From Longitalea luteola (GTDB lineage: Bacteria > Bacteroidota > Bacteroidia > Chitinophagales > Chitinophagaceae): a stretch of 64,000 nt of DNA. The notes under the pieces were generated by a model, which saw nothing but the letters and a program-made list of their open reading frames with translations, was not told where the DNA came from and ran no database searches. The translations under genes were made by a program, and so were the position numbers. The stretch is from positions 1-64,000 of the forward strand of contig NZ_JAFIQX010000010.1 in NCBI RefSeq assembly GCF_017356035.1. Direction: 5' to 3'. Of the stretch, positions 1-64,000 are shown piece by piece (the stretch's first letter is position 1; every line of letters begins with the position of its first letter).

Positions 1-816
1 AGTATTGATGAGACGGCTTTGTCCAATGATGAACTTTACACCGTGGTCACTAATAAAGCAGCCAAAGGCCGTAAAGGCGCCATTGTGGCAATGATCAAAA
101 GCACCCAGGCAGACAAGGTGATCGAAGTGTTACAACGCATAAACAAGCGATTGAGACAACGGGTGCAAGAAGTGACTTTGGATATGGCAGCTGGTATGCA
201 CCTGATTGTAAAACGCTGTTTCCCTTATGCTCACCGGGTCGTAGACCGTTTCCATGTGCAACAACTGGCTACAGAGGCTGTACAGGAGATCCGCATCAAA
301 CATCGCTGGCAGGCGATTGATGAAGAAAATGAGCAAATCGCCCGGGCCAAAAAACAAGGCATTCCTTACATACCTCAGTTATTACCTAATGGAGATTCTC
401 CCAAACAATTACTGGCTCGCAGCCGCTATCTCTTATTCAAGCATAAAGATTGTTGGACGCCTTCTCAAAAGCAACGGGCAGCCCTGATGTTTGAGCATTA
501 TCCAGCAATAAAGAACGCTTATGATATGTATATGAAACTGGCCGACATCTTCCGTTACTGCGCCTGCAAAGAGCAGGCATTTAAAAGGCTGGCGTTATGG
601 TTTAATGAGGTTGAAGATGCAGGGATTGAATCATTTAGAACCGTATACCGCTCCATTGAAACTCACTACGAGGCTATATTGAATTACTTTAATAACAGAA
701 GTACCAACGCTTCTGCCGAGTCTTTCAATGCCAAGATCAAAGCCTTTAGAGCTTCTGCACGGGGAGTTCGGGATATTAATTTCTTCTTATTTAGACTCCA
801 AAAAATCTATGCTTAA
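1..816 (+). mobile_element. ISL3-like transposase, 3' part (truncated by window edge)
   Basis: This is the C-terminal part of a DDE transposase of the ISL3-like (ISAon1) type, which would catalyse cut-and-paste movement of its insertion sequence. The reading frame is open from base 1, so the true start lies upstream. All three catalytic acidic positions appear to be present: an IDET motif at the very start, VTLDMA about 50 residues later, and NASAESFNAK near the C terminus. The ending around FFLFRLQKIYA is typical of the group. No accessory gene follows and I could not identify the right terminal inverted repeat. Whether the element is intact cannot be judged from this window. Confidence 0.85.
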
Positions 817-1129
817 CAACCTAATCCCCCAACAATTTGATTTGATCCTCAATTACGCCTAAGGCCAGTTCGCTCGCAGGCGGCAATTAACAAACCGGAT
901 CAGGTATAAAATAAAAAACCCGATGTAGAAACATCGGGAGTCCTTGGTTAAGGCCTGATTTGTAGCGTAAGTTTATAATGAGTTTAAATAGTCAAAATTT
1001 TTACCGGTCTCCCTCGCTTTCTCTACTCTCTTTTTCAGTGGCCGGCTACATATATATTTTTATAAAAACTATGCCTAAAATTTTAAACGGGAACATTTTG
1101 CATCTGTAGAAAATACTTCCCATTATTGC
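817..1129. other. Gene-free stretch after the transposase
   Basis: About 310 bases without a credible gene. It should contain the right end of the insertion sequence, but no terminal repeat is recognisable without the left end for comparison. The only clear structure is the hairpin at 919-938, annotated separately. Confidence 0.6.
911..938 (-). terminator. Hairpin terminator, reads leftwards
   Basis: Perfect 8-bp stem CCCGATGT/ACATCGGG (919-926 and 931-938) with an AGAA loop. On the minus strand it is followed by a run of six T. It would end transcription coming from the topoisomerase/iron permease pair about 190 bases upstream on that strand. Confidence 0.6.
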
Positions 1130-2218
1130 TCAGGTTTTGTGGAACGACTGTAGAATTTTCATCAAAACCTGCTCATCAGGGTGCAGGCCGCCAACGGGTT
1201 CAGCACCTGTTTCTCCTTCCAGCTCGTCCAGGTATTTATTCAGGCTCTTCTCTTCGTACAAAGCTATCAGGCCCGGATGTACGTAATATTTCTTGCAGAC
1301 ACTACGTGTATTGCCCAGCTTTAGGCTCACCGCATCGAGCGCCGCAACAATGTTCTTCTTGCAATCTGCCGCCGTAACGGCCTCACCCAATGCTTTTAAT
1401 GACCGCAGGAGGTTCAAAGAACCCGCCCATGTCCTGAAATCCTTGGAGGTGAAGTCCATACCGGTCGTTTCTTTTATATAACTGTTGATCATGCCTGAAT
1501 CAATGGGATGCCTGTTCCCTTCTTCATCGTAATACTGGAACAGTTCCTTGCCGGGAATTTCGCGGCAGTTCTTCACAATACGGGCAAGCCGTTTACTTTT
1601 GAGCGTTATATCATGGTTCACGCCTTTTTTGCCGGTAAAAGAAAACCGGATGGTATCGCCTGCAACAGCTACATGTTTGTCTTTCAGCGTGGTCAGGCCG
1701 TGTGAGCCATTTTGTTTTTCATATTCACAGCTACCTACCCGAATATAGGTGCGCTCCATCAGGCTGATCACCGTAGCAATCACTTTGGAAGCGGTTAATG
1801 CTTTCTGGTTCAGATCACTTTCCAGCTTGCTGCGCAAAGCCGGTAATGCCTTTCCAAATTCATACAGGCGGTGAAATTTCGTCTCGTTCCGAAACATCGA
1901 CCACAAAGGATGATACCGGTATTGTTTACGGTGGCGCAGGTCTAAACCGGTTGCCTGTATATGGCCGTTCGGCAAAGCACATATCCATACCGACGTCCAT
2001 GAGGGTGGAATAGCCAGGCTGCGGATCCTTTGCATATCCTCTTTTTTACGCAATGGCTTTCCTTCATACATGTACATATATCCGCGGCCCTTTTTATATC
2101 GAACGATGCCTGGTTGAGTATCGGAAACATATACGAGGTCGGCCAGGGTCGCAGCTTTTGCATAATCCCGGTAAATTTTCAAAAATTGCCTGTGCGTCAC
2201 TTTAGCCAGCTGCCCCAT
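1130..2218 (-). CDS. Type IB DNA topoisomerase (poxvirus-like)
   Basis: A 362-residue eukaryotic/poxvirus-type topoisomerase IB, an enzyme that relaxes supercoils through a transient 3'-phosphotyrosine nick without ATP. The N-terminal domain carries the usual AIPPSW and GRKQYRYH-like segment (here DLRHRKQYRYH). The catalytic domain has ERTYIRVG, the TSKDFRTW motif bearing the active-site Arg, and a C-terminal tyrosine before VHPG (Tyr312), where most relatives read KSYIHP. Length is normal for the family. The start codon shares one base with the stop of the upstream iron permease gene (TAATG), so the two are probably translationally coupled. This gene is usually accessory and non-essential in bacteria. 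Confidence 0.93.
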   Translation of the reverse strand: MGQLAKVTHRQFLKIYRDYAKAATLADLVYVSDTQPGIVRYKKGRGYMYMYEGKPLRKKEDMQRIRSLAIPPSWTSVWICALPNGHIQATGLDLRHRKQYRYHPLWSMFRNETKFHRLYEFGKALPALRSKLESDLNQKALTASKVIATVISLMERTYIRVGSCEYEKQNGSHGLTTLKDKHVAVAGDTIRFSFTGKKGVNHDITLKSKRLARIVKNCREIPGKELFQYYDEEGNRHPIDSGMINSYIKETTGMDFTSKDFRTWAGSLNLLRSLKALGEAVTAADCKKNIVAALDAVSLKLGNTRSVCKKYYVHPGLIALYEEKSLNKYLDELEGETGAEPVGGLHPDEQVLMKILQSFHKT

Positions 2219-2691
2219 TATTTCACTGTTTTACTGTGACTTTGTCTTTTTATCTTATGCAAGGTTTCCGCCTCACTTAATGAGTGCGAAGTACCTACAT
2301 CATTTTCCTTTTCCGCCAGGTCGGCCAGTTTTATATAGAACCTTTTGATCAGTATCAACTCTTCCTCGGTAAGGTCCTCCACATCTATCAGGCGATTGCT
2401 CGCCCGCTCATGACAGGCTATCAATTCATTTAGTTTCAATTGAATAGCCGTAGTTTCTTTATTCTGCGATTGCTGAATGATAAACACCATCAGGAAAGTA
2501 ACGATCGTGGTGCCCGTGTTTATGATCAGCTGCCAGGTGTCTGAAAAACCAAATATTGGTCCGGTGAGAGCCCATACGATAATTACGGTCAAAGCGGTTA
2601 TAAAAGCTATGGGCGAACCGGTGGCCCTGGTTACTTTATTGGCCAGTTTTTGAAACAATAGGGATAGTTTCTTGTTCCTCTTCTTTCGCAT
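2218..2691 (-). CDS. Low-affinity iron permease family protein
   Basis: A 157-residue small membrane protein of the low-affinity iron permease family (PF04120). Two hydrophobic segments are visible, at about residues 28-48 and 55-72 (IAFITALTVIIVWAL and IINTGTTIVTFLMVFIIQ), followed by the family hallmark QQSQNKETTAIQLKLNELI and an acidic, probably cytoplasmic C-terminal helix. The name derives from yeast Fet4; transport of iron by bacterial members is poorly tested, so substrate is not certain. It is the first gene of a two-gene unit with topoisomerase IB, with which it overlaps by one base. Confidence 0.85.
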   Translation of the reverse strand: MRKKRNKKLSLLFQKLANKVTRATGSPIAFITALTVIIVWALTGPIFGFSDTWQLIINTGTTIVTFLMVFIIQQSQNKETTAIQLKLNELIACHERASNRLIDVEDLTEEELILIKRFYIKLADLAEKENDVGTSHSLSEAETLHKIKRQSHSKTVK

Positions 2692-2747
2692 ATCTTAAAT
2701 TTTAGAATTACAGTACGAATGCGCAGGCAGAAACGGAGAGGATGGGC

Positions 2748-2777
2748 AAAAAAAAGTCAGGCCAGGAATGGCCCGAC
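2748..2777 (-). terminator. Rho-independent terminator of the DUF892 gene
   Basis: Near-perfect 8-bp stem GTCAGGCC/GGCCCGAC around AGGAAT (2756-2777), followed on the minus strand by eight T. It lies about 115 bases past the stop of the DUF892 gene. Confidence 0.7.
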
Positions 2778-2893
2778 ACCAGTAGACCTTAAAAAACCCC
2801 TAAATCTATAACCAGAACTAAAAAAGTTATACCAGCCCCCTCAATTGGGGAATTTCCTGGAAATTTTTAATGTGTTATTAATAACCTTGTTCA

Positions 2894-3496
2894 TTATTCG
2901 TCTTCTCCTTCGTGCCCTTCTTCCATGGCTCCTTCTTCATTAATATTGTTTTCGGCAATATTTGTCAATAGTTCATCCGCTTCTTTTTCCTCTTCCAGCG
3001 TTTGGTGCAAAATATCGGCAATTTCGTTTTGACCGATGGTTTTGGCCAGTTGAACCAAACTGCCGTAGGTAGCAATTTCATAATGTTCGGCCTTTTGACA
3101 AGCCATGATCAGCGCTACATCACGGGTTGCTGTTTCCTCGTCAGTATCTTCAACAACGCTTTGCGCTTCTTTCATCAGCCCTTCCATAGCTTCACATTTC
3201 TTGGCTTTGGGTATTTCACCCAGCATTTTGAATATATCTTCCAATCGGCTCACATGCTCTTGCGTAACTGAAGTATGCTCTTCAATGACTTCGGCCAGTT
3301 TATCGGATGTAGCCGCCTTTTGTAGCCGGGGCAGCTCTTTTACCAGATGTTTTTCGGCCCAGTAAATATCCCGTAACTCCTCAACAAAAAACTCTCTCAA
3401 TAACGAACGGTTATCCTTTTTACCTGCTGCTTTACTACCACTTTTGGTAGTTTTCGTTGTTCCCTGATTTTTTGATCCCCTCGATGATCTTTCCAT
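2894..3496 (-). CDS. DUF892 ferritin-like protein (YciE/YciF family)
   Basis: A 200-residue protein whose last about 155 residues match the DUF892 (YciF) four-helix ferritin-like family: LLREFFVEELRDIYWAEKHL opens the domain, and EEHTSVTQEHVSRLEDIF and HYEIATYGSLVQLAKTIG supply the expected Glu/His metal-site residues. The first about 35 residues are a basic Ser/Gly/Lys-rich tail. The family is stress-induced in enterobacteria but its chemistry is not settled. I chose the ATG at 3496 (MERSSRG) because the basic tail starts there; the frame could extend upstream to 3556 with an unlikely hydrophobic leader. The C terminus is strongly acidic (EEGAMEEGHEGEDE). Confidence 0.88.
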   Translation of the reverse strand: MERSSRGSKNQGTTKTTKSGSKAAGKKDNRSLLREFFVEELRDIYWAEKHLVKELPRLQKAATSDKLAEVIEEHTSVTQEHVSRLEDIFKMLGEIPKAKKCEAMEGLMKEAQSVVEDTDEETATRDVALIMACQKAEHYEIATYGSLVQLAKTIGQNEIADILHQTLEEEKEADELLTNIAENNINEEGAMEEGHEGEDE

Positions 3497-3681
3497 AACG
3501 CATTGTTTTGTGGTGATAAATCGGATTGTAATGGACTGATGAAAAACAAATGCCACGTATAACTACGATCCTGAAAAAGTTGTGTAGAAAAAACTCTACG
3601 TGCAAATGCTGGCCTCCACTACATGGGCAGAGTACATTACTGGTATTCCTTTTGAATTTTAACTAGTAAAAACACACATAT

Positions 3682-4194
3682 ATGAAGCCCGCGAACTGCA
3701 TACCATTCTTACAGGACAGAATACAGGGAATTGGCAGTGCGTTGTTTTATAATTTAAGCGGAGGCGTGTTAAAGTTCCCCACTACCATCGTTTCTATTAT
3801 AACCGTAGATGAAATGGCTAATATCTGGTTCTTTACCAACCGGCCTGAACAACAGCTGAACGAATTTGACCGTGAATTCCCGGCCCACATGCAATTTTAC
3901 CGCAAAGGGAAAGGCTATTACCTGCAAATAATCGGCAAAGCCTATATTATAAACGATCCGGAAGAGTTAAACAGCCTTATCGGTTTCTCGGAAGAAGTAA
4001 AAGCAAAGGCTTTCAAAGAAATGGTGCTCATAAAATTCAAGATCGGAAGCGCCAAATATTATACATACAAGCCCAGGTTCGCATACAAGCATAATTTGTA
4101 CGGATGGCTGAACCGTTTCTATAACTGGTTCTTTAAAGAACCTGCCCGTACTGAACCCTACGTCTTCAGGCCACTGCCAAGGTTGGGATTCTAA
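3682..4194 (+). CDS. Pyridoxamine 5'-phosphate oxidase-like flavin-binding protein
   Basis: A 170-residue protein resembling the PNPOx-like split beta-barrel family (general stress protein 26 type). Supporting segments are FPTTIVSIITVDEMANIWFFTN in the first half (barrel strands) and FYRKGKGYYLQIIGKAYIINDPEEL in the middle, as in FMN- or heme-binding relatives. The family is diverse and the cofactor cannot be told from sequence. It stands alone, divergent from the DUF892 gene, with a hairpin terminator about 90 bases downstream. A true pyridoxine-biosynthetic role is unlikely, as the substrate-binding C terminus of PdxH is not visible. Confidence 0.7.
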   Translation: MKPANCIPFLQDRIQGIGSALFYNLSGGVLKFPTTIVSIITVDEMANIWFFTNRPEQQLNEFDREFPAHMQFYRKGKGYYLQIIGKAYIINDPEELNSLIGFSEEVKAKAFKEMVLIKFKIGSAKYYTYKPRFAYKHNLYGWLNRFYNWFFKEPARTEPYVFRPLPRLGF

Positions 4195-4282
4195 AACCAA
4201 TTAGTCAATATGCTGATCTGCTAATGAAACACAGCTTCTCGGCCATATTATGTAACCACTTATTATATACTATCAATAAAAG

Positions 4283-4317
4283 AACCCTACAAAGCAAGTG
4301 CTTCGCAGGGTTTTTAT
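4283..4317 (+). terminator. Hairpin terminator
   Basis: Stem of 13 bases with two mismatches (AACCCTACAAAGC against GCTTCGCAGGGTT) closed by a short loop and followed by TTTTTATT. It fits as the terminator of the PNPOx-like gene. Confidence 0.65.
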
Positions 4318-4352
4318 TACACGCCGACTCAGGGGACAGAAGATAATTAGCT

Positions 4353-4380
4353 AATGTGATAATGTGATAATGTGATAATT
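4353..4380. repeat. Octamer array AATGTGAT x3
   Basis: Three perfect head-to-tail copies of AATGTGAT followed by AATT, preceded by GCT. The same element with two copies and the same GCT...AATT borders recurs at 33058-33080. Confidence 0.85.
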
Positions 4381-4425
4381 AGATAATAAGTTCGGTTAGC
4401 TGAGAATGTTTTACTTAATAATTAA

Positions 4426-4478
4426 AATAACTCAATAACTCAATAACTCAATAACTCAATAACTCAATAACTCAATAA
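4426..4478. repeat. Octamer array AATAACTC x6 overlapping a gene end
   Basis: Six perfect copies of AATAACTC plus a partial seventh. The array runs into the 3' end of the AraC-type gene and supplies its stop codon (4464-4466) and last four codons. Confidence 0.9.
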
Positions 4479-5483
4479 GCTGTTTTTCTTTATGGCGCCG
4501 GGCGAGCAGCCATGATGCTTTTTAAATATCTCAATAAAATGGCTCACCTTCTCATAGCCCATTAGCTCTGCTATTTCGTTTACGGTATAGGGATGCTGCA
4601 TCAATAACACCTTTGCCATTTCCAATTTCCTGGTTAAATAATATTCATATACGCTTTTACCATAGATCAGCTTGAAATAGCGCTTCAAGGTAGATTCACT
4701 AAGCGCCAGCATTTGAGCGATCTTTGCCAAACGAGGCGGCGATTGCTGCAGGTTCGAAAGTAAAATGCGTTCCGCCTCTTTTATTTTATCATAATAAAGC
4801 TCAAGGTGGTTGCTGGTTTTATCAGGCTCTGTTCTGGACACAGCACTCAGGAAATCTTTTATCACTACACTGGCTTCCGGCACAACGCCGGCTGCATCCT
4901 TTTTCGTTTCCTGCATATACGCCATGATCCGGGCCACCACTGAATTTGTCTTAACAGCAAAAGGCGCTATCAACACCGGCATGGCATGATCGGCTGCAAC
5001 ACCATCATTAAAATACCGGATAACTGAAACATAGCCCGGCTGTTGTTTTAACCAGTAGGAAGAAATGGAAAACTCTATCAGCTGTACAGGCATTTGCGGA
5101 GACAACTGGAACACCGCATTTTCTGAATCGGGCACCAATATCAATCTCCGTTCACGCACCTCATTGAATTGCTGATGCTGGTTAATACTTTTCAGACTGA
5201 CCGAAGCGGGTGTTGCCACACACACGAGGCTGAACCCATTATTGGTTATGTATAGTGGTGAAGCCTCTTTAATGAATTCCACCGGCCTTGCAAGGTTAAG
5301 GTCCCAAACGCGCATATACAAACCGGCTTCCAGGTGCCATTCTTTAACCTGTCCGCGTCCGATATTCCCGGAAAAACGGATCAGCGTATTGCTTTCTTCC
5401 AATACAGCGCCGGTTTCCAGCGACAACTGATTAAATACAGATTCGCGGTCAATGCTGTTTACACGAATTGAATAGCTCATCAT
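4464..5483 (-). CDS. AraC family transcriptional regulator
   Basis: A 339-residue regulator with a C-terminal AraC-type double helix-turn-helix at about residues 245-335: LAKIAQMLALSESTLKRYFK is the first HTH and VNEIAELMGYEKVSHFIEIF the second, ending in the usual HGCSPGAIKK. The N-terminal 220 residues are a poorly conserved effector or dimerisation domain without a recognisable fold. Its ligand and targets are unknown; the nearest gene is the FG-GAP protein 500 bases away, transcribed divergently. The last four residues (LLSY) and the stop codon are contributed by an octamer tandem repeat, so its C terminus may vary between strains. Confidence 0.9.
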   Translation of the reverse strand: MMSYSIRVNSIDRESVFNQLSLETGAVLEESNTLIRFSGNIGRGQVKEWHLEAGLYMRVWDLNLARPVEFIKEASPLYITNNGFSLVCVATPASVSLKSINQHQQFNEVRERRLILVPDSENAVFQLSPQMPVQLIEFSISSYWLKQQPGYVSVIRYFNDGVAADHAMPVLIAPFAVKTNSVVARIMAYMQETKKDAAGVVPEASVVIKDFLSAVSRTEPDKTSNHLELYYDKIKEAERILLSNLQQSPPRLAKIAQMLALSESTLKRYFKLIYGKSVYEYYLTRKLEMAKVLLMQHPYTVNEIAELMGYEKVSHFIEIFKKHHGCSPGAIKKNSLLSY

Positions 5484-5979
5484 ACTTCTACTGGTTTAGA
5501 TTGTGGTTATAAGGATGCACTGCAAAGTTGCTATCAAATCAGCTATAAAGAACCAATGGCACTCTTATGAATAAACACCGGTGTAATATGTATGCACCTT
5601 CAAAACAATTTTGTATTTGACCATTTGAGCAGAAATATTAATTATCGGTAAGCATTTTCCCTTATTCAGTATCACCAGATAACCAATACTGATATCTATC
5701 ATATTTACTAACTCCTTTTTTTCAAGAGCACTAAGTGTTTGTTGACCTGATGCCGGTATTCTTTGAATTAATACGGGTAAAAGCAACATGCCTTGCGTTA
5801 TAACTTTACATAGCTAATCGCTTCGGACCGCTCCTTCCAATATTTGAGAAAAGCTTCACCCCGGGCAATTCTATTTATTATTCCAATATTTCTTTCAGTC
5901 CATTGTTCAAGCCTGTAACCGCTGGTTCGCCAATGCGTTTACCAGCCATGCCGATGCATCAGGCATAAATGGCTTTTCA
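5484..5979. other. Gene-free divergent intergenic region
   Basis: About 500 bases between the divergent AraC regulator and FG-GAP protein. A 74-codon frame on the minus strand (5565-5789) has no recognisable features and is not called. No strong promoter match, repeat or hairpin was found. Confidence 0.5.
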
Positions 5980-8976
5980 TTGTTTACCTCAAAACTATTA
6001 CCATTGAAACCTAACATTTGTATAGTGTTGGCGATGGCTATTGCATTACCCTATGCAACTACCGTACACGCACAACAGACGCTTAATGAAAAAGATCCCC
6101 GTAAATCTTCTGCAGCGATCTCACCCGTTTGGTACAACCAGGCTTTGAAGAGCATCGAGCAACTCGAAGATCAAATTAAACCGGTTCAAACCGAGGGCTG
6201 CTACAGCGCCGCGAATGTGCGCAGCCGCACCAGCTTCAGTATTTCTCCCAACGGTTATAAAGTACAACTTATGCAGCAACCGGGCTGGCAGGTCGCTTTT
6301 CAACTGAAAGGCATTGGCCGCTCAACCATTCAATGGACGCCGGATCAGTCCTGCACTATTGCGCATACCGCCAATCAGCTTTTTTACAATTTCAATAATA
6401 TTCAAATAGAATACATTAACGGCCGGGATGGTTTGCGCCAGAACTTTTTCGTAAAAAAGAAAATGCCGGGCGATGGCGCACTCACCGTCACGATTCAACC
6501 TGCCACTGATCTGCAAACGAGGCTGCTTAATGATAACAGCCTTGCATTTTTTAACGGGAATGATCAACAGTTGCTGGCCTATGAAGATCTGCATGTATGG
6601 GATGCCCATCATAAAAAGTTACCGGCGGCCATGCATTTCAATAATGGCTTACTCACCATTGAAGTAGATGACAGTGAGGCCAGTTATCCGGTAACCATTG
6701 ATCCGTTGAATAAAACGCCCGAGTGGAGCACTTCGGCCGATGGACTTGTCAGCGGGCTCAGCTCCCTGCAGTTGAATGCGGCTTTATATGGTTATGCCGT
6801 AAGCGGCCTTGGTGATGTAAATGGTGATGGTTATGGCGATGCTGCCATCAGCGCTCCCGGGCTTACCAACATTTTCAGCGGCAACGGATCACTTGCAAAT
6901 GTAGGCGCCGTATTTGTGTTTTATGGCTCACCAGCAGGTTTGGCAACCACGCCTGCCAAAACCCTGCAGCCCAATACGTGCGCTGCGGGCGCACTCTTTG
7001 GAACCAGTATTGATGCAGGTGATGTTACAGGCGATGGCATTAATGATATTATAATAGGAGCGCCGCTCGATTCCTATGCCACCACTGCCTCCGGCACCCT
7101 GGGAACCGTGAATGTAAAAGCAGGTAAAGTATATATCTATCCTGGTGGAAATTTGCCCGCTGCCAATCCGGCCGGTTTTATTGAAATAAAACTGCAGGGG
7201 GCGGGTTTCTTTAGTAATGGCATTGCCGGCCTGTTGTTAAACAATGTATCTGTCAATGCCCTGTTTGGTTTCTCGGTAGCTGCCACGGGAGATCTGAATG
7301 GTGACAACCAATCAGACATTGTGATAGGAGCGCCGGGATACCAGGGCGTTGGATTGACCGCTGTACAAAATGGGGCCGCCTTTGTGTACTTTTCGGGAAA
7401 CTTAACCACCACCTCACCCGTGCAGCTGCAAGCGCCTGCCGCCTCCTTGTTTGGATTGGCTTCTTTCCCAAGCCTGCTGCATAGCGGTTTATTGTTTGGC
7501 TTTAGCGTTGACGGGGCGGGTGATTATAATAATGATGGGCATAACGACATTGTTATTGGCGCACCTGCCGGTGCAGACCTGTCGTCACTGGGTGGTCTTT
7601 TAAACGGCCAGGTGTTGGGCGGAACAGCCCATATTTTTTATGGAACCGGATCAGGTATAAATAATACCGTAGGCACTACCCTTTCTGCCAGCAGCGGCAG
7701 CCTGTTGGGTAATGCTGCGAATTTGTTCGGGTATAAGGTAAAAGGCATCAAAGGATTGAATGGCGCGCGCAACGGAAATGTCGCCATTGGCGCTCCGCTG
7801 GGCGGACTGCTGCCCAATTCCCTAAACCTTACCATTCAGAGTGGCAACGTGCACATCTTTAAAAAGAAAACCAGCACACCGGGTAGTTCCGTCACGAGCG
7901 ACCAGGTGCTGGAATCGCCCCGTGCCGGCAATTTGTTGTCGATGCTGAATTCGCTCGAACTGAATGTATTGTTTGGCGCTGCCATCGACAATGCCTGGGA
8001 TATCAATTGTGATGGCTATACCGACCTGGTAATAGGAGAACCGTTATCATCAGGTGCCACCCTGCTGCAGCTGCAGGCAAACGCCGTGGGCGGCGCAGTA
8101 TATGTTTTCGCGGGCAATGCCAACGGTACTTATACTACAACACCTTTATACACCGTGTCGGCCGATCATGGCAATGAATTCCTTGCTGTAAATGCGGTAT
8201 CCCTCTTTGGTTTCAGCGTGGCCGGTGTTCCTTATACCCGCGGTGTATTGTCATCACCACGCATTTTGGCCGGCGCTCCGGCAGCCGCGCTCGATTTCGA
8301 TAACAGCCTGTTGAACCTGGGCAGTACACTGGGAGTTACGTTCAATTTCCTGGTAGATGATAACGGATTGGGCAAAAGCTTTCTCTTCAATCCTCAATTG
8401 TGCGTTGGTGAATCGCCTTTGCCGGTTACGCTGGAAGAATTCAGAGGACAGGAAAAAAATACCGTCATAAACCTTTTCTGGAGAACCAGCCAGGAAGAGC
8501 ACCTGAACCGGTTTGAAGTTGAGCGCAGCCGTGATGGTATCCATTATGAATCCATCGGTATCGTATTCCCATGGGAAAACAGCGCTCACACTGCTTACGG
8601 CTTTGCCGACAAAAACGCCATTTCCGGCACCAATTACTACCGGTTAAAAATGGTAGATAATGATGCAGCTTATAAATATTCACATGTCCTTAGTTTTTCA
8701 CTGGGTGGAACGCCGGCGGCGAAAATGACCGTTGCGCCGAATCCCGTTGTTGACAGGATCTGCATACAGTTCACAGGGCTAAGCGAAAACACCTACCGCG
8801 TTGAATTGCGCAATGTAGCTGGCCAGCAGATCGCAGAGCGTCCGGTAACCATTACCCGATACAGGCAAACGGAATACCTTATGCGGACTGTCTCGATGAC
8901 ACCGGGAATTTATTTTCTAACAGTGTTTGATAGAAATTATAAGAAAGTTGCTTCAAGCAGGGTTATTGTTCTTTAG
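5980..8976 (+). CDS. Secreted FG-GAP repeat protein with type IX sorting domain
   Basis: A 998-residue extracellular protein. Residues 1-31 form a signal peptide ending TTVHA. From about 270 to 800 there are integrin-like FG-GAP blades with calcium-binding loops of the form DxNxDGxxD (DVNGDGYGD, DLNGDNQSD, DYNNDGHND, DINCDGYTD), each followed by IGAP. A beta-sandwich segment (LPVTLEEFRG to NYYRLKMVD) leads into a C-terminal type A T9SS sorting domain starting MTVAPNPVVD and ending SRVIVL. It is therefore probably exported by the type IX system and anchored or released at the surface, perhaps as an adhesin. The start is TTG at 5980, chosen because it gives a complete signal peptide; the first in-frame ATG (6034) would truncate it. 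A terminator follows directly. Confidence 0.85.
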   Translation: MFTSKLLPLKPNICIVLAMAIALPYATTVHAQQTLNEKDPRKSSAAISPVWYNQALKSIEQLEDQIKPVQTEGCYSAANVRSRTSFSISPNGYKVQLMQQPGWQVAFQLKGIGRSTIQWTPDQSCTIAHTANQLFYNFNNIQIEYINGRDGLRQNFFVKKKMPGDGALTVTIQPATDLQTRLLNDNSLAFFNGNDQQLLAYEDLHVWDAHHKKLPAAMHFNNGLLTIEVDDSEASYPVTIDPLNKTPEWSTSADGLVSGLSSLQLNAALYGYAVSGLGDVNGDGYGDAAISAPGLTNIFSGNGSLANVGAVFVFYGSPAGLATTPAKTLQPNTCAAGALFGTSIDAGDVTGDGINDIIIGAPLDSYATTASGTLGTVNVKAGKVYIYPGGNLPAANPAGFIEIKLQGAGFFSNGIAGLLLNNVSVNALFGFSVAATGDLNGDNQSDIVIGAPGYQGVGLTAVQNGAAFVYFSGNLTTTSPVQLQAPAASLFGLASFPSLLHSGLLFGFSVDGAGDYNNDGHNDIVIGAPAGADLSSLGGLLNGQVLGGTAHIFYGTGSGINNTVGTTLSASSGSLLGNAANLFGYKVKGIKGLNGARNGNVAIGAPLGGLLPNSLNLTIQSGNVHIFKKKTSTPGSSVTSDQVLESPRAGNLLSMLNSLELNVLFGAAIDNAWDINCDGYTDLVIGEPLSSGATLLQLQANAVGGAVYVFAGNANGTYTTTPLYTVSADHGNEFLAVNAVSLFGFSVAGVPYTRGVLSSPRILAGAPAAALDFDNSLLNLGSTLGVTFNFLVDDNGLGKSFLFNPQLCVGESPLPVTLEEFRGQEKNTVINLFWRTSQEEHLNRFEVERSRDGIHYESIGIVFPWENSAHTAYGFADKNAISGTNYYRLKMVDNDAAYKYSHVLSFSLGGTPAAKMTVAPNPVVDRICIQFTGLSENTYRVELRNVAGQQIAERPVTITRYRQTEYLMRTVSMTPGIYFLTVFDRNYKKVASSRVIVL

Positions 8977-8991
8977 ATTTACAATGTGAAA

Positions 8992-9022
8992 GAAAAGCCA
9001 CCTTCGCGGTGGCTTTTCTATT
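8992..9022 (+). terminator. Rho-independent terminator of the FG-GAP gene
   Basis: Perfect 11-bp stem GAAAAGCCACC/GGTGGCTTTTC with loop TTCGC, 15 bases past the stop codon. Confidence 0.85.
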
Positions 9023-9247
9023 TAGTATCAGTCGGACATGCGGGTTACGCGATCAAAAATGAGCTGTGGCACCGGTTATCTGGCATGAACAAACGAAGTG
9101 TTACTGACGGTATGACAACGTTTAAAATAGCACCCATAATTTTTATAAAATAACATCATAGCAGCGGTTTTGGTACACTTAATGCTAATTAAGTAAACGG
9201 ATCATTGTAGCGGAATTTTTTTCTCACTTTTAAATCCTTGGTGTTTT

Positions 9248-10429
9248 ATGAAATCGAATAAAGGCGTGAACCGCCGGGCATTCCTGAGGAATGTCGGGCT
9301 GGCAGCAGTAGGACATTTGGCTGCGTGCACAAAAGTATTACCCGAAATAACATCACTCACACAGAAAGATAATCTCTTAAAAAACAAACTGCCCAAATGG
9401 AAAGGGTTCAATATCCCTGATTATTTCCAGCCCGATCCCTGGTACGTAGGCACACCTACCGACGAAACGTATTTTAAATGGGTGGCAGACTGGGGATTTG
9501 ATTTTATCAGAATACCGATGGCTTATCCCACCTATCTGAACTTAACGCCGCATCAAAAATTCATTACAGAAGAGGACGTATACAAAATAGATGAAAACAA
9601 GGTAAACCGGATAGAGAAAACCATTTACCTGGCGCAGAAATACAACCTGCATGTAAGTCTGAACCTGCACCGGGCGCCGGGGTATTGCGTAAGCACCGGT
9701 TATCATGAACCCTATCACTTGTGGAATGAGAAAAAAGCGCAGGATGCATTCTGCCATCATTGGAGCTTTTGGGCAAAGCGGTTCAAGAACAGCTCCACCA
9801 GCAAGATCAGCTTCGACCTGGTGAACGAGCCCTCTTATCGGGAAAACGTAAATGATACCATGTCGAAGACCACGGGCGTTCCTGGCGCTTTGTATCGTGC
9901 GGTTGCCCAGGCTGCTACCGCTGCCATCCGTAAAGAGAACCCGAACTTTTATGTGATCGCCGATGGTAACAATGGCGGCGCCGATGCCGTTCCTGAACTC
10001 GCCGACCTGAACATCGGCCAAAGCTGCCGTGGTTATTTTCCTTATGAGATCTCGCATTATAAAGCGCCCTGGGTATATCCCGATCCGGCCTACCAGCCGA
10101 AACCAGTATGGCCCGGCAATATCGGCGGCCGGCATTACAGCCGTGCCGTAATGGAAGAATATTACAAACCCTGGTTAGACCTGGTGAAGAAAGGTGTAGG
10201 TGTTCATTGCGGTGAATGTGGTTGCTGGAAAGAGACGCCACATGAGGTATTCCTTGCCTGGTTTGGCGATGTGCTGGATATTCTCACAACGAATGGGATT
10301 GGTTTCGCGCTGTGGGAATTGAAAGGCGACTTCGGAATTCTGAACTCAAACCGCGCCGATGTGCAATACGAAAACTGGTATGGCCATAAGCTCGACAGGA
10401 AGTTATTAAAGATGTTGCAAAGCAAATAA
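9248..10429 (+). CDS. Glycoside hydrolase family 5 (cellulase-like), exported lipoprotein
   Basis: A 393-residue retaining beta-glycosidase of the GH5 clan. The N terminus has a twin-arginine-like stretch (NRRAFLRNVG) and a lipobox ending at LAAC (Cys27), suggesting Tat export and lipid anchoring. Catalytic residues are visible: the acid/base Glu194 in FDLVNEPS, the nucleophile Glu323 in VHCGECG, and LNLHRAPG on the expected strand. Length is that of a single-domain enzyme with no carbohydrate-binding module. The exact polysaccharide cannot be told. It is a single gene followed by a heptamer repeat array and a terminator. Confidence 0.88.
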   Translation: MKSNKGVNRRAFLRNVGLAAVGHLAACTKVLPEITSLTQKDNLLKNKLPKWKGFNIPDYFQPDPWYVGTPTDETYFKWVADWGFDFIRIPMAYPTYLNLTPHQKFITEEDVYKIDENKVNRIEKTIYLAQKYNLHVSLNLHRAPGYCVSTGYHEPYHLWNEKKAQDAFCHHWSFWAKRFKNSSTSKISFDLVNEPSYRENVNDTMSKTTGVPGALYRAVAQAATAAIRKENPNFYVIADGNNGGADAVPELADLNIGQSCRGYFPYEISHYKAPWVYPDPAYQPKPVWPGNIGGRHYSRAVMEEYYKPWLDLVKKGVGVHCGECGCWKETPHEVFLAWFGDVLDILTTNGIGFALWELKGDFGILNSNRADVQYENWYGHKLDRKLLKMLQSK

Positions 10430-10445
10430 TGATGTGTTGGGAAGT

Positions 10446-10513
10446 TCACCATTGACCATTCACCATTGACCATTCACCATGACCATTCACCATTGACCAT
10501 TCACCATTGACCG
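10446..10513. repeat. Heptamer array TSACCNN (about 10 copies)
   Basis: Alternating TTCACCA and TTGACCA heptamers, one copy with a single-base deletion, starting 17 bases past the GH5 stop codon. It is the reverse complement of the NNGGTSA arrays at 41409, 52991 and 61084. Confidence 0.9.
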
Positions 10514-10550
10514 TTATCCACCGACCACCAGTTACCATAATTAAATGCTG

Positions 10551-10580
10551 AACCGGAAGAGCCTTTCTTCCGGTTTTTTT
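10551..10580 (+). terminator. Rho-independent terminator
   Basis: Perfect 10-bp stem AACCGGAAGA/TCTTCCGGTT with a 5-base loop and a T run. It ends the GH5 transcript. Confidence 0.85.
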
Positions 10581-11048
10581 ATGCCCTTCCCATTTTTCTG
10601 CACATCCTGCTGAAAAACAACAACAAACATCAGCGATGAAAATTAAAAATCCGGATCAGTCCGGTACTGGTTGTAACAATTCAGCAAACACTTCGACAGA
10701 TGCTATACAATGCAAAGGAAAATGAAAAACAACGGTCAGTTATACCCGCAATAACAACAATGAAAAGTTGGAACGCAATCCTCCTATGACCGGCACCCGT
10801 TTGCACAGGCATTCACTGCCCTTCTGATTAATCAGCATAAAAACAAGGCAGCACCGCAATTGACTTAACAGCATTGGCTGTTTCGATGGCCGTCCTATGC
10901 GCAGCGCCTCCTACGGCAATCAATGCAGCAGGAGACAGGGAGCGGCTTGCCTGACAATGAACAATACCAATTATTTCCGGAACTATATCGACCTGCGCAT
11001 GTGGGCAGGAATATTATTCCTCCGACCAAACATTTAAAACATACAACT
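10581..11048. other. Upstream region of the five-gene OmpA/ABC operon
   Basis: About 470 bases with no credible gene. It must hold the promoter of the operon beginning at 11049, but no convincing TTTG/TAnnTTTG pair was found. A 42-codon in-frame extension upstream of 11049 exists but looks non-coding. Confidence 0.5.
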
Positions 11049-11702
11049 ATGGCCAGCTTAGGGAAAAAGATCCTGTCGGCATTTGTGGAAGTGAACGACG
11101 ACAAAAAACAAGAAGCGGCAAAACCGCTTCCCAAAGAAGAACAGCCGAAAGCCGCACCGCAAACGGACTTTACGGCAAACCGCGTGACTATTCATAACAG
11201 TTATACATCACCAGTTAACAGCAAGTTCGCAGCTTATTTCGACAAGCTGTTCCGCGAAGCCAATATACCAGGGCCTGACTATTATGAGTTCAGTAAAATG
11301 ATCGAAGCCATGCAGGCGATCGCAGATGAGCAGGTTCGGTATGTCACCGCATATGCAGGCCTCAGCGTACAGGGGCTCGACAAACAAAAATTATTGTCAA
11401 CGGCTACACAGTACCTGCAATTGCTGGAGACGGACGCCACTAACTTTCATAACTCTGTAGATGCAGCGCTGCAAGAAAAAGTGCATGAAAGAAAACGGCA
11501 GCTGGAAGAAAAAGAGAAACGCATTCAACAGCTGGAGCAGGAAATAAGCGCCTTGCAAAACGAACTGTTGACCGTGCAAAGCGAAATAAAAGAGAACGAA
11601 GCCAAAATAGAAGCCAATACGGGCGGCTATAAAAATGAAAGTGAGGCGATGAAGGACCGTATTCACTATGACATGGAAAAAATTAAACGCTATATACAGT
11701 AA
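11049..11702 (+). CDS. Cytoplasmic coiled-coil protein, first gene of OmpA/ABC operon
   Basis: A 217-residue soluble protein with no signal peptide. Residues 1-50 are charged and probably disordered, about 55-140 form a helical globular part (KFAAYFDKLFREANIPGPDYYEFSK), and about 145-205 are a strong coiled coil (ERKRQLEEKEKRIQQLEQEI). I do not recognise the family by name. The ATG at 11049 was chosen over an in-frame upstream start because the protein character changes there and it follows a plausible leader. It is followed after 11 bases by a membrane coiled-coil protein, so the two are likely partners. Function unknown; a scaffold or envelope-stress effector coupled to the downstream transporter is one possibility. 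Confidence 0.75.
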   Translation: MASLGKKILSAFVEVNDDKKQEAAKPLPKEEQPKAAPQTDFTANRVTIHNSYTSPVNSKFAAYFDKLFREANIPGPDYYEFSKMIEAMQAIADEQVRYVTAYAGLSVQGLDKQKLLSTATQYLQLLETDATNFHNSVDAALQEKVHERKRQLEEKEKRIQQLEQEISALQNELLTVQSEIKENEAKIEANTGGYKNESEAMKDRIHYDMEKIKRYIQ

Positions 11703-11713
11703 ACCAACAAAAC

Positions 11714-12709
11714 ATGATAAACGCAATTCAAAAAACAAAGACACCTGGCTGGTTCTCCGAACCGAAGAACATAGCCACCACGATCATAGGCGTATCCTTA
11801 TTTGCCGGCCTGGCTTATCTCTTTTTGACCTATATATTGCCGTGGCTGGTAACCGTAACCTGGAACCTGGTAAACCTGGTCATTGGCGGCGTGATCCTCG
11901 GCTTTATGCTGATGATCGTAACCAATAAAAAATTCTGGCGGGCATTGAAATACCTGTCGGAGTTCATCGCCAACTACACCATTGGCATTGCCATAGAACT
12001 GAACCCGTTCAATATACTGCAAGCCAAAATCGAGCAGGGTTATAAAGACAGGAACACCTTATACCAGCAGGCGGCCAAACTAAAAGGGAAACAAAGTGAG
12101 CTGGTTGATAAACTGACCGACAAGGAAAAAGAACTGCAGCTGAACATGCAAAAAGTAAAGATCCTGCAGGCAGAACAAGGCAGGAACAGCCGCCAGATCG
12201 ATCTGTATGCGAACAATGTATTGCGGTGCCGCGAATACATCGACAATGTAACCCCGATCGTGGGCGACCTGAACAAACTGATCACATTCGCCGATGCAGC
12301 TTATGAAGAGAGCGGTATAATGCTCGAAGATGCAAAGCTCGACCTGGAAGCCAAGAAAGACCTGTATTATTCAGTAACTACCGGCCTGTCGGCTGTAACA
12401 AGCGCCATGAAAGCATTCAAGGGCGATGATGAATTGAACCAGGATGCCGAAAAAGCCCTGGCCATCCTGAAAGTACAGATCGGTGAAAAGATCGGTCATA
12501 TTAAATCGGCCATAGACGTTACCTCACGATTTATGGACGACAAGGTTTTGGAGGATAAAGCCAAATCGGCCCAGGCTGTTGAACTTATTAACCAGTTCAA
12601 TATAGACAACGACTTTAACTATACGCAGGATGCGCTGAATAAAAATAATGACAGTGGAAAGCTGAAAGGCATCAAGACACCGGATAGATACCGGGGTCTG
12701 CTTGACTGA
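11714..12709 (+). CDS. Membrane-anchored coiled-coil protein (PspA-like helices)
   Basis: A 331-residue protein with two adjacent transmembrane segments at about residues 20-75 (IIGVSLFAGLAYLFLTYILP and LVIGGVILGFMLMIVTN). A long, mostly helical cytoplasmic domain follows (KLKGKQSELVDKLTDKEKEL). The helical part loosely resembles PspA/Vipp1-type coiled coils in composition and length, but this is an impression only. No enzymatic motif is visible. It sits between the soluble coiled-coil gene (11 bases) and the OmpA fusion gene (79 bases, containing one lone copy of the heptamer repeat), so it is probably the membrane link of this operon's products. Confidence 0.75.
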   Translation: MINAIQKTKTPGWFSEPKNIATTIIGVSLFAGLAYLFLTYILPWLVTVTWNLVNLVIGGVILGFMLMIVTNKKFWRALKYLSEFIANYTIGIAIELNPFNILQAKIEQGYKDRNTLYQQAAKLKGKQSELVDKLTDKEKELQLNMQKVKILQAEQGRNSRQIDLYANNVLRCREYIDNVTPIVGDLNKLITFADAAYEESGIMLEDAKLDLEAKKDLYYSVTTGLSAVTSAMKAFKGDDELNQDAEKALAILKVQIGEKIGHIKSAIDVTSRFMDDKVLEDKAKSAQAVELINQFNIDNDFNYTQDALNKNNDSGKLKGIKTPDRYRGLLD

Positions 12710-12788
12710 CGATTCACCATTGACGGTTCACGGCCTCATGAAAATGTAAAACAATCAATTAAACACAAAACCAACACAACATATAACC

Positions 12789-14555
12789 ATGGCACTTAAA
12801 TTAAGACCCGCAGGGAAAGTATTGATCATTGCAGCAGTAGTAACTGCAGGCATCTTCGCCGTACGATGGTATCAAAACCGGCCGCAAGATGTAAATGGAT
12901 CAATTGAAGTAGGTAAGGTAGCCCTTCCCGATGCACCGGACGCTTCTTTACAAGGGAACGCTGTTAAATTGCCGTTACCCGGTGACGAACCAGCGGTGAA
13001 CGGGGGCACGCAAATTACCTGGGAACGGATGGCCTGGAACAGCCAGTTTGGAGGCATGTATGCGAACGGCGGCGTTCGCACGACCAAGGGTTCCCTGTTC
13101 GATAAAGCGCATCTGGATATTACCTACGTGCGCCAGGACGATTGTAATAAACAAATGGCCGACCTGGTAAAATTTGCCAACGACTATAAAAGCAATCCTA
13201 ATACACCCGGTGTATTGATCACGTTCATGGGCGACGGTATGCCGGCCTTCATGACCGCGCTCGCCAAAGAGCTGGAGCCCCTGGGCCCCGAATACCAACC
13301 CATTATTATACCGGTCACACACGGTAAATCGTTTGGTGAAGACCAGGTAATGGGCCCTCCTGCATGGAAACAGGATGCGAAAAATGCAGTAGGTAAATGT
13401 GTGGCCGGTGTGCTGCGCGACGGTGACATCAACATCCTGTTGAAATGGGCCGGTGACAACGGGTTGAAAGTAAATCCCGACGAAACCACCTACGATGGTA
13501 ATGCCATCAACATCATTGCCGCCAATGACTTCCTGGATGCGCCTAACAAGTACATCACCGGTTATACAGAGAAAAGGAAGCTGATCGTAAATGGCAAAAC
13601 CACTGGCAGAGATACCACTGTTGGTGTGGATGCTGTAGCCACCTGGACGCCCGGCGACGTAAATGTCGCCACTAAAAAGGGTGGGCTCGTTACCATCGCC
13701 AGCACCAGACAGTATGCATCCCAAATGAGTAACCAAACCATTGCCATTAAAAAATGGGCCTATGATCACCGAACCGATATCGAGAACATGATCATTGCCC
13801 TGGCCCAGGCCGGCGACCAGGTACGTTCGTTCAACGAAGCCAAAGAGTTTGCGGCTGAAGTGAGCACCAAGCTATACCAGGAACAAAATGCCGCCTATTG
13901 GCTGAAATATTTTAATGGTGTAGAGGAAAAAGACATCCAGGGCCTGAAAGTGAACCTCGGCGGTTCTGCCGTATTCAACCTGAACGACATGGCCAATACC
14001 TATGGGCTGGGCGAAGATAAGGTAGACCGTTATAAAGCGGTATATAACACCTTCGGTAACCTGATGGTGAAAATGTACCCGGCCATAATGCCCAGCTTCT
14101 TGCCGTATGAGAAAGCCGTTGACAAATCGTTCCTGTTCAGCGTGATCTCGAACCACCCCGAATTATTGCAGGGTAAGGCTATTGAAACAAAATATGCTGA
14201 ACGGATCACGGAGGCGGTATCATCCAGATCGTATGCTATTCAGTTTGAGACCGGGTCTTCGGCCATTAAACCGGCATCATACAAAATGCTGGATGAAATA
14301 TTTGAATCGGCTGTGGTAGCGGAAGGTTTAAAACTGGGCGTGTATGGTCACACCGACAATCAAGGTAGTGACGACGTAAACATGCCACTATCACAAAAGC
14401 GTGCAGAAGCCGTCCGCGCCTACCTGCTTAGAAAAGGTTTAAAAGAGAACCAGATTGAAGCCAAAGGTTATGGCGCTGAAAAGCCGGTTGCTGATAATGA
14501 TACAGAAGCGGGTAGAAGCAGGAACAGAAGAGTAGAGATTGTGCTGGGCGAATAA
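12789..14555 (+). CDS. Substrate-binding protein/OmpA peptidoglycan-binding fusion
   Basis: A 588-residue envelope protein. An N-terminal membrane anchor (about residues 8-26) is followed by a type II periplasmic-binding domain of the NMT1/TauA kind (about 80-440; LDITYVRQDDCNKQMADL, GVLITFMGDGMPAF). Residues about 480-588 are a complete OmpA-C domain: YGHTDNQGSDDVN and RSRNRRVEI hold the Asp and Arg that clasp diaminopimelate, with NMPLSQKRAEAVRAYL between them. It should therefore hold a solute-binding domain at the cell wall for the permease and ATPase encoded just downstream. The ligand is unknown; nitrate/sulfonate/phosphonate-type specificity is only a family-level guess. Fusion of these two domains is the notable feature. 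Confidence 0.85.
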   Translation: MALKLRPAGKVLIIAAVVTAGIFAVRWYQNRPQDVNGSIEVGKVALPDAPDASLQGNAVKLPLPGDEPAVNGGTQITWERMAWNSQFGGMYANGGVRTTKGSLFDKAHLDITYVRQDDCNKQMADLVKFANDYKSNPNTPGVLITFMGDGMPAFMTALAKELEPLGPEYQPIIIPVTHGKSFGEDQVMGPPAWKQDAKNAVGKCVAGVLRDGDINILLKWAGDNGLKVNPDETTYDGNAINIIAANDFLDAPNKYITGYTEKRKLIVNGKTTGRDTTVGVDAVATWTPGDVNVATKKGGLVTIASTRQYASQMSNQTIAIKKWAYDHRTDIENMIIALAQAGDQVRSFNEAKEFAAEVSTKLYQEQNAAYWLKYFNGVEEKDIQGLKVNLGGSAVFNLNDMANTYGLGEDKVDRYKAVYNTFGNLMVKMYPAIMPSFLPYEKAVDKSFLFSVISNHPELLQGKAIETKYAERITEAVSSRSYAIQFETGSSAIKPASYKMLDEIFESAVVAEGLKLGVYGHTDNQGSDDVNMPLSQKRAEAVRAYLLRKGLKENQIEAKGYGAEKPVADNDTEAGRSRNRRVEIVLGE

Positions 14556-14558
14556 CAG

Positions 14559-14704
14559 GGGATTTCGGGATTTCGGGATTTCGAGATTTTGAGATTTTGA
14601 GATTTCGGGATTTTGAGATTTCGGGATTTTGAAATCCCGATAGTTTGAGATGTAGGTCGTTGCGAGCGTATTGAGACTGAAGAGATCCTGAAATCTCAAA
14701 ATCG
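14559..14704. repeat. Octamer array GRGATTTY x9 with inverted copies
   Basis: Nine contiguous 8-bp units (GGGATTTC or GAGATTTT variants, 14559-14630) start 4 bases after the ompA-fusion stop codon. A tenth unit (14631-14638) is the reverse complement GAAATCCC, and another inverted stretch GAAATCTCAAAATC lies at 14691-14704. The transcript can fold into an intercistronic hairpin. Confidence 0.85.
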
Positions 14705-14775
14705 TAAACCAGAAATAACACGCTGCTGGCAACGCATCGCAATTAATTTGAATTACAAACACGCAGACTAAAAGC

Positions 14776-15558
14776 ATGAAAAAAGTTTTCCAGCCTTTCG
14801 CAAAGATCAACCGGCAAACCTTTATTCTGCTGGTAGCCTTGCAGGTGGTTGTTACTTTATTGATATGGCATGGCCTGTCGGATGGATTGATACCCAGGCC
14901 GGGCAAAGTAGCCACGGCATTTGTACAGTTGCTGGGCAGCAAAGTTCTGCTCGACAATATTTTGGTAAGCCTGCTGCTTACTTTAAAGGCCATGCTGTAT
15001 TCCATCCTAATAACACTGGCATTCGCATATTTATCAGTGCTGCCTTTCTTCAAGAGTGTGGCCCTGTTCATTGTGAAATGCCGTTATCTTACCTTAACCG
15101 GACTGATATTCATTTTCACCCTGCTTACCAAAGACGGCAGCCAGCTGAAATTATCATTGCTGGTATTTGGCATCGTGCCCTTCTTTGTAACTTCTTTTCT
15201 TTCGGTGATCGTACATATCAATCCGCAGGAATATGAGTTATGCAAAACCCTCGGCTATAGCAACTGGCAAACATTGTATGAAGTAATTATCATTGGCAAG
15301 GCCGACCAGGTGTTCGAGATCCTGCGGCAGAACTTTGCCATCTCCTGGTTAATGATCACCATGGTGGAAGGATTGAGCATGAGTGAAGGCGGCATTGGCA
15401 CCCTGCTGATAAAATACAACAAGTACAACGATCTTACCAATGTGCTGGCCTTACAGCTGGTGATCTTTCTGATCGGTTTATGTTTCGACTATTTACTGGG
15501 CACCATCCGCCACTGGTTGTTCCCGTACAGCAAACTAAAAACAGTGAGAACAAAATGA
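14776..15558 (+). CDS. ABC transporter permease (TauC/SsuC-like)
   Basis: A 260-residue integral membrane permease of the binding-protein-dependent importer type. About six hydrophobic segments are visible, beginning FILLVALQVVVTLLIWHGL. A cytoplasmic loop (EYELCKTLGYSNWQTLYEVI) corresponds to the EAA coupling motif that docks on the ATPase; the canonical EAA...G is weak. It lies 220 bases after the OmpA fusion, the gap being filled by an octamer repeat. Its stop overlaps the start of the ATPase gene by four bases (ATGA). Together with its neighbours it forms an importer whose solute is unknown. Confidence 0.88.
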   Translation: MKKVFQPFAKINRQTFILLVALQVVVTLLIWHGLSDGLIPRPGKVATAFVQLLGSKVLLDNILVSLLLTLKAMLYSILITLAFAYLSVLPFFKSVALFIVKCRYLTLTGLIFIFTLLTKDGSQLKLSLLVFGIVPFFVTSFLSVIVHINPQEYELCKTLGYSNWQTLYEVIIIGKADQVFEILRQNFAISWLMITMVEGLSMSEGGIGTLLIKYNKYNDLTNVLALQLVIFLIGLCFDYLLGTIRHWLFPYSKLKTVRTK

Positions 15559-16346
15559 CACAACATACAAAGGCAGAAGTAATCTTACAGGTTAAAGATG
15601 TAGCGCTTACTTATGACAGGCCGATCTTACGCGATATAAATCTTTCCATCAGGAATATCGTAAGGCCGGGGTTTTCACAAGGCCAGGTAGTGACGCTCAT
15701 TGGCCGAAGCGGTATCGGTAAAACGCAGTTGTTCAAGATCCTGTCAGGGTTACAAGCACCTACTTCCGGACAGGTTACCATACACGGCAACCAACCGGTA
15801 AAAGCCGGTGACATGGGCGTTATTTTCCAGAACTATTACCTGTTCGAATGGCGAACCGTGTATCAATCTCTGATGCTGGCCGCCAAAAAGAACAAGGTTT
15901 TAGCTGGCATGGAAAAACAAACGATAGAACAATATGCACACCAGTTCCAACTAACCGGTCACCTGATTTTGTATCCCCGGCAATTGTCGGGCGGACAACG
16001 GCAACGCGTAAGCATTATGCAGCAGCTGTTAAAAGGTTCTAACTTCATATTGCTCGATGAACCGTTCAGCGGACTCGATGTTTGCATGCTCGACAAAGCT
16101 GTTGAGTTATTATTACAGGTATCGTTATCAGATGAATTGAAGACGCTTATCATCGTTTCACACGATATTGAGACCAGCGTAGCCATCTCCGACACCGTAT
16201 TTATTCTGGGCACTGAACCCAACAAGGCGGGCGCCACCATTAAAAAGGAAATTGACCTGATAGAACGTGATCTTGCCTGGCAGAAGAATATCAAACAGGA
16301 AAGACGTTTCCTGGAAACATTAGAAGAAATAAAGGCAGACCTGTAA
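15555..16346 (+). CDS. ABC transporter ATP-binding protein (TauB/SsuB-like)
   Basis: A 263-residue ABC ATPase that would power the adjacent permease. All motifs are intact: Walker A GRSGIGKT (residues 50-57), Q-loop Gln92 in VIFQNYYLF, signature LSGGQ (144-148), Walker B FILLDE (164-169), D-loop SGLD and switch His in IIVSHD. The ATG at 15555 was chosen because it forms the standard ATGA overlap with the permease stop; upstream in-frame codons lie inside the permease gene. It is the last gene of the operon and converges with the barrel gene at 16349, leaving two bases between them and no visible terminator. Confidence 0.93.
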   Translation: MTQHTKAEVILQVKDVALTYDRPILRDINLSIRNIVRPGFSQGQVVTLIGRSGIGKTQLFKILSGLQAPTSGQVTIHGNQPVKAGDMGVIFQNYYLFEWRTVYQSLMLAAKKNKVLAGMEKQTIEQYAHQFQLTGHLILYPRQLSGGQRQRVSIMQQLLKGSNFILLDEPFSGLDVCMLDKAVELLLQVSLSDELKTLIIVSHDIETSVAISDTVFILGTEPNKAGATIKKEIDLIERDLAWQKNIKQERRFLETLEEIKADL

Positions 16347-16348
16347 AC

Positions 16349-16867
16349 TTACAATCCGAATCGCCATCCGGCCTTAAAGGCCAGCCAGGAGGCATAACCC
16401 GACGACCCAACGCGTTTGAAGCCATCATAGGCAACGCCTACTTCAAACGGACCTAATTTAGCGCCCGCACCCACATCGGCCGTAAAACGCGAATAAGAAC
16501 TATTCGTGGTTTTATCTTTAATATGACCGATACCAGCATCCGCATGAAGGAACAATAAATTACCTGGTAAAAAATACCTGCGGACCCCAACCTTAACCGG
16601 AACATAGGTGATGTTACCAACCTCACCTGACTTTGCATCAAAAACAGTGTATCCTACTGTACCTACCAATTTGGTCTTGCCCGGACCGATACCTACTCCC
16701 GCTTCAGCACCCAGTCCAAAATTATAATCATTTTTAAAACTGGTTTGTACCGGAGCGGCATACTGTCCATGTGCAAATACGAAGAATAATTTCTGTGCTT
16801 GCGCATCATATCGACTGGCAACAAGCATAAATGCTATCACCAGTAAAGAACGAATACCCTTGTTCAT
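16349..16867 (-). CDS. Outer-membrane beta-barrel-like protein
   Basis: A 172-residue protein with an N-terminal signal peptide (LLVIAFMLVASRYDAQA). The mature part consists of alternating short beta strands rich in Gly and aromatic residues (FGLGAEAGVGIG, FTADVGAGAKLGPFEVGVAY) and ends in a terminal aromatic-hydrophobic strand (FKAGWRFGL), typical of small outer-membrane barrels of Bacteroidota. No more precise family is recognised. It converges with the ABC ATPase gene and stands alone. Confidence 0.75.
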   Translation of the reverse strand: MNKGIRSLLVIAFMLVASRYDAQAQKLFFVFAHGQYAAPVQTSFKNDYNFGLGAEAGVGIGPGKTKLVGTVGYTVFDAKSGEVGNITYVPVKVGVRRYFLPGNLLFLHADAGIGHIKDKTTNSSYSRFTADVGAGAKLGPFEVGVAYDGFKRVGSSGYASWLAFKAGWRFGL

Positions 16868-17219
16868 ATTGGCAGGTTATTGATGTAACAGAAAAGAAAA
16901 ATTTATGCCATTATACCAGGCGGTATAGCTGTTAATTCACATATATCACGCTGGTTACCGCTTACGCTGTATGGAGATCCAATTATTAACGTTTCTATAG
17001 GATATTGATCAAAAACTGACAAAGGAATTGGCAAAATATATTCGAAATTTAAGAATCTGTTAGAATAGAAATATCTGCCGAAGTTTAACGTATCAGGAAA
17101 GGCATTTTGTAATTACCAGAAGCAGTGTAGGGATTAATGTATTCCGCCCGTGAAAACAGGTGGGCCGGATATGTATTGCATAAACCTATATAGGAACACT
17201 CAATTTTAAATCCAACAAA
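16868..17219. other. Divergent intergenic region
   Basis: About 350 bases between the divergent barrel and DUF2723 genes. No gene, repeat or convincing promoter was found. Confidence 0.5.
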
Positions 17220-20200
17220 ATGAACTTCAACAAAGTGAACAACCTGGCAGGGTGGGCGGTATGCGCTGTCGCCTGCACCGTTTACCTGCTCACCATGGAA
17301 CCAACAGTAAGCTTATGGGATTGCGGGGAATTTATTTCAACAGCTTATACCCTCGGCATTCCGCACCCGCCCGGCGCACCGCTGTTTCTTTTGATCGCCC
17401 GCTTCTTCATCATCCTGTTTGGGGATAACCCACATAACGCCGCTATTGCAGTAAACAGCATGAGCGCCATAGTGAGCGGACTAACCATCTTGTTCCTCTT
17501 CTGGACCATCACTCATTTTGCCCGTAAGCTCATCCAAAAAGATGACGGGCCGCTTGGCCGCCAGGCTGTATTCACTATCATCAGTACCGGCACCATAGGT
17601 GCGCTTGCCTATACGTTCTCCGATTCGTTCTGGTTCAGCGCCGTTGAAGGAGAAGTGTACGCGCTTTCTTCTTTCTTCACCGCCCTGGTGTTCTGGGCGA
17701 TATTGAAATGGGAGCAACAGGCCGGTAAACCCGGCGCCGATAAATGGCTGATCTTTATTTTCTATATGATGGGCCTTTCCATAGGCGTTCATTTGCTCAA
17801 CCTGCTCACTATACCGGCGATCATCATGGTATATTATTTCAAACGATTCAAAGTTACCCGGCGAAATACCATCCTTGCCTTTCTCATTGGTTGCATCATC
17901 ACCGGCTTTATCATGAAGTTCATTATTGTATATACGGTAAAAGGCGCCGGCGCACTGGATATTTATTTTGTAAATGAACTGGGCGCGCCCTTCTTTATGG
18001 GCTTTGCTTTCTTCTTCCTGTTACTAGCAGCCGGTATTGCCTGGGGCATCCGCGTTGCCAATAAAAGAAAGCTGCACTATCTGAAGCTTGGTTTGTGGAG
18101 TACAGCTTTCATGCTCTTAGGGTATTCAACCTACCTTACCACCATGATACGATCAAATGCCAACCCCGGCGTTGATATGTACAACATTGACAATCCTATT
18201 AACCTCGAAGGATACCTGAGCCGCGAAAAATATGGCGACTGGCCTATTTTATACGGTCCCGATTTTACTGACAAAGCGCCTTTCGTTAAAACAGGCGAAC
18301 AATATGTGCGAGGAAAGGAAAAGTATGAAGCAACAGGTTCCCGCTACAAACAGGATTGGGGCAATACCCCTTCCTCCCATTTCTTTCCACGGATGTTCGA
18401 TGACAGCAATGAACGCGGACAGATCGATTGCTACCGGCAGTTTGCCGGACTTGGTCCAGATGAAACACCAACCATGGGCGACAATATAGAATACTTCATG
18501 CGTTACCAGGCCGGCTGGATGTATATGCGTTATTTCATGTGGAATTTCGCCGGCCGGCAAAACGACCTGCAGGGTTTTGGTAATCCGCGGGACAGTAACT
18601 TCATCAGTGGGATCTCTTTAATCGACAATGCCATGTATGGCAATCAGCAGAAAATGCCCGAAAGCACCCGCGTCGCCAATAAAGCCCATAACAAGTTGTA
18701 CATGTTGCCGCTGTTACTAGGTGTTGCGGGAATATGCTTCCAGTTCAAACGCAATCGCCGTGATCTGCTGGTGAACGGCCTGCTGTTCCTCATCACAGGG
18801 CTGGGTATTGTAGTTTTCCTGAACCAGGCAGGCTACCAGCCCCGGGAACGCGATTATGCATTCGTAGGTTCCTTCTATGCCTTTTCCATCTGGATTGGAC
18901 TGGGCGTATTGTGGGTAAAGCAGGTACTGGAAAAAATAGTGAAAGCGCCGATAGCTGCTTACCTGGCAGCCGGCCTGTGTTTCGTGGCGGTTCCGGCGCT
19001 TATGGCGCAGCAGGAATGGGACGACCACGACCGCAGTAAAAAAACCCTGGCCCTCGATCTGGCTAAAAACTATCTGGAAAGTTGTCCGCCCAACGCCATT
19101 TTATTTACCGCGGAAGACAACGACTCTTATGCCTTGTGGTATGCACAGGAAGTGGAAGGCATAAGAAAAGATGTACGGGTAGTGGTTACTACGCTCATTG
19201 GTACCGACTGGGGCATTGACCAGCTGCGATACAAGGTAAATAACAGCGCACCGTTCAATGTGGTGTTCACACCCGGGCAGGTTGCAGGTGATAAGCTGAA
19301 TGTAGTATACTATCAACAAATGCCGGGTTATGAAAAAGACAAATATTACGACCTGTATGATCTACTCAAAAATGTGATTGGCAGCGATGATCCGAAATAC
19401 ACCACTGTGTCAGAAGACGGCGATGTGTATCATTTATATCCTGCCCAAAAATTCAGCGTGCCGGTTGATGTAAAAACGGTAACTGCCAACGGCACGGTAA
19501 ATGCCGGTGATAAAGTAGTTGACGCATTACAAATTGACCTGAGTCAAAAGAATTTTCTCTTCAAGAACGACCTGGCGATCCTCGCCGTCATAGCCGGCAA
19601 CCAATGGAAGCGGCCCATTTGCTTTACAAACAATGGCACCGCACAGGACCTGGGCCTGGAAAAATATACCCGTCTGAATGGACTTACCTATCAGCTGGTG
19701 CCGGTGGAGAACACGAATACCAGTGGCGTTAATACGGATGTGGCCTATAACAACATCATGCAGAAATTCGGGTATGGCCATGCGAAACTGAAAGGCGTTT
19801 ATTTTGACGAAGAGAACCGTCGCCGCATGAACACCATCAAGCTGGCACATGCCCAGGTAGCCCGCAGTCTGGCTATGGCCGGCAGGAAAGAAGAAGCGCG
19901 CCGGGTTTTACATCGCTTCGATGACAACGTTGATCAAAGCAATATTCCATATGGCTTTACATCGAACCGGGGCAACATGCACAATGTATTCTCACTTCAG
20001 TTCCTCGAGGCCTGTTACCTCTCGGGCGATCACCAACTCGCGGCTAAAGTAGCAGCATCCATGAAAAAAGACCTGCAGCAGCAAATGCAGTACTATCATT
20101 ACCTGGGCGGCGACAATTACAACCAGGATCAAATGGTAAACAATGCCTGGCTGCTGTTGCAGGGAAAGGGCGGCGAACTCACGTACCGGCAGTCGGCATT

Positions 20201-20288
20201 TGCCCAGGATATATTATCAAGTTATCAGCTGTTACAACAGATAGCGGAATGGGAGCAGGCGTTTCAGGCTAAGAAAACAGTCATGTAA
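17220..20288 (+). CDS. DUF2723 polytopic membrane protein (GT-C glycosyltransferase-like)
   Basis: A 1022-residue protein of the DUF2723 family, common in Bacteroidota. The N-terminal half has about ten or more hydrophobic segments. The first extracytoplasmic loop carries VSLWDCGEFISTAYTLGIPHPPG, which fits the acidic loop motif of GT-C glycosyltransferases that use lipid-linked sugars. The C-terminal third is soluble, with helical repeat-like sequence (AHAQVARSLAMAGRKEEARRVLHRF) reminiscent of TPRs. A role in transferring sugars to exported proteins is plausible but unproven. It is a single gene followed by a strong hairpin. Confidence 0.85.
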   Translation: MNFNKVNNLAGWAVCAVACTVYLLTMEPTVSLWDCGEFISTAYTLGIPHPPGAPLFLLIARFFIILFGDNPHNAAIAVNSMSAIVSGLTILFLFWTITHFARKLIQKDDGPLGRQAVFTIISTGTIGALAYTFSDSFWFSAVEGEVYALSSFFTALVFWAILKWEQQAGKPGADKWLIFIFYMMGLSIGVHLLNLLTIPAIIMVYYFKRFKVTRRNTILAFLIGCIITGFIMKFIIVYTVKGAGALDIYFVNELGAPFFMGFAFFFLLLAAGIAWGIRVANKRKLHYLKLGLWSTAFMLLGYSTYLTTMIRSNANPGVDMYNIDNPINLEGYLSREKYGDWPILYGPDFTDKAPFVKTGEQYVRGKEKYEATGSRYKQDWGNTPSSHFFPRMFDDSNERGQIDCYRQFAGLGPDETPTMGDNIEYFMRYQAGWMYMRYFMWNFAGRQNDLQGFGNPRDSNFISGISLIDNAMYGNQQKMPESTRVANKAHNKLYMLPLLLGVAGICFQFKRNRRDLLVNGLLFLITGLGIVVFLNQAGYQPRERDYAFVGSFYAFSIWIGLGVLWVKQVLEKIVKAPIAAYLAAGLCFVAVPALMAQQEWDDHDRSKKTLALDLAKNYLESCPPNAILFTAEDNDSYALWYAQEVEGIRKDVRVVVTTLIGTDWGIDQLRYKVNNSAPFNVVFTPGQVAGDKLNVVYYQQMPGYEKDKYYDLYDLLKNVIGSDDPKYTTVSEDGDVYHLYPAQKFSVPVDVKTVTANGTVNAGDKVVDALQIDLSQKNFLFKNDLAILAVIAGNQWKRPICFTNNGTAQDLGLEKYTRLNGLTYQLVPVENTNTSGVNTDVAYNNIMQKFGYGHAKLKGVYFDEENRRRMNTIKLAHAQVARSLAMAGRKEEARRVLHRFDDNVDQSNIPYGFTSNRGNMHNVFSLQFLEACYLSGDHQLAAKVAASMKKDLQQQMQYYHYLGGDNYNQDQMVNNAWLLLQGKGGELTYRQSAFAQDILSSYQLLQQIAEWEQAFQAKKTVM

Positions 20289-20340
20289 GCTGCAGGACTA
20301 ACAGATCAGGTGTGGCACACCTTTGATCATATAAAAAAGA

Positions 20341-20376
20341 ACCAGCCATCCACTAGCTAGCGGATGGCTGGTCTCA
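20341..20376 (+). terminator. Hairpin terminator after the DUF2723 gene
   Basis: Perfect 11-bp stem ACCAGCCATCC/GGATGGCTGGT with a 10-base loop (20341-20372). It is preceded by an A-rich run and could act in both directions. Confidence 0.7.
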
Positions 20377-20413
20377 TTTATAACCTTTCAATAAAGTACG
20401 AATTCAAGCCTGA

Positions 20414-20866
20414 TTAATATCTGCTGAACCGGTAACGGCCTATATAATTGTTAGCATAATTGGTAGCCACGAATGTGTTGCCATAGATCTTCACATTATC
20501 GAAGTACATATTGATGGTATCATCGCCATAGTAATCCGATACCTGAATCGACAGGTCCTGGTGGGAATTGGTAAAGTAAACACCAAATTCGTCGTAGTAA
20601 CCGTCTGTTATGGTACGAATGGTCCAGGTACCTTCAAGTGTAACCCCATGCTCGGTATAGCGAGCCCGGCCATTATTATAAAAATGGAAAACACCATTTT
20701 CAACACCGGTATTAACATTGTACCATCCGTAGGCATCCTTGTGAGCAGCATCGGTAAGTACCCATGAACCGGTGATAGCAGGTTGTACATCTACCACAAC
20801 TTTTGTACAGGCAGAAAAAGAAGCTATTGCAATAAACAAAAAGGTTAAGCGTAAAATAGGTTTCAT
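20414..20866 (-). CDS. Small lipoprotein, lipocalin-like
   Basis: A 150-residue exported lipoprotein. The signal peptide ends in a lipobox FSAC (LFIAIASFSACTKVV). The mature part begins ITGSWVLTDAAHKD and contains NGRARYTEHGVTLEGTW, the W-containing pattern seen in lipocalin-like domains of Bacteroidota lipoproteins. Function unknown. The ATG at 20866 is preferred because it starts a compact signal peptide; an upstream in-frame ATG at 20902 would add twelve residues. It is monocistronic and converges with the DUF2723 gene. Confidence 0.75.
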   Translation of the reverse strand: MKPILRLTFLFIAIASFSACTKVVVDVQPAITGSWVLTDAAHKDAYGWYNVNTGVENGVFHFYNNGRARYTEHGVTLEGTWTIRTITDGYYDEFGVYFTNSHQDLSIQVSDYYGDDTINMYFDNVKIYGNTFVATNYANNYIGRYRFSRY

Positions 20867-21086
20867 GACCAGGTGTTTTAAAAGTGAATAAAGAGTGGTC
20901 ATATCTAAGAATAGTTATTGTTCTCCCGGTTTATTTCTGGTTTGAACTTAGCGGTCATTTGTGAGATCGTTAACAGCCGGTTGGTAATTCTTTAACAATT
21001 GGAAGAGCAGAGCAATCCGCAGTTTACCTGCTATTGCTTGCAGGAAGGTGAAAAAACCATTTAATTTGCACTGTTAAAACTGATGC

Positions 21087-21674
21087 ATGCGCAATCGACA
21101 CCTCCTTATTTTGACCATCGCCTTATTGATGGCTGCCTGTGGAACAAAGTACAAGAATCCGCATATTGAAATACAAACCAAACTGGGCGATATAGAAGTG
21201 GAATTATATCCCGATCAGGCGCCGACGACGGTAGCCGCCTTTCTGTCTTATGTGAAGGCCGGTTATTATAAGAACAGTTCGTTTTACCGTGTTTTGAACA
21301 GCGACAACCAGCCATCCAATGCAGAAAAAGCAGAATTGATCCAGGGTGGCTTGTACAGATCGAATCCAAAAGTGCACGATACACTCACGGGTATTCCGCA
21401 TGAGACCACCCGGCAAACAGGTATACAACATAAGAACGGCGTTATTTCATTAGCCCGGCTTGCGCCTGGAACTGCTACCAGTGAATTCTTTATCTGCCTG
21501 GGCGACCAACCAGGCTTTGATTATGGCGGCGAGAATAATGCCGATAAACAAGGTTATGCCGCTTTTGGCAAAGTGGTAAAAGGTATGGACGTAGTGAATA
21601 AGATCTACAACCAGCCGGAAGACAACCAATCCTTCGACCCGCCGGTGCCTATCTTTGATATTATTCAATTGTAA
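21087..21674 (+). CDS. Cyclophilin-type peptidyl-prolyl isomerase, lipoprotein
   Basis: A 195-residue prolyl isomerase exported as a lipoprotein (signal peptide with lipobox MAAC, Cys18). The cyclophilin fold is evident from IEVELYPDQAPTTVAAFLSY, the FYRVL segment carrying the catalytic Arg, and TATSEFFICLGDQPGFDYG, which corresponds to the NSQFFI active-site strand. It presumably assists folding of exported proteins in the periplasm. It is a single gene; no operon partner is visible. Confidence 0.9.
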   Translation: MRNRHLLILTIALLMAACGTKYKNPHIEIQTKLGDIEVELYPDQAPTTVAAFLSYVKAGYYKNSSFYRVLNSDNQPSNAEKAELIQGGLYRSNPKVHDTLTGIPHETTRQTGIQHKNGVISLARLAPGTATSEFFICLGDQPGFDYGGENNADKQGYAAFGKVVKGMDVVNKIYNQPEDNQSFDPPVPIFDIIQL

Positions 21675-21870
21675 CATTGAATGATTGCAGGGCAACTGTT
21701 TAATAACTATAATGGGACATTAAAATTTCCGGCGTGCATTTTAATGCCATCCCTGTAATAATCCATTCATCGTGCCGACTCACCTGCTTTCGGCATAATT
21801 TCCTAACTTATGGACATAATTGCTATTGGCAGGCAGCGTAAAATGCTGCCTGCAAAAAATGCTTATCATT

Positions 21871-22347
21871 ATGAACACCACCATCCAATTGCAGGTAAAC
21901 GGTAAAAAACATACCGTTGAAGCTGACCCGGCGACTCCCCTGTTATATGTTTTACGAAATCAACTGGCGCTGAACGGTCCCAAATATGGCTGTGGATTGC
22001 AGCAGTGCGGCGCCTGTATGGTATTGCTTAACGGCAAAGCCGAACCGAGCTGCATGTTACCGGTAGCCGCCGTAAAAGACAAGGATATCATAACCCTGGA
22101 AGGATTGGTGAAACCGGATAACACCTTGCATCCCGTACAGCAAGCTTTTGTGGAAGAACAGGCGGCCCAATGCGGCTACTGCATGAACGGCATGGTCATA
22201 TCGGCCGTTGCCCTGCTTAATGAAAAATCGCAACCCAACGATGCTGAGATCCGGGCAGGCTTACAACGCGCTTTATGTCGCTGTGGCACCCATAGCCGCA
22301 TTATCAAAGCCGTTAAAAGCGCCGCAGCCAAACAACAGGGCAAATAG
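21871..22347 (+). CDS. (2Fe-2S) subunit of a xanthine dehydrogenase-family enzyme (IorA-like)
   Basis: A 158-residue electron-transfer subunit with two [2Fe-2S] clusters. The plant-ferredoxin-type domain holds GCGLQQCGACMVLLNG and a later Cys, and the helical domain holds CGYCMNG and ALCRCGTH, all the expected eight cysteines. It pairs with the molybdopterin subunit 62 bases downstream, giving the two-subunit organisation of isoquinoline 1-oxidoreductase or membrane aldehyde dehydrogenase. The ATG at 21871 starts the ferredoxin fold directly and lacks a signal peptide, so it is probably co-exported with its Tat-bearing partner. Confidence 0.92.
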   Translation: MNTTIQLQVNGKKHTVEADPATPLLYVLRNQLALNGPKYGCGLQQCGACMVLLNGKAEPSCMLPVAAVKDKDIITLEGLVKPDNTLHPVQQAFVEEQAAQCGYCMNGMVISAVALLNEKSQPNDAEIRAGLQRALCRCGTHSRIIKAVKSAAAKQQGK

Positions 22348-22409
22348 TCTGTGTTTGCCTTTGGTGCAACCAATAACTTATACAAAAAGGAATTTTCACC
22401 TTTCCAGTT

Positions 22410-24581
22410 ATGAACAGAAGAAATTTTTTAAAGAATACCGGATGCCTCGCCATCGGCTTTAGCTTAAACGGGTCGTTTATCGATGCGCCGGCGCCCCTGT
22501 TCCAGGAATTACCACAAAGTATAAAAAGACATCCGAATATCAATGCCTGGCTCGAGGTGCTGGCCAATGGCCAGATCCGTATTTTCACCGGCAAGCTGGA
22601 ATTAGGGCAGGGCATCGGTACCGCCATTGCGCAGGTAGCTGCGGAAGAACTTGACTTCCCCATAAAAAGCGTTGAAGTGGTGCTGGCCGATACGGCCCGC
22701 ACGCCAGATGAAGGATATACAGTAGGCAGTGGTTCTATAGAACAAAGCGCCATGGCGGTTCGCTATGCCGCTGCAGCTGCCCGCCAAAAATTATTGGAGC
22801 TCGCCTCGCACCAGCTCAGCATTCCCATTGATCAATTAACGATCACTGACGGCAAGATCTGTACGCTCTCCGGCGATCGCGCTGTTACGTTCTATCAATT
22901 ATTGAACGGTAAACAAATTACTGACAAAGTACAGTCGCCGGTAATTTTAAAACCAAAAGACAAATACAAACTGGTTGGCAAAGCCATTCCCCGTAATGAA
23001 CTCTATCGAATGGTACGGGGTGACGAGTATTATGTGCAGGACCTGCGTTTTCCCGGCATGGTATACGCAAGCATCGTGCGGCCACCAGCCTATGAAGCAA
23101 AGCTGCTGCAGTTGGATGAAAAAGCATTACTGAAAAGCAATCCGGGCGTATTGAAAACAGTGGTCAACGGAAATTTCGTTGGCATCATTGCCCGTGAAGA
23201 ATACCAGGCCATTAAAGCACAACGATGGCTGCAACAGAACAGCAAATGGTCGGCCGGCACCAGACTACCCGCCGGAACTGATCTTATCGCTTATTTAAAA
23301 TCCTTACCCGAACAGCCAGATGAGCCAGGCATAAAAGGAACTATGCCGGGGGATGATGCCAACTGGATCAAAGCGCAGTATTTTAAACCATATCACATGC
23401 ATGCTTCCATTGGGCCCTCCTGCGCCCTTGCCATTTACGATAACGGACAACTGCATGTATGGTCACATTCGCAAGGCATCTATCCATTGCGCAACTCATT
23501 ATCGAAACTATTGCAATTACCAACGGAAAAGATCCACATTACCGGTGTGCCCGGTTCCGGCTGTTATGGTCATAACGGCGCAGATGACGTGGCAGCAGAT
23601 GTGGCCTTGCTGGCCATGGCATACCCCGGCAAACACATTAAACTGCAATGGACGCGGGCCGATGAGCATGCGTGGGAACCTTATGGCAGCGCCATGATCA
23701 TGGAAGCAGCGGCCGTGCTGGACAGTTCAGGGAAGATAAGCAGCTGGAAATACGACCTGTGGTCAGATACACATAGCATCAGACCGGGTGGAGAAGCCAA
23801 CAATTTGATCTCGGCACAAAGCCTGGCAACACCTTTCAAAGCAAAGCAGGGGCATGGCGGTGGCGCGGCGCGTAATTCAGAACCGTATTATACGATTCCC
23901 AATCAGCTGATAAAAGCACACATATTCCAGGGTCCCTTGCGGGCATCTGCCCTGCGCAGTTTAGGCGCCTATGCCAATGTATTTGCTATTGAATCGTTCA
24001 TGGATGAACTGGCGGAAAAGGCGGGAAAAGACCCTTTTACCTTTCGGCTTGCACATCTGTCGGATGACCGCGCCAAAGCGGTGATCCGTAAAGTGCAGGA
24101 GATAACAGCGAACGTTACGCTGCCGGCTAATACCGGATTGGGAATAGCTTTTTCGCGATATAAGAATTCAGCCTCCTATTGCGCGGTGGCAGCGCAGGTA
24201 TTTGTACAGCCGGAAAAAGGAACTATCCAGGTGCAAAAAATGTGGGCGGCGATTGATTCGGGTGAAGTGATCAATACCGATGGCGTGATCAATCAAACAG
24301 AAGGGGGGATGATACAATCAGCCAGCTGGACGCTCATGGAACAGGTTAAGTATGATGCGCAGCATATCACCAGCCGCGACTGGGCATCTTATCCCATCAT
24401 GCGTTTTGATCAGGTTCCCGAAGTGGAAGTAGTAGTAATAGCGCAGCCCAATGAAAAGGCCATGGGGGCGGGAGAAGCAGCCCAGGGACCAGCTGCCGCC
24501 GCTATTGCCAATGCAGTATATAAGGCCTGCGGCAAGCGAATAAGGCATTTACCTATATTGGATCATCTGATGAAAAGCTGA
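22410..24581 (+). CDS. Molybdopterin-binding subunit, xanthine dehydrogenase family (IorB-like)
   Basis: A 723-residue catalytic subunit of a molybdenum hydroxylase. The N terminus has a Tat motif (NRRNFLKNTGCLAIGFSL), so folded export is expected. Family segments include FTGKLELGQGIGTAIAQVAAEEL, GVPGSGCYGHNGADDVAADVALLA and the C-terminal GAGEAAQGPAAAAIANAVYKA, the last carrying the active-site Glu. The substrate, an aldehyde or N-heterocycle, cannot be told. No FAD subunit is encoded nearby, so electrons would leave through a cytochrome c encoded elsewhere. It forms a two-gene operon with the iron-sulfur subunit. Confidence 0.9.
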   Translation: MNRRNFLKNTGCLAIGFSLNGSFIDAPAPLFQELPQSIKRHPNINAWLEVLANGQIRIFTGKLELGQGIGTAIAQVAAEELDFPIKSVEVVLADTARTPDEGYTVGSGSIEQSAMAVRYAAAAARQKLLELASHQLSIPIDQLTITDGKICTLSGDRAVTFYQLLNGKQITDKVQSPVILKPKDKYKLVGKAIPRNELYRMVRGDEYYVQDLRFPGMVYASIVRPPAYEAKLLQLDEKALLKSNPGVLKTVVNGNFVGIIAREEYQAIKAQRWLQQNSKWSAGTRLPAGTDLIAYLKSLPEQPDEPGIKGTMPGDDANWIKAQYFKPYHMHASIGPSCALAIYDNGQLHVWSHSQGIYPLRNSLSKLLQLPTEKIHITGVPGSGCYGHNGADDVAADVALLAMAYPGKHIKLQWTRADEHAWEPYGSAMIMEAAAVLDSSGKISSWKYDLWSDTHSIRPGGEANNLISAQSLATPFKAKQGHGGGAARNSEPYYTIPNQLIKAHIFQGPLRASALRSLGAYANVFAIESFMDELAEKAGKDPFTFRLAHLSDDRAKAVIRKVQEITANVTLPANTGLGIAFSRYKNSASYCAVAAQVFVQPEKGTIQVQKMWAAIDSGEVINTDGVINQTEGGMIQSASWTLMEQVKYDAQHITSRDWASYPIMRFDQVPEVEVVVIAQPNEKAMGAGEAAQGPAAAAIANAVYKACGKRIRHLPILDHLMKS

Positions 24582-24628
24582 GCCATCGCCGCAGCCTTTC
24601 ACGTATACAGCCGGTCGCGGGGGAATTT

Positions 24629-25291
24629 TTATAACTGCGCCAGCCTGACAATATCTTTTACTTCCAGCACCTGCTTTTCGTATCCTTTAGTGGCCGCGTG
24701 GATCATGGCCAGTCCCAGCTCACGTAACGTGGATACATAACTGGGGAACAAGGGTCTTACTATTGGATATAACCAGCTGACAAATTTGTATCCTTTTAAT
24801 GTATTCTTCAATCCTTTCGTAGGCTTCATAAAACCGGGCCTGAACATATAAGCCGCTTTGAAGGGCAGCCGCAGCAGGTCATTTTCCGTTTGTCCTTTTA
24901 CCCGGGCCCACATCATTTTACCATGCTCCGTGCTGTCGGTACCAGCACCGGAAACATAACAAAAGGTCATGTCGGGATTGTGATCGGCCAGGATGGTGGC
25001 CATATACATGGTAAGGTCATATGTAAGACGATGATATTCTTTTTCTTTCATACCAACAGAGGATACCCCTAAACAAAAGAAGCAGGCATTATACCCCTTT
25101 AGTTGATCTTGAACAGGCGAGAGATCAAAGAAATCATGGTGCAGTACCTCTTTCAGTTTCGGATGACTTACACCGGCTGTTCTTCTGCCCACCACCAGCA
25201 CTTCTGTGACATCAGGATGTTGCAGGCATTCATGCAAAACCCCTTCCCCTACCATACCGGAAGCACCCGTTATAATAGCTTTAATTTTCAT
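24629..25291 (-). CDS. NAD(P)-dependent oxidoreductase, HTATIP2/TIP30-like
   Basis: A 220-residue Rossmann-fold protein of the atypical short-chain dehydrogenase group. The N terminus has the nucleotide-binding GASGMVGEGVL, followed by VLVVGRRTAG for cofactor selection and ACFFCLGVSSVGMKEKEYHRLTYD in the middle, matching the NAD(P)H-binding epimerase-like proteins related to TIP30. The substrate is unknown. It is a single gene between the convergent molybdenum hydroxylase and the LLM oxidoreductase, separated from the latter by a hairpin. Confidence 0.85.
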   Translation of the reverse strand: MKIKAIITGASGMVGEGVLHECLQHPDVTEVLVVGRRTAGVSHPKLKEVLHHDFFDLSPVQDQLKGYNACFFCLGVSSVGMKEKEYHRLTYDLTMYMATILADHNPDMTFCYVSGAGTDSTEHGKMMWARVKGQTENDLLRLPFKAAYMFRPGFMKPTKGLKNTLKGYKFVSWLYPIVRPLFPSYVSTLRELGLAMIHAATKGYEKQVLEVKDIVRLAQL

Positions 25292-25450
25292 ATATCTCTT
25301 AATAAAACAGTTTATGATCCTACTTGTTTACTGCGCTCTACTGGTTGGTTTCGATTTGAGGGTAATAAGGTAATACGACGTCATTTATTGTAGCATCAGG
25401 CGATCTGCCAATTATTTCGCAAGGAAATAAAATTTACCAGTAAAAAGAAG

Positions 25451-25472
25451 AGGCTGTCATAAATGACAGCCT
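25451..25472 (-). terminator. Hairpin terminator of the LLM oxidoreductase gene
   Basis: Perfect 9-bp stem AGGCTGTCA/TGACAGCCT with a TAAA loop, about 30 bases past the stop and followed on the minus strand by CTTCTTTTTA. Confidence 0.7.
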
Positions 25473-25504
25473 GAATTCATTACAATGCAGATCAGGTAAG
25501 CCTA

Positions 25505-26524
25505 TTATTTTTCCACATCAACCGTTAGACTAAACAGTTCCGCTAACAACTCATAGCTGCGTAAGCGGTCTTCTTTGGTTTCTGCAAAAGTAGCCACCAT
25601 CACTTCCGGCACATCCAGCTCTGCCGCCAACGCTGTTATTTTCTCTTTAACTACAGGCGGCGTTCCCACAATGGTGCGTTGCCTGTTAAACAGTACGCGT
25701 TGCCATTCGTTATCGGTGTATTTATATTGACTCGCCGCCTCGTAAGTAGGTATTTCATCATAGCGGCCTTTTTCGAAACTCAACAAGCGGTAATCCATGA
25801 CGGCCTGCACCTGTTCCGCCTTGTGTGCATCTTCTGAACAGAAGGCAAAAACACCTACACTTGCTTTAGGCGTTGATAATTGATCTGAAGGTTTGAAACG
25901 TTGCCTGTAGATGGCAATAGCGTCTTTTCCGCCAACCGGGTTTATGAACTGGGCATAACTTAAGGCCATACCGCTATGGGCAGCCAGGTAAGCGCTTTCG
26001 CCGCTGCTGGTCAGCATCCACATTTCAGGCACGGTATCAATTTGCGGAATGGCCCGTACTTTACCCTGGATGTTATTATAACTTGGCTTGTCGGTTAAAA
26101 AGTCCTGCAGATCGCTGATCTGTTGAATATATTCCTGCGGATCAAATGTATTGGAAGGATTCAATAACTGGGCTGTTATGCGGTCGCCACCCGGTGCACG
26201 GCCCACGCCCAGATCGATCCGTTGCGGATACAATGCTTCCAGCAATTTAAAGTTCTCTGCCACTTTCAGGCTGCTGTGATTGGGTAGCATAATGCCACCC
26301 GAGCCCAGGCGGATGCGACTGCTTTCAGCGGCCAGGCGGGCAATCAGTATTTCAGGTGCGGCGCCTGCCAACGTTATCGTATTATGGTGTTCACTCAGCC
26401 AGTAGCGGGTATATCCCAGCTTATCAGCCAGGCGTACCAATTCAATCGATTCCTGTAAAGCTTCAGATGCATTGCTGCCCCGCCGAATGGGGGTTTGATC
26501 AAGGATACTTAATTGTAGCGGCAT
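25505..26524 (-). CDS. LLM class flavin-dependent oxidoreductase
   Basis: A 339-residue luciferase-like monooxygenase-family protein using FMNH2 or F420-like flavin. The opening LSILDQTPIRRGSNASEAL and the segment LGYTRYWLSEHHNTITLAGAAPEILIARLAAES are diagnostic for the single-component LLM group that includes YhbW-like proteins, as is LGVGRAPGGD. The physiological substrate is unknown. It lies 227 bases downstream of the NAMPT gene on the same strand, a gap long enough to suggest an independent transcript. Confidence 0.92.
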   Translation of the reverse strand: MPLQLSILDQTPIRRGSNASEALQESIELVRLADKLGYTRYWLSEHHNTITLAGAAPEILIARLAAESSRIRLGSGGIMLPNHSSLKVAENFKLLEALYPQRIDLGVGRAPGGDRITAQLLNPSNTFDPQEYIQQISDLQDFLTDKPSYNNIQGKVRAIPQIDTVPEMWMLTSSGESAYLAAHSGMALSYAQFINPVGGKDAIAIYRQRFKPSDQLSTPKASVGVFAFCSEDAHKAEQVQAVMDYRLLSFEKGRYDEIPTYEAASQYKYTDNEWQRVLFNRQRTIVGTPPVVKEKITALAAELDVPEVMVATFAETKEDRLRSYELLAELFSLTVDVEK

Positions 26525-26751
26525 GCATATAGTAACAGGGGAGCTGTAAAAAGGTTTAATGGCGTCATGCCGGGGTAAATAATTTCTTACCCGGTGAACC
26601 GGATAAATGCAGGCGGCACATGATCAGCCAGCCATACGCCGTTGGCCGACAAATAAAATTTATATCCCTGCTTATGCATGACGCATTAATCCTCAAACCA
26701 AACCGGTTGCTTTCGACAGCCGGTCGCACAGGTCTTTTATATCATTACTTC

Positions 26752-28227
26752 TTATAATTTCATTCCGCCATTCTCCGTACATGCCCATTTTTCATCGATA
26801 TTGTAAGGTGCAACCACCGCCCGTTCCCTGATCTCTTCAAAGCTAATTGTATTGATGATCGCACCATTCTCAAATACGGTGATCATCTGATCTTCATAGC
26901 CGGGTGATGTTTCCTTTCTTACTGTCTGGTAACCGGCATCGGTGCGGATCAATTTTAACTGTCCGGCCTTTGATGTCTTGAACGATTGTACCAGTTTACC
27001 ATGTGAATCCACCTCAACCGGGTGCTTCTGCACATCCACCGGTTTACCATTCACTTCGGCATACGAACATTTAAATGCAAACTTTTGCGTATCCCTGTCT
27101 ACTTTCTGCAATAAAGCACCGCCCATACCTAACAACAGGTTCTCTGCACTGATGCCATTTACTTTCAATGCGCCATAGATGCTACGAATGGCCTGTACAT
27201 TAACACCATCACCCTGTAACACCCGTACCTGTGGCGGCAATACCTTATAGCCTTTTTCATTGATGGTATAACCGAATTTGTTCAGTAAAATATCAAACAC
27301 CCTCAACAGCGTAAATACGGGATCACCACTGTCAGGACGGATCACCAGCACCCCATCCCTGCTCAACACGATATCTTTTAATTCAGTTCCCCAGTAGTCA
27401 CTGCATGCCCGGAAGATGTCGAACGAGTCAGATACACAGGCTACGATACCGGTGGGAAAGGTTTTCAATATATGTTTGAATATCTCTCTTTCCCCTTCTT
27501 CGCCTAACAGGGTGCAAACCGAGTGCTCGGTAGCCGGCACTGACAAACCATACACTTTCTGTGCATCATAATAGCGCTGTGCTACTACACTACCCATGAG
27601 CGTGTCGCTGCCCATAAAATTGATCAGGTGAGCCGCACCGCCCAACCCGGCGCTTTCTACGGAACTGGCGCCGCGGAAACCGAAATCATTCAAGACAAAA
27701 TCGATAGCGGCTTTAGAAGCTTCTGAAGCGGTTTCTTCAAAATACTCCTCCACGATCTTTCTCACTTCACGGGAAACAGTAGCTACTGTACAGGGATACC
27801 AAACCTGCATCAACAGCGTTTCCAGGAAATTTGATAACCAGAAACATTCAGGGTCTGTATTTTCAATGGTCATCAGCACATTATTCACGGGCACTACCGT
27901 TCCTTCAGGCACCGCTTTAATGCGAACAGGCAATCGGCCATTGTATTTTTCCAGAATATAGTCAAACTTGCTCCGGTCAAATACATCTGTTCTGCCAAAT
28001 ACCTGCTTTAAGAACTCTTCAGCAGCATCGATCTTTTCTTTGGTGATCACCTTGCCTTCGAGATAGTATTTCAGAAAATATTGCAGTCCGAAGAAAATGG
28101 TCTCATTGAATTGTCCACCCCGGCTTTCGAGATAAGAATAGATCTTTGTTGTTCCGGGATAGTATAATTTATGGTGAGAATATTTATAAGCATCGGCTAA
28201 TAATACAAAGTTCTCCTGCGTTTTCAT
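26752..28227 (-). CDS. nadV: Nicotinamide phosphoribosyltransferase
   Basis: A 491-residue NAMPT that makes nicotinamide mononucleotide (NMN) from nicotinamide and PRPP, the first step of one-step NAD salvage. The opening FVLLADAYKYSHHKLYYPGT matches human NAMPT/NadV. Also present are NDFGFRGASS, the catalytic His in VPATEHSVCT, the phosphate-binding VIRPDSGDPV, and GMGGALLQKVDRDT. Length is normal. It lies 48 bases downstream of the NadM-Nudix gene, so the two form an operon that converts nicotinamide through NMN to NAD, probably controlled by NrtR through the palindromes upstream of nadM. Confidence 0.95.
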   Translation of the reverse strand: MKTQENFVLLADAYKYSHHKLYYPGTTKIYSYLESRGGQFNETIFFGLQYFLKYYLEGKVITKEKIDAAEEFLKQVFGRTDVFDRSKFDYILEKYNGRLPVRIKAVPEGTVVPVNNVLMTIENTDPECFWLSNFLETLLMQVWYPCTVATVSREVRKIVEEYFEETASEASKAAIDFVLNDFGFRGASSVESAGLGGAAHLINFMGSDTLMGSVVAQRYYDAQKVYGLSVPATEHSVCTLLGEEGEREIFKHILKTFPTGIVACVSDSFDIFRACSDYWGTELKDIVLSRDGVLVIRPDSGDPVFTLLRVFDILLNKFGYTINEKGYKVLPPQVRVLQGDGVNVQAIRSIYGALKVNGISAENLLLGMGGALLQKVDRDTQKFAFKCSYAEVNGKPVDVQKHPVEVDSHGKLVQSFKTSKAGQLKLIRTDAGYQTVRKETSPGYEDQMITVFENGAIINTISFEEIRERAVVAPYNIDEKWACTENGGMKL

Positions 28228-28275
28228 ATGATGTAAGTTTAAATTGTTAATTAAGGGTCTTAAGGTCTTATGAAA

Positions 28276-29172
28276 TTATATGTTCATGTTCTTCAATAAC
28301 AGGTTTACAAGTACGTGGTGCTCTTTGGCAATTGCTCCCTGTTGCATCATTGATTGCAGTTCCTTAACAGGGAACCAGCTCAGTTCTTTCAGATCGTCAT
28401 TGGCCTGGGCCTGTCCAAACAGCCATTGGGTCTTAAAAAACAACGTAACGATCTTATCTTCTTCGGAGCGGTAACGCCAGTCATCTATTTTGGCCGAACC
28501 CACATATTGCATGGCGCTTACTTCCATATCTCCACATTCTTCCTGCAATTCGCGGCGGGCGGCCGCTTCATAATTCTCATCCGCGGGATCGGCAAAACCG
28601 CCGGGGAAACGCCATTGGTGGGCATTGTGCTTTTTACCTAACAAAACCTGCGTATCATTCTCTTTCAATACCGCGATATCGACCGTAGGATATACTTTTG
28701 AATAGGTATTCTGATAAGCATAATTAACACCCATCCGGAAATCCGTTGTATCCAGCACTTTGTCGCTATTTTCGTTCCGAATGGCCGTAGCGGAATGTTC
28801 GCCTAACTCAGGCAAAGCCACTACCTGTAAATGGCCGCTGTAATAAGGAATAAAACAATCGCGGCTGCCGTATAATATAAACGATTCCTGCGGAAAGGTA
28901 TTTTGTAAGAGGGCATCTAACTGTTTGCTCCAGGTCTCATCTGAAGGATGATCGCTCAATGGCAATACCATCAGCTCGGGTGCATATTGTTTCAATAATC
29001 GCTCCCGGGTGTAAAAATCGAAGGGGTTGCGCCGGCTGCCTTTTACCGGCGATACACCCAGCACCACCACTACTTTATTGTGTTTGGAACGGATTTCATC
29101 CAATAAATACTTATGTCCGTCGTGCAGGTACGGGGTTTGAAATCTTGCTATAATAACACCAGTTGCTTTCAT
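28276..29172 (-). CDS. nadM: Bifunctional NMN adenylyltransferase/Nudix hydrolase
   Basis: A 298-residue two-domain enzyme. Residues 1-170 are an archaeal-type NMN adenylyltransferase with the nucleotidyl-transfer motif HDGH (17-20), KGSRRNPFDFYTRERL and a C-terminal signature near AYQNTYSKVYPT. Residues about 185-298 are a Nudix domain with GGFADPADENYEAAARREL and QEECGD, a slightly long but otherwise good Nudix box; in related proteins this domain cleaves ADP-ribose. It would convert NMN made by the downstream NAMPT into NAD. The promoter and two palindromic operator candidates lie immediately upstream, one overlapping the start codon. Confidence 0.93.
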   Translation of the reverse strand: MKATGVIIARFQTPYLHDGHKYLLDEIRSKHNKVVVVLGVSPVKGSRRNPFDFYTRERLLKQYAPELMVLPLSDHPSDETWSKQLDALLQNTFPQESFILYGSRDCFIPYYSGHLQVVALPELGEHSATAIRNENSDKVLDTTDFRMGVNYAYQNTYSKVYPTVDIAVLKENDTQVLLGKKHNAHQWRFPGGFADPADENYEAAARRELQEECGDMEVSAMQYVGSAKIDDWRYRSEEDKIVTLFFKTQWLFGQAQANDDLKELSWFPVKELQSMMQQGAIAKEHHVLVNLLLKNMNI

Positions 29173-29195
29173 TTTGCGTTATTTATACGCAAATT
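29171..29195. promoter_or_regulatory. Palindromic operator candidate 1 (NrtR?)
   Basis: Arms ATTTTGCGT and ACGCAAATT around a 7-base spacer, 8 of 9 positions symmetric. It covers the nadM start codon and its -7 box. Assignment to NrtR is inferred from context. Confidence 0.65.
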
Positions 29196-29221
29196 TATAA
29201 CGCGACGTTGGAATATCCAAA
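29190..29221 (-). promoter_or_regulatory. nadM promoter, Bacteroidota type
   Basis: On the minus strand a TTTG (-33 box, 29218-29221), a 20-base spacer and TAAATTTG (-7 box, 29190-29197) match the Bacteroidota consensus exactly. Transcription would start only a few bases before the nadM ATG, giving a very short or leaderless message. Confidence 0.65.
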
Positions 29222-29245
29222 TTTTGCGTAAAACAAACGCAAAAT
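29221..29245. promoter_or_regulatory. Palindromic operator candidate 2 (NrtR?)
   Basis: Perfect 9-base arms ATTTTGCGT/ACGCAAAAT around AAAACAA. It abuts the -33 box, and its centre is 50 bases from that of site 1, so the two sites bracket the promoter. Confidence 0.7.
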
Positions 29246-29361
29246 AAATTTATGGCTGTTCCTTAATTGGTTGGTCCTAAGGAAAGCAGGAAGCGAAAGC
29301 TATAAGGCAGGAAATGCCGGCGACACCATTGACACAGTCTATTGAATAGACCCTCTAAAAA

Positions 29362-29625
29362 TTGTAAACGCACCATTAATAGTTATAAACAATACGGTAA
29401 CAATTATTAACGACCCATTTTCGGCTGTAAACCATACGTCACAAACTGTTACAGTTCCTTTGCCTGCTATAAACCATATGCTACAAACTCCTGGAACGCC
29501 ATTTATAGCTATAAACCATACGCTACCAAGTTTGGGGCACCATTTGTAGCTATGAACGATGCGCTAAAAACTATTACGACCCGTTTCTGGCTACAAATAA
29601 TACGTTCCAAACTCTTACAAAAACC
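29362..29625. repeat. Degenerate tandem array, 42-bp period, about 6 copies
   Basis: The core TATAAACCATACG recurs at 29384, 29426, 29468, 29510, 29551 and 29592, that is at steps of 42, 42, 42, 41 and 41 bases. Surrounding bases (CTACAAACT, CCATTTATAGC) are also partly conserved. It lies between nadM and the LytTR gene. On the minus strand much of it is open in one frame but without a start codon. Confidence 0.75.
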
Positions 29626-29680
29626 ACTGATTTGAGAAAGGTATTTCTAAGCAGATCAAAGCCAGGCAACAAGGCCAATC

Positions 29681-30064
29681 CTAGGCTTTTTTTCTGCGAC
29701 CTTTACTCAATTTGGTTCCTATTGCATCAATAGCTGCCGAGTCAAGGATAATGATCTGCTTTGTGAGGGCAACATAATACATTCTTGAAACAGGGACTTC
29801 TACTCGCAAATTGGTAAATCTAACAGAATCCCTTGCTACCACATCTATATGTTCAGCCGCCACTGCGAATGACCGGTGCACACGCAAAAATTTATTCTCT
29901 GGTAGCAGTTTCATCGCTGCGTCAAGTGATACCCGGGCCATGTACATGTTATTGAAGGTGTATAATCTGGTATAATTTTTTGCGGCCTCCAGGTAAATGA
30001 TCTCATCAAGATCCAGTTTTTTCAAAAGACCATCCTGTCTGAAAAAAAAAGTTTTTTTGTCCAT
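29681..30064 (-). CDS. Stand-alone LytTR DNA-binding regulator
   Basis: A 127-residue protein made almost entirely of a LytTR domain: FFFRQDGLLKKLDLDEIIYLEAAKNYTRLYT, the central FLRVHRSFAVAAEHID and a C-terminal beta region with VPVSRMYY. There is no receiver domain, so it is not a classical response regulator; activity may depend on a partner or on its own abundance. LytTR proteins bind direct repeats about two helical turns apart. It is flanked by two tandem arrays whose periods (about 42 and 22 bases) fit such spacing. The C terminus is basic (KLSKGRRKKA). Confidence 0.88.
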   Translation of the reverse strand: MDKKTFFFRQDGLLKKLDLDEIIYLEAAKNYTRLYTFNNMYMARVSLDAAMKLLPENKFLRVHRSFAVAAEHIDVVARDSVRFTNLRVEVPVSRMYYVALTKQIIILDSAAIDAIGTKLSKGRRKKA

Positions 30065-30244
30065 AATACACAGTTAAGGATTACATGGTTACTCAGTAAT
30101 TGATTAACGAATATACTATTTTGGGCAGGTGATCTATGGCTTTAGATCATGACAGTATACCACATGGCCATAGCGCTACTGTTTCATACATGATTGAACT
30201 ATGGTTAGCGAATTATCATACATTCTTACGACATAAACAAGTCA

Positions 30245-30390
30245 TTCGTCCCGGCTTTTGTTATGGTTCGTCCCCGCTTTAACTGGTGCCCGTCCCTGAT
30301 ACTGAGTTGTTCCCCAATAGCGAATGCTATTCGTCCCGGGTTTTTCCGAAGCCCGTCCCAACTTTAGGTAAAGCCCTTCCCTTTTTTCAG
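30245..30390. repeat. Tandem array, 21-22-bp period, 7 copies
   Basis: Seven units, each starting with a TTCGTCCC or CCCGTCCC core at about 30245, 30267, 30289, 30309, 30330, 30352 and 30374, followed by a variable 14-base tail. It lies 180 bases upstream of the LytTR start codon. Confidence 0.75.
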
Positions 30391-30803
30391 GAGACAGCCG
30401 GTATTACATCTAGTTTTGAGTCGTTAATCGTTGCTGATGAAGCATTCGCTTAATGCCAAACGAGAGAAGCGACTTGAATGGCATTCTTCAATCAGCGATC
30501 ATTGACACTGTTTTTTTTCAAAAGGAATTCCACAGTAAAAGCGGCTTACAAACAGGAAATTTTAATCAGTTGTTTGGTGCCGATCAATTTCATCCCGTCC
30601 GGCCTTACATTCACCATACTCATTGACTCAGTGTCACCTGGCTTACGCTTATGCGAAGCTTTATTAAAGGAGCACGGTGCCGGAAGGCCATCGGGATTGG
30701 GCGAAGCTTTGATAGTAGCGTTATCTGCCTTGTTTTGCCTTAAAAAAAACGCATCGCAGGCAGGCTGGACAAACCGATTTATTCACCACAAAAACTCAAC
30801 GAC
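30391..30803 (+). other. Doubtful frame before the FN3-like gene
   Basis: An open frame of 109 codons (30478-30807) ends with a stop that overlaps the ATG at 30804. It has no recognisable domain and odd composition, so I do not call it a gene, although the ATGA overlap would suit translational coupling. Nothing else was found here. Confidence 0.3.
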
Positions 30804-31415
30804 ATGAAGACGATAAGGGCAAAGTTCCCAAGACGCGAAAGCGAATTCACAACAATAAGCGAACGCATCGAGGAAAAAATGGATAACAACCCTGGTTTCC
30901 CCGATCCACCGCCAGCATTGGCAGAGCTAAAAAAGACACGGCCTGCATTTCAGACCGCACGTAAAGAAGCCAAGAGCGGTGACAGGGAAAAGGTGGCTAT
31001 TAAAAACAAGTTGAAGGCTATTATGCTGAACTCGCTGATCGAACTGGCCGATTATGTAACAGTAACCAGCAAGGGCGACAGAACGCTGATCCTTAGCAGC
31101 GGTTTTGATGCTACCAGCGAGAGCAGCAATGGTTACGACCTGCCACCATCTATTGAAATACTCGATGTTGTATTGGGCGGACCAGGAACGGCTACCACAC
31201 GTATTAAAAATGTAACCGGCGCGAAAGGCTACATACATCAATACACGAAAGAGCCGCCTGGTATAAACACCGAATGGATAGGAATGGGCAGTTCCGAGGG
31301 CATTTATACTTTCGAGGGACTGTCCTCCGAAAAGCGATACTGGTTTCGTGTTGTAGCCATCGGCTATAACAGGCAAACCGGGTTCTCGCCGGTTGTTTCC
31401 GTAGTGATTCAATAG
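30804..31415 (+). CDS. Hypothetical protein with C-terminal fibronectin III-like domain
   Basis: A 203-residue protein without signal peptide or membrane segment. Residues 1-110 are charged and helical (ALAELKKTRPAFQTARKEAK). Residues about 120-203 look like a fibronectin type III domain (PSIEILDVVLGG, EGIYTFEGLSSEKRYWFRVVAIG). I do not know a function; similar short FN3-tailed cytoplasmic proteins occur in Chitinophaga-like genomes. It is followed by a terminator and stands alone. Confidence 0.7.
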   Translation: MKTIRAKFPRRESEFTTISERIEEKMDNNPGFPDPPPALAELKKTRPAFQTARKEAKSGDREKVAIKNKLKAIMLNSLIELADYVTVTSKGDRTLILSSGFDATSESSNGYDLPPSIEILDVVLGGPGTATTRIKNVTGAKGYIHQYTKEPPGINTEWIGMGSSEGIYTFEGLSSEKRYWFRVVAIGYNRQTGFSPVVSVVIQ

Positions 31416-31446
31416 AACATATCAAATTGTCCTTACACAGGATTAC

Positions 31447-31474
31447 AACGGGGCTGCGCAGGCGGCCCCGTTTT
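31447..31474 (+). terminator. Rho-independent terminator
   Basis: Perfect 8-bp stem AACGGGGC/GCCCCGTT around a 10-base loop, followed by TTGG; 32 bases past the stop of the FN3-like gene. Confidence 0.75.
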
Positions 31475-31598
31475 GGTGTGCAGCTATGAGATCGGGAAAC
31501 AAAAATTCATTTTTTTTATTCTAGAAGGATGGGAAAAAATACTTTCAGATTCAATTCGCTTCATTATAATTTGATATTCATTTTGTTATAGTGTTTCT

Positions 31599-31606
31599 TA
31601 CATTTG
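31599..31606 (+). promoter_or_regulatory. -7 box candidate of the toxin-antitoxin pair
   Basis: TACATTTG matches the Bacteroidota -7 consensus TAnnTTTG, 73 bases before the antitoxin start. No TTTG is at the usual 19-21-base distance upstream, so the call is weak. Confidence 0.4.
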
Positions 31607-31679
31607 TATCAAGTTAAGAGGCAATTTCTCTGGATACTGCTATAAAAAGATTTTGAGTAACTTGTAACAAAGAAAAACC

Positions 31680-31913
31680 ATGGATAGGTCATTACTTGAT
31701 AGAATTACGATACAGCCTGGACTAATGGGCGGCAAACCTACCATTCGCGGAATGCGTTTTCCGGTAAGCGATATACTCGAGTTATTGTCAAGCGGTCTTT
31801 CTGAAGCCGACATAATTGAAGAACATCCTGTTCTTGAAAAGGCAGATATTGCAGCAGCTCTCCTATATGCTTCGATGAAAATTAAAAATACAGTAGTTAT
31901 TCATGCAGCCTGA
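31680..31913 (+). CDS. DUF433 antitoxin
   Basis: A 77-residue protein of the DUF433 family, a short helical DNA-binding-like domain found as antitoxin next to PIN-like toxins. Diagnostic pieces are ITIQPGLMGGKPTIRGMRFPVSDIL and the central GLSEADIIEEHPVLEKADIAAALLYA. It overlaps the downstream DUF5615 toxin gene by 11 bases, the standard arrangement, so the two proteins should be made together and the antitoxin should block the nuclease and repress the promoter. Confidence 0.9.
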   Translation: MDRSLLDRITIQPGLMGGKPTIRGMRFPVSDILELLSSGLSEADIIEEHPVLEKADIAAALLYASMKIKNTVVIHAA

Positions 31914-32253
31914 TTGGGAAATTTGGATAGATACAAATCTATCGCCAATCATAGCCAAATGGATGGCTGAAGCGACTGGTTTGGTCGTTAAGTCTTCTTA
32001 CAGCCTTTCATTTCATTTTTTGACCGATAAAGAAATTTACGAAAAGGCAAAAAATCGCGGACGGGTAATCTTAGTATCAAAAGATGCCGATTTCCCGGAA
32101 CTAATTAATCGATTAGGAGCTCCTCCTAAATTGATCAATATTAGAATTGGTAATATGGGAAGCAGACAGCTTTGGGAGCGAATTCAAGCTGGGATAACCG
32201 AGGCAGTAAAAATTCTAATGACTTCTGATGTAGCCATCGTTGAAATTGACTGA
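31903..32253 (+). CDS. DUF5615 PIN-like toxin
   Basis: A 116-residue protein of the DUF5615 family, predicted PIN-like ribonuclease toxins (Mut7-C related). The acidic residues expected in a PIN active site are visible in WIDTNLSP near the N terminus and in ILVSKDADFPELINR in the middle, followed by LINIRIGNMGSRQLWERI. RNA cleavage is inferred from the family and not shown here. It starts inside the DUF433 antitoxin gene. Confidence 0.88.
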   Translation: MQPDWEIWIDTNLSPIIAKWMAEATGLVVKSSYSLSFHFLTDKEIYEKAKNRGRVILVSKDADFPELINRLGAPPKLINIRIGNMGSRQLWERIQAGITEAVKILMTSDVAIVEID

Positions 32254-32307
32254 TACTTCCAATGTTCTCATCGAAGGCCGGGTGTTCAAATTTGTATTCC
32301 GCGCTCC

Positions 32308-33009
32308 CTAAATCTCGAAATTGATCCCTTCCTTCACCAATTCCTGGTAGCGCTTTTTATTGAACTGGTACATTTTACCGGGGCGGCCCTTGCCTTCGCT
32401 TTTTGCCAGTTCATCCGTTTCGTCAAGAATACCCAGGGCCATTACCTTTTTATAGAAATTACGGCGGTCTATCTCCCGGTCAAGCAGCGTAACATAGAGT
32501 TTTTCCAGGTCGGCAAATGGAAACTTACGATCGAGCAATTCAAAGCCGATCGGTTGATACCGGATCTTGGTGCGCACCCTTTCAATAGCCAGGGTCAGGA
32601 TCTTCTTATGATCAAACGCCAGCGGTGGCAGGGATTTGATATTGAACCATTGTGCATTTTCGGCATCTGTACTGGCCTTTAATTGTTGGAACTGGCTGCT
32701 TTTTACTAATGCAAAATAGGCAATGGAAATTACCCGCTTGCGGGGATCGCGATCCGGATCGCCAAATGTATACAACTGTTCGAGATAATTTACTTCGATC
32801 CCGGTTTCTTCCCGTAACTCGCGGCGAACCGCTTCTTCCAGCGATTCTTCGGGCAGCACAAAACCACCGGGTATCGCCCATGCATTTTTAAAGGGCGGAT
32901 ACTTACGCTGAATAAGCAAAATAGATACGCCTTCGTTCTTGGAATATCCAAATACAATGGCATCTACTGCAACTTTGATGTCTGAACCAGCTACTGACAT
33001 GGGATGCAA
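32308..33009 (-). CDS. nrtR: NrtR-type Nudix-related transcriptional regulator
   Basis: A 233-residue regulator of the NrtR family, which represses NAD synthesis genes and is released by ADP-ribose or related metabolites. Residues about 10-150 form a Nudix domain with an intact Nudix box (GGFVLPEESLEEAVRREL then REETG), so hydrolase activity may survive. Residues about 155-233 are the winged-helix domain (FADLEKLYVTLLDREIDRRNFYKKV, GRPGKMYQF). An ATG three codons downstream (33000) is an equally good start. It is divergent from the NMNAT-like/methyltransferase gene and sits 3 kb from nadM-nadV, its likely targets. Confidence 0.88.
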   Translation of the reverse strand: MHPMSVAGSDIKVAVDAIVFGYSKNEGVSILLIQRKYPPFKNAWAIPGGFVLPEESLEEAVRRELREETGIEVNYLEQLYTFGDPDRDPRKRVISIAYFALVKSSQFQQLKASTDAENAQWFNIKSLPPLAFDHKKILTLAIERVRTKIRYQPIGFELLDRKFPFADLEKLYVTLLDREIDRRNFYKKVMALGILDETDELAKSEGKGRPGKMYQFNKKRYQELVKEGINFEI

Positions 33010-33057
33010 TATAAAACATTCAGTTGTAGTACCAACCTGTGCATAATTTGATAATTT

Positions 33058-33080
33058 GCTAATGTGATAATGTGATAATT
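33058..33080. repeat. Octamer array AATGTGAT x2
   Basis: Second occurrence of the element at 4353, with the same GCT...AATT borders but two copies instead of three. It lies in the nrtR/methyltransferase divergent promoter region. Confidence 0.8.
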
Positions 33081-33096
33081 GAAATACAACAGCATA

Positions 33097-33120
33097 TTAA
33101 CCCGTATCTTTAACGCAAAT
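33097..33120. promoter_or_regulatory. Palindromic operator candidate 3, weaker
   Basis: The right arm ACGCAAAT is identical to that of nadM site 1. The left arm TTAACCCGT is degraded but the 7-base spacer is kept. It ends 7 bases before the ATG of the methyltransferase gene, the same placement as site 1 at nadM. Confidence 0.45.
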
Positions 33121-33127
33121 CTGATCC

Positions 33128-34720
33128 ATGTATCTGTTGATTCCCGGCCGTCATCAATTGCTCACACAGTTTCAGTTTCGCTATATTCAACGGCTTATAC
33201 AAAATGGTTTGAACCAGGAGAAAGACGTATTTGGTAACTCCATTGGCATTACGCAACCGATTAAAGCCGTACTATTTGCCGTTACTTCGGCCAACCACTC
33301 GAATACACGCCGCAATCCATTACCCTTCTACCTGCGGGCAATAGCCATTGAAGATTTTGGCAATACACTCGGCGTTCCCACTTATATCTATGGCATTGAC
33401 GATGTAGGTCAGGTTCCCAATTTTGCGGGGTATACACTTAAACGCATTCAGCATGACAGCGAAGGCCTGTTCCATTGTACCCCGGCCAATACAGTTGTCA
33501 TTTGTTCTACACCGGTATTGAACATGTACCACCAGCTTGGTTTCACTATTCTGCCCGCCGAGCTGCAGGATCTCACTACCTGGCAGCACCATACTCCCAT
33601 GCCATGGGATCTTGTTGAGCACATAGCCAAAAGCACCGAATGGGAAAACGATCCGTTTGTGCAGACACATATGCATACATCGGCGTATAACGTATGGCGC
33701 AAATACCGGCGGGGAGAAAAAGTGCAAATGCTTTTCAGAGATGTGATGATCAGCAGTGACGGCGATCTTACGGAAACGCGCGACTACAATGTATATGTTC
33801 GCCAGATGGATGACATTGCTGAAATGAAATACCATGATACGGCCAGCTTTATCCAGCCCGGCCGCATCGGCGATATCGGTTGTGCCGTAGGGTCGTGGAT
33901 CAAACTGGCCTGCAAAGATGAACGCCTGCGCGAATCAGACTTTTATGGTATCGAAGTTTCCCGTTATTTATATGTACTGTGCCAGCAACGGAAAGAAAAC
34001 GGTGAGTTCATTAACCCGTTCGTTTTCTTCTCCCAGAAAAATGCAGTGACCGGACTGGTATTTGAACCAAACTCCATGAATACGATCCATACTTCTTCAC
34101 TTACCCATGAAATTGAGTCGTATGGAAGCCGCAATGATCTGCTGCAATTCATTCAAAACCGGTATGAGGAACTGGCGCCCGGTGGCGTTTGGATCAACCG
34201 CGATGTGGTTGGTCCCGAAAACAAAGACCAGATCATTCACCTCTGGCTCAATGATGCTGATGGCAGCAATGAAGACCCTTTTGCAACCTGTACCGACAAA
34301 CAGGCATTTTCTCAATACCTTTCCGGTTTATCAACCCATGCCCGGTTCCTTCGTTTTGCCCGTGATTTCAGGCAGAAAGAAGGTTATGTATTGAAGTATT
34401 CAACTACTACAATCCACAATAAGAAATACATTATAACCAGTTTGCGGGATGCCATGGAGTTCCTTAGCCGGAAAGATTATACCGACAACTGGCAAAGTGA
34501 AATGCATGAAACGTTTTGTTTCTGGGATCTTTCAGAATGGAAGATCAATCTGCAAAAAGCAGGCTTTACCATCCACACCGACTCAAAGGCATTTACCAAT
34601 GAATGGATCGTGGCGAATCGCTGGAAAGGAAAATGCGAATTGTTTACCCTCAATAACGGGCAATTGGAACCATTGAATTACCCAGTTACCACTATGTTTT
34701 TGATTGGAGTGAAAGCATAA
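33128..34720 (+). CDS. NMN adenylyltransferase-like/methyltransferase fusion protein
   Basis: A 530-residue two-domain protein. The N-terminal part (about 1-150) resembles nucleotidyltransferases of the NadM type: GRHQLLTQFQFRY takes the place of the nucleotide-binding start, and NTRRNPLPFYLRA aligns with GSRRNPFDFYTRE of the NadM in this window. The HxGH catalytic motif is not apparent, so this part may only bind nucleotide. Residues about 240-530 form an S-adenosylmethionine methyltransferase (IGDIGCAVGSWIKLA is the cofactor-binding loop, followed by GVWINRDVVGPEN). It is divergent from nrtR, so a role in NAD or pyridine-nucleotide metabolism is inferred. Its reaction is unknown. Confidence 0.75.
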   Translation: MYLLIPGRHQLLTQFQFRYIQRLIQNGLNQEKDVFGNSIGITQPIKAVLFAVTSANHSNTRRNPLPFYLRAIAIEDFGNTLGVPTYIYGIDDVGQVPNFAGYTLKRIQHDSEGLFHCTPANTVVICSTPVLNMYHQLGFTILPAELQDLTTWQHHTPMPWDLVEHIAKSTEWENDPFVQTHMHTSAYNVWRKYRRGEKVQMLFRDVMISSDGDLTETRDYNVYVRQMDDIAEMKYHDTASFIQPGRIGDIGCAVGSWIKLACKDERLRESDFYGIEVSRYLYVLCQQRKENGEFINPFVFFSQKNAVTGLVFEPNSMNTIHTSSLTHEIESYGSRNDLLQFIQNRYEELAPGGVWINRDVVGPENKDQIIHLWLNDADGSNEDPFATCTDKQAFSQYLSGLSTHARFLRFARDFRQKEGYVLKYSTTTIHNKKYIITSLRDAMEFLSRKDYTDNWQSEMHETFCFWDLSEWKINLQKAGFTIHTDSKAFTNEWIVANRWKGKCELFTLNNGQLEPLNYPVTTMFLIGVKA

Positions 34721-34764
34721 CACCTGTAACTTGCACATGCATTGGCTTAACCCCTGTCTGCATA

Positions 34765-35775
34765 ATGAAAAAACATTGGTGTTCATTTCTTCTAATACTT
34801 GTATTGACTGGCGGCTGCCGGCATCAAACCAAACCGCTTTCATTCTATTACTGGAAAACGCAGTTCGCACTGAACAATTACGAAAAAAGCGTATTACAGG
34901 AACATGCCGTTAAATCGCTGTATGTACGGTATTTCGATGTGGATCATAAAGAGGGCGACGCGCAGCCGGCACCGGTTTCGCCGGTACAACTGGATTCAAC
35001 TGTACGGTCATACAGGATCATTCCGGTAATTTTTATCAGGAACAGAACTTTTGAACAACTGCCCTCGTCGGCTATTACAACACTTGCCCGCAATGTGTTC
35101 GGCCTGGTGACCCAAATCAATCAATCGCAACAATTAATTACCCGCGAAATACAATTCGATTGCGACTGGACAGAACGCACGCGGGACAGGTTCTTCGAAT
35201 TCATCAGGCAATACAGGGCCATTGCCCAGCAAACGGTCTCTGCCACCATCCGGCTGCACCAGGTAAAATACAAGGAAAGAACGGGCATTCCGCCAGTTGA
35301 CTATGGGGTACTGATGTATTACAATATGGGCGCTATTACCGGCGATAACAATAATTCCATTTACGAAAAAGCGGTGGCCAACCGGTACAACAGTTACATC
35401 AGATCGTATCCTTTGCCAATGGATATTGCCCTTCCTGTATTCTCCTGGGCGCTTAAAGTTCGTGACGGAAAAGTGGTGGAGCTGCTGAATAAAATCAATA
35501 TCAGCCAGTTTGAAAATGATTCTAATTTTACAAACGTAAACACCAACTGGTATAAGGCAAAACACGGCTGTTTTAAGGCAGGTTACTACTTCAAGGAAAA
35601 TGATGTCATTAAACCTGAACATGTACCGGCCGAAGACCTGCTCGATATAACAACACAGGTCAACCAGCATACGAACCATCGTATAGGCAAGTTGATCTTT
35701 TATGATCTGGATAGCACTAACCTCGTTCAATATGAAAAAGATATTCTCAAAAAAGTACTTCGTAACACTGACTAG
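34765..35775 (+). CDS. Hypothetical lipoprotein, first of a pair
   Basis: A 336-residue lipoprotein (signal peptide LLILVLTGGC, lipobox Cys18). The mature protein shows FYYWKTQFALNNYEKSVLQEHAVKSLYVRYFDVD, VIFIRNRTFEQL and FDCDWTERTRDRFFEFIRQ. The pattern suggests a TIM-barrel-like glycosidase-related fold (a strand ending in CDWTE), but I cannot name the family with confidence. It overlaps the start of the next lipoprotein gene by 44 bases, so the two are made together. Such pairs recur in Bacteroidota with no assigned role. Confidence 0.7.
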   Translation: MKKHWCSFLLILVLTGGCRHQTKPLSFYYWKTQFALNNYEKSVLQEHAVKSLYVRYFDVDHKEGDAQPAPVSPVQLDSTVRSYRIIPVIFIRNRTFEQLPSSAITTLARNVFGLVTQINQSQQLITREIQFDCDWTERTRDRFFEFIRQYRAIAQQTVSATIRLHQVKYKERTGIPPVDYGVLMYYNMGAITGDNNNSIYEKAVANRYNSYIRSYPLPMDIALPVFSWALKVRDGKVVELLNKINISQFENDSNFTNVNTNWYKAKHGCFKAGYYFKENDVIKPEHVPAEDLLDITTQVNQHTNHRIGKLIFYDLDSTNLVQYEKDILKKVLRNTD

Positions 35776-37990
35776 TTCGTTCGCCGTTGGAACCGGTATT
35801 ATACTGGCCTGCGCAGGCGACTGGGGACCTGAATACGGTGATTCCAGCTTTACACCGGAAGCGTTCGTAAACGATGCCTACCAGCCCTTCTTCTATTCAG
35901 ATATGTTTTACTATGGCATTGGTCACGACAGGCAACACAACACCCGCTTCAATGAATCGAATATAAAGGACTGGGCAAACTACCTGGGCAACGGTACATC
36001 CAGGACCGAACTCGAATTTCTGCTCGTGAATGCCCCTGCAGAAACCATCGACAGCCTGGCCGCTTACCAGGCAGGCAGGTTAAAAACCTTGCCATTATCT
36101 GTTAGATCATTCTCTTTGTTCCGGAAAAACGATAAAAAGACGGCTGACTTTTTAAGGTACCTGGCACTGGCGAAAAAAAGCGAGGCTTTTGCCGTTAACA
36201 ACCTGGAATATTCATGGGATTACGAATCGAAGAAAAAGCCCGTAAATATTAACACCGCACAGTTGAATAAAGAATTACTGCAGGAATTTACGCAAACGAA
36301 AGACGCTTTCCTAAAACAACGGTACTGGTTCCAGCTGGAACGTTCTTATTTCTTCAACGGTCCGGCACAAAGCGCATTGGATCTGTTTGAGAAAAATGAA
36401 GCCTCCTTCGAAAAGAATGAAATGTATTATCGAACCATGGCCTATGCAGCCGGCGCGTGTTATAAATTAAAGAACTTTCCTAAAGGATCCTACTATTACA
36501 GCAAGGTATACGACGGTTGCGATGCGCTGAAAACAGTGGCTCACTGGAGCTTTGGCCCCAAAGAAGAAAATGAATGGAAAGCTACCCTGGCGCTATGCGC
36601 CAATAACGACGAGAAGGCAACGCTGTGGCAAATGCTTGGCACCTTCTATACCGATGAAAAACGGGCCATACAGGAGATCTACAACCTGAACCCGCACAGT
36701 GAAAAACTGAACCTGCTACTAACAAGGGCCGTAAATAAACAGGAACAAAAGTTCAGCACCTGGGATAAAGACTACACCAGTAAAAGTCTGCAATTCAAAA
36801 AAGACACCAGCACCAGCGAACTGTTAGCCCTGGTTACCCGCATTGCGCAAGCCGGTAATACGCACCAACCCTATATGTGGCATATAGCAGCCGGCTATTT
36901 AAACATGCTGAACGGTAATTTTCAACAGGCTGCTACCGCTTACACTGCAGCCGGGAAAAAATTGCCCAAAGAAGAACTGGTGCAATATCAATTAAGGTTA
37001 CTGAAACTCGTGAATACCGTTGCAAGCACTCCCAAGGCAGACAGTAAACTGGAAAATAAAGTGCTGGCAGACCTGAACTGGTTGCAAAAACTAAAAACCC
37101 CGGATGGAACATTCCGGTATAACACCGCCTTTCAATGGATAAAAAGCACGCTGGCCGACCGGTACATTAAACAAAAAGAATTCCTAAAAGCCGTTTGCTT
37201 CAACAATTACCTGTCATTCTATACCAACGACGGCAACATAGAGGCCATGAAAAGCTTTTTGAACAAAGCGAATAAAACGCCTTATGAAACGCTCTGCGCC
37301 AGCTTTTACCCGCTTACAACCAACGACCTCAATGAATACCAGGCTATCCGGTTAACGTATGACGACCAACTGGATGAAGCGATCGCTAAAATGGAAACCG
37401 TACCTGCCAGCGCTCCATTACCCGGCAACCCCTTCAATGGACGCCTGCAGGACTGCCACGACTGCGACCATGAGGCGCCGCAAAAAATAAAATACACCAA
37501 GCTCGACCTGCTTAAAAAGATGAAAGAAATGGAAGAGAAGATCAAAACAAACAGCGAAGTGTATAGCAATGCCATGCTGGTTGCAAATGCGTTTTACAAT
37601 CTCACGCATTATGGCAATGCCCGTGCCTTCTATGAAAACAATATAGTTGGTTCATCGCATTATTCCCCTTTTGCCATAGATTCTGTTTTCAGGGATTTCC
37701 TTATTGATATGAAACTGGCCACCAAATATTACACCCTGGCTTTGAATGCGGCCAAAACAGCCGAACAAAAAGCAAAATGTCATTACATGCTGGCCAAATG
37801 TGAACGCAATCAATGGTACAACCAGACGCTTTACAATAACCCCAAATACCAATACGGCGATCATGCCAGGCTTCCTGATTTCTTACCATGGAACGGCTTC
37901 AAAGCATTGAAACAGCAATACGCCAATACGCAATTTTATAAAGAAGCGATCAGAGAGTGTGGTTATTTAAGTACGTATGCGCAGCAATAG
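35732..37990 (+). CDS. Large helical-repeat lipoprotein, second of the pair
   Basis: A 752-residue lipoprotein (signal peptide with lipobox LACAG). The mature N terminus, CAGDWGPEYGDSSFTPEAF followed by PFFYSDMFYYG, is a recurrent opening in a Bacteroidota-specific family. The rest is mostly helical with TPR-like spacing (AAGYLNMLNGNFQQAATAYTAAG, YTLALNAAKTAEQKAKCHYML). A CHDCDHE cluster in the C-terminal third could bind metal. The ATG at 35732 is chosen because it gives the signal peptide; a frame start 30 bases earlier does not. Function unknown; coupled to the preceding lipoprotein. Its last codons form one arm of a terminator hairpin. Confidence 0.75.
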   Translation: MKKIFSKKYFVTLTSSFAVGTGIILACAGDWGPEYGDSSFTPEAFVNDAYQPFFYSDMFYYGIGHDRQHNTRFNESNIKDWANYLGNGTSRTELEFLLVNAPAETIDSLAAYQAGRLKTLPLSVRSFSLFRKNDKKTADFLRYLALAKKSEAFAVNNLEYSWDYESKKKPVNINTAQLNKELLQEFTQTKDAFLKQRYWFQLERSYFFNGPAQSALDLFEKNEASFEKNEMYYRTMAYAAGACYKLKNFPKGSYYYSKVYDGCDALKTVAHWSFGPKEENEWKATLALCANNDEKATLWQMLGTFYTDEKRAIQEIYNLNPHSEKLNLLLTRAVNKQEQKFSTWDKDYTSKSLQFKKDTSTSELLALVTRIAQAGNTHQPYMWHIAAGYLNMLNGNFQQAATAYTAAGKKLPKEELVQYQLRLLKLVNTVASTPKADSKLENKVLADLNWLQKLKTPDGTFRYNTAFQWIKSTLADRYIKQKEFLKAVCFNNYLSFYTNDGNIEAMKSFLNKANKTPYETLCASFYPLTTNDLNEYQAIRLTYDDQLDEAIAKMETVPASAPLPGNPFNGRLQDCHDCDHEAPQKIKYTKLDLLKKMKEMEEKIKTNSEVYSNAMLVANAFYNLTHYGNARAFYENNIVGSSHYSPFAIDSVFRDFLIDMKLATKYYTLALNAAKTAEQKAKCHYMLAKCERNQWYNQTLYNNPKYQYGDHARLPDFLPWNGFKALKQQYANTQFYKEAIRECGYLSTYAQQ

Positions 37991-38014
37991 CGCATACGTA
38001 CCTCATTATTTTTT
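37971..38014. terminator. Terminator hairpin overlapping the ends of two convergent genes
   Basis: Perfect 12-bp stem GTACGTATGCGC/GCGCATACGTAC with a 7-base loop. The left arm encodes the last residues of the lipoprotein and the loop holds most of its stop codon. The T-rich run ATTATTTTTT after it overlaps the stop of the VWA gene. Confidence 0.85.
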
Positions 38015-39148
38015 CAACACCATATCTTCTTTTGCTGCCCACAGGCCAATGTCCTGTTTGCTTAGGGCGGCAGCCATCAGATCGGGAAATTTGTCAGGTG
38101 TACAGGCAAAGACCGGAATGCCCAGATTGGAAAAGAATTGGGCGTTGTTATGATCATAAAAAGGTGCGCCTTCGTCATTCAGGGCCAGTAATACTACTAC
38201 CTGCACACCGGCCGCTACCAGCTCTACAGCCCGCTTACGCATTTTATCTTCATTGCCGCCTTCGTACAGGTCGGTGATCAATACCAATACGGTATCATTG
38301 GGTTTGGTAATGATCTGCTGGCAATAGGTGAGCGCCAGATTGATGTCGGTGCCGCCGCCTAATTGTACGCCAAACAATAATTCCACCGGGTCGGTCAATT
38401 CTTCTGTAAGATCCGTTACCGCCGTATCGAATACCACCATCTTGGTTTTAATTGCCGGCATAGAGGCCATCACCGAACCAAAGATGCCGGAGTATACAAC
38501 GGATGTGCCCATCGACCCGCTCTGGTCGATGCAAAGCACTACGTCTTTTAAGGACGTGCGTTTTCTTCCATACCCGATCCTCGTTTCCGGAATGATCGTT
38601 TTATATTCGGGCTGGTAATGCTTCAGGTTCTTTTGAATGGTAGCATGCCAGTTGATCTCGTTATGCCGTGGCCGGCGGTTGCGCGCACTTCGGTTCAAAC
38701 TACCCATGATAGCCTGCTGTGTTGGCTGCGACAGTTTTCGCAATAACTCATCTACCACTTTCCGAACGACCATTCGGGCGGTGTCTTTCGTTTTATCAGG
38801 AATTACTTTACTTAACGTCATTAAGGTGGCTACCAGGTGCACATCGGGTTCTACGTTCTGCAGCATTTCCTTTTCAAACAGCATCTGGGTAAGGTTCAAC
38901 CGGTTCAATGCATCCTGCTGCATTACCTGTACAATGGAAGAAGGGAAAAAAGTGCGGATGTCGCCTAACCAGCGGGCAACATTTGGCGAAGAAGGACCCA
39001 ACCCACCCTGCCGGTTGCTGTCATACAAAGCTTCCAGCGTTTTATCCATTTGCAGTTCCCGCTCATTCAATGATACACCGGTGCCATCGTTTTCCTGTCC
39101 ACCCAGGATGAGCCGCCACTTGCGGATATGTTGTTCATTGTTGATCAT
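38006..39148 (-). CDS. VWA domain protein of the MoxR/DUF5682 operon
   Basis: A 380-residue protein with a C-terminal von Willebrand A domain. The metal-ion adhesion site is complete: DQSGS (Asp208, Ser210, Ser212), GGGTD (Thr267) and LITDLYEGG (Asp293). Residues 1-195 are a helical region with RKVVDELLRKLS and a basic stretch (RSARNRRPRHNE). VWA proteins pair with MoxR AAA+ ATPases as substrate or metal-centre adaptors, and a MoxR gene lies two genes upstream. The start overlaps the DUF5682 gene by 14 bases; it is the last gene of the five-gene operon. Confidence 0.9.
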   Translation of the reverse strand: MINNEQHIRKWRLILGGQENDGTGVSLNERELQMDKTLEALYDSNRQGGLGPSSPNVARWLGDIRTFFPSSIVQVMQQDALNRLNLTQMLFEKEMLQNVEPDVHLVATLMTLSKVIPDKTKDTARMVVRKVVDELLRKLSQPTQQAIMGSLNRSARNRRPRHNEINWHATIQKNLKHYQPEYKTIIPETRIGYGRKRTSLKDVVLCIDQSGSMGTSVVYSGIFGSVMASMPAIKTKMVVFDTAVTDLTEELTDPVELLFGVQLGGGTDINLALTYCQQIITKPNDTVLVLITDLYEGGNEDKMRKRAVELVAAGVQVVVLLALNDEGAPFYDHNNAQFFSNLGIPVFACTPDKFPDLMAAALSKQDIGLWAAKEDMVLKK

Positions 39149-41408
39149 TGCTTAAATTTTTTATGCCCAATAATTGCATGATAACCGGAATGCCCTGTTT
39201 GGCGCGCTCTTCGTCTACACCGGTTTCAGCCACCGCCCTGCTGGCAGTACCACTTCCACCGGCTTTTGCTTTTTCGCCCAGCTTTTTTCTTTCGGGGGAA
39301 GAAAAGCCGGAAAAAGTTCTGCGAAGCAAAGGCAATACCCGCGTAAAGGTTTCTTCATCCAATACATTCACCCAGTTATTAACGAGGTTCCACAGGTCGT
39401 TATCAATTAACAAAATGGTGCCGCTGCCTTTCAAAAATCCTTCCAGCCAGGCAGCTGCTTTATCTGGTGGCGTAGCGGCCGACATGGCATAATGAAACAC
39501 CCGTACCAGCTCATCGCCTTCCAGTAATTTATAGTCGGCCAGCAGCCGGGTGGCATAACCGGCGATCATGGGAGAAGTATTGCCTGCTGCTGCTATGGCC
39601 TGCAGGGTTTGCTGCCATTGACCGGTAATATCGGCCTGCTGCAAAACGTTTACGGCATCGTTCAGTTTAAAGAACAGCTCCAACAGTTTTTGGGCGGCCT
39701 CATCTGTTACAGCCGTGCAGGCGGCAGGCAGGCTTACACAAATACGGGTGAGCATGCTGTTTACAATACCTGAGACGAGGTCGGCATCTGTCTTCCGTAC
39801 ATTGCCATAACGGGTTACCTGCACCAGTCCCGGCACCACTTCCATTAATTGTATTACATCACCACTGGCGGCTGCCAGGTTATTGATGCATCGGATGCAC
39901 ACTTCCACCGCCCGGTGTAATTCGGCAGGAATGGTATGCTCCAGCAAACCGGTAACCGAACTTAACGTATCGGCTTCAGTGGCTTTGGCGATCACAAATT
40001 GCTGTGCAGCTTCCTCCACGGTATTTCCCCAGTTGCCTTTTTCAATGATATTGATCGACAATTCCGGATTCCATTGTAACCGCCACAACTCCTTGAAGGT
40101 ACCCTTTCCCGATACGTCATGCCGTTCGCCCCATTGTATATCGAGCAGTTGCAGGCGGTGCAGGAAGATGCTGCGCTCCAGGTCGTTCTCCTTACGCAGA
40201 TCAAGCGTATAATCTTTAAAGTCGGCTGTTGCCGGCAACCGCAGCCGCTTCTGTAATTTTTCTATATCCAGCTGTAATGGCGGTTTGGGTATCTCCTGCG
40301 GCACTTCCCCGATCCGGTTGCTTACGATCAGTTCATCATTGATCAACTGCATTAGAATACTTTCGCCATTGCAAAGCACGGTCTGGGTTGCTTCGTTCAG
40401 CTCTTCCAGTCCGGCCTTGTATAAATTGCGCATGCTTGCCAGCGCTTCGGCGAGGCGCACCGCTTCTATAACATGCGCTACAGATGTGTCCATTTGTTTT
40501 GTGCGGAACAGTTGCGCCACTTTCGCCATCCAGCGGGTGCCGTCATCATTGGGGTGATGCCAGATATGGTCGTACCAGCCGGGCGATCCAATGCCGGCGC
40601 CATAACCGCTATAATAACTCAGGCGGCTATACGTCCAGGGTATCCAGGTGCATTCCACCTTCACTTTCGGCAAACCTTTCAGCAGGTCATTATCATCTTT
40701 TGGTTTGGGCATCGATACCAGCGCCGGGGCATGCCAGGCGCCACAGATCACGGCTATGTTCCGGAACATTTCTTTTTCTGCCTGCCGGATGGTCTTACGC
40801 ATCCAGGCTTCACGCAACTGTTCAATACGGTCTTCTTTTTGAGGGAAGGTTTCGCGCAAGGCCTGCATGGCCTCGGTTACGGCATCAAATACCTGTTCGT
40901 TATTACGCCGGTGTTCGAACATGTGCTCCCACCATTTCTCTCCATCGTGGTAACCGGCTGCTTCTGCGAGAAAAGAGATCGGGTCTTTCCGGATCGCTGC
41001 TGCTTCTGCTACTTCATTGCTGCGTAATGCATAATTATTGATCGAAGGTTCGATAGAACCCGGGCGTTCAGCAACCTGCCTGCTTTCATTTTCCAAAGCA
41101 ATACTATGGCCCATGGGCAGGTCCATGAACCGCACATGAATATTGTTGCGGCGGGCATATGCGATCGCCTGCCATTCGGGTGAGAATTCAGCAAACGGGT
41201 AAAAGGATGAACGTTGCGGATCATCCGGCTGATACACCAGGATAGCTACCGGCGGTTTTAATCCAGCGTGGTTTACCCATTGTAATAAAGGATCTGCCTC
41301 CGGCGGCCCTTCAACCAGTACAATGTCCGGCTTTAAGGCTTCCAGGAAATCCTTTACATTTTTTGCTGAACCGGGACCATGGTGGCGTATGCCTAATATA
41401 TGGATCAT
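39135..41408 (-). CDS. DUF5682 protein, TraB/TIKI-like N-terminal domain
   Basis: A 757-residue protein of the DUF5682 family. The first about 235 residues resemble the TIKI/TraB/EreA superfamily of putative hydrolases: GIRHHGPGS (Gly6, His9), DIVLVEGPPEADP (Glu33, Glu37) and ICGAWHAPAL (Gly223, His226) occupy the places of its conserved GxxH, Glu and GxxH motifs. Residues about 330-757 are helical repeats of unknown role. No signal peptide, so cytosolic. It is the fourth gene of the SWIM-DUF5691-MoxR-DUF5682-VWA operon. A heptamer repeat abuts its start codon, so no normal ribosome-binding site is visible. The hydrolase idea is inference. Confidence 0.88.
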   Translation of the reverse strand: MIHILGIRHHGPGSAKNVKDFLEALKPDIVLVEGPPEADPLLQWVNHAGLKPPVAILVYQPDDPQRSSFYPFAEFSPEWQAIAYARRNNIHVRFMDLPMGHSIALENESRQVAERPGSIEPSINNYALRSNEVAEAAAIRKDPISFLAEAAGYHDGEKWWEHMFEHRRNNEQVFDAVTEAMQALRETFPQKEDRIEQLREAWMRKTIRQAEKEMFRNIAVICGAWHAPALVSMPKPKDDNDLLKGLPKVKVECTWIPWTYSRLSYYSGYGAGIGSPGWYDHIWHHPNDDGTRWMAKVAQLFRTKQMDTSVAHVIEAVRLAEALASMRNLYKAGLEELNEATQTVLCNGESILMQLINDELIVSNRIGEVPQEIPKPPLQLDIEKLQKRLRLPATADFKDYTLDLRKENDLERSIFLHRLQLLDIQWGERHDVSGKGTFKELWRLQWNPELSINIIEKGNWGNTVEEAAQQFVIAKATEADTLSSVTGLLEHTIPAELHRAVEVCIRCINNLAAASGDVIQLMEVVPGLVQVTRYGNVRKTDADLVSGIVNSMLTRICVSLPAACTAVTDEAAQKLLELFFKLNDAVNVLQQADITGQWQQTLQAIAAAGNTSPMIAGYATRLLADYKLLEGDELVRVFHYAMSAATPPDKAAAWLEGFLKGSGTILLIDNDLWNLVNNWVNVLDEETFTRVLPLLRRTFSGFSSPERKKLGEKAKAGGSGTASRAVAETGVDEERAKQGIPVIMQLLGIKNLSNDQQ

Positions 41409-41452
41409 GGTGAATGGTCAATGGTGAATGGTGAATGGTCAATGGTCAATGG
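41409..41452. repeat. Heptamer array NNGGTSA (6 copies) inside an operon
   Basis: Units ATGGTGA and ATGGTCA fill half of the 85-base gap between the MoxR and DUF5682 genes and touch the DUF5682 start codon. Same family as the arrays at 10446, 52991 and 61084. Confidence 0.9.
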
Positions 41453-41493
41453 GGCCTGACTAAACTTTAGATGCCCTGTTAATTCAGCCTGGC

Positions 41494-42573
41494 TTACATC
41501 AGATCTCTGCAAGCCCGGTAAATGTCTTTCCATTCTTCCCTCGGCTTAACTACCGTTTCCAGGTATTCCTGCCATACCAGCTTATCCTGCACCGGGTCTT
41601 TAACGACAGAACCGATAATACCGGCAGCCAGGTCAGCCGCTTTCAACTGGCCATCGCCGAAATAAGCAGCCATTGCCAGCCCATTGTTCACAACCGAAAT
41701 GGCTTCTGCCGTGCTAAGCGTTCCGCTGGGCACTTTGATCTTTGTTTTTCCATCGATGGTGACGCCGCTGCGCAGTTCGCGGAAAATGGTTACGATCCGG
41801 CGGATCTCCTGCAGCGCCGGCGGTTCGGCCGGTAATTCCATGATCTTTTCAAAACTTTCAACCCGGCGTTTTACAATATCAATTTCTTCATCCATGGAAT
41901 CAGGCACGGGCAATATAACGGTATTGAACCGCCGCTTCAAGGCACTTGACAATTCATTCACGCCTTTGTCGCGGTTATTGGCAGTGGCAATTACATTGAA
42001 TCCTTTTACGGCCTGCACCTCGGTATTCAGTTCAGGAACCGGCAATGTTTTTTCTGAGAGGATAGTGATCAGCGTGTCCTGCACATCGGCGCCAATACGG
42101 GTAAGCTCTTCTATACGGGCTATTTTCCCTTCTTTCATCGATCGCATAACGGGCGTTTCGACCAATGCTTTTTCGGAAGGACCTTCTGCCAGCAGGCGGG
42201 CATAGTTCCACCCGTACCGGATGGCTTCTTCGCTGGTACCGGCAGTTCCCTGTACGATCATGGTAGAATCGCCGCAAACGGCTGCCGACAAATGTTCACT
42301 CACCCAGCTTTTGGCAGTGCCCGGCAATCCGTACAACAACAAAGCGCGGTCGGTGGTTAAGGTAGCCACGGCAATTTCCATCAGTCTTTTGTTGCCAATG
42401 TATTTGGGCGATACTTCAAAACCATTTTTCAGTTTGCCGCCGGTAAGGTAGGTTACCACCGCCTGGGGCGTTAATTTCCAATTAGTCGGCCGTTTTCCTG
42501 TATCCTGCTTTTGCAGTTCTTCCAGCTCCTGGGCGTATAATTGTTCGGCGTGCTGACGTAATAAGGTTGACAT
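41494..42573 (-). CDS. MoxR-type AAA+ ATPase
   Basis: A 359-residue AAA+ ATPase of the MoxR/helix-2-insert clade, likely a chaperone-like remodeller working with the VWA protein of the same operon. Walker A is GLPGTAKS (residues 82-89), sensor 1 is VIATANNRDKG, and the arginine finger region is SALKRRFNTVILP. The Walker B segment reads IARIEELTR, so the usual Asp-Glu pair is Glu-Glu; the catalytic second Glu is kept, and ATP hydrolysis may be altered or merely tolerate the change. It lies 14 bases after DUF5691. Confidence 0.92.
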   Translation of the reverse strand: MSTLLRQHAEQLYAQELEELQKQDTGKRPTNWKLTPQAVVTYLTGGKLKNGFEVSPKYIGNKRLMEIAVATLTTDRALLLYGLPGTAKSWVSEHLSAAVCGDSTMIVQGTAGTSEEAIRYGWNYARLLAEGPSEKALVETPVMRSMKEGKIARIEELTRIGADVQDTLITILSEKTLPVPELNTEVQAVKGFNVIATANNRDKGVNELSSALKRRFNTVILPVPDSMDEEIDIVKRRVESFEKIMELPAEPPALQEIRRIVTIFRELRSGVTIDGKTKIKVPSGTLSTAEAISVVNNGLAMAAYFGDGQLKAADLAAGIIGSVVKDPVQDKLVWQEYLETVVKPREEWKDIYRACRDLM

Positions 42574-42587
42574 AATGATATGATTAT

Positions 42588-44042
42588 TTAGTCGTTGAAG
42601 GATTGTATGGTTTGCTTTTTCAGTTCCAGGAGCCGGGTGATATAGTCGCTGGTATTGCCCCAGGTGGCTCGCGCGTAATCTTCAGGCGGCGCACATTTCT
42701 CCAGTTCACCAACAATGCCCACTGGTATGCAATGAATATAGCGGCTGTAAAACGACCGGTTATACTGGTATACGCTTTTGGCGGTATGAATAAATATGGC
42801 CCGCGTGAGATCAACGCTCCAGGTATCTTCGCGTTTAATGGCATGCTCAATGATGTTCTCTGCAAACTGGTCAATGAACTTTATACTGTAGAACTCCTGC
42901 TCTTTGACCGGTAACAGCGGAATAATGTCAATATAAAAGACCTGGCTGTTCTGCATGAAAGCAGTTGCCCAACGCTGATCTTTGAAGGCAACTACTGCCT
43001 GCACCATTGCCGGCAAAAACTTTTTGTTGGTCGCATCTTTTTGCATCGACCGGATGATAACATCGGGTGTACTGTTCAACCGGTTCTCCCAGAACGCAGG
43101 TGGCACCGATTGCATCAGCTGCATAACGATGAATTCTTCATCGGTAATTTCTTTGTTATTGCTTAGTTTGTCAATGCCGGTCTTAAAAATGGCTTCATCG
43201 AGCCCGGCGGGTAATTTTATCTGAAGTCCTTTTTTTCCGATGGTAACCGTTTTTTGCAGCACCTGCTGGTATTGTTGCACCACAGGTGATTCGGGTATCT
43301 GCTTTAACAGCCACAGCGCCACATCCCTTACCTTTTTGCTTTTCTCTTTCGACAGGCTTTCGAGGAACTCAATATCGCCCTCATTGATATTATTAGCCAG
43401 TATCAACAGGAACTCAACTTTCGTGGCAGCGTCTTCCTGTGCCCAGGTTTGCAACATCCATTCCCTGGCCGTGGATGCATTTACCTTGCGCAAATGCTCC
43501 AGTACGCCTTTACGCTGCTCTACCGAACCTGTTTGCCATAATTCTTCATCGGTGGTGGCCGTAGAAAAATTCCATTCGGGATTGAAGCGCGCCAGCCACT
43601 CGCCCCGTTTACCACAACAGGCTACCACCAGGTTCTGCAGCTTTTTTTGAGGAATGCCGACATTCAGCAATTCCGGAACAAACGCTGGCGTTACGATCTG
43701 GCCCTTTGCTTCACATAATTGCAACCAGAACTGCAAAAGGGAAATGCTCTCCGAATCGAAAATATCTTTCAGCGTTTGTAAGGCCAATGCAGAGCAGTAG
43801 CGCTTTTCTTCTGCATCCGCTTTTGTAATGGTCACTCCTTCTTTTTTTAAGGGCATTACCCCACACTGGCGGTAATTAAATACCAGCGCGGCTGTTTGTA
43901 AAAACTGTTCTTCTTTATCGTTTACGGTTTGCTGTAGGTGTGTAGCCGCCGCCGCCAGTTCAGCCGGCAACTCACTAACAGCAAGCGTTCTTTTATCGGT
44001 GCCCAGTAAAGCCGTATTTATTATTTGATCCCAGGTTTGCAT
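42588..44042 (-). CDS. DUF5691 helical-repeat protein
   Basis: A 484-residue protein of the DUF5691 family. The opening WDQIINTALLGTDKRTLAV is the family signature. The remainder is alpha-helical with HEAT-like repeats (KVEFLLILANNINEGDIEFLES, KKVRDVALWLLKQIPES), suggesting a scaffold. No catalytic motif or membrane segment is visible. It lies 28 bases downstream of the SWIM gene and 14 bases upstream of the MoxR gene, in an operon seen with these same families in other phyla. Function unknown. Confidence 0.88.
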   Translation of the reverse strand: MQTWDQIINTALLGTDKRTLAVSELPAELAAAATHLQQTVNDKEEQFLQTAALVFNYRQCGVMPLKKEGVTITKADAEEKRYCSALALQTLKDIFDSESISLLQFWLQLCEAKGQIVTPAFVPELLNVGIPQKKLQNLVVACCGKRGEWLARFNPEWNFSTATTDEELWQTGSVEQRKGVLEHLRKVNASTAREWMLQTWAQEDAATKVEFLLILANNINEGDIEFLESLSKEKSKKVRDVALWLLKQIPESPVVQQYQQVLQKTVTIGKKGLQIKLPAGLDEAIFKTGIDKLSNNKEITDEEFIVMQLMQSVPPAFWENRLNSTPDVIIRSMQKDATNKKFLPAMVQAVVAFKDQRWATAFMQNSQVFYIDIIPLLPVKEQEFYSIKFIDQFAENIIEHAIKREDTWSVDLTRAIFIHTAKSVYQYNRSFYSRYIHCIPVGIVGELEKCAPPEDYARATWGNTSDYITRLLELKKQTIQSFND

Positions 44043-44070
44043 ATACCTGTTTTAATTAGAATATCCTTTG

Positions 44071-45372
44071 TTATAGAATCTTATATTCCTGCTGGTACCA
44101 CACCCCAAAGGGTTCGTACACTTTTTCTTTGCCTACTACTGCCATGTTCAACGGTTCGCCACCGCTCAACGATAATAATTTCCAGATGCTCTTAAACCCG
44201 TTTTTAATATGCATCATGGCATTGTTGTTGTCCTGTAACCACCATTGCTGTTCATAATAAACCGGCCGCACCTGTTCTATGATGAAGGGCCTTTCGCCGC
44301 GGAAGGGCAATGCGGCGCTATAGGCCGTTTCAGCTTCCACGACCTGCTGCCAGTTGGCAAAGCCTTTATACTGTTGTATTCTCTCCGTGCTGATCTGTTT
44401 TTTTACAATGGCCCGCAAAGGAACAACGGATGGGTAGAAGACCAGTTCGGCCTGAAGGAAAAGGCCGGGAGTTACTGTCAGCTGCGCCCCCTGGCCGCGT
44501 ACCATGAACTGCAGCACCAGCGCATACTGATCAGTGGTTACACCGTACAACCAGTTCCTTTCAATGGTTAAATTATCTTCTTCGGTAACCTGTTTACCAA
44601 GCACCAGCCATGTATCGGTAATACCTGTTTGCTCTTTTAATTCATCCTGGTTTTGGGTGAAGCCGATCGACGTGCGAAGATCCTGTTGTAATAAGGGAGA
44701 AAGGTGTTCGCTATTCTTATAGCCAGTAGCAACGATATATAAGCGCAAGAGCTGGTCGATGAATACTGATTGCCAGCCATCGCGATAAAAGTTTATTTCG
44801 GCCATGTTCCTGAGCATACCTGCCAGTCCGGGCGCCTGGGCATCTACCATCCGCCTGGCCATATTCTCAAACCAGGCTGATCCTTTTTCAGGTATATTGA
44901 TGATGCCATTGCGAATGATGTCTTTTAACCATTGTAAAAGTTCTTCAATACCATCGCTCACTTTTTGTTCACGGGCCTGGCGGCGCTTTGCCTGTGCGGC
45001 TTCATCAACCGGTTTATCTTTTTGCGCAGCCTGCTTTTCCTGCCGTTCAGATCGTTTGCTGATCCATTCCGACACCCATGCCGGCATCTGGTTGTTGGTA
45101 AAATCATTTTTAGCACGTGCGTACAACAACAGCAGCCCTATCCCATGTTTACAGGGAAATTTGCGGCTGGGGCAACTGCATTTAAAAGCAATATTCACCA
45201 GGTCAACCTGCGCCTGATAAGGTTTACTGCCGCTGCCCTGGCATTCGCCCCAGAGCGCCAGCTCATTTACACCTTTGCTCACCCATTTGGCCGGACTCGA
45301 GAGCTCCTTCCCGGATCTTTTGGAAGATTCATCAGGTGCCAGGGCAAGCACTTGTTCTTCGGTTAATTGCAA
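44071..45372 (-). CDS. SWIM zinc-finger protein, first gene of the MoxR/DUF5682 operon
   Basis: A 433-residue protein with an N-terminal SWIM zinc finger: Cys65, Cys67, Cys74 and His76 in FKCSCPSRKFPCKHGIGLL, a module that binds DNA or proteins. The remaining 350 residues are mixed, with a charged linker (EKQAAQKDKPVDEAAQAKRR) and no recognised domain. Translation starts at a TTG codon; no upstream in-frame ATG is present. It opens the five-gene operon. The 540 bases before it hold no gene and no clear promoter. Confidence 0.88.
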   Translation of the reverse strand: MQLTEEQVLALAPDESSKRSGKELSSPAKWVSKGVNELALWGECQGSGSKPYQAQVDLVNIAFKCSCPSRKFPCKHGIGLLLLYARAKNDFTNNQMPAWVSEWISKRSERQEKQAAQKDKPVDEAAQAKRRQAREQKVSDGIEELLQWLKDIIRNGIINIPEKGSAWFENMARRMVDAQAPGLAGMLRNMAEINFYRDGWQSVFIDQLLRLYIVATGYKNSEHLSPLLQQDLRTSIGFTQNQDELKEQTGITDTWLVLGKQVTEEDNLTIERNWLYGVTTDQYALVLQFMVRGQGAQLTVTPGLFLQAELVFYPSVVPLRAIVKKQISTERIQQYKGFANWQQVVEAETAYSAALPFRGERPFIIEQVRPVYYEQQWWLQDNNNAMMHIKNGFKSIWKLLSLSGGEPLNMAVVGKEKVYEPFGVWYQQEYKIL

Positions 45373-45914
45373 GCAAAAAAGTTTTATTGTCTTTAGAATA
45401 AGATCATGGTCCGCTTTTTCTGATCCATGTAACTATAGCATCGTGCAACTGCATGCAAAGTTACCTGTCCCTGGTATCTAAAATCCTATCAGGCGATCAA
45501 AACCTTCCCTGCGGATAACATCCTGTATGTGAACCGAGTTGCATACCCCAAAATACGCTGTGATCATGAAGGCAGGAAATGTACAGAATAATTTAATTTG
45601 TCACTGTACGCCTATGGCCTGCAACATATTTCATTTATTTCACATCTGAACCTTTTAGGTAATTGCGGCTTTTTGCCGTTACTCCCTCATTAATCAACCT
45701 GCTTTTTGGAAAAGATTTCACATACACTTAATATGCTTGCAGGAGCCCCGGGTTGCAAGGGTTTTGTGGAAAAAACCTATTGCGATCACCGGTAGTTATT
45801 TTGTTACTCTTATAGAATTTGTATAACTATGATCATGGAAATTTGAAATGCCTGCGCGCACCATTTCTTTCTGTTCACTGATCAACAATTTTCATTTAAC
45901 CTAAAAACGATCCC
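45373..45914. other. Divergent intergenic region
   Basis: About 540 bases between the divergent SWIM operon and a lipoprotein gene. It should contain both promoters, but I could not place them. No repeats and no small gene with recognisable features. Confidence 0.5.
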
Positions 45915-47189
45915 ATGCGCTTACGCATTTACTGTATTGCTGCCATAGCAGCAACGACACTGCATGCCTGCATAAAACAAACACAGCCAGCCTCCCCTGA
46001 CGGTTCAGGCGCCAACAACGAAACCCGCGTTCCCATAGAAAATGTCCCGGCAACTAATGTAACAGTGACCTACACCGACGAAAGCAGCTTCGTTAACACT
46101 CTTTCATCCTATGGTTACAAAACGCCGGACCAGGTGAACCTTAACCGGGTTGGTACCAGCACGGGTTACACCGCCGTGTATGGATTCAATATTCCCAGCG
46201 ACCGCCAGGTAAAAGGTTTCAAATGGAATAGCGGCGACCAGCAGACGAATGAATGGCGCCCGCAGGGCATTACCGGATTTACGTGGGCAGGCAGGAACTT
46301 CCTGCTGATAACCTGGTATGGCGTAGGCCCGTCCAATATTCCGGGTGTAAACAACCAGCACAAAGGGGTTCGCGTTTCACTGGTTGATATTACCAGCATG
46401 AGCAATATCACCTACCGTCATATTCTGCTGGTGCAAAACAAAGCGAATATGTCGAACAGTGAATTGTACGATCCTTCCAACAGCTATGTACAACTGGCCT
46501 GCTTTGCTCCGGTAACCATGCATGCCGGGGGGGTGGCTTTTTTTGCCGGTAAACTATACGTTGTTGACACAGGGCTCGGCATCCGCGTATTCGACCTTAC
46601 CAAATTCATCTCCGCGGCGGGCGATGCTACTGAAACCCGCATTGGTAAAGAAACGGATGGCAGCCTGAAAGCATTCAACTATGCTTATATTTTACCACAG
46701 ACCGGCTATTACAAGATCACCAATGCGAAGCCATTCTCCTGCATTGAAACGGGTACAGGACTTACAGCTTCCGATATAATGCTTTGGACGGGACAGTACA
46801 TCGAATCTTCCAGCACGGTTGTGCCAAAAGTGTATGGCTTCCATTTAAATGCTACCGGACAAATTCTAACCTCTCCGGTACCTGAAGTAATTACCCCCAT
46901 AGATAATGATAACACGAATGTCAACGGTATTCAGGGTGTATATCGTGCGGGCACAAAAACCTTCATGGCCACAACAGGCAACAGCAGTTACGAAGGTTCC
47001 ACAGCCCGGCTGGTGCGGTATAACGATGGCGCTGCAGCCGGCGTACGCTATCGCTGGCCTCATGGCGCCGAAGACCTGTACCTGGAACAAAGCACTGGCT
47101 ATTTGTGGAATTTGACGGAATATGAAACAGAGAAGTACGGAACAGATAATCGTTGTGTATTTGCCGTGCGGTTATCAGACTATGATTAG
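45915..47189 (+). CDS. Secreted beta-propeller-like lipoprotein
   Basis: A 424-residue lipoprotein (signal peptide AAIAATTLHAC, lipobox Cys19). The mature part has repeated beta-rich units that each report a value (GKLYVVDTGLGIRVFDLTKF, ASDIMLWTGQYIESS, VNGIQGVYRAGTKTFMATTG), consistent with a beta-propeller, and resembles a family of uncharacterised secreted proteins known from actinomycetes and Bacteroidota. No catalytic site is recognised. It is monocistronic and ends at a strong hairpin shared with the converging Dps gene. Confidence 0.7.
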   Translation: MRLRIYCIAAIAATTLHACIKQTQPASPDGSGANNETRVPIENVPATNVTVTYTDESSFVNTLSSYGYKTPDQVNLNRVGTSTGYTAVYGFNIPSDRQVKGFKWNSGDQQTNEWRPQGITGFTWAGRNFLLITWYGVGPSNIPGVNNQHKGVRVSLVDITSMSNITYRHILLVQNKANMSNSELYDPSNSYVQLACFAPVTMHAGGVAFFAGKLYVVDTGLGIRVFDLTKFISAAGDATETRIGKETDGSLKAFNYAYILPQTGYYKITNAKPFSCIETGTGLTASDIMLWTGQYIESSSTVVPKVYGFHLNATGQILTSPVPEVITPIDNDNTNVNGIQGVYRAGTKTFMATTGNSSYEGSTARLVRYNDGAAAGVRYRWPHGAEDLYLEQSTGYLWNLTEYETEKYGTDNRCVFAVRLSDYD

Positions 47190-47205
47190 TATAAGCAGAG
47201 ATAAA

Positions 47206-47255
47206 AAAAGGTGTGGCCGGAATTCGCCTGATTAGCGAAATGGCCACACCCTTTT
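47206..47255. terminator. Bidirectional terminator between lipoprotein and Dps genes
   Basis: Outer 9-bp stem GGTGTGGCC/GGCCACACC (47210-47218 and 47242-47250), inner stem TTCGC/GCGAA, flanked by A and T runs, so it can serve both converging genes. Confidence 0.85.
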
Positions 47256-47270
47256 ATATTATAGAATCAA

Positions 47271-47744
47271 TTACCGTAAATGTGCACGTAACATCCAGGC
47301 CATTTTTTCATGTATTTCCATGAGGCCGGTAATAAAATCACTGGTGCCCGCGTCTTTGAACTCATTGGCAAAACGGTCGATATTCTCCCGCATGGTAACA
47401 ATGATCGTTTCATGATCGGCCAGCAGCTCCCGGATAAAACCGGCACTGTCGTTCTTTTCCCGCATCTGCTCGGTTAAACGGGTCAGCTTCAGAAAATCTT
47501 TCAGGGTGCCCGGTGCATAATGTCCCAGGATGCGAATGCGTTCAGCCACTTCATCCATGATCTCATCCAACTGCTCATACTGGCTTTCGAAGAATTTATG
47601 TTTGTCATGGAAATCGGGACCTTCTACATTCCAGTGAGCATTGCGGGTTTTCGTGTACAGCAAAAATTCATCTGCCAAAATTCCATTCAAGATGTGCGAT
47701 ACAGCACTCAGATTTTCCGGTTTAATGCCAATGTTAGGTTGCAT
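47271..47744 (-). CDS. dps: Dps family DNA-protecting ferritin-like protein
   Basis: A 157-residue Dps. The inter-subunit ferroxidase site is intact: His in NAHWNVEGPDFHDKHKFFE and the acidic residues in YEQLDEIMDEVAERI. It would form a dodecamer that oxidises iron with peroxide, stores it and shields DNA under oxidative or starvation stress. The N terminus is short, without the lysine tail of E. coli Dps, so DNA binding is uncertain. It lies 13 bases downstream of a pirin gene and is likely co-transcribed with it. Confidence 0.95.
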   Translation of the reverse strand: MQPNIGIKPENLSAVSHILNGILADEFLLYTKTRNAHWNVEGPDFHDKHKFFESQYEQLDEIMDEVAERIRILGHYAPGTLKDFLKLTRLTEQMREKNDSAGFIRELLADHETIIVTMRENIDRFANEFKDAGTSDFITGLMEIHEKMAWMLRAHLR

Positions 47745-47757
47745 ATATAATACTGTT

Positions 47758-48612
47758 TTAATAGCTTAAGCTTCCAAAAAGTCCATTTTTATAATCACTC
47801 ATCGCCTGATCGATCTCCTCCATGCTGTTCATTACAAAATTGTCCTTTGCGGCGATCGGTTCATCAATGGGTTCAGCACTTAAGAATAACAACTGCGCAT
47901 TTTCAGCAGCAGCAATCCCGATATCCGTTCCCGCCTTATCGAATACGACCAGGTGGTGCATAGCTACAGGCTGGTCGTTCACCACCACTTTTCCTTTTAT
48001 CACATACAGCAGCGTCCAGTAATCAGGTGTTGCATGTAATTCAATTTCCCTGCCAGCAGCTATTTCGCCGACCATTGAAACAACCGGGGTAAAATTCTGA
48101 ATAGGTCCGGTTTGGCCATTATAGTCACCGCTGGCCAGCCTGAACTGGATACCTTCTTCATCAATTACCCTGGGCAATTGTTCAGCAGCAGCTGATTGAT
48201 AAAATGGCTTATCCCACTTGTTGGCCCGCGGCGCATTGATCCAAAGCTGGATCAGCTCCTGTACACCGCCCTGCTGCAGGAATTCATTGGTAGGGCCTTC
48301 GCTGTGTAAGATACCACGGCCGGCAAACATCCATTGCACGCCACCCGCTTTTATCACTTCATCATTTCCCGCATTATCGCGATGAAACCCTTCGCCCTGC
48401 AACATAAACGTATACGGACTAAACCCGCGATGCGGATGCGGGTGTATCCTTGCCTGCTGACCCGCCTTGTAGGTAACAGGTCCGCTGTGGTGAATGACAA
48501 TAATTGGATTGGCAAAGCGAAAATCCTTGTGTGGCAATGGCTGCAGCACGGTATCCTCTTCGGTGATCTTTTTTTCGCGTGCATCCAGTATATGATCTAT
48601 TCTCTTTTTCAT
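47758..48612 (-). CDS. Pirin family protein
   Basis: A 284-residue bicupin of the pirin family. The metal-binding motif of the N-terminal cupin is present (HPHPHRGF, then a His after FMLQGEGFHRDN). Pirins act as iron-dependent redox sensors or quercetinases; which applies here is unknown. The ATG at 48612 (MKKRIDHIL) is preferred over one 36 bases upstream because it starts the conserved region. It is followed by dps after 13 bases, suggesting a joint oxidative-stress unit. A 10-bp inverted repeat sits 20 bases upstream. Confidence 0.88.
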   Translation of the reverse strand: MKKRIDHILDAREKKITEEDTVLQPLPHKDFRFANPIIVIHHSGPVTYKAGQQARIHPHPHRGFSPYTFMLQGEGFHRDNAGNDEVIKAGGVQWMFAGRGILHSEGPTNEFLQQGGVQELIQLWINAPRANKWDKPFYQSAAAEQLPRVIDEEGIQFRLASGDYNGQTGPIQNFTPVVSMVGEIAAGREIELHATPDYWTLLYVIKGKVVVNDQPVAMHHLVVFDKAGTDIGIAAAENAQLLFLSAEPIDEPIAAKDNFVMNSMEEIDQAMSDYKNGLFGSLSY

Positions 48613-48631
48613 CTGTAATGGTTGCTTTAAT

Positions 48632-48664
48632 TGGTGTAACACGGTCAATGACCCTGTTACACCA
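48632..48664. promoter_or_regulatory. Inverted repeat upstream of pirin-dps
   Basis: Perfect 10-base arms TGGTGTAACA/TGTTACACCA separated by 13 bases, 20 bases before the pirin start. It could be an operator or a 5' leader hairpin. Confidence 0.6.
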
Positions 48665-48756
48665 TTCTCCCGTAAAGGTAATTGATGAATGTAGTTTCAA
48701 TCAATTAAGTTAGGAAATTAAACAGGAGTTTATGTTAAGCAGATGAAAATGCGGCG

Positions 48757-49275
48757 CTATTTTTTCGGCTTAAGATAGATCAGCTGACCGTAATGCGTGC
48801 TTTGGTGATTGGTTCTGTTAATAAGCACATTCAGTTTGTTACGATGCGGTTCTTTGGCAAAATCTTCGGCCGATATTGAATTATGCCTGTTAAACCATTC
48901 GTCGGGTTTTGTTGCCGCAATAGCAGCCGAGAACTTTGCATTTACTTCCTTCCAGTATTTTCTTAACTCCTGAACCGGGGGCTTTTCCAAACCTGATTTA
49001 TCAGGATTCGCTAAAAAAACATTATCCAGTTCAGGGTGCAGGCGCTCGCCCAATCCCAGCAGTGGCAACATTCTGTCTGTAACGGCCACCAGGTGGCCCA
49101 GCAAATAAGTGCCGGTATTTCTACCCGGAGAAGTTTCAGCCGCAAGCTGGTCGTCAGACAATTCATCAAACAGTTTGGTACACTGGTTAGTAGAAGCATC
49201 CCAGGCAGCTACAGCCATTTTGATAAACAGTTCCTGTACCGGTTGGGTTCCGGCATTTAAAGCAACATCATTCAT
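48757..49275 (-). CDS. DinB family protein
   Basis: A 172-residue four-helix protein of the DinB/YfiT metalloenzyme-like family. His residues expected to bind metal are visible in LGHLVAVTDRMLPLLG and near the C terminus in NRTNHQSTHYGQLIYL. Bacteroidota encode many paralogues; some are thiol S-transferases, most have no assigned function. The ATG at 49275 is preferred because upstream residues (to 49323) look like untranslated leader. Monocistronic. Confidence 0.85.
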   Translation of the reverse strand: MNDVALNAGTQPVQELFIKMAVAAWDASTNQCTKLFDELSDDQLAAETSPGRNTGTYLLGHLVAVTDRMLPLLGLGERLHPELDNVFLANPDKSGLEKPPVQELRKYWKEVNAKFSAAIAATKPDEWFNRHNSISAEDFAKEPHRNKLNVLINRTNHQSTHYGQLIYLKPKK

Positions 49276-49472
49276 TGTTGATTTTTTTGGTTTTAAAAAA
49301 ACAATAACCAACCGGAGCATCATTTTGTTTAACCGCCTTTCCGGGTCCTCCGCTCATTAGCGAGCCGGGTCAATTACCACTCGCGGCCACGGCAAAGCGC
49401 ATATATGGTCAAACTACAACAAAATAGAATATCTTGCTGTCAGCCTTATTTGGCAGGCAAATAGTATAAATC

Positions 49473-50171
49473 ATGAAGCTATCCCGTTTTATTATCCTGC
49501 TTACCGCCCTCTTCCTGTTTTACCTGCATGCAGGTGCACAAACATATACGGTTAAAAAAATACCCAAAGGCGGATTACAGATCACCGGCCGCGGAGATCA
49601 TACAAGCTGGAAAAATGCCAATGTACTTACCAATTTTTCTTATCCCTGGGAAAAGGAGCAGGCGCCTGCCACCTCGTTCTCCGCGCTTTGGGACGGAAGC
49701 TGGTTGTATTGCCTGTTCCAGGTGCACGACGATTCGGTGATCACGCTGGTAAACAAAAATGATAAACTCGAAGTAGGAGCATCGGACCGGGTAGAGATCT
49801 TTTTGTCGCCCGATACTTCCCTGTCGCCCTACTATTGCCTTGAAATGGATGCTACGGGCAGGGTGCTTGATTACCGCGCTTCTTATTACCGTAAAATGGA
49901 TTATAGCTGGAAATGGCCCAACGACCAATTCATTATTAAAACGGCAAAGAATAAAAGCGGGTATGTTGTGGAGATCGCCATCAGCATACAATCGCTGAAC
50001 GACCTGGGCTTGTTGAAAAACAATCGCCTGCTGGCCGGTTTGTTCAGAGCAGAGCGTAAAAGCGGCCGGGAAGCAAGGGCCAATTTACATTGGATCAGCT
50101 GGGTAAAACCCAATGCCGCAAAACCTGATTTTCATATCCCGTCTGCATTTGGAGTGTTTATCCTGGAATAG
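49473..50171 (+). CDS. Secreted CBM9-like (carbohydrate-binding family 9) protein
   Basis: A 232-residue secreted protein with signal peptide (LLTALFLFYLHAGAQ) and a single CBM9-like beta-sandwich: FSALWDGSWLYCLFQVHDDSV, the acidic ASDRVEIFLSPD strand and a terminal HIPSAFGVFIL are typical. Such domains bind sugars or sit in outer-membrane enzymes; here no enzyme domain is attached. It is a single gene with unknown target. Confidence 0.85.
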   Translation: MKLSRFIILLTALFLFYLHAGAQTYTVKKIPKGGLQITGRGDHTSWKNANVLTNFSYPWEKEQAPATSFSALWDGSWLYCLFQVHDDSVITLVNKNDKLEVGASDRVEIFLSPDTSLSPYYCLEMDATGRVLDYRASYYRKMDYSWKWPNDQFIIKTAKNKSGYVVEIAISIQSLNDLGLLKNNRLLAGLFRAERKSGREARANLHWISWVKPNAAKPDFHIPSAFGVFILE

Positions 50172-50237
50172 CACTCACGACCCACCTGCATAACAGGTAC
50201 GGCTACGGCTTATATTAGGAAATAATAAAATGCCGGA

Positions 50238-50747
50238 TCATGACATAGCCACCAGCTTTTCGCAGATCCTGGTTACCTGGTTGGTATGGCGCTGGGTATG
50301 AAAGATCACAAAAGAAATCAGTTCCAAACGGGTGGGATTACTTAATAAGGGCATATGGCAGGTGGCTGTAAGGTCAAGCGCTTTAATGGCCTTGCCTAAC
50401 GCTGAGCGGCCAGCTTTAAAGCTGGTCAAGAGACTGTCTTTATCAAGCGGACCTTCAGACGGAATGATGAATTCCGGCGCATCCAGTTTCGTGCTGAAAT
50501 CTAAAAATACATTCCGCAGGTTGTCTACCATTTTATCGGGTTGCCTGTTTGTTGGCTGTACCGGCCCGTTAAGCGTTTGTATCATGGCAGCATCTGACTT
50601 GCAAAGATGGTCCGTAACCTGCGCAGCCGTCCAGCTGCCCTCGAACGGAACGGTATTTATTTCAGACTGGCTTAAGGCAGCCACCTTGTCGAGAAACGCA
50701 TTGGTGGCCGCCTCAAATTCCAGGTATAATTCATTAGCAGTTTTCAT
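50238..50747 (-). CDS. DinB superfamily protein
   Basis: A 169-residue protein of the DinB_2 type. Helices and candidate metal-binding His residues are seen in AAQVTDHLCKSDAAMIQ and VIFHTQRHTNQVTRI. No substrate is known. It lies 15 bases downstream of the VOC protein gene on the same strand, so the two probably form an operon. Confidence 0.85.
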   Translation of the reverse strand: MKTANELYLEFEAATNAFLDKVAALSQSEINTVPFEGSWTAAQVTDHLCKSDAAMIQTLNGPVQPTNRQPDKMVDNLRNVFLDFSTKLDAPEFIIPSEGPLDKDSLLTSFKAGRSALGKAIKALDLTATCHMPLLSNPTRLELISFVIFHTQRHTNQVTRICEKLVAMS

Positions 50748-50762
50748 AATTGATCAATCAAT

Positions 50763-51188
50763 TTATTGCTGAGTGTTGTCAACATTGATCATCCAGTGAA
50801 TGCCAAACTTGTCTACGAACATGCCAAAATAGGCGCCCCAGAAGGCATCAGCCATTGGCATGATCACATTACCACCGGCCGAAAGACCAGCAAAGAGTTT
50901 GTCGGCTTCCTGTTTAGTGGCGGGGTGCAGGCTTAGATTTACGTTATTACCGGTATTCACTTTGCCCATGGCTTCAGGCACATCACTTCCCATTAACACA
51001 TTACCACCTTCAATGGGTAATGAAATATGCATGATCTTGTTATCTTCACTGGCGTCGCCTTTGTATTCTTTCGGCATTTCACCAAAGGTGGACACCATAG
51101 AGAATTCACCGCCAAATACAGATCTGTAAAAATCGAATGCTTCCTTGCAGTTGCCGTTAAAGTTCAAATAAGGATTCAATGCAGGCAT
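50763..51188 (-). CDS. VOC family protein (PhnB-like)
   Basis: A 141-residue vicinal-oxygen-chelate fold protein of the PhnB-like group: the opening PYLNFNGNCKEAFDFYRSVFGGE and the closing WGAYFGMFVDKFGIHWMIN are characteristic. Members are often called glyoxalase-like, but the usual metal triad is not conserved in this group and function is unknown. It is first in a probable two-gene operon with a DinB protein. Confidence 0.9.
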   Translation of the reverse strand: MPALNPYLNFNGNCKEAFDFYRSVFGGEFSMVSTFGEMPKEYKGDASEDNKIMHISLPIEGGNVLMGSDVPEAMGKVNTGNNVNLSLHPATKQEADKLFAGLSAGGNVIMPMADAFWGAYFGMFVDKFGIHWMINVDNTQQ

Positions 51189-51292
51189 GGTCTTTTTATT
51201 TAATAGTTAAGAAATAGTGTGATCTCATGCAGGGCAGGCGGGTGGTGTTCAGAGAAGCTGCAAACGGCTGCCAGCGCAGGGCAGCCTGGTAT

Positions 51293-51502
51293 TTAGTCAA
51301 GCACGTTGCAAAGGAAACCTTTTCCTTTGACAATCGTCATTACTTTTTCTATTCGCAGGTCATTGCCTTCCACCCGCAATACTTTATCGCAATCATCCAG
51401 GTCAAAATTTATTTTGGTACCCGGAAAATGCCGGCTTAATAAAGCTACCAACTTTTGAGCTTCTGAAAACTCCTGCACATTCGTTTTGAAAACCTCAATC
51501 AT
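51293..51502 (-). CDS. Small heavy-metal-domain-like protein
   Basis: A 69-residue protein with a ferredoxin-like beta-alpha-beta pattern (IEVFKTNVQEFSEAQKLVALL, INFDLDDCDKVLRVEG). It resembles small HMA-like proteins of Bacteroidota that lack the CxxC metal motif. Real coding status is supported by the balanced amino-acid composition and the recognisable family pattern. Function unknown. Confidence 0.7.
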   Translation of the reverse strand: MIEVFKTNVQEFSEAQKLVALLSRHFPGTKINFDLDDCDKVLRVEGNDLRIEKVMTIVKGKGFLCNVLD

Positions 51503-51857
51503 AGTGCTTATTTTACTACGTTGTACGTTTATAGTTTAATACAACTGCCTATGGAATCGTATTTTTTTAGTACAAAACGTCTTTTTTTCCGCCCTGTTGA
51601 TCACTAACTATCTGCGTCAATCGTTTTCAAAAGTACATTGGGTCCTTAAAACTCAAAGGGTGCAATCGCGACGAATTAAGGGGCTGTTTGCGACAATTGT
51701 TTTTTATCTTTACAAGAGGGGGAAGCTACCATAAAAGATCATTATTGTATCCTTAACTTTTCACCTTTTGTCAGGGTAAAATCCCTTTTTGTCGGAACCA
51801 GTGAACAGAAGTTCGAAATCATTACCAAATTGGGCTCACAGCAATAAAAAATATCAG
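51503..51857. other. Divergent intergenic region
   Basis: About 355 bases between the small HMA-like gene and the GlxA-type regulator. No gene, repeat or convincing promoter was found. A TTG-initiated extension of the regulator frame from 51789 is not supported. Confidence 0.5.
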
Positions 51858-52844
51858 ATGAAACACGTTTCGATTATTATTCCGAAAGGACATACCAGCC
51901 TGGTGAATATAGAAGGAACGCACCAGATACTCTCTGAAGTGAATCACCTGCGAACCGGTCAGGGAAAAGCTCCCTTGTTTGATATTCAGATGGTTGGCCT
52001 CTCCAAGGAAACGGCCCAGCGCGACGGGCTGTTCACCATTAAACCCGACTGTTTGCTGGCTGAAGTAACTAAGACCGATCTCATCATCATACCAGCCACA
52101 CATGGCGACTTTAAACATATAGTTGAAGACAACCAGGCTTTCATTCCCTGGATCCAGCAGCAGTTCCGGCAGGGCGCCGAGGTGGCCAGTTTGTGCATTG
52201 GCTCGTTCTTTCTGGCGGCTACCGGTTTGCTTAGGGGAAAACAGTGCGCCACCCATTGGCGTTACGCCAATGAGTTCAGGGCCATGTATCCCGATGTGGA
52301 GCTGGTAGATGACAAGATCATTACTGATGATGAAGGGATTTACACAAGCGGCGGCGCTTACAGCTATCTGAACCTGCTGGTATATATGATCGAAAAATAC
52401 GCCGGCCGCGACATTGCCATTCTGGTGTCGAAGGCATTTATGATAGACATCGACCGCACCTTACAGTCGCCCTTCATTATTTTCCAGGGGCAGAAATCGC
52501 ATGAAGATGAAACCGTGAAAAAGGCACAGGAGTATATTGAAAAGAATTTTGAGGACAAGATCACGGTGGATCATCTGGCCGATACTTTTGCCGTAGGCCG
52601 GCGAAGCCTCGAGCGCCGGTTCAAAAAAGCTACCTGCAATACGGTGACCGAATATATTCAACGGGTTAAAATTGAAGCTGCCAAGAAGGACCTGGAGACC
52701 GGCCGCAAGAATGTGCATGAGGTGATGTATGATGTAGGGTATAGCGATGTAAAGGCTTTCAGAAGCATCTTTAAAAAGATCACGGGACTATCACCCATCG
52801 AATACCGCAACAAGTACAATAAGGAAATGCTGGTGCTTGACTGA
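51858..52844 (+). CDS. GlxA/FtrA family transcriptional regulator
   Basis: A 328-residue regulator with a DJ-1/PfpI-like N-terminal domain (SIIIPKGHTSLVNIEG to about residue 190, nucleophile-elbow region SLCIGSFFLAATGLL) and a C-terminal AraC double helix-turn-helix (ITVDHLADTFAVGRRSLERR, VHEVMYDVGYSDVKAFRSIF). The family controls diverse catabolic genes; ligand and targets unknown. The ATG at 51858 starts the DJ-1 fold directly. A heptamer array begins at the base right after the stop codon. Confidence 0.9.
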   Translation: MKHVSIIIPKGHTSLVNIEGTHQILSEVNHLRTGQGKAPLFDIQMVGLSKETAQRDGLFTIKPDCLLAEVTKTDLIIIPATHGDFKHIVEDNQAFIPWIQQQFRQGAEVASLCIGSFFLAATGLLRGKQCATHWRYANEFRAMYPDVELVDDKIITDDEGIYTSGGAYSYLNLLVYMIEKYAGRDIAILVSKAFMIDIDRTLQSPFIIFQGQKSHEDETVKKAQEYIEKNFEDKITVDHLADTFAVGRRSLERRFKKATCNTVTEYIQRVKIEAAKKDLETGRKNVHEVMYDVGYSDVKAFRSIFKKITGLSPIEYRNKYNKEMLVLD

Positions 52845-52942
52845 AACGCTTAACGCAGAACGCGCAACGCCGAACGCTTAACGCAGAACGCAGAACGCGC
52901 AACGCCGAACGCTTAACGCAAAACGCAAAACGCAGAACGCCA
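52845..52942. repeat. Heptamer array AACGCNN x14
   Basis: Fourteen contiguous 7-base units, each AACGC plus two variable bases (TT, AG, GC, CG, AA or CA). The five-unit series TT-AG-GC-CG-TT recurs, suggesting higher-order duplication. It starts exactly at the base after the regulator's TGA. Confidence 0.95.
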
Positions 52943-52990
52943 GGCAATGTTTAAGTGAGCGCCCTGCGTGTTACAGGCTGCCAGGTTGCG

Positions 52991-53034
52991 GTGAGTGGCG
53001 AGTGGTCAATGGCGAATGGTGAATGGTGAGTGGC
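52991..53034. repeat. Heptamer array NNGGTSA-like (about 6 copies)
   Basis: Units GTGAGTG, GCGAGTG, GTCAATG, GCGAATG, GTGAATG and GTGAGTG; a more diverged member of the family at 41409 and 61084. Confidence 0.8.
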
Positions 53035-53135
53035 TTCACGAATTTTGAAATTAATAACTGATTTCAACCGCCCGAATTTCCGGCCTTTTGTCTATTGGAC
53101 TTGCTTGTCCCCCGAAAGCGTTAGCGTAGGCGGAT

Positions 53136-53198
53136 GCCTTCAGCCTTCAGCCTTGAGCCTTTTGCCTTCAGCCTTAAGCCTTGCGCCTTTTGCCTTCC
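53136..53198. repeat. Heptamer array GCCTTNN x9
   Basis: Nine contiguous units, each GCCTT plus two variable bases (CA, GA, TT, AA, GC or CC). With the arrays at 52845 and 52991 it makes this 390-base gene-free stretch almost wholly repetitive. Confidence 0.95.
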
Positions 53199-53237
53199 AA
53201 TGCGTTCACAAAACACAAGACTACCCTGTCAACATTG

Positions 53238-53576
53238 TCACTTGCGCTTTCCCGGCCGCTTTTTCTTCGTCTCCAGTTCGTCCAGGTAGTTCTCGAGGTT
53301 TTCGAACCGTTCTGACCAGATCCTCCGGTATTGCTCTACCCAATCGGAAACCTCTGTCAGCCGCTCCAGGCGGGCCTCACAGTACCGTTCACGGCCAAAT
53401 TGTGTAATCACTACCAATCCACATTCAGTAAGCATTTTGATATGTTTATAAATGGCTGTGCGGCTTACTTCAAAGTTTTCGGCCACAGCATTTACATTGA
53501 GGGGGTGGTGGGCGATCATATTGATGATCTCCCGCCGGGTGGGGTCGGCTATCGCCTGAAATACATCTCTTCTCAT
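53238..53576 (-). CDS. ArsR family winged-helix regulator
   Basis: A 112-residue regulator. The opening RRDVFQAIADPTRREIINMI and recognition helix VSRTAIYKHIKMLTECGLV are those of the ArsR/SmtB-type regulators that in Bacteroidota accompany SRPBCC/AHSA1 proteins. No metal-binding cysteines are seen, so it is probably not a metal sensor. No SRPBCC gene lies next to it here; the nearest is 2.8 kb away. The C terminus is lysine/arginine rich. Confidence 0.9.
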   Translation of the reverse strand: MRRDVFQAIADPTRREIINMIAHHPLNVNAVAENFEVSRTAIYKHIKMLTECGLVVITQFGRERYCEARLERLTEVSDWVEQYRRIWSERFENLENYLDELETKKKRPGKRK

Positions 53577-53771
53577 ACGATAAATAGGAAACCTTTAGGT
53601 TGCAAATTTAATGCAACCCAAAGGTTGCACAAATAAAATTGTAATAAAATACCCAATAGAAATGAGGGTTTTCATAAAAAAGGAGTGTTATGTTTGCATC
53701 AGCTTACTTAATTTCACTAAGAGAAACGGCCGTGTACAGGCGACAAAAGGAAAGATTTTAGCAGCTGAATA

Positions 53772-53804
53772 TTTCGTTAATTCGCTTTGTTATTTATAAA
53801 TTTG
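53772..53804 (+). promoter_or_regulatory. Promoter candidate of the SWIB gene
   Basis: TAAATTTG (53797-53804) is a perfect -7 box; TTTC 21 bases upstream matches the -33 box at three of four positions. It lies 76 bases before the ATG. The rest of the 303-base gap shows nothing else. Confidence 0.5.
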
Positions 53805-53879
53805 ATATATTCACTGTGGTTTACTTTCAAATTATCATTCAAAAAAGCTTCATTATTCACTTTTAAATTTTAAAACACT

Positions 53880-54251
53880 ATGGCAAAAACAGCTAAGAAA
53901 GCTGCTAAGAAAGCAGTAAAAAAAGCAGCCAAGAAGGCTCCCAAAAAAGCAGTAAAGAAAGTAGCTAAGAAAAAAGCAGCTGCTCCTAAAAAGAAATCTG
54001 CAAGAAAACCAAACGCCGCTTTCATGGCTCCTTTGAACGCCAGCCCCGCTTTAGCTGAAGTGGTAGGTAGCAAACCATTACCAAGAACAGAGATCGTTAA
54101 GAAGATCTGGGATTATATCAGAAAGAACAACCTGCAAGACAAAAAGAACAGAAGAATGATCAATGCAGACACCAAACTGAAACCGCTGTTCGGCAAAGAT
54201 CAGATCTCAATGTTCGAACTGGCTAAAGTGGTAAACAAACACGTGAAGTAG
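53880..54251 (+). CDS. SWIB/MDM2 domain protein with histone H1-like tail
   Basis: A 123-residue basic protein. Residues 1-45 are a Lys/Ala tail of KKA and KKAAKK units like the C terminus of histone H1. Residues about 48-123 form a SWIB domain (PLNASPALAEVVGSKPLPRT, KIWDYIRKNNLQDKKNRRMI, ISMFELAKVVNKHVK), a fold otherwise known from eukaryotic chromatin-remodelling complexes and from Chlamydia. A nucleoid-associated role is likely from composition. It is a single, probably strongly expressed gene with a good -7 promoter box and a downstream hairpin. Confidence 0.93.
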   Translation: MAKTAKKAAKKAVKKAAKKAPKKAVKKVAKKKAAAPKKKSARKPNAAFMAPLNASPALAEVVGSKPLPRTEIVKKIWDYIRKNNLQDKKNRRMINADTKLKPLFGKDQISMFELAKVVNKHVK

Positions 54252-54649
54252 TTCGATATGCGAATTGAAGGAATTTCAACTTTTACAGGTACGGTGGGTT
54301 ACAAAGCCTGTAAAAGCCAGGGTTAGTAAGTACTTATTTTTTTCAGATCATCGCTCCTTCATTTCTTAAGCTTGTAATGGCCCTCTTCAGGATCAACGGG
54401 GCCTTATACTACCTCAACAAAAACTCATTAGGATCCAGGTCACTTATGCATACGATTGCTGTTCTCCCATAGTTACTGATCTAACTGTCCGGATTATTGC
54501 TTCGTATGAAATTACCTACCATACGTTCAACACGTACTTTAGCGGGGTTTACGGGTATAACTGGCAGTGAAACTTTAACTACAATGAGAGAATACACCAG
54601 TTTTATTCATGAACCCCATTTTTATTTGTAGCGATTTACTTCCTATTAG
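54252..54649. other. Intergenic region with one hairpin
   Basis: About 400 bases without a gene. A perfect 10-bp inverted repeat CTTTTACAGG/CCTGTAAAAG with a 17-base spacer lies at 54280-54316, 29 bases past the SWIB stop; it lacks a T run and may be a mRNA-stabilising hairpin rather than a terminator. Nothing else is seen. Confidence 0.55.
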
Positions 54650-56275
54650 ATGAGCAACCAATTTTTTCAAAGAACCTTTTGTTTTCTTGTCCTGTTGTGT
54701 ATTTGGGGATGTAAGGAATCGGATAGCCGGTCAGCAGGCAATCGAAAAAAAGATTCCATCGAGAACCTGGTAAAGGAAGCGGCACAGGATATTGCCGGTA
54801 ACTTCAGCGACCAGAACTCCCTGCGTTTTTCTTCCGCCCGCCTCCATACATTTTTTGCCCGGTACGATTCCCTCCGCAGCTTTCAAACCGACCTCGATAC
54901 TTTTTACAAAGCGCGTAATTATGCATACGCCTGGCTTAACGGCAATGGCACATTTACCGAGCAGGCCACTCACCTGCATATGCGGTTAGAGAATCTGCCT
55001 GAAGAAGGTCTCAATATTGTACTGCCTTATAAACGCACGCTCGATAGCCTCATCAACACGGGCAGCACCCAGACCATTGAGCAGAAATGCGAAACAGAAC
55101 TGTTGCTGACCTCCCTCTACTTTTTCTTTGCCCAAAAGGTTTGGGGCGGACTGGAAGAAGGCGCCAGCCAAAAAGTGAACTGGCTCATGCCCCGCAAAAA
55201 GCTTTCTTACCCGGCACTGCTCGATTCCATATTGAAACCCGGCAACGCCTCCGCCGTTAAGGAACCGGTGTACAGGCAATACAACCTGCTGAAGGAATAC
55301 CTCAAAAAATACAAAGCACTGCCCACGGAAAATATAACCATCAGCCTGCCTGGTAACAAAGCCATCCGCCCGGGCGATACCTCACCCGTAATCGTTAAAC
55401 TGCGCAAAAAACTGTTCCTGCTGGGCGATCTTACCAATGCCAAAGACACATCCTCTCCCGTTTACGATTCCATGACTTTATTACCCGCGGTTAAACGGTT
55501 TCAGCGCAGGCATGGCATGAAAGAAGACGGTATAGCAGGCGGCGGTATGGTTAGAGAACTGAACATACCCATACAGCAAAGGATCGAAAAGATAATAGTG
55601 AATATGGAACGCAACCGCTGGCTGCCAACTGATGTACGCGGCCGCTACCTGGCGGTAAACATTCCTGAATTTGTTTTACACGCCTACGACGACGATTCGC
55701 TCTTATGGAATATGAATGTGGTAGTGGGCAAGGATGTAAACAAAACAGTGATCTTCGCCGGCACCATCAGCCAGGTTGTGTTCAGCCCCTACTGGAATGT
55801 ACCTGCAAGCATCTTGAAAAAAGAAATTTTACCCGGTATTCAGAAGGACCCCAATTACCTGGAATTACATCATATGGAAAAGACCGCCGACGGCGTTCGG
55901 CAAAAACCCGGCCCCTGGAACTCCCTGGGCGCCGTGAAATTCCTTTTCCCTAACAGCCATAGTATTTATTTACACGACACGCCTTCAAAGACTTTGTTCC
56001 AGGAAAGTAAGAGAGCTTTCAGCCATGGTTGCATCAGGGTGGCCGAACCTAAAAAACTCGCCATGTATTTATTGCGTGAAGATTCCACCTGGACAGAAGA
56101 GAGGATCACCCAGGCAATGAACAGCGGCAGGGAACAATACGTGGCCGTTAAGAATCCCATGCCAGTATACATTACTTATTTTACTGCCTGGGTCGACCGG
56201 CAGGGCGATCTTAACTTCAGGGAAGATATTTATAAAAGGGATGCCCAGCTTTCAGACCTGCTGATGAAGCATTAA
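54650..56275 (+). CDS. L,D-transpeptidase (YcbB-like), lipoprotein
   Basis: A 541-residue murein-modifying enzyme. The signal peptide ends at a lipobox (VLLCIWGC). A helical region (about 50-230) precedes a peptidoglycan-binding domain (about 240-310; LRKKLFLLGDL, AVKRFQRRHGMKEDGIAG). The YkuD catalytic domain follows, with active-site FSHGCIRVAEP near residue 460. The order and length match YcbB/LdtD, which forms 3-3 cross-links. Placement at the cell wall through a lipid anchor is expected. It is a single gene with a strong downstream terminator. Confidence 0.92.
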   Translation: MSNQFFQRTFCFLVLLCIWGCKESDSRSAGNRKKDSIENLVKEAAQDIAGNFSDQNSLRFSSARLHTFFARYDSLRSFQTDLDTFYKARNYAYAWLNGNGTFTEQATHLHMRLENLPEEGLNIVLPYKRTLDSLINTGSTQTIEQKCETELLLTSLYFFFAQKVWGGLEEGASQKVNWLMPRKKLSYPALLDSILKPGNASAVKEPVYRQYNLLKEYLKKYKALPTENITISLPGNKAIRPGDTSPVIVKLRKKLFLLGDLTNAKDTSSPVYDSMTLLPAVKRFQRRHGMKEDGIAGGGMVRELNIPIQQRIEKIIVNMERNRWLPTDVRGRYLAVNIPEFVLHAYDDDSLLWNMNVVVGKDVNKTVIFAGTISQVVFSPYWNVPASILKKEILPGIQKDPNYLELHHMEKTADGVRQKPGPWNSLGAVKFLFPNSHSIYLHDTPSKTLFQESKRAFSHGCIRVAEPKKLAMYLLREDSTWTEERITQAMNSGREQYVAVKNPMPVYITYFTAWVDRQGDLNFREDIYKRDAQLSDLLMKH

Positions 56276-56293
56276 ACGGGCAGAAAGCGGCTT

Positions 56294-56331
56294 AAAACAG
56301 GCGGACGGCACAAATTGCGTCCGCCTGTTTT
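56294..56331. terminator. Bidirectional terminator between convergent genes
   Basis: Perfect 14-bp stem AAAACAGGCGGACG/CGTCCGCCTGTTTT with a 10-base loop. Its right end overlaps the stop codon of the SRPBCC gene, and A and T runs are built into the arms. Confidence 0.85.
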
Positions 56332-56788
56332 ATGTAAATAAACGCTCTATAGCGGCTTTACGATAGGCAAACAGGTCCTCGAGCTTTTTACGTACCAGCA
56401 GCGCATGAGTGAGCACCCCGAGCCATCCGAACGGCAATTTATATTTCACCACATCCTGCATAAGCACGCCGTTTCCCGTTTCGGTAAACGTATGGGTATG
56501 CTCCCAAACCCGGTAAGGTCCCCTAAGCTGCACATCGGTAAACGCGAATGGCTTGTTTACATCAACGATCTCAGTTTGCCAGTGCAACGGAATGCCGAAT
56601 AAAGGCTTCACCCTGTAATCGATGCGCATACCGGTGTAGATCTCCTGGTCCTCTATTTGAGTAAGGGTTACAAAATCCATGGCCGGGGGAGTAATGCGGG
56701 CCAGGTTGTTGGGCGAAGAAAAGAACGCCCATGCCTTTTGAATATCTACCGGCAGCAACTGCTCCTTTTTTAAATAGAATATGCTCAT
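56330..56788 (-). CDS. SRPBCC family protein
   Basis: A 152-residue START/Bet v 1-like protein (ligand-binding helix-grip fold): VDIQKAWAFFSSPNNLARITPP opens it and HTHTFTETGNGVLMQDVVKYKLPFG closes it. This subgroup (CPBP-like cell-division inhibitor SulA-like annotation in some genomes) binds unknown hydrophobic ligands. It is 28 bases downstream of the WG-repeat gene on the same strand and is probably co-transcribed with it. Confidence 0.85.
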   Translation of the reverse strand: MSIFYLKKEQLLPVDIQKAWAFFSSPNNLARITPPAMDFVTLTQIEDQEIYTGMRIDYRVKPLFGIPLHWQTEIVDVNKPFAFTDVQLRGPYRVWEHTHTFTETGNGVLMQDVVKYKLPFGWLGVLTHALLVRKKLEDLFAYRKAAIERLFT

Positions 56789-56816
56789 ACCTCCAATTAC
56801 ATATACTGCTCATTGA

Positions 56817-57878
56817 TCATGAACGTAAATAGTTCATAACCGTTTCAATATCGCTTTCTTCGTATTTGTCGTTATACTTTTCTACACCATAGCCATAGAA
56901 ACCAAGCGCCACCGGTATAGTGGCCGGAACCTCTGTTCCTTTGTTTATTAAATTAGCTGCGCCGGAAACAATGACATTCAGCACCCATAGAAAGGCGCTG
57001 TATTGCGACCATTGCTGCTTATAATGAGTGCCGCAATGGTCACAGCGATAAAGGTCCGTCCCGATCACCTGCAGCCTTTTCTGAAATACGGAGAAAAGCA
57101 GTTCCTGGTCAATAAAACCAACCGGGTTTTTCCATTCAATAAAATGCCTGAACCGCTGGTATTCGCAGGGGCAACCGGCGGCATACATTTCCTGCACCAG
57201 CTGCTCACTGGCTGCTATAAACTGCTTTTTCCTTTGGTTGAGCTCATTGAGGTAGTCAAGGTTATTATTCCACGTTACCCCGCCGCCAATGGTGAGCTCG
57301 CCTTCTCTGTACAATTCTCCATCCTGTACCTGCACTGTCACTGTATTCCTGTACACCCGGCCAATTGAAATATACTGCTGCGGCACAACGATGTTGCCGG
57401 CTTTATCGATCAAACCCCAGGTTTTCAGATCGCCGAATTTGGCATACCCATTCTCAAAATTGGTGAGCACCGGAAACCGGTAATCTATAACCAGCCTGCC
57501 GTATTCATCAATAGCCCCATGCTGGTCTTTCTCATTTCGAACGATCGCTCTTCCTTCTGAAAAGTCATCGGTGTAATGAAACTGCGGCGTTATCACTTCC
57601 CAGCCTGCTTTATTGATGAACCCCCATTTTCCCTGGAACAATACCCTTGCCTTGCCTTCGGTAAAATTGCCATACGATTCATATTTATTGCTGAAAGGCA
57701 ACACCTGGTTACCTGCCTCATCGAAATAAGCGGTATAATCTCCTTCCGTAACGGTGAAGAGTCCGTCGGAGGGGTAGGCAACAAAATCATAAATAGCGGG
57801 AATGATAATATCTCCCTCGGGCGATCGAATGCCCATTTTGTTACCTTCATGAAACTGTATATAATCGCCGGGGGTCAT
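56817..57878 (-). CDS. WG repeat protein with C-terminal zinc-ribbon-like cysteines
   Basis: A 353-residue protein. Residues about 10-190 consist of WG beta-repeats (KWGFINKAGWEVITPQF, HGAIDEYGRLVIDYRF, TWGLIDKAGNIVVPQ). After a helical segment, two cysteine pairs (AGCPCEY and RCDHCGTHY) could form a zinc ribbon. The ATG at 57878 is preferred because it starts the first repeat; an upstream ATG at 57926 would add residues from the flanking region. No signal peptide, so cytosolic. A long heptamer array lies directly upstream. Function unknown. Confidence 0.82.
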   Translation of the reverse strand: MTPGDYIQFHEGNKMGIRSPEGDIIIPAIYDFVAYPSDGLFTVTEGDYTAYFDEAGNQVLPFSNKYESYGNFTEGKARVLFQGKWGFINKAGWEVITPQFHYTDDFSEGRAIVRNEKDQHGAIDEYGRLVIDYRFPVLTNFENGYAKFGDLKTWGLIDKAGNIVVPQQYISIGRVYRNTVTVQVQDGELYREGELTIGGGVTWNNNLDYLNELNQRKKQFIAASEQLVQEMYAAGCPCEYQRFRHFIEWKNPVGFIDQELLFSVFQKRLQVIGTDLYRCDHCGTHYKQQWSQYSAFLWVLNVIVSGAANLINKGTEVPATIPVALGFYGYGVEKYNDKYEESDIETVMNYLRS

Positions 57879-57905
57879 GCTACGATGTCTTGTTTTGTGA
57901 TGGAA

Positions 57906-58325
57906 TACCGGTTGCCGGGAATACAAGTTACAGGTTACAAGTTACAGGTTACAGGGGAATACAGGTTACCAGTTACCGGTTGCCGGTTGCCGGGAATACA
58001 AGTTACAGGTTACAAGTTACAGGTTACAGGGGAATACAGGTTACCAGTTACCGGTTGCCGGGAATACAAGTTGCAGGTTACAAGTTACAGGTTACAGGGG
58101 AATACAGGTTACCAGTTACCGGTTGCCGGTTGCCGGGAATACAAGTTACAGGTTACAGGGGAATACAGGTTACCAGTTGCCGGTTGCCGGGAATACAAGT
58201 TGCAGGTTACAAGTTACAGGTTACAGGGGAATACAGGTTACCAGCTACCAGTTACCGGTTGCCGGGAATACAAGTTACAGGTTACAAGTTACCAGTTGCC
58301 GGTTGCCGGGAATACAAGTTACAGG
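57906..58325. repeat. Long heptamer array NNGTTRC with higher-order units
   Basis: About 420 bases built from 7-base units (AAGTTAC, AGGTTAC, CAGTTAC, CGGTTGC), interrupted by GGGAATAC blocks. The GCCGGGAATACAAG junction recurs at 57914, 57989, 58057, 58132, 58186, 58261 and 58305, giving super-units of 75, 68, 75, 54, 75 and 44 bases that differ mainly by whole heptamers. The + strand is open in all frames, a by-product of the repeat; I do not call a gene. Confidence 0.95.
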
Positions 58326-58387
58326 ATTAAAGATTGCAATAACCGGCCTTTGCCGTTTTGAAGGCCAGCATTAAGCGTTCAGCGTTT

Positions 58388-58849
58388 TTAAAACCACCTG
58401 AAGTAAGGCCGGCGGGTGAACGGCGACCACTGCCAGGGTATTGACAGAAAAATTATTACGAAGGCAATGGTAAACCAGATAGCCATTGTTTTAAACCGCT
58501 GCGCATCGCTCGTTTTCTTCCTGGATCGCAGGGAGCCGGTCGTTATCAGGCCAACTGCGATGAACATCATGGTGATATGCTCCATCCCAAAGAACCTGAT
58601 CTCCCGCTCGTGCACTGCAACTTTGAAATAGTTAAAAAAATACAGTACCACCGGACTAATACAATACAGGATGATACCCAGCAACCATTGAAGTTGCGAG
58701 GTATAGACCGCCGCACTTCTGATGGCGTTGTCAAACGGGGTAAATGGCTTTTTGTGTAACCAACCCTGCCAACTTCGAAAAACAGCTATTAACAAACTAA
58801 TTAAAACCAGCCAGCGAACCAGTGAATGCGTAGTTAACAGTACAGAATA
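58388..58849 (-). CDS. Small four-helix membrane protein
   Basis: A 153-residue integral membrane protein with four hydrophobic segments (LVRWLVLISLLIAVFRSW, LQWLLGIILYCISPVVLYFF, ITMMFIAVGLITTGSL, AIWFTIAFVIIFLSIPW). His residues in TTHSLVRW and MEHITMMF could bind heme, as in small cytochrome-b-like proteins of Bacteroidota, but this is uncertain. The ATG at 58849 is preferred over an upstream one at 58894. Monocistronic. Confidence 0.78.
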   Translation of the reverse strand, partial: YSVLLTTHSLVRWLVLISLLIAVFRSWQGWLHKKPFTPFDNAIRSAAVYTSQLQWLLGIILYCISPVVLYFFNYFKVAVHEREIRFFGMEHITMMFIAVGLITTGSLRSRKKTSDAQRFKTMAIWFTIAFVIIFLSIPWQWSPFTRRPYFRWF

Positions 58850-58986
58850 CATTTTACTTCCTTTGTTTATCAGAACACTCTTCGCAGAGTGCATAAAGCA
58901 GTGTAATAATAAGACCTAAAAGTAAGGGATACGAATTTTTAAACCTGTATTACCAGTTTTCAAACCTTCAAACATGACCAAACCTT

Positions 58987-58994
58987 TACATTTG
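58987..58994 (+). promoter_or_regulatory. -7 box candidate of the pectin operon
   Basis: TACATTTG matches TAnnTTTG, 31 bases before the ATG of the hydrolase gene. No properly spaced -33 TTTG is present. Confidence 0.4.
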
Positions 58995-59025
58995 TATTAC
59001 TTCATATAGTTTAAACTGTTATTCA

Positions 59026-60057
59026 ATGACCAGGAATTGCTTTGCCGCGTATTGGTATTCTTTAGCAGCAGTCCTTTTGTTTTTCACCCCGACATCCGCT
59101 TACAGCCAGGCGCAGCGGGTTGATGGCTACTCACCCTATGCCGACACCTCGTTCACTACCTGGAGCGCCTTTATTAAGACCCGGCAAACGCACCCCGAAA
59201 TACAGATGGTACCGGAACTGAGATCCAAAAAAATAACAGAGAAAAGAAATATAGAATATCAGCGTTACAGGGAAGGGAAGTTGATCCTCTCCCTTGACGC
59301 CTTTCTGCCTGTTATGAAATCCACTGAAAAACGGCCGGCGATCGTGATCATTCATGGCGGCGGCTGGCGGTCTGGCAACCGTACGCAACATCATCCCCTG
59401 GCCCAACACCTGGCGGCCCGCGGTTACATTTGCTTTACGCCCGACTACCGGTTATCAACCGTTGATCCATATCCGGCAGCCATACACGATCTGAAAAGGG
59501 CTTTACGGTGGGTAGTTCAACATGCCGGTAAATACCATGTGGATACCAGTAAGATCGCGGTATTGGGTTTTTCAGCCGGTGGCGAACTGGCGGCCTTTCT
59601 CGGCACAACCCTGGGTAATCCAACATTCGAAGGCCCTTCCTGGCTTTACAGGGAGCCCATCGGGCTACGGGTACCGGCTCCTATTCATGCCGTGATAGAT
59701 ATCGATGGAACATTATCCTTTACCCATCCCGAAACCGGTGAAGGCGACGATAGCAAAAAGATCTCTGCCGCCACGTATTGGCTTGGCTACAAAAAAGCAG
59801 ACAGCCTAGCATTATGGGAAGAAGCTTCGCCGCTCACCCACGTTGGCCCGCATACGCCGCCCACCCTGTTCCTCAACAGCAGTGTGGCCAGGATGCATGC
59901 CGGCCGGGACGATTTTATAAAGGTGTTAAATAAGTACAATATCTATTCGGAAGTAAAGACCTTTGAGAATGCGCCGCATGCCTTTTGCCTGTTCCATCCC
60001 TGGTTTGAGCCTACCGTTAATTATATTGACGATTTTCTAAAAAAAGTATTCAGATAA
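59026..60057 (+). CDS. Secreted alpha/beta hydrolase (carbohydrate esterase-like)
   Basis: A 343-residue exported esterase with a signal peptide (AAVLLFFTPTSAYSQAQ). The fold is that of BD-FAE/acetylxylan-esterase-like hydrolases: oxyanion hole IIHGGGWRSG (His110), nucleophile Ser183 in GFSAGGEL, and catalytic His318 in ENAPHAFCLF. It is followed after three bases by a pectinesterase gene, so it probably removes acetyl or other ester groups from pectin or an attached glycan. The acidic residue of the triad was not assigned. Confidence 0.85.
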   Translation: MTRNCFAAYWYSLAAVLLFFTPTSAYSQAQRVDGYSPYADTSFTTWSAFIKTRQTHPEIQMVPELRSKKITEKRNIEYQRYREGKLILSLDAFLPVMKSTEKRPAIVIIHGGGWRSGNRTQHHPLAQHLAARGYICFTPDYRLSTVDPYPAAIHDLKRALRWVVQHAGKYHVDTSKIAVLGFSAGGELAAFLGTTLGNPTFEGPSWLYREPIGLRVPAPIHAVIDIDGTLSFTHPETGEGDDSKKISAATYWLGYKKADSLALWEEASPLTHVGPHTPPTLFLNSSVARMHAGRDDFIKVLNKYNIYSEVKTFENAPHAFCLFHPWFEPTVNYIDDFLKKVFR

Positions 60058-60060
60058 CAC

Positions 60061-61083
60061 ATGAAGCAGCTTGTATTATTCCTGAGTCTGGCCATTATGG
60101 GCAGCGCCATAACATCCGCTCAAACCGCCAATCCGCAGCAGTATAAATATGTTTTCACGGTGGCTAAAGACGGTTCGGGTGATTACAAATACATCCAGGA
60201 CGCTATTGACGCCATGCGTGTTTACCCCCTGGCGCCAATAACGCTGTATATAAAAAATGGCGTGTACAATGAAAAAATTGAACTGCCTGCCACCAATACC
60301 GATGTAACGTTTATTGGCGAAAGCGTTGATAAAACAATCATTGTGTTCAACGATTATTCTGGCCGGGGCAAACTGACCACTTTCACTTCCTATACGGCCA
60401 GGATCAGTGGCAACCGTTTCCGGGCTGAAAATATTACTTTCTCCAATTCGGCAGGTCAGGTAGGACAGGCAGTAGCGCTGTATGTAGATGCCGACCAGGC
60501 GATCTTTGTCAACTGCCGCTTCCTGGGCAACCAGGACACCATCTTTACCGGCGGTGAAACTGCAAGGCAACTGTTTGTAAACTGTTATATTGAAGGCACA
60601 ACAGATTTTATATTCGGTCCGGCCACCGCCGTTTTCCAGCACTGTGACATTCATAGCAAATCCAATTCATACATTACGGCAGCCAGTACAACACAGGGCA
60701 AGAAATTTGGGTATGTATTTATGGATTGTAAGCTAACAGCCGACAGCGGCGTGAATAAAGTGTATCTCGGGCGGCCCTGGCGCGCCCATGCCAAAACAGT
60801 ATTTATGCGTTGCACTATGGACAAACATATCGTACGCGAAGGATGGAATAACTGGGGCAACCCCGCCAATGAACAGACCACCCTCTATGCGGAATATAAA
60901 AACAGCGGTCCGGGCGCTGACAGGAGCAACCGCGTAAAATGGAGCCATCAGCTTACTGATAAGGAGGCGGCTGATTATTCGTTAAACAGCATTTTAAGTA
61001 ATGAAGGTTCGGCATTGCCGGCAAATGCCAAATGGTACCAGGAGCAGGGCACCCGCGGGTTTCAGTGGCCGGAGAAGAAGTGA
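60061..61083 (+). CDS. Pectinesterase (carbohydrate esterase family 8)
   Basis: A 340-residue secreted pectin methylesterase (signal peptide ends ITSAQ). Catalytic residues are in place: the acid Asp159 in NQDTI, the nucleophile Asp182 in TTDFIFGPA and Arg238 in LGRPWRA. It removes methyl esters from homogalacturonan so that lyases or hydrolases can act. With the hydrolase directly upstream it forms a two-gene pectin-processing operon. A heptamer array begins at the base after its stop codon. Confidence 0.93.
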   Translation: MKQLVLFLSLAIMGSAITSAQTANPQQYKYVFTVAKDGSGDYKYIQDAIDAMRVYPLAPITLYIKNGVYNEKIELPATNTDVTFIGESVDKTIIVFNDYSGRGKLTTFTSYTARISGNRFRAENITFSNSAGQVGQAVALYVDADQAIFVNCRFLGNQDTIFTGGETARQLFVNCYIEGTTDFIFGPATAVFQHCDIHSKSNSYITAASTTQGKKFGYVFMDCKLTADSGVNKVYLGRPWRAHAKTVFMRCTMDKHIVREGWNNWGNPANEQTTLYAEYKNSGPGADRSNRVKWSHQLTDKEAADYSLNSILSNEGSALPANAKWYQEQGTRGFQWPEKK

Positions 61084-61152
61084 GTGGTCAAAGGTGAATG
61101 GTCAATGGTGAATGGTCAATGGTCAATGGTGAATGGTGAGTGGTGAATGGTC
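61084..61152. repeat. Heptamer array NNGGTSA x10
   Basis: Ten contiguous units (GTGGTCA, AAGGTGA, ATGGTCA, ATGGTGA and so on) starting at the first base after the pectinesterase stop and filling most of the 82-base gap to the converging LytTR gene. Confidence 0.92.
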
Positions 61153-61165
61153 TGCTGACGTCGCA

Positions 61166-61924
61166 TCACTTATTCAACCAATTCTTAAAGTCGCCGGCTT
61201 TCAGGCGGCTGATGATGATCTCTTCATACGGAGCGGGATGGATCATCAGCTTCAATTTGCCATCGAACCAGGTGATCACCTCTTTAACCGAAGTATAGTT
61301 TACAATGAACTGCCGGTTCACGCGAAAGAAAATAGCCGGCGATAATTGCTCTTCCAGCACATCGAGATTGTTTTCTATGATATAATCCACGCCGTCAAAG
61401 GTTTTAATATAATGCACCCTTTCCCGGGTGTAGATATGGGCCACATTGGCGGCCTCTATAGAAAAATACCGGCTTCCTTTTTTAACCAGGAAACGGCTTT
61501 TATATTCTTTTTCTGCTTTTGGCTGCAACTGTTCTATAAGTGCTGTGAGATCGACCGGTTTACTGTTGCTTGTCTGCGCTTTGTATTTATCCAAAGCAAA
61601 AAACAATTCTTCCTTCACCAGCGGTTTCAGTAAATAATCTATGCTGTTGTATTTGAATGCCTGGATGGCGTATTCGTTAAAGGCAGTTACGAAAATGATG
61701 TGGCTTGTCACTTCCACCTCTTTGAAGATCTCAAAGCTTTTTCCGTCTCCCAATTCAATATCGAGCAAAATGAGATCGGGTGAGCCCTTTTCTTCGAACC
61801 AGGCAACCGCCGACCGCACAGTATCGAGGCAGGCTTTTATTTCAATGGCGGCATCGTATTCCTTAACAAACCGGGAGAGCCGTTCGGCAGCCAATGCTTC
61901 ATCTTCAATTATAACAACGGTCAT
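61166..61924 (-). CDS. LytTR family response regulator
   Basis: A 252-residue response regulator. The receiver domain has the acidic pocket IIEDE, the phosphoacceptor Asp55 in LILLDIELGD and the conserved Lys in DYLLKP. The C-terminal LytTR DNA-binding domain spans about residues 145-250 (FLVKKGSRYFSIEAANVAHIY, FRVNRQFIVNYTSVKEV). It is activated by the kinase encoded 41 bases upstream on the same strand. Targets are unknown. Confidence 0.95.
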   Translation of the reverse strand: MTVVIIEDEALAAERLSRFVKEYDAAIEIKACLDTVRSAVAWFEEKGSPDLILLDIELGDGKSFEIFKEVEVTSHIIFVTAFNEYAIQAFKYNSIDYLLKPLVKEELFFALDKYKAQTSNSKPVDLTALIEQLQPKAEKEYKSRFLVKKGSRYFSIEAANVAHIYTRERVHYIKTFDGVDYIIENNLDVLEEQLSPAIFFRVNRQFIVNYTSVKEVITWFDGKLKLMIHPAPYEEIIISRLKAGDFKNWLNK

Positions 61925-61965
61925 ACTTTTTGCGCTTAATGGCCAAAGATAAGCATGTTATCTTT

Positions 61966-63021
61966 TCATTTTAAAGCTACTGCTTCGTACATGCTCGTCT
62001 CGATCAGGGGAAGCACTACCCTGAATTCCTTTCCATCATCAGTTATACAAAGCTGATCTTCTTTCTTAAGCAGCTGATACCGGGTAATGAGGTTGGTTAA
62101 CCCCGTCTTTTCGGAAGGCTCTGGGGTGCGTTTACGTTGAATATTGTTGGTGATAATGAGGTGGTGGTGCTGGTCATTGGTTATCGAAACATACAGCGGC
62201 ATATCACGTGATACAATGTTATGCTTCACGGCATTTTCCACCAGTAATTGCAACACAAACGGGGGCAGCAGGTAGTCGTGTTCTTCCTCATCGATCCTGA
62301 TCTCGATTTGAAAAGAATCTGCAAACCGGGTCTTCAGCATCAGCACATACGAATTCAGAAAACGAAGTTCATCCCGCAAAACTGCCAGCTCCGTTTCTTT
62401 TTTACTGAGCAGATAACGGTAAACCGCCGACATTTCCATCACAAACCTTTCGGCGCGCCCGGCATCTATGCCAATAAGCGAAGCCAGGGTGTTCAGGCTG
62501 TTAAATAAAAAATGCGGTTTCACCTGGTCTTTCAAAAACTGGTACTGGCTGTTGATGTTTATCTGTTTCAGCCGCTCCGATTCTGCATACAGCACTTTCC
62601 AGTTCTCGATATAATAAAACCCTTCAAACAAGCCCACCACGATGGCTGTGGCAAATAGGTTCAACCCGATCATGAACATAAAGTCCCAGAACTGCACCAG
62701 CCATTTGATCCTGTATGACGGATAAAAAATAATAGCTACGGTAAATATTTCCTGCAGCAGCGCTACCAGTACGAGGATGGGAATACCAATTTTCAAAACA
62801 TACAGCACACGGCGTTTGGTATTGGTAAGGCCCGGGTATTTTTTACGGCCAAGCATAAAGATCAATCGGGCGCTTTCGCTGGTAAGAATGCAATAAAAGG
62901 CGCTCAGCAATACCACTAACAAGGCGGTACGCATGTCGTGGATGAACATGCCCATAAAGAATACAACCGTAAATACAAAGAGGAACAGGGGAGTATACAG
63001 CCTGATCTTTTTTTCATTCAT
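61966..63021 (-). CDS. LytS-like sensor histidine kinase
   Basis: A 351-residue membrane kinase. About five transmembrane segments fill the first 160 residues. The histidine-kinase core has the phosphoacceptor His in QVKPHFLFNSLNTLASLI, typical of the YehU/LytS group (His_kinase PF06580), and the ATPase N-box in VLQLLVENAVKHNIV. No separate sensory domain is present, so the signal is probably sensed within the membrane. It precedes its LytTR regulator by 41 bases. ATG at 63021 (MNEKKIRL) is preferred to the one 21 bases upstream. Confidence 0.92.
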   Translation of the reverse strand: MNEKKIRLYTPLFLFVFTVVFFMGMFIHDMRTALLVVLLSAFYCILTSESARLIFMLGRKKYPGLTNTKRRVLYVLKIGIPILVLVALLQEIFTVAIIFYPSYRIKWLVQFWDFMFMIGLNLFATAIVVGLFEGFYYIENWKVLYAESERLKQININSQYQFLKDQVKPHFLFNSLNTLASLIGIDAGRAERFVMEMSAVYRYLLSKKETELAVLRDELRFLNSYVLMLKTRFADSFQIEIRIDEEEHDYLLPPFVLQLLVENAVKHNIVSRDMPLYVSITNDQHHHLIITNNIQRKRTPEPSEKTGLTNLITRYQLLKKEDQLCITDDGKEFRVVLPLIETSMYEAVALK

Positions 63022-63090
63022 ACCGCTCTGATTGATTTGCAAATGTAGGCATCCGACAGCGCCCGGATCAATATCAATGAAGGCGGCGCC

Positions 63091-63903
63091 TCACTTTAAA
63101 ACCTGCAACAGGAGCTTCCAGCCTTCTTTTTGGTATCCCCATACCCGCAGGTAATTTTCTTTGCTGCCCCTCCGCGCTACGGTTCCATAAGCATATACCA
63201 GGTCGCCGGCGGCGGATTGTGCGCCACCCGTACATTCAAATTGCAGGTCGGCTGGTATTTGCTGTACAACCGCTTGAATATCTTTTACCGTATGTAATGG
63301 CTGCCGACCGGCGATATTGAACCACGAGTGCTCGGACAGATATTGCAGAAAAGCCTGGTTGCCCAATTGCTTAAACTGGGCAATAAAATCACCCTCCACT
63401 TTTTGCCAGCCGGTGTTACGGGTTACCGGTGCTTCTGGCCGATAGCTGCGCGGTGGATGATCGTTATGGAACTGGGAGGGTTTGTATGGAACGCCGATAT
63501 CGATCAATACTTTCCATTCTCCCTGTTTGTTCTTTACCCAAATGCTGTTATAGTTGCCGCTTTCCAGCACCGGACCCGCCGGCGAATTTTTTCCTTCGAA
63601 AGGACCGGTAGAAAAGCCTATATCCCCCGAGATAGCCATACCCGTATAAACAGGTTTCCAATAGATAAGCGGGCCTTTTTCGGGCAGGCTGCTCCAGAAA
63701 GGCAGACCTGCATGGGCCTGGCCGCGATGAAACAGGAGACTATTGCTATCGAGAAAATGCAGGAACGCTTTTTTGGCGCCGCTGTCGATAGCCATTTGAG
63801 CAAATGCCTGTTCGGCCCTGGCTATTTCATGCTGTTGTGCAGCAAGAGGGAGCCAGCCATACGCCAGCAGTACACACCAGGTGATCTTCGCATAAAAGTT
63901 CAT
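63091..63903 (-). CDS. Secreted SnoaL/DUF4440-like protein
   Basis: A 270-residue exported protein (signal peptide WCVLLAYGWLPLAAQQ). It appears to have two NTF2-like (DUF4440) modules: IARAEQAFAQMAIDSGAKKAFL with GFSTGPFEGK in the first half, and DFIAQFKQLGNQAFLQYL with LVYAYGTVARRG in the second. The fold binds small ligands or is catalytically silent; function unknown. It is 48-70 bases upstream of the LytS kinase gene on the same strand and may be its operon leader, perhaps with a role in sensing. Confidence 0.78.
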   Translation of the reverse strand: MNFYAKITWCVLLAYGWLPLAAQQHEIARAEQAFAQMAIDSGAKKAFLHFLDSNSLLFHRGQAHAGLPFWSSLPEKGPLIYWKPVYTGMAISGDIGFSTGPFEGKNSPAGPVLESGNYNSIWVKNKQGEWKVLIDIGVPYKPSQFHNDHPPRSYRPEAPVTRNTGWQKVEGDFIAQFKQLGNQAFLQYLSEHSWFNIAGRQPLHTVKDIQAVVQQIPADLQFECTGGAQSAAGDLVYAYGTVARRGSKENYLRVWGYQKEGWKLLLQVLK

Positions 63904-64000
63904 GTAGTAAATTTATCGAGACCAATGCTACAACAAAATGCGGGTTACTGCTTAGCTTTTTGATCGAAATGCAGGATTGGTGCTCTGAAATGCAGGTTCC

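Follow-up and report, generated by a model that had tools for sequence, protein, structure and literature searches.

What system is encoded by the five adjacent minus-strand genes that Longitalea luteola carries in the 64,000-nucleotide stretch of contig NZ_JAFIQX010000010.1 analysed here (the window)? In order of transcription they specify a SWIM zinc-finger protein (433 residues with a TTG start, positions 44071..45372; SWIM PF04434, 22.1 bits against a cut-off of 19.6), a DUF5691 protein (484 residues, 42588..44042; PF18944, 326.6 bits, E 5.9e-97), a MoxR-type AAA+ ATPase of the YehL subfamily (359 residues, 41494..42573; AAA_5 PF07728, 129.1 bits, E 1.5e-37), a DUF5682 protein homologous to YehM (757 residues, 39135..41408; PF18934, 936.1 bits, E 2e-281), and a CoxE-type VWA protein homologous to YehP (380 residues, 38006..39148; VWA_CoxE PF05762, 158.4 bits, E 2.3e-46). 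The ORF coordinates agree with the gaps of 28, 14 and 85 bases and the single 14-base overlap given in a preliminary description of this DNA. The position of the TTG start is kept in all ten near relatives compared, the window included.

That description took the genes to be one linked and widespread module, and genome-neighbourhood comparison bears this out. Of 56 related loci with enough flank, 48, belonging to eight phyla, have all five genes in the same order and on the same strand, and their adjacency therefore reflects more than chance. The order is kept in 57 of the 57 loci that hold all five; DUF5682 stands alone in 4 of the 56. Three loci (L009, L050 and L088) have SWIM and DUF5691 as a fusion, and DUF5691 is encoded elsewhere in 8 of the 10 genomes where it seemed to be missing next to DUF5682, sometimes still accompanied by SWIM or MoxR. 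Two gene layouts of the module can be recognised. The loci compared are the best-scoring 80 of at least 580, a choice that favours close relatives. The 56-locus count omits 24 of them, all for short flanks except one, which has a cut-off ORF without an assigned start codon. The five genes are one functional unit. DUF5682 is present in all ten genomes of the genus, that of the window included, and the module is syntenic in the eight others that were read. It is near-core in E. coli (5,155 of 5,426 genomes), patchily distributed within the phylum (7 of 296 genomes, again counting that of the window), and found in 36 of 72,556 plasmid-collection records, at least nine of which exceed 2 Mb and are hence chromosome-sized.

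By far the commonest neighbour is DUF4132, which lies inside the gene run or within 150 bases of it at 14 loci; the next neighbour cluster abuts the module at three. DUF4132 was not found adjoining 47 of the 57 complete loci and is absent from the genome of the window. Known as YehI in E. coli, the protein recurs as an optional sixth component, new in this analysis and overlooked in the preliminary description.

The same description presented the locus as an uncharacterised candidate system, which overlooks the yehLMPQ locus of E. coli and the published MoxR subfamily that is named for YehL. The kind of system is thus already known, not new. Its relatives in E. coli K-12 are YehL, YehM, YehP and YehQ, with homology detectable for the first three. 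The window ATPase shares 38% identity with YehL from a plasmid-borne E. coli copy. In an unrooted tree YehL groups with the MoxR proteins of the module, and a branch supported at 86/90 (not starred) separates them from RavA, two MRP proteins of the window's genome, four GvpN and two further AAA_5 rows; the program flagged long branches in this tree. It is this relationship, in identity and in the tree, that justifies the name MoxR for an AAA_5 protein. Membership of the YehL subfamily is indicated both by this sequence grouping apart from RavA, MRP and GvpN and by the adjacent DUF5682, VWA_CoxE and SWIM genes. As in the window, E. coli encodes MoxR, DUF5682, VWA_CoxE and SWIM proteins together, and there YehF (WGR) and YehI (DUF4132) adjoin yehLMPQ. 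The E. coli locus differs in that the control search gave no DUF5691 match and the SWIM gene comes last; YehQ (614 residues) has no detectable homology to the window SWIM protein beyond the zinc finger. YehQ was also considered as a full-length homologue of SWIM or DUF5691 and rejected on comparison with either profile. No published function was found in the open-access literature searched, as the preliminary description had supposed.

Its assignment of the MoxR and VWA proteins to the remodeller type stands, the motif positions inspected being conserved. Walker residues G82, T86, K88 and E155/E156 are present in all 69 rows and S89 in 67, and the MIDAS residues D208, S210 and S212 in all 70 rows and T267 in 68, the window being included in each. 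With an AAA+ ring protein, a VWA partner, and intact Walker A, Walker B and MIDAS motifs, the two resemble NorQ/NorD, RavA/ViaA and other MoxR/VWA pairs. Those pairs reportedly act on a client complex, whereas the window pair travels with three further conserved proteins, and among the neighbours of the module no recurring client gene was observed. For NorQD, the accessible text of PMC13036017 describes a finger-in-pore mechanism and the insertion of iron.

The SWIM protein has zinc ligands CxC...CxH at residues 65, 67, 74 and 76, kept in all 59 full-length rows including that of the window. The DUF5691 protein is probably its partner. The suggestion that DUF5691 is HEAT-like was not confirmed, since Pfam at E 0.01 gives DUF5691 only. 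An alignment of the SWIM–DUF5691 fusion (A3) was dropped because MAFFT placed DUF5691 rows onto the SWIM half.

The AlphaFold2 (AF2) model of full-length DUF5682 (pLDDT 88.0) predicts an N-terminal domain followed by a mostly helical C-terminal part. Because helical-repeat proteins dominated the Foldseek results for this model, the N-terminal domain (residues 1-292, 40533..41408, minus strand) was modelled alone, with pLDDT 90.6 and pTM 0.89. Its best PDB match has E 2.1e-3 and probability 0.99, the best chain giving a TM-score of 0.37 by query length. The top three PDB matches are chains of Tetrahymena complex IV, one of whose subunits reportedly belongs to the TraB family (PMC10060162). We infer that the matched chains are this subunit, an identification that is indirect because a search of PDB sequences gave no TraB structure. 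In BFVD a viral "TraB family protein" ranks second (probability 1.00, E 0.015, TM-score 0.44 by target length). Neither the full-length model nor the domain has a Foldseek match at E 0.001 or better, and the best TM-scores are modest. Alignment by hhalign to TraB, EreA and ChaN was not significant (probability 0.3, 0.5 and 1.1%), with short stretches in the expected register, and the domain profile found nothing better than E 0.23 among PDB sequences. GroEL-like PDB sequence matches of DUF5682 (E 0.0035) fall within helical sequence and were put down to chance.

H9, E33, R199 and H226 are near-invariant in 79 rows, within a set that reads HH...E...R-E-x-x-M...GAWH. The motif patterns were written after the sequences had been viewed, so that the counts are descriptive rather than blind tests: ordered GxxH, E, R and H motifs, as in the TraB/EreA/TIKI/ChaN superfamily, occur in 63 of 66 DUF5682 proteins by a strict pattern, and RDxxM...H in 66 of 66 and in 12 of the 13 EreA sequences, compared with 18 of 1,035 background ORFs. 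RDxxM is rare in TraB (1 of 20) and ChaN (2 of 9). The full motif chain is found in 65 of 66 DUF5682, 0 of 13 EreA, 1 of 20 TraB and 2 of 9 ChaN proteins and in 1 of 1,035 background ORFs; the EreA pattern for the last motif matched 0 of the 13 EreA proteins. The hydrolase-like motifs noted earlier are thus upheld by Foldseek matches and motif counts, and a hydrolase fold of TraB/EreA type is probable for the N-terminal domain. DUF5682 shares with TraB/PrgY, EreA, TIKI and ChaN the order His...Glu...(Arg)...His, and with EreA the RDxxM...H motif; its predicted fold may be theirs as well. Unlike them it adds about 460 mostly helical residues, and it has no significant profile–profile match to them.

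What, then, might the module do? The reading that we favour, and to which we give an even chance of being right, is a cellular, non-viral remodelling machine in which a YehL-subfamily MoxR/VWA pair controls a DUF5682 hydrolase, with SWIM–DUF5691 as adaptor. It is suggested by the conserved gene order, the SWIM–DUF5691 fusions, the retention of DUF5691 when the locus is split, the intact motifs, the homology to YehL, YehM and YehP, the tree, the N-terminal fold matches, the RDxxM...H motif and the NorQD mechanism. The VWA protein would plug the MoxR ring, as happens in NorQ/NorD, and the ring would spend ATP to strain or open its partner DUF5682, a putative TraB/EreA-fold hydrolase on a helical scaffold, which would thereby be loaded, activated or handed its substrate. 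The adaptor that recognises a cue or target would be SWIM–DUF5691 (YehQ in E. coli), with DUF4132 as an additional, optional one. The VWA finger in the MoxR pore, like every contact within the complex, is drawn by analogy. As a setting for the module we think cytoplasmic stress or quality control the most likely, ahead of phage defence; the word stress rests on a thin literature, namely the DdrO and LexA links of DUF4132 and WGR proteins in PMC8533742. The patchiness of the module (7 of 296 genomes) and the plasmid-collection records count against such a machine, as both are also expected of a mobile system.

A bolder form of this proposal, which we advance tentatively and think somewhat doubtful, is an ancient ATP-driven hydrolase switch: the MoxR ring and VWA plug would mechanically open the TraB/EreA-fold DUF5682, while SWIM–DUF5691, with or without DUF4132/WGR, would read nucleic acid or a damaged target. 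If true, it would define a class of AAA+-gated hydrolases that spans E. coli K-12 to cyanobacteria and differs from the Clp-type proteases: the ring would remodel the enzyme and would not unfold the substrate. The gene set is common to most E. coli and at least eight phyla, yet the literature searched offers no function for it. Viewing the loci as one system that partly includes DUF4132, with DUF5682 as a probable hydrolase whose candidate catalytic residues can be named, makes the YehL/YehM/YehP/YehQ puzzle directly accessible to biochemical testing in a strain of laboratory use.

It is also conceivable, though unlikely, that the module is strictly a cofactor- or metal-insertion chaperone of the NorQD/CoxDE type, in which MoxR/VWA would mature an unlinked client and DUF5682 would be a metal- or haem-binding helper instead of a hydrolase. 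The CoxE-type VWA protein, the insertion of iron by NorQD (PMC13036017, accessible text), and the part of the motif shared by 2 of 9 proteins of the ChaN family (Pfam PF04187, Cofac_haem_bdg) are consistent with this idea. Yet no recurring client enzyme gene was seen, DUF4132 with its 14 loci being the commonest neighbour and the next cluster having three, and the Pfam families in 121 sampled flank proteins each occur in four or fewer.

We consider quite improbable a machine for the DNA-damage response, with SWIM and a WGR/DUF4132 partner binding nucleic acid and MoxR/VWA remodelling protein–DNA complexes. According to the accessible text of PMC8533742, the DUF4132 operon drA0165-drA0166 of D. 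radiodurans rises on depletion of DdrO, and MolR of E. coli is described as LexA-controlled; YehF and YehI beside yehLMPQ fit the same picture. All of this concerns an optional part, because DUF4132 was not found beside most complete loci and is missing from the window's genome. Upstream footprinting across the genus revealed, by eye, no shared operator ahead of SWIM.

The preliminary description had also raised a conflict or stress system. Conflict systems built on MoxR–vWA pairs are described elsewhere (PMC7159879), as are vWA-MoxR-VMAP genes in the vicinity of CRISPR loci (PMC10910872). An anti-phage or conflict system related to the MoxR–vWA ternary systems would, as here, combine MoxR and vWA with one more conserved component, and would suit the patchiness in the phylum and the plasmid copies. 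The window MoxR also gives a far sub-threshold match to the NCBIfam MadB ATPase model (42.5 bits against a cut-off of 475). However, the conflict part is weakened by genus-wide presence, synteny and near-core status in E. coli, and a pattern-seeded scan of viral contigs gave no viral relative. Among ten proteins scanned with PADLOC, MoxR alone matched, through two weak partial IetA hits (E 0.0018 and 0.0053), and bpMoxR PF20030 stayed below its cut-off (23.5 bits against 27). Neither Pfam nor NCBIfam shows a third component like those published (VMAP, iSTAND etc.). Pfam gives only VWA domains, and no variable effector domain, on the window VWA protein; those of related loci, judged by size only, are single-domain sized (370-424 residues in 48 complete loci). 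The words YehL and SWIM are absent from the main text of PMC7159879. Defence-island co-occurrence, proposed earlier as a check, yielded one recurring PADLOC family, mad3, in 3 of 121 flank proteins, the others having one each (among them Orf5, HEC-06, SspA, DndA, mREase_IV, chat, SspE and DrmC) in the 25 of 32 matching families listed. The 121, of 375 flank proteins, are 150 random draws minus 29 removed by hand, mostly long, short or edge ORFs; the tally shows no strong recurrence and gauges neither enrichment nor depletion. On PADLOC results for module and flanks, viral contigs and distribution, the defence reading was demoted to a minor rival of low probability.

That the five are unrelated chance neighbours has almost no likelihood: some genes are optional and DUF5682 is at times alone, but the order kept by 48 of the 56 loci across phyla refutes it, as do the SWIM–DUF5691 fusions and joint presence when the locus is split.

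Two smaller observations concern the DNA itself. Loci L143 and L011 are apparently the same DNA, their contigs being equal in length and their DUF4132 identical. In the window a tandem heptamer, (ACCATTS)n, at 41407..41452 on the minus strand touches the start codon of DUF5682; it is a dispersed repeat within the Longitalea luteola genome, and its place beside the gene is probably incidental.

Five minus-strand open reading frames occupy positions 38006-45372 of the window. Their intergenic gaps measure 28, 14 and 85 bases and one junction overlaps by 14 bases, all in agreement with the preliminary description. The gene identities assigned there also hold, since Pfam matches give, in order of transcription, SWIM, DUF5691, AAA_5 (a MoxR ATPase), DUF5682 and VWA_CoxE. 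NCBIfam contributed nothing beyond MadB and GvpN matches below threshold, both to the MoxR ATPase, and the sole PADLOC matches in the module were two weak partial ones to IetA, both to that same protein. The Walker, MIDAS and SWIM residues are intact in an alignment across relatives, which suggests a working machine. The apparent start of the SWIM gene is a TTG at 45372, and the same codon is found in all ten sequences compared, the window's included; the first gene of the operon is possibly translated weakly from it. Among the 80 best-scoring loci listed, out of at least 580, the DUF5682 closest to that of this 7.3-Mb genome is from Niastella populi (83% over the best-matching segment), a resemblance that points to a probable Niastella-like member of the Bacteroidota.

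A search for the five genes in other genomes, where they might have proved unlinked, leaves their linkage standing. A genome-collection scan with DUF5682 gave at least 580 loci, of which the best 80 were taken; 56 of these extend at least 5.5 kb upstream and at least 1.5 kb downstream of DUF5682. Of these 56, 48 have the complete set of five with order and strand conserved, and the remaining eight comprise four with a lone DUF5682, two with MoxR-DUF5682-VWA, one that lacks SWIM and VWA, and one that lacks only SWIM. When loci of any flank length among the best 80 are counted, 57 of 57 complete loci keep order and strand. The DUF5682 and VWA genes overlap or lie no more than 38 bases apart in 41 of the 48 complete loci, which, judged by the titles of their records, come from Bacteroidota, Cyanobacteriota, Chloroflexota, Planctomycetota, Verrucomicrobiota, Acidobacteriota and Pseudomonadota, and from a Mailhella metagenome-assembled genome (Desulfovibrionaceae). 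Records beyond that scan add five-gene loci from two Actinomycetota, one Deinococcota and two Alphaproteobacteria, and a Fusobacterium locus with four module genes and no detected DUF5691. SWIM and DUF5691 form a single reading frame in three loci (L009, L050 and L088).

Co-retention was assessed in ten genomes where, within the available stretch, DUF5682 was not adjoined by a complete DUF5691. DUF5691 lies elsewhere in eight of them and is absent from two, and contig edges may explain some of these cases. SWIM or MoxR adjoins DUF5691 at five of the nine separate places read (L184, L185, L186, L190 and L192). In a 51-genome sample of the phylum, DUF5691 exceeded the cut-off in three genomes, with one further weak match; the three above the cut-off are also the DUF5682-bearing genomes of the sample. 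Because DUF5691 is co-retained even where separate, and gene order is conserved where the genes are linked, the five genes are, on this comparative evidence, one unit rather than a chance cluster. The module is a real and ancient machine.

Extra genes sit singly inside the module at four loci: a weak Kinase-PolyVal match (L069, 7648-8550), a cytidylyltransferase-like protein (L072, 8910-9998), a DUF6688_C protein (L084, 8759-9970) and a 203-residue protein without a match (L009, 9368-9979). In Deinococcus taeanensis (L198) a small gene of 78 codons lies between MoxR and DUF5682 (8762-8998).

The system had been called uncharacterised, and this stands in part. No function or assay for the module or for yehLMPQ was found among open-access papers, with few subscription journals covered; the ATPase, however, belongs to a named MoxR subfamily, YehL, given as such in two papers (PMC3893208; PMC11432383). 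What is new is the fold predicted for DUF5682, the link to DUF4132 and the breadth of linkage; the subfamily was known already. In Escherichia coli K-12, YehL matches AAA_5, YehM DUF5682 (E 2.4e-98), YehP VWA_CoxE and YehQ SWIM, and YehI (DUF4132) and YehF (WGR) are encoded upstream. The window proteins share 38% (MoxR), 28% (part of DUF5682) and 33% (VWA) identity with those of an E. coli plasmid copy (L008). YehL groups with the module ATPases in a tree, where a branch with support of 86/90 separates them from RavA, four GvpN and two MRP sequences encoded in the window genome; the long branches make confidence in the grouping moderate.

A DUF4132 protein, 952-1012 residues long where complete, directly adjoins the module genes or is embedded among them, in the same orientation, in 14 of the 80 best-scoring loci (out of at least 580), after VWA, between DUF5682 and VWA, or ahead of DUF5682. 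It is internal to the Agrobacterium vitis operon, MoxR-DUF5682-DUF4132-VWA-SWIM. This operon and that of E. coli represent a second layout, with a SWIM gene of YehQ type at the end and no detected DUF5691; the two SWIM proteins are 28% identical. DUF4132 was looked for in the window genome and not found. Within the genus its state varies at one place, between VWA and a convergent 762-residue gene: L143 and L145 have it, L149 shows a tandem double match, L150 keeps a short remnant, and no copy was detected in L144, L146, L147 and L148. Since presence varies within one genus, DUF4132, a sixth component of the module by gene neighbourhood, is optional, having been lost or gained locally.

The N-terminal domain of DUF5682 is predicted, with good confidence, to adopt a TraB/EreA-type fold. 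The AF2 model of the whole protein has a mean pLDDT of 88.0 and is mostly helical beyond this domain, which modelled alone gives a pLDDT of 90.6 and a pTM of 0.89. Across 79 aligned rows, the window's included, His9 and Glu33 are conserved in 78, and Asp96, Arg199, Glu200, Met203, Gly223 and His226 in all. The H and E of the motif are 24 residues apart in DUF5682 and 26 in TraB; R and H are separated by 27 in DUF5682 and by 25 in TraB (27 in one TraB). The pattern [RK][DEN]xxM-18 to 24-H occurs in 66/66 DUF5682, 12/13 EreA, 2/9 ChaN and 1/20 TraB sequences, and in 18 of 1,035 background reading frames. TIKI and EreA members are hydrolases. A hhalign comparison for DUF5682 gave no significance. 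Foldseek against viral models ranked a 'TraB family protein' second (probability 1.00, E 0.015), and the top three PDB matches of the domain are Tetrahymena complex IV chains (E 2.1e-3 to 1.5e-2, probability 0.84-0.99). A TraB-family subunit is reported in that complex (PMC10060162), and the chains matched may correspond to it.

A possible mode of action is offered by NorQD, for which one report describes a VWA finger in the AAA+ pore, supports a twisting action and presumes that the pore mode applies generally (PMC13036017). By analogy, we infer that the VWA protein would couple the MoxR ATPase to DUF5682, and that SWIM-DUF5691 may act as an adaptor. Identities within the genus (L143-L150) are 91-97% for MoxR, 91-96% for VWA, 83-88% for DUF5682, 82-86% for SWIM and 75-88% for DUF5691; the last diverges most, as expected if it faces a changing partner.

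DUF5682 occurs in 7 of 296 genomes of the phylum, its own included, and in 36 plasmid-collection records, some chromosome-sized, a pattern that implies gene transfer or loss. Within the genus and E. coli, though, the module behaves as core, and its genus-wide presence, conserved place, near-ubiquity in E. coli and lack of a viral relative in a pattern-seeded scan count against a role in defence. DUF5682 is found in all ten genus genomes, its own included, and in all eight others read a 762-residue gene borders the module on the same side as in the window, farther away where DUF4132 or other DNA has come between them; on the opposite flank, the gene at 45900-47189 was found in three of the eight. 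In E. coli, yehLMPQ is present at 80% query cover or more in 5,155 of 5,426 genomes, and 5,330 of 5,332 places are chromosomal. Among viral contigs the pattern-seeded scan turned up no relative; the single phage record, MT835988 (L142), an unverified 14-kb clone labelled 'Bacteriophage sp.', carries MoxR-DUF5682-VWA and is probably bacterial DNA filed as phage. Among 121 flank proteins sampled around the 57 complete loci (sample A6), mad3 alone of the PADLOC families listed recurs, in three (best E 2.2e-36), the others being listed once each.

The convergent 762-residue gene, at 35702-37990, has no Pfam match at E 0.01. Its product is 60-68% identical in seven of eight genus mates and 87% in L148; the adjoining module proteins are 75-97% identical. 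Tandem arrays of the heptamer ACCATTS lie in the window at 41407-41452, touching the DUF5682 start codon, and at 10445-10512, 52996-53033 and 61080-61152. A 27-base ACCATTS pattern, with overlapping matches counted, occurs genome-wide 78 times forward and 86 times in reverse, as against 0 for a reversed control. It is found in six of ten genus genomes, its own included, in very uneven copy numbers, the control also being high in one of them (G335). In the window genome the tandem heptamer is dispersed.
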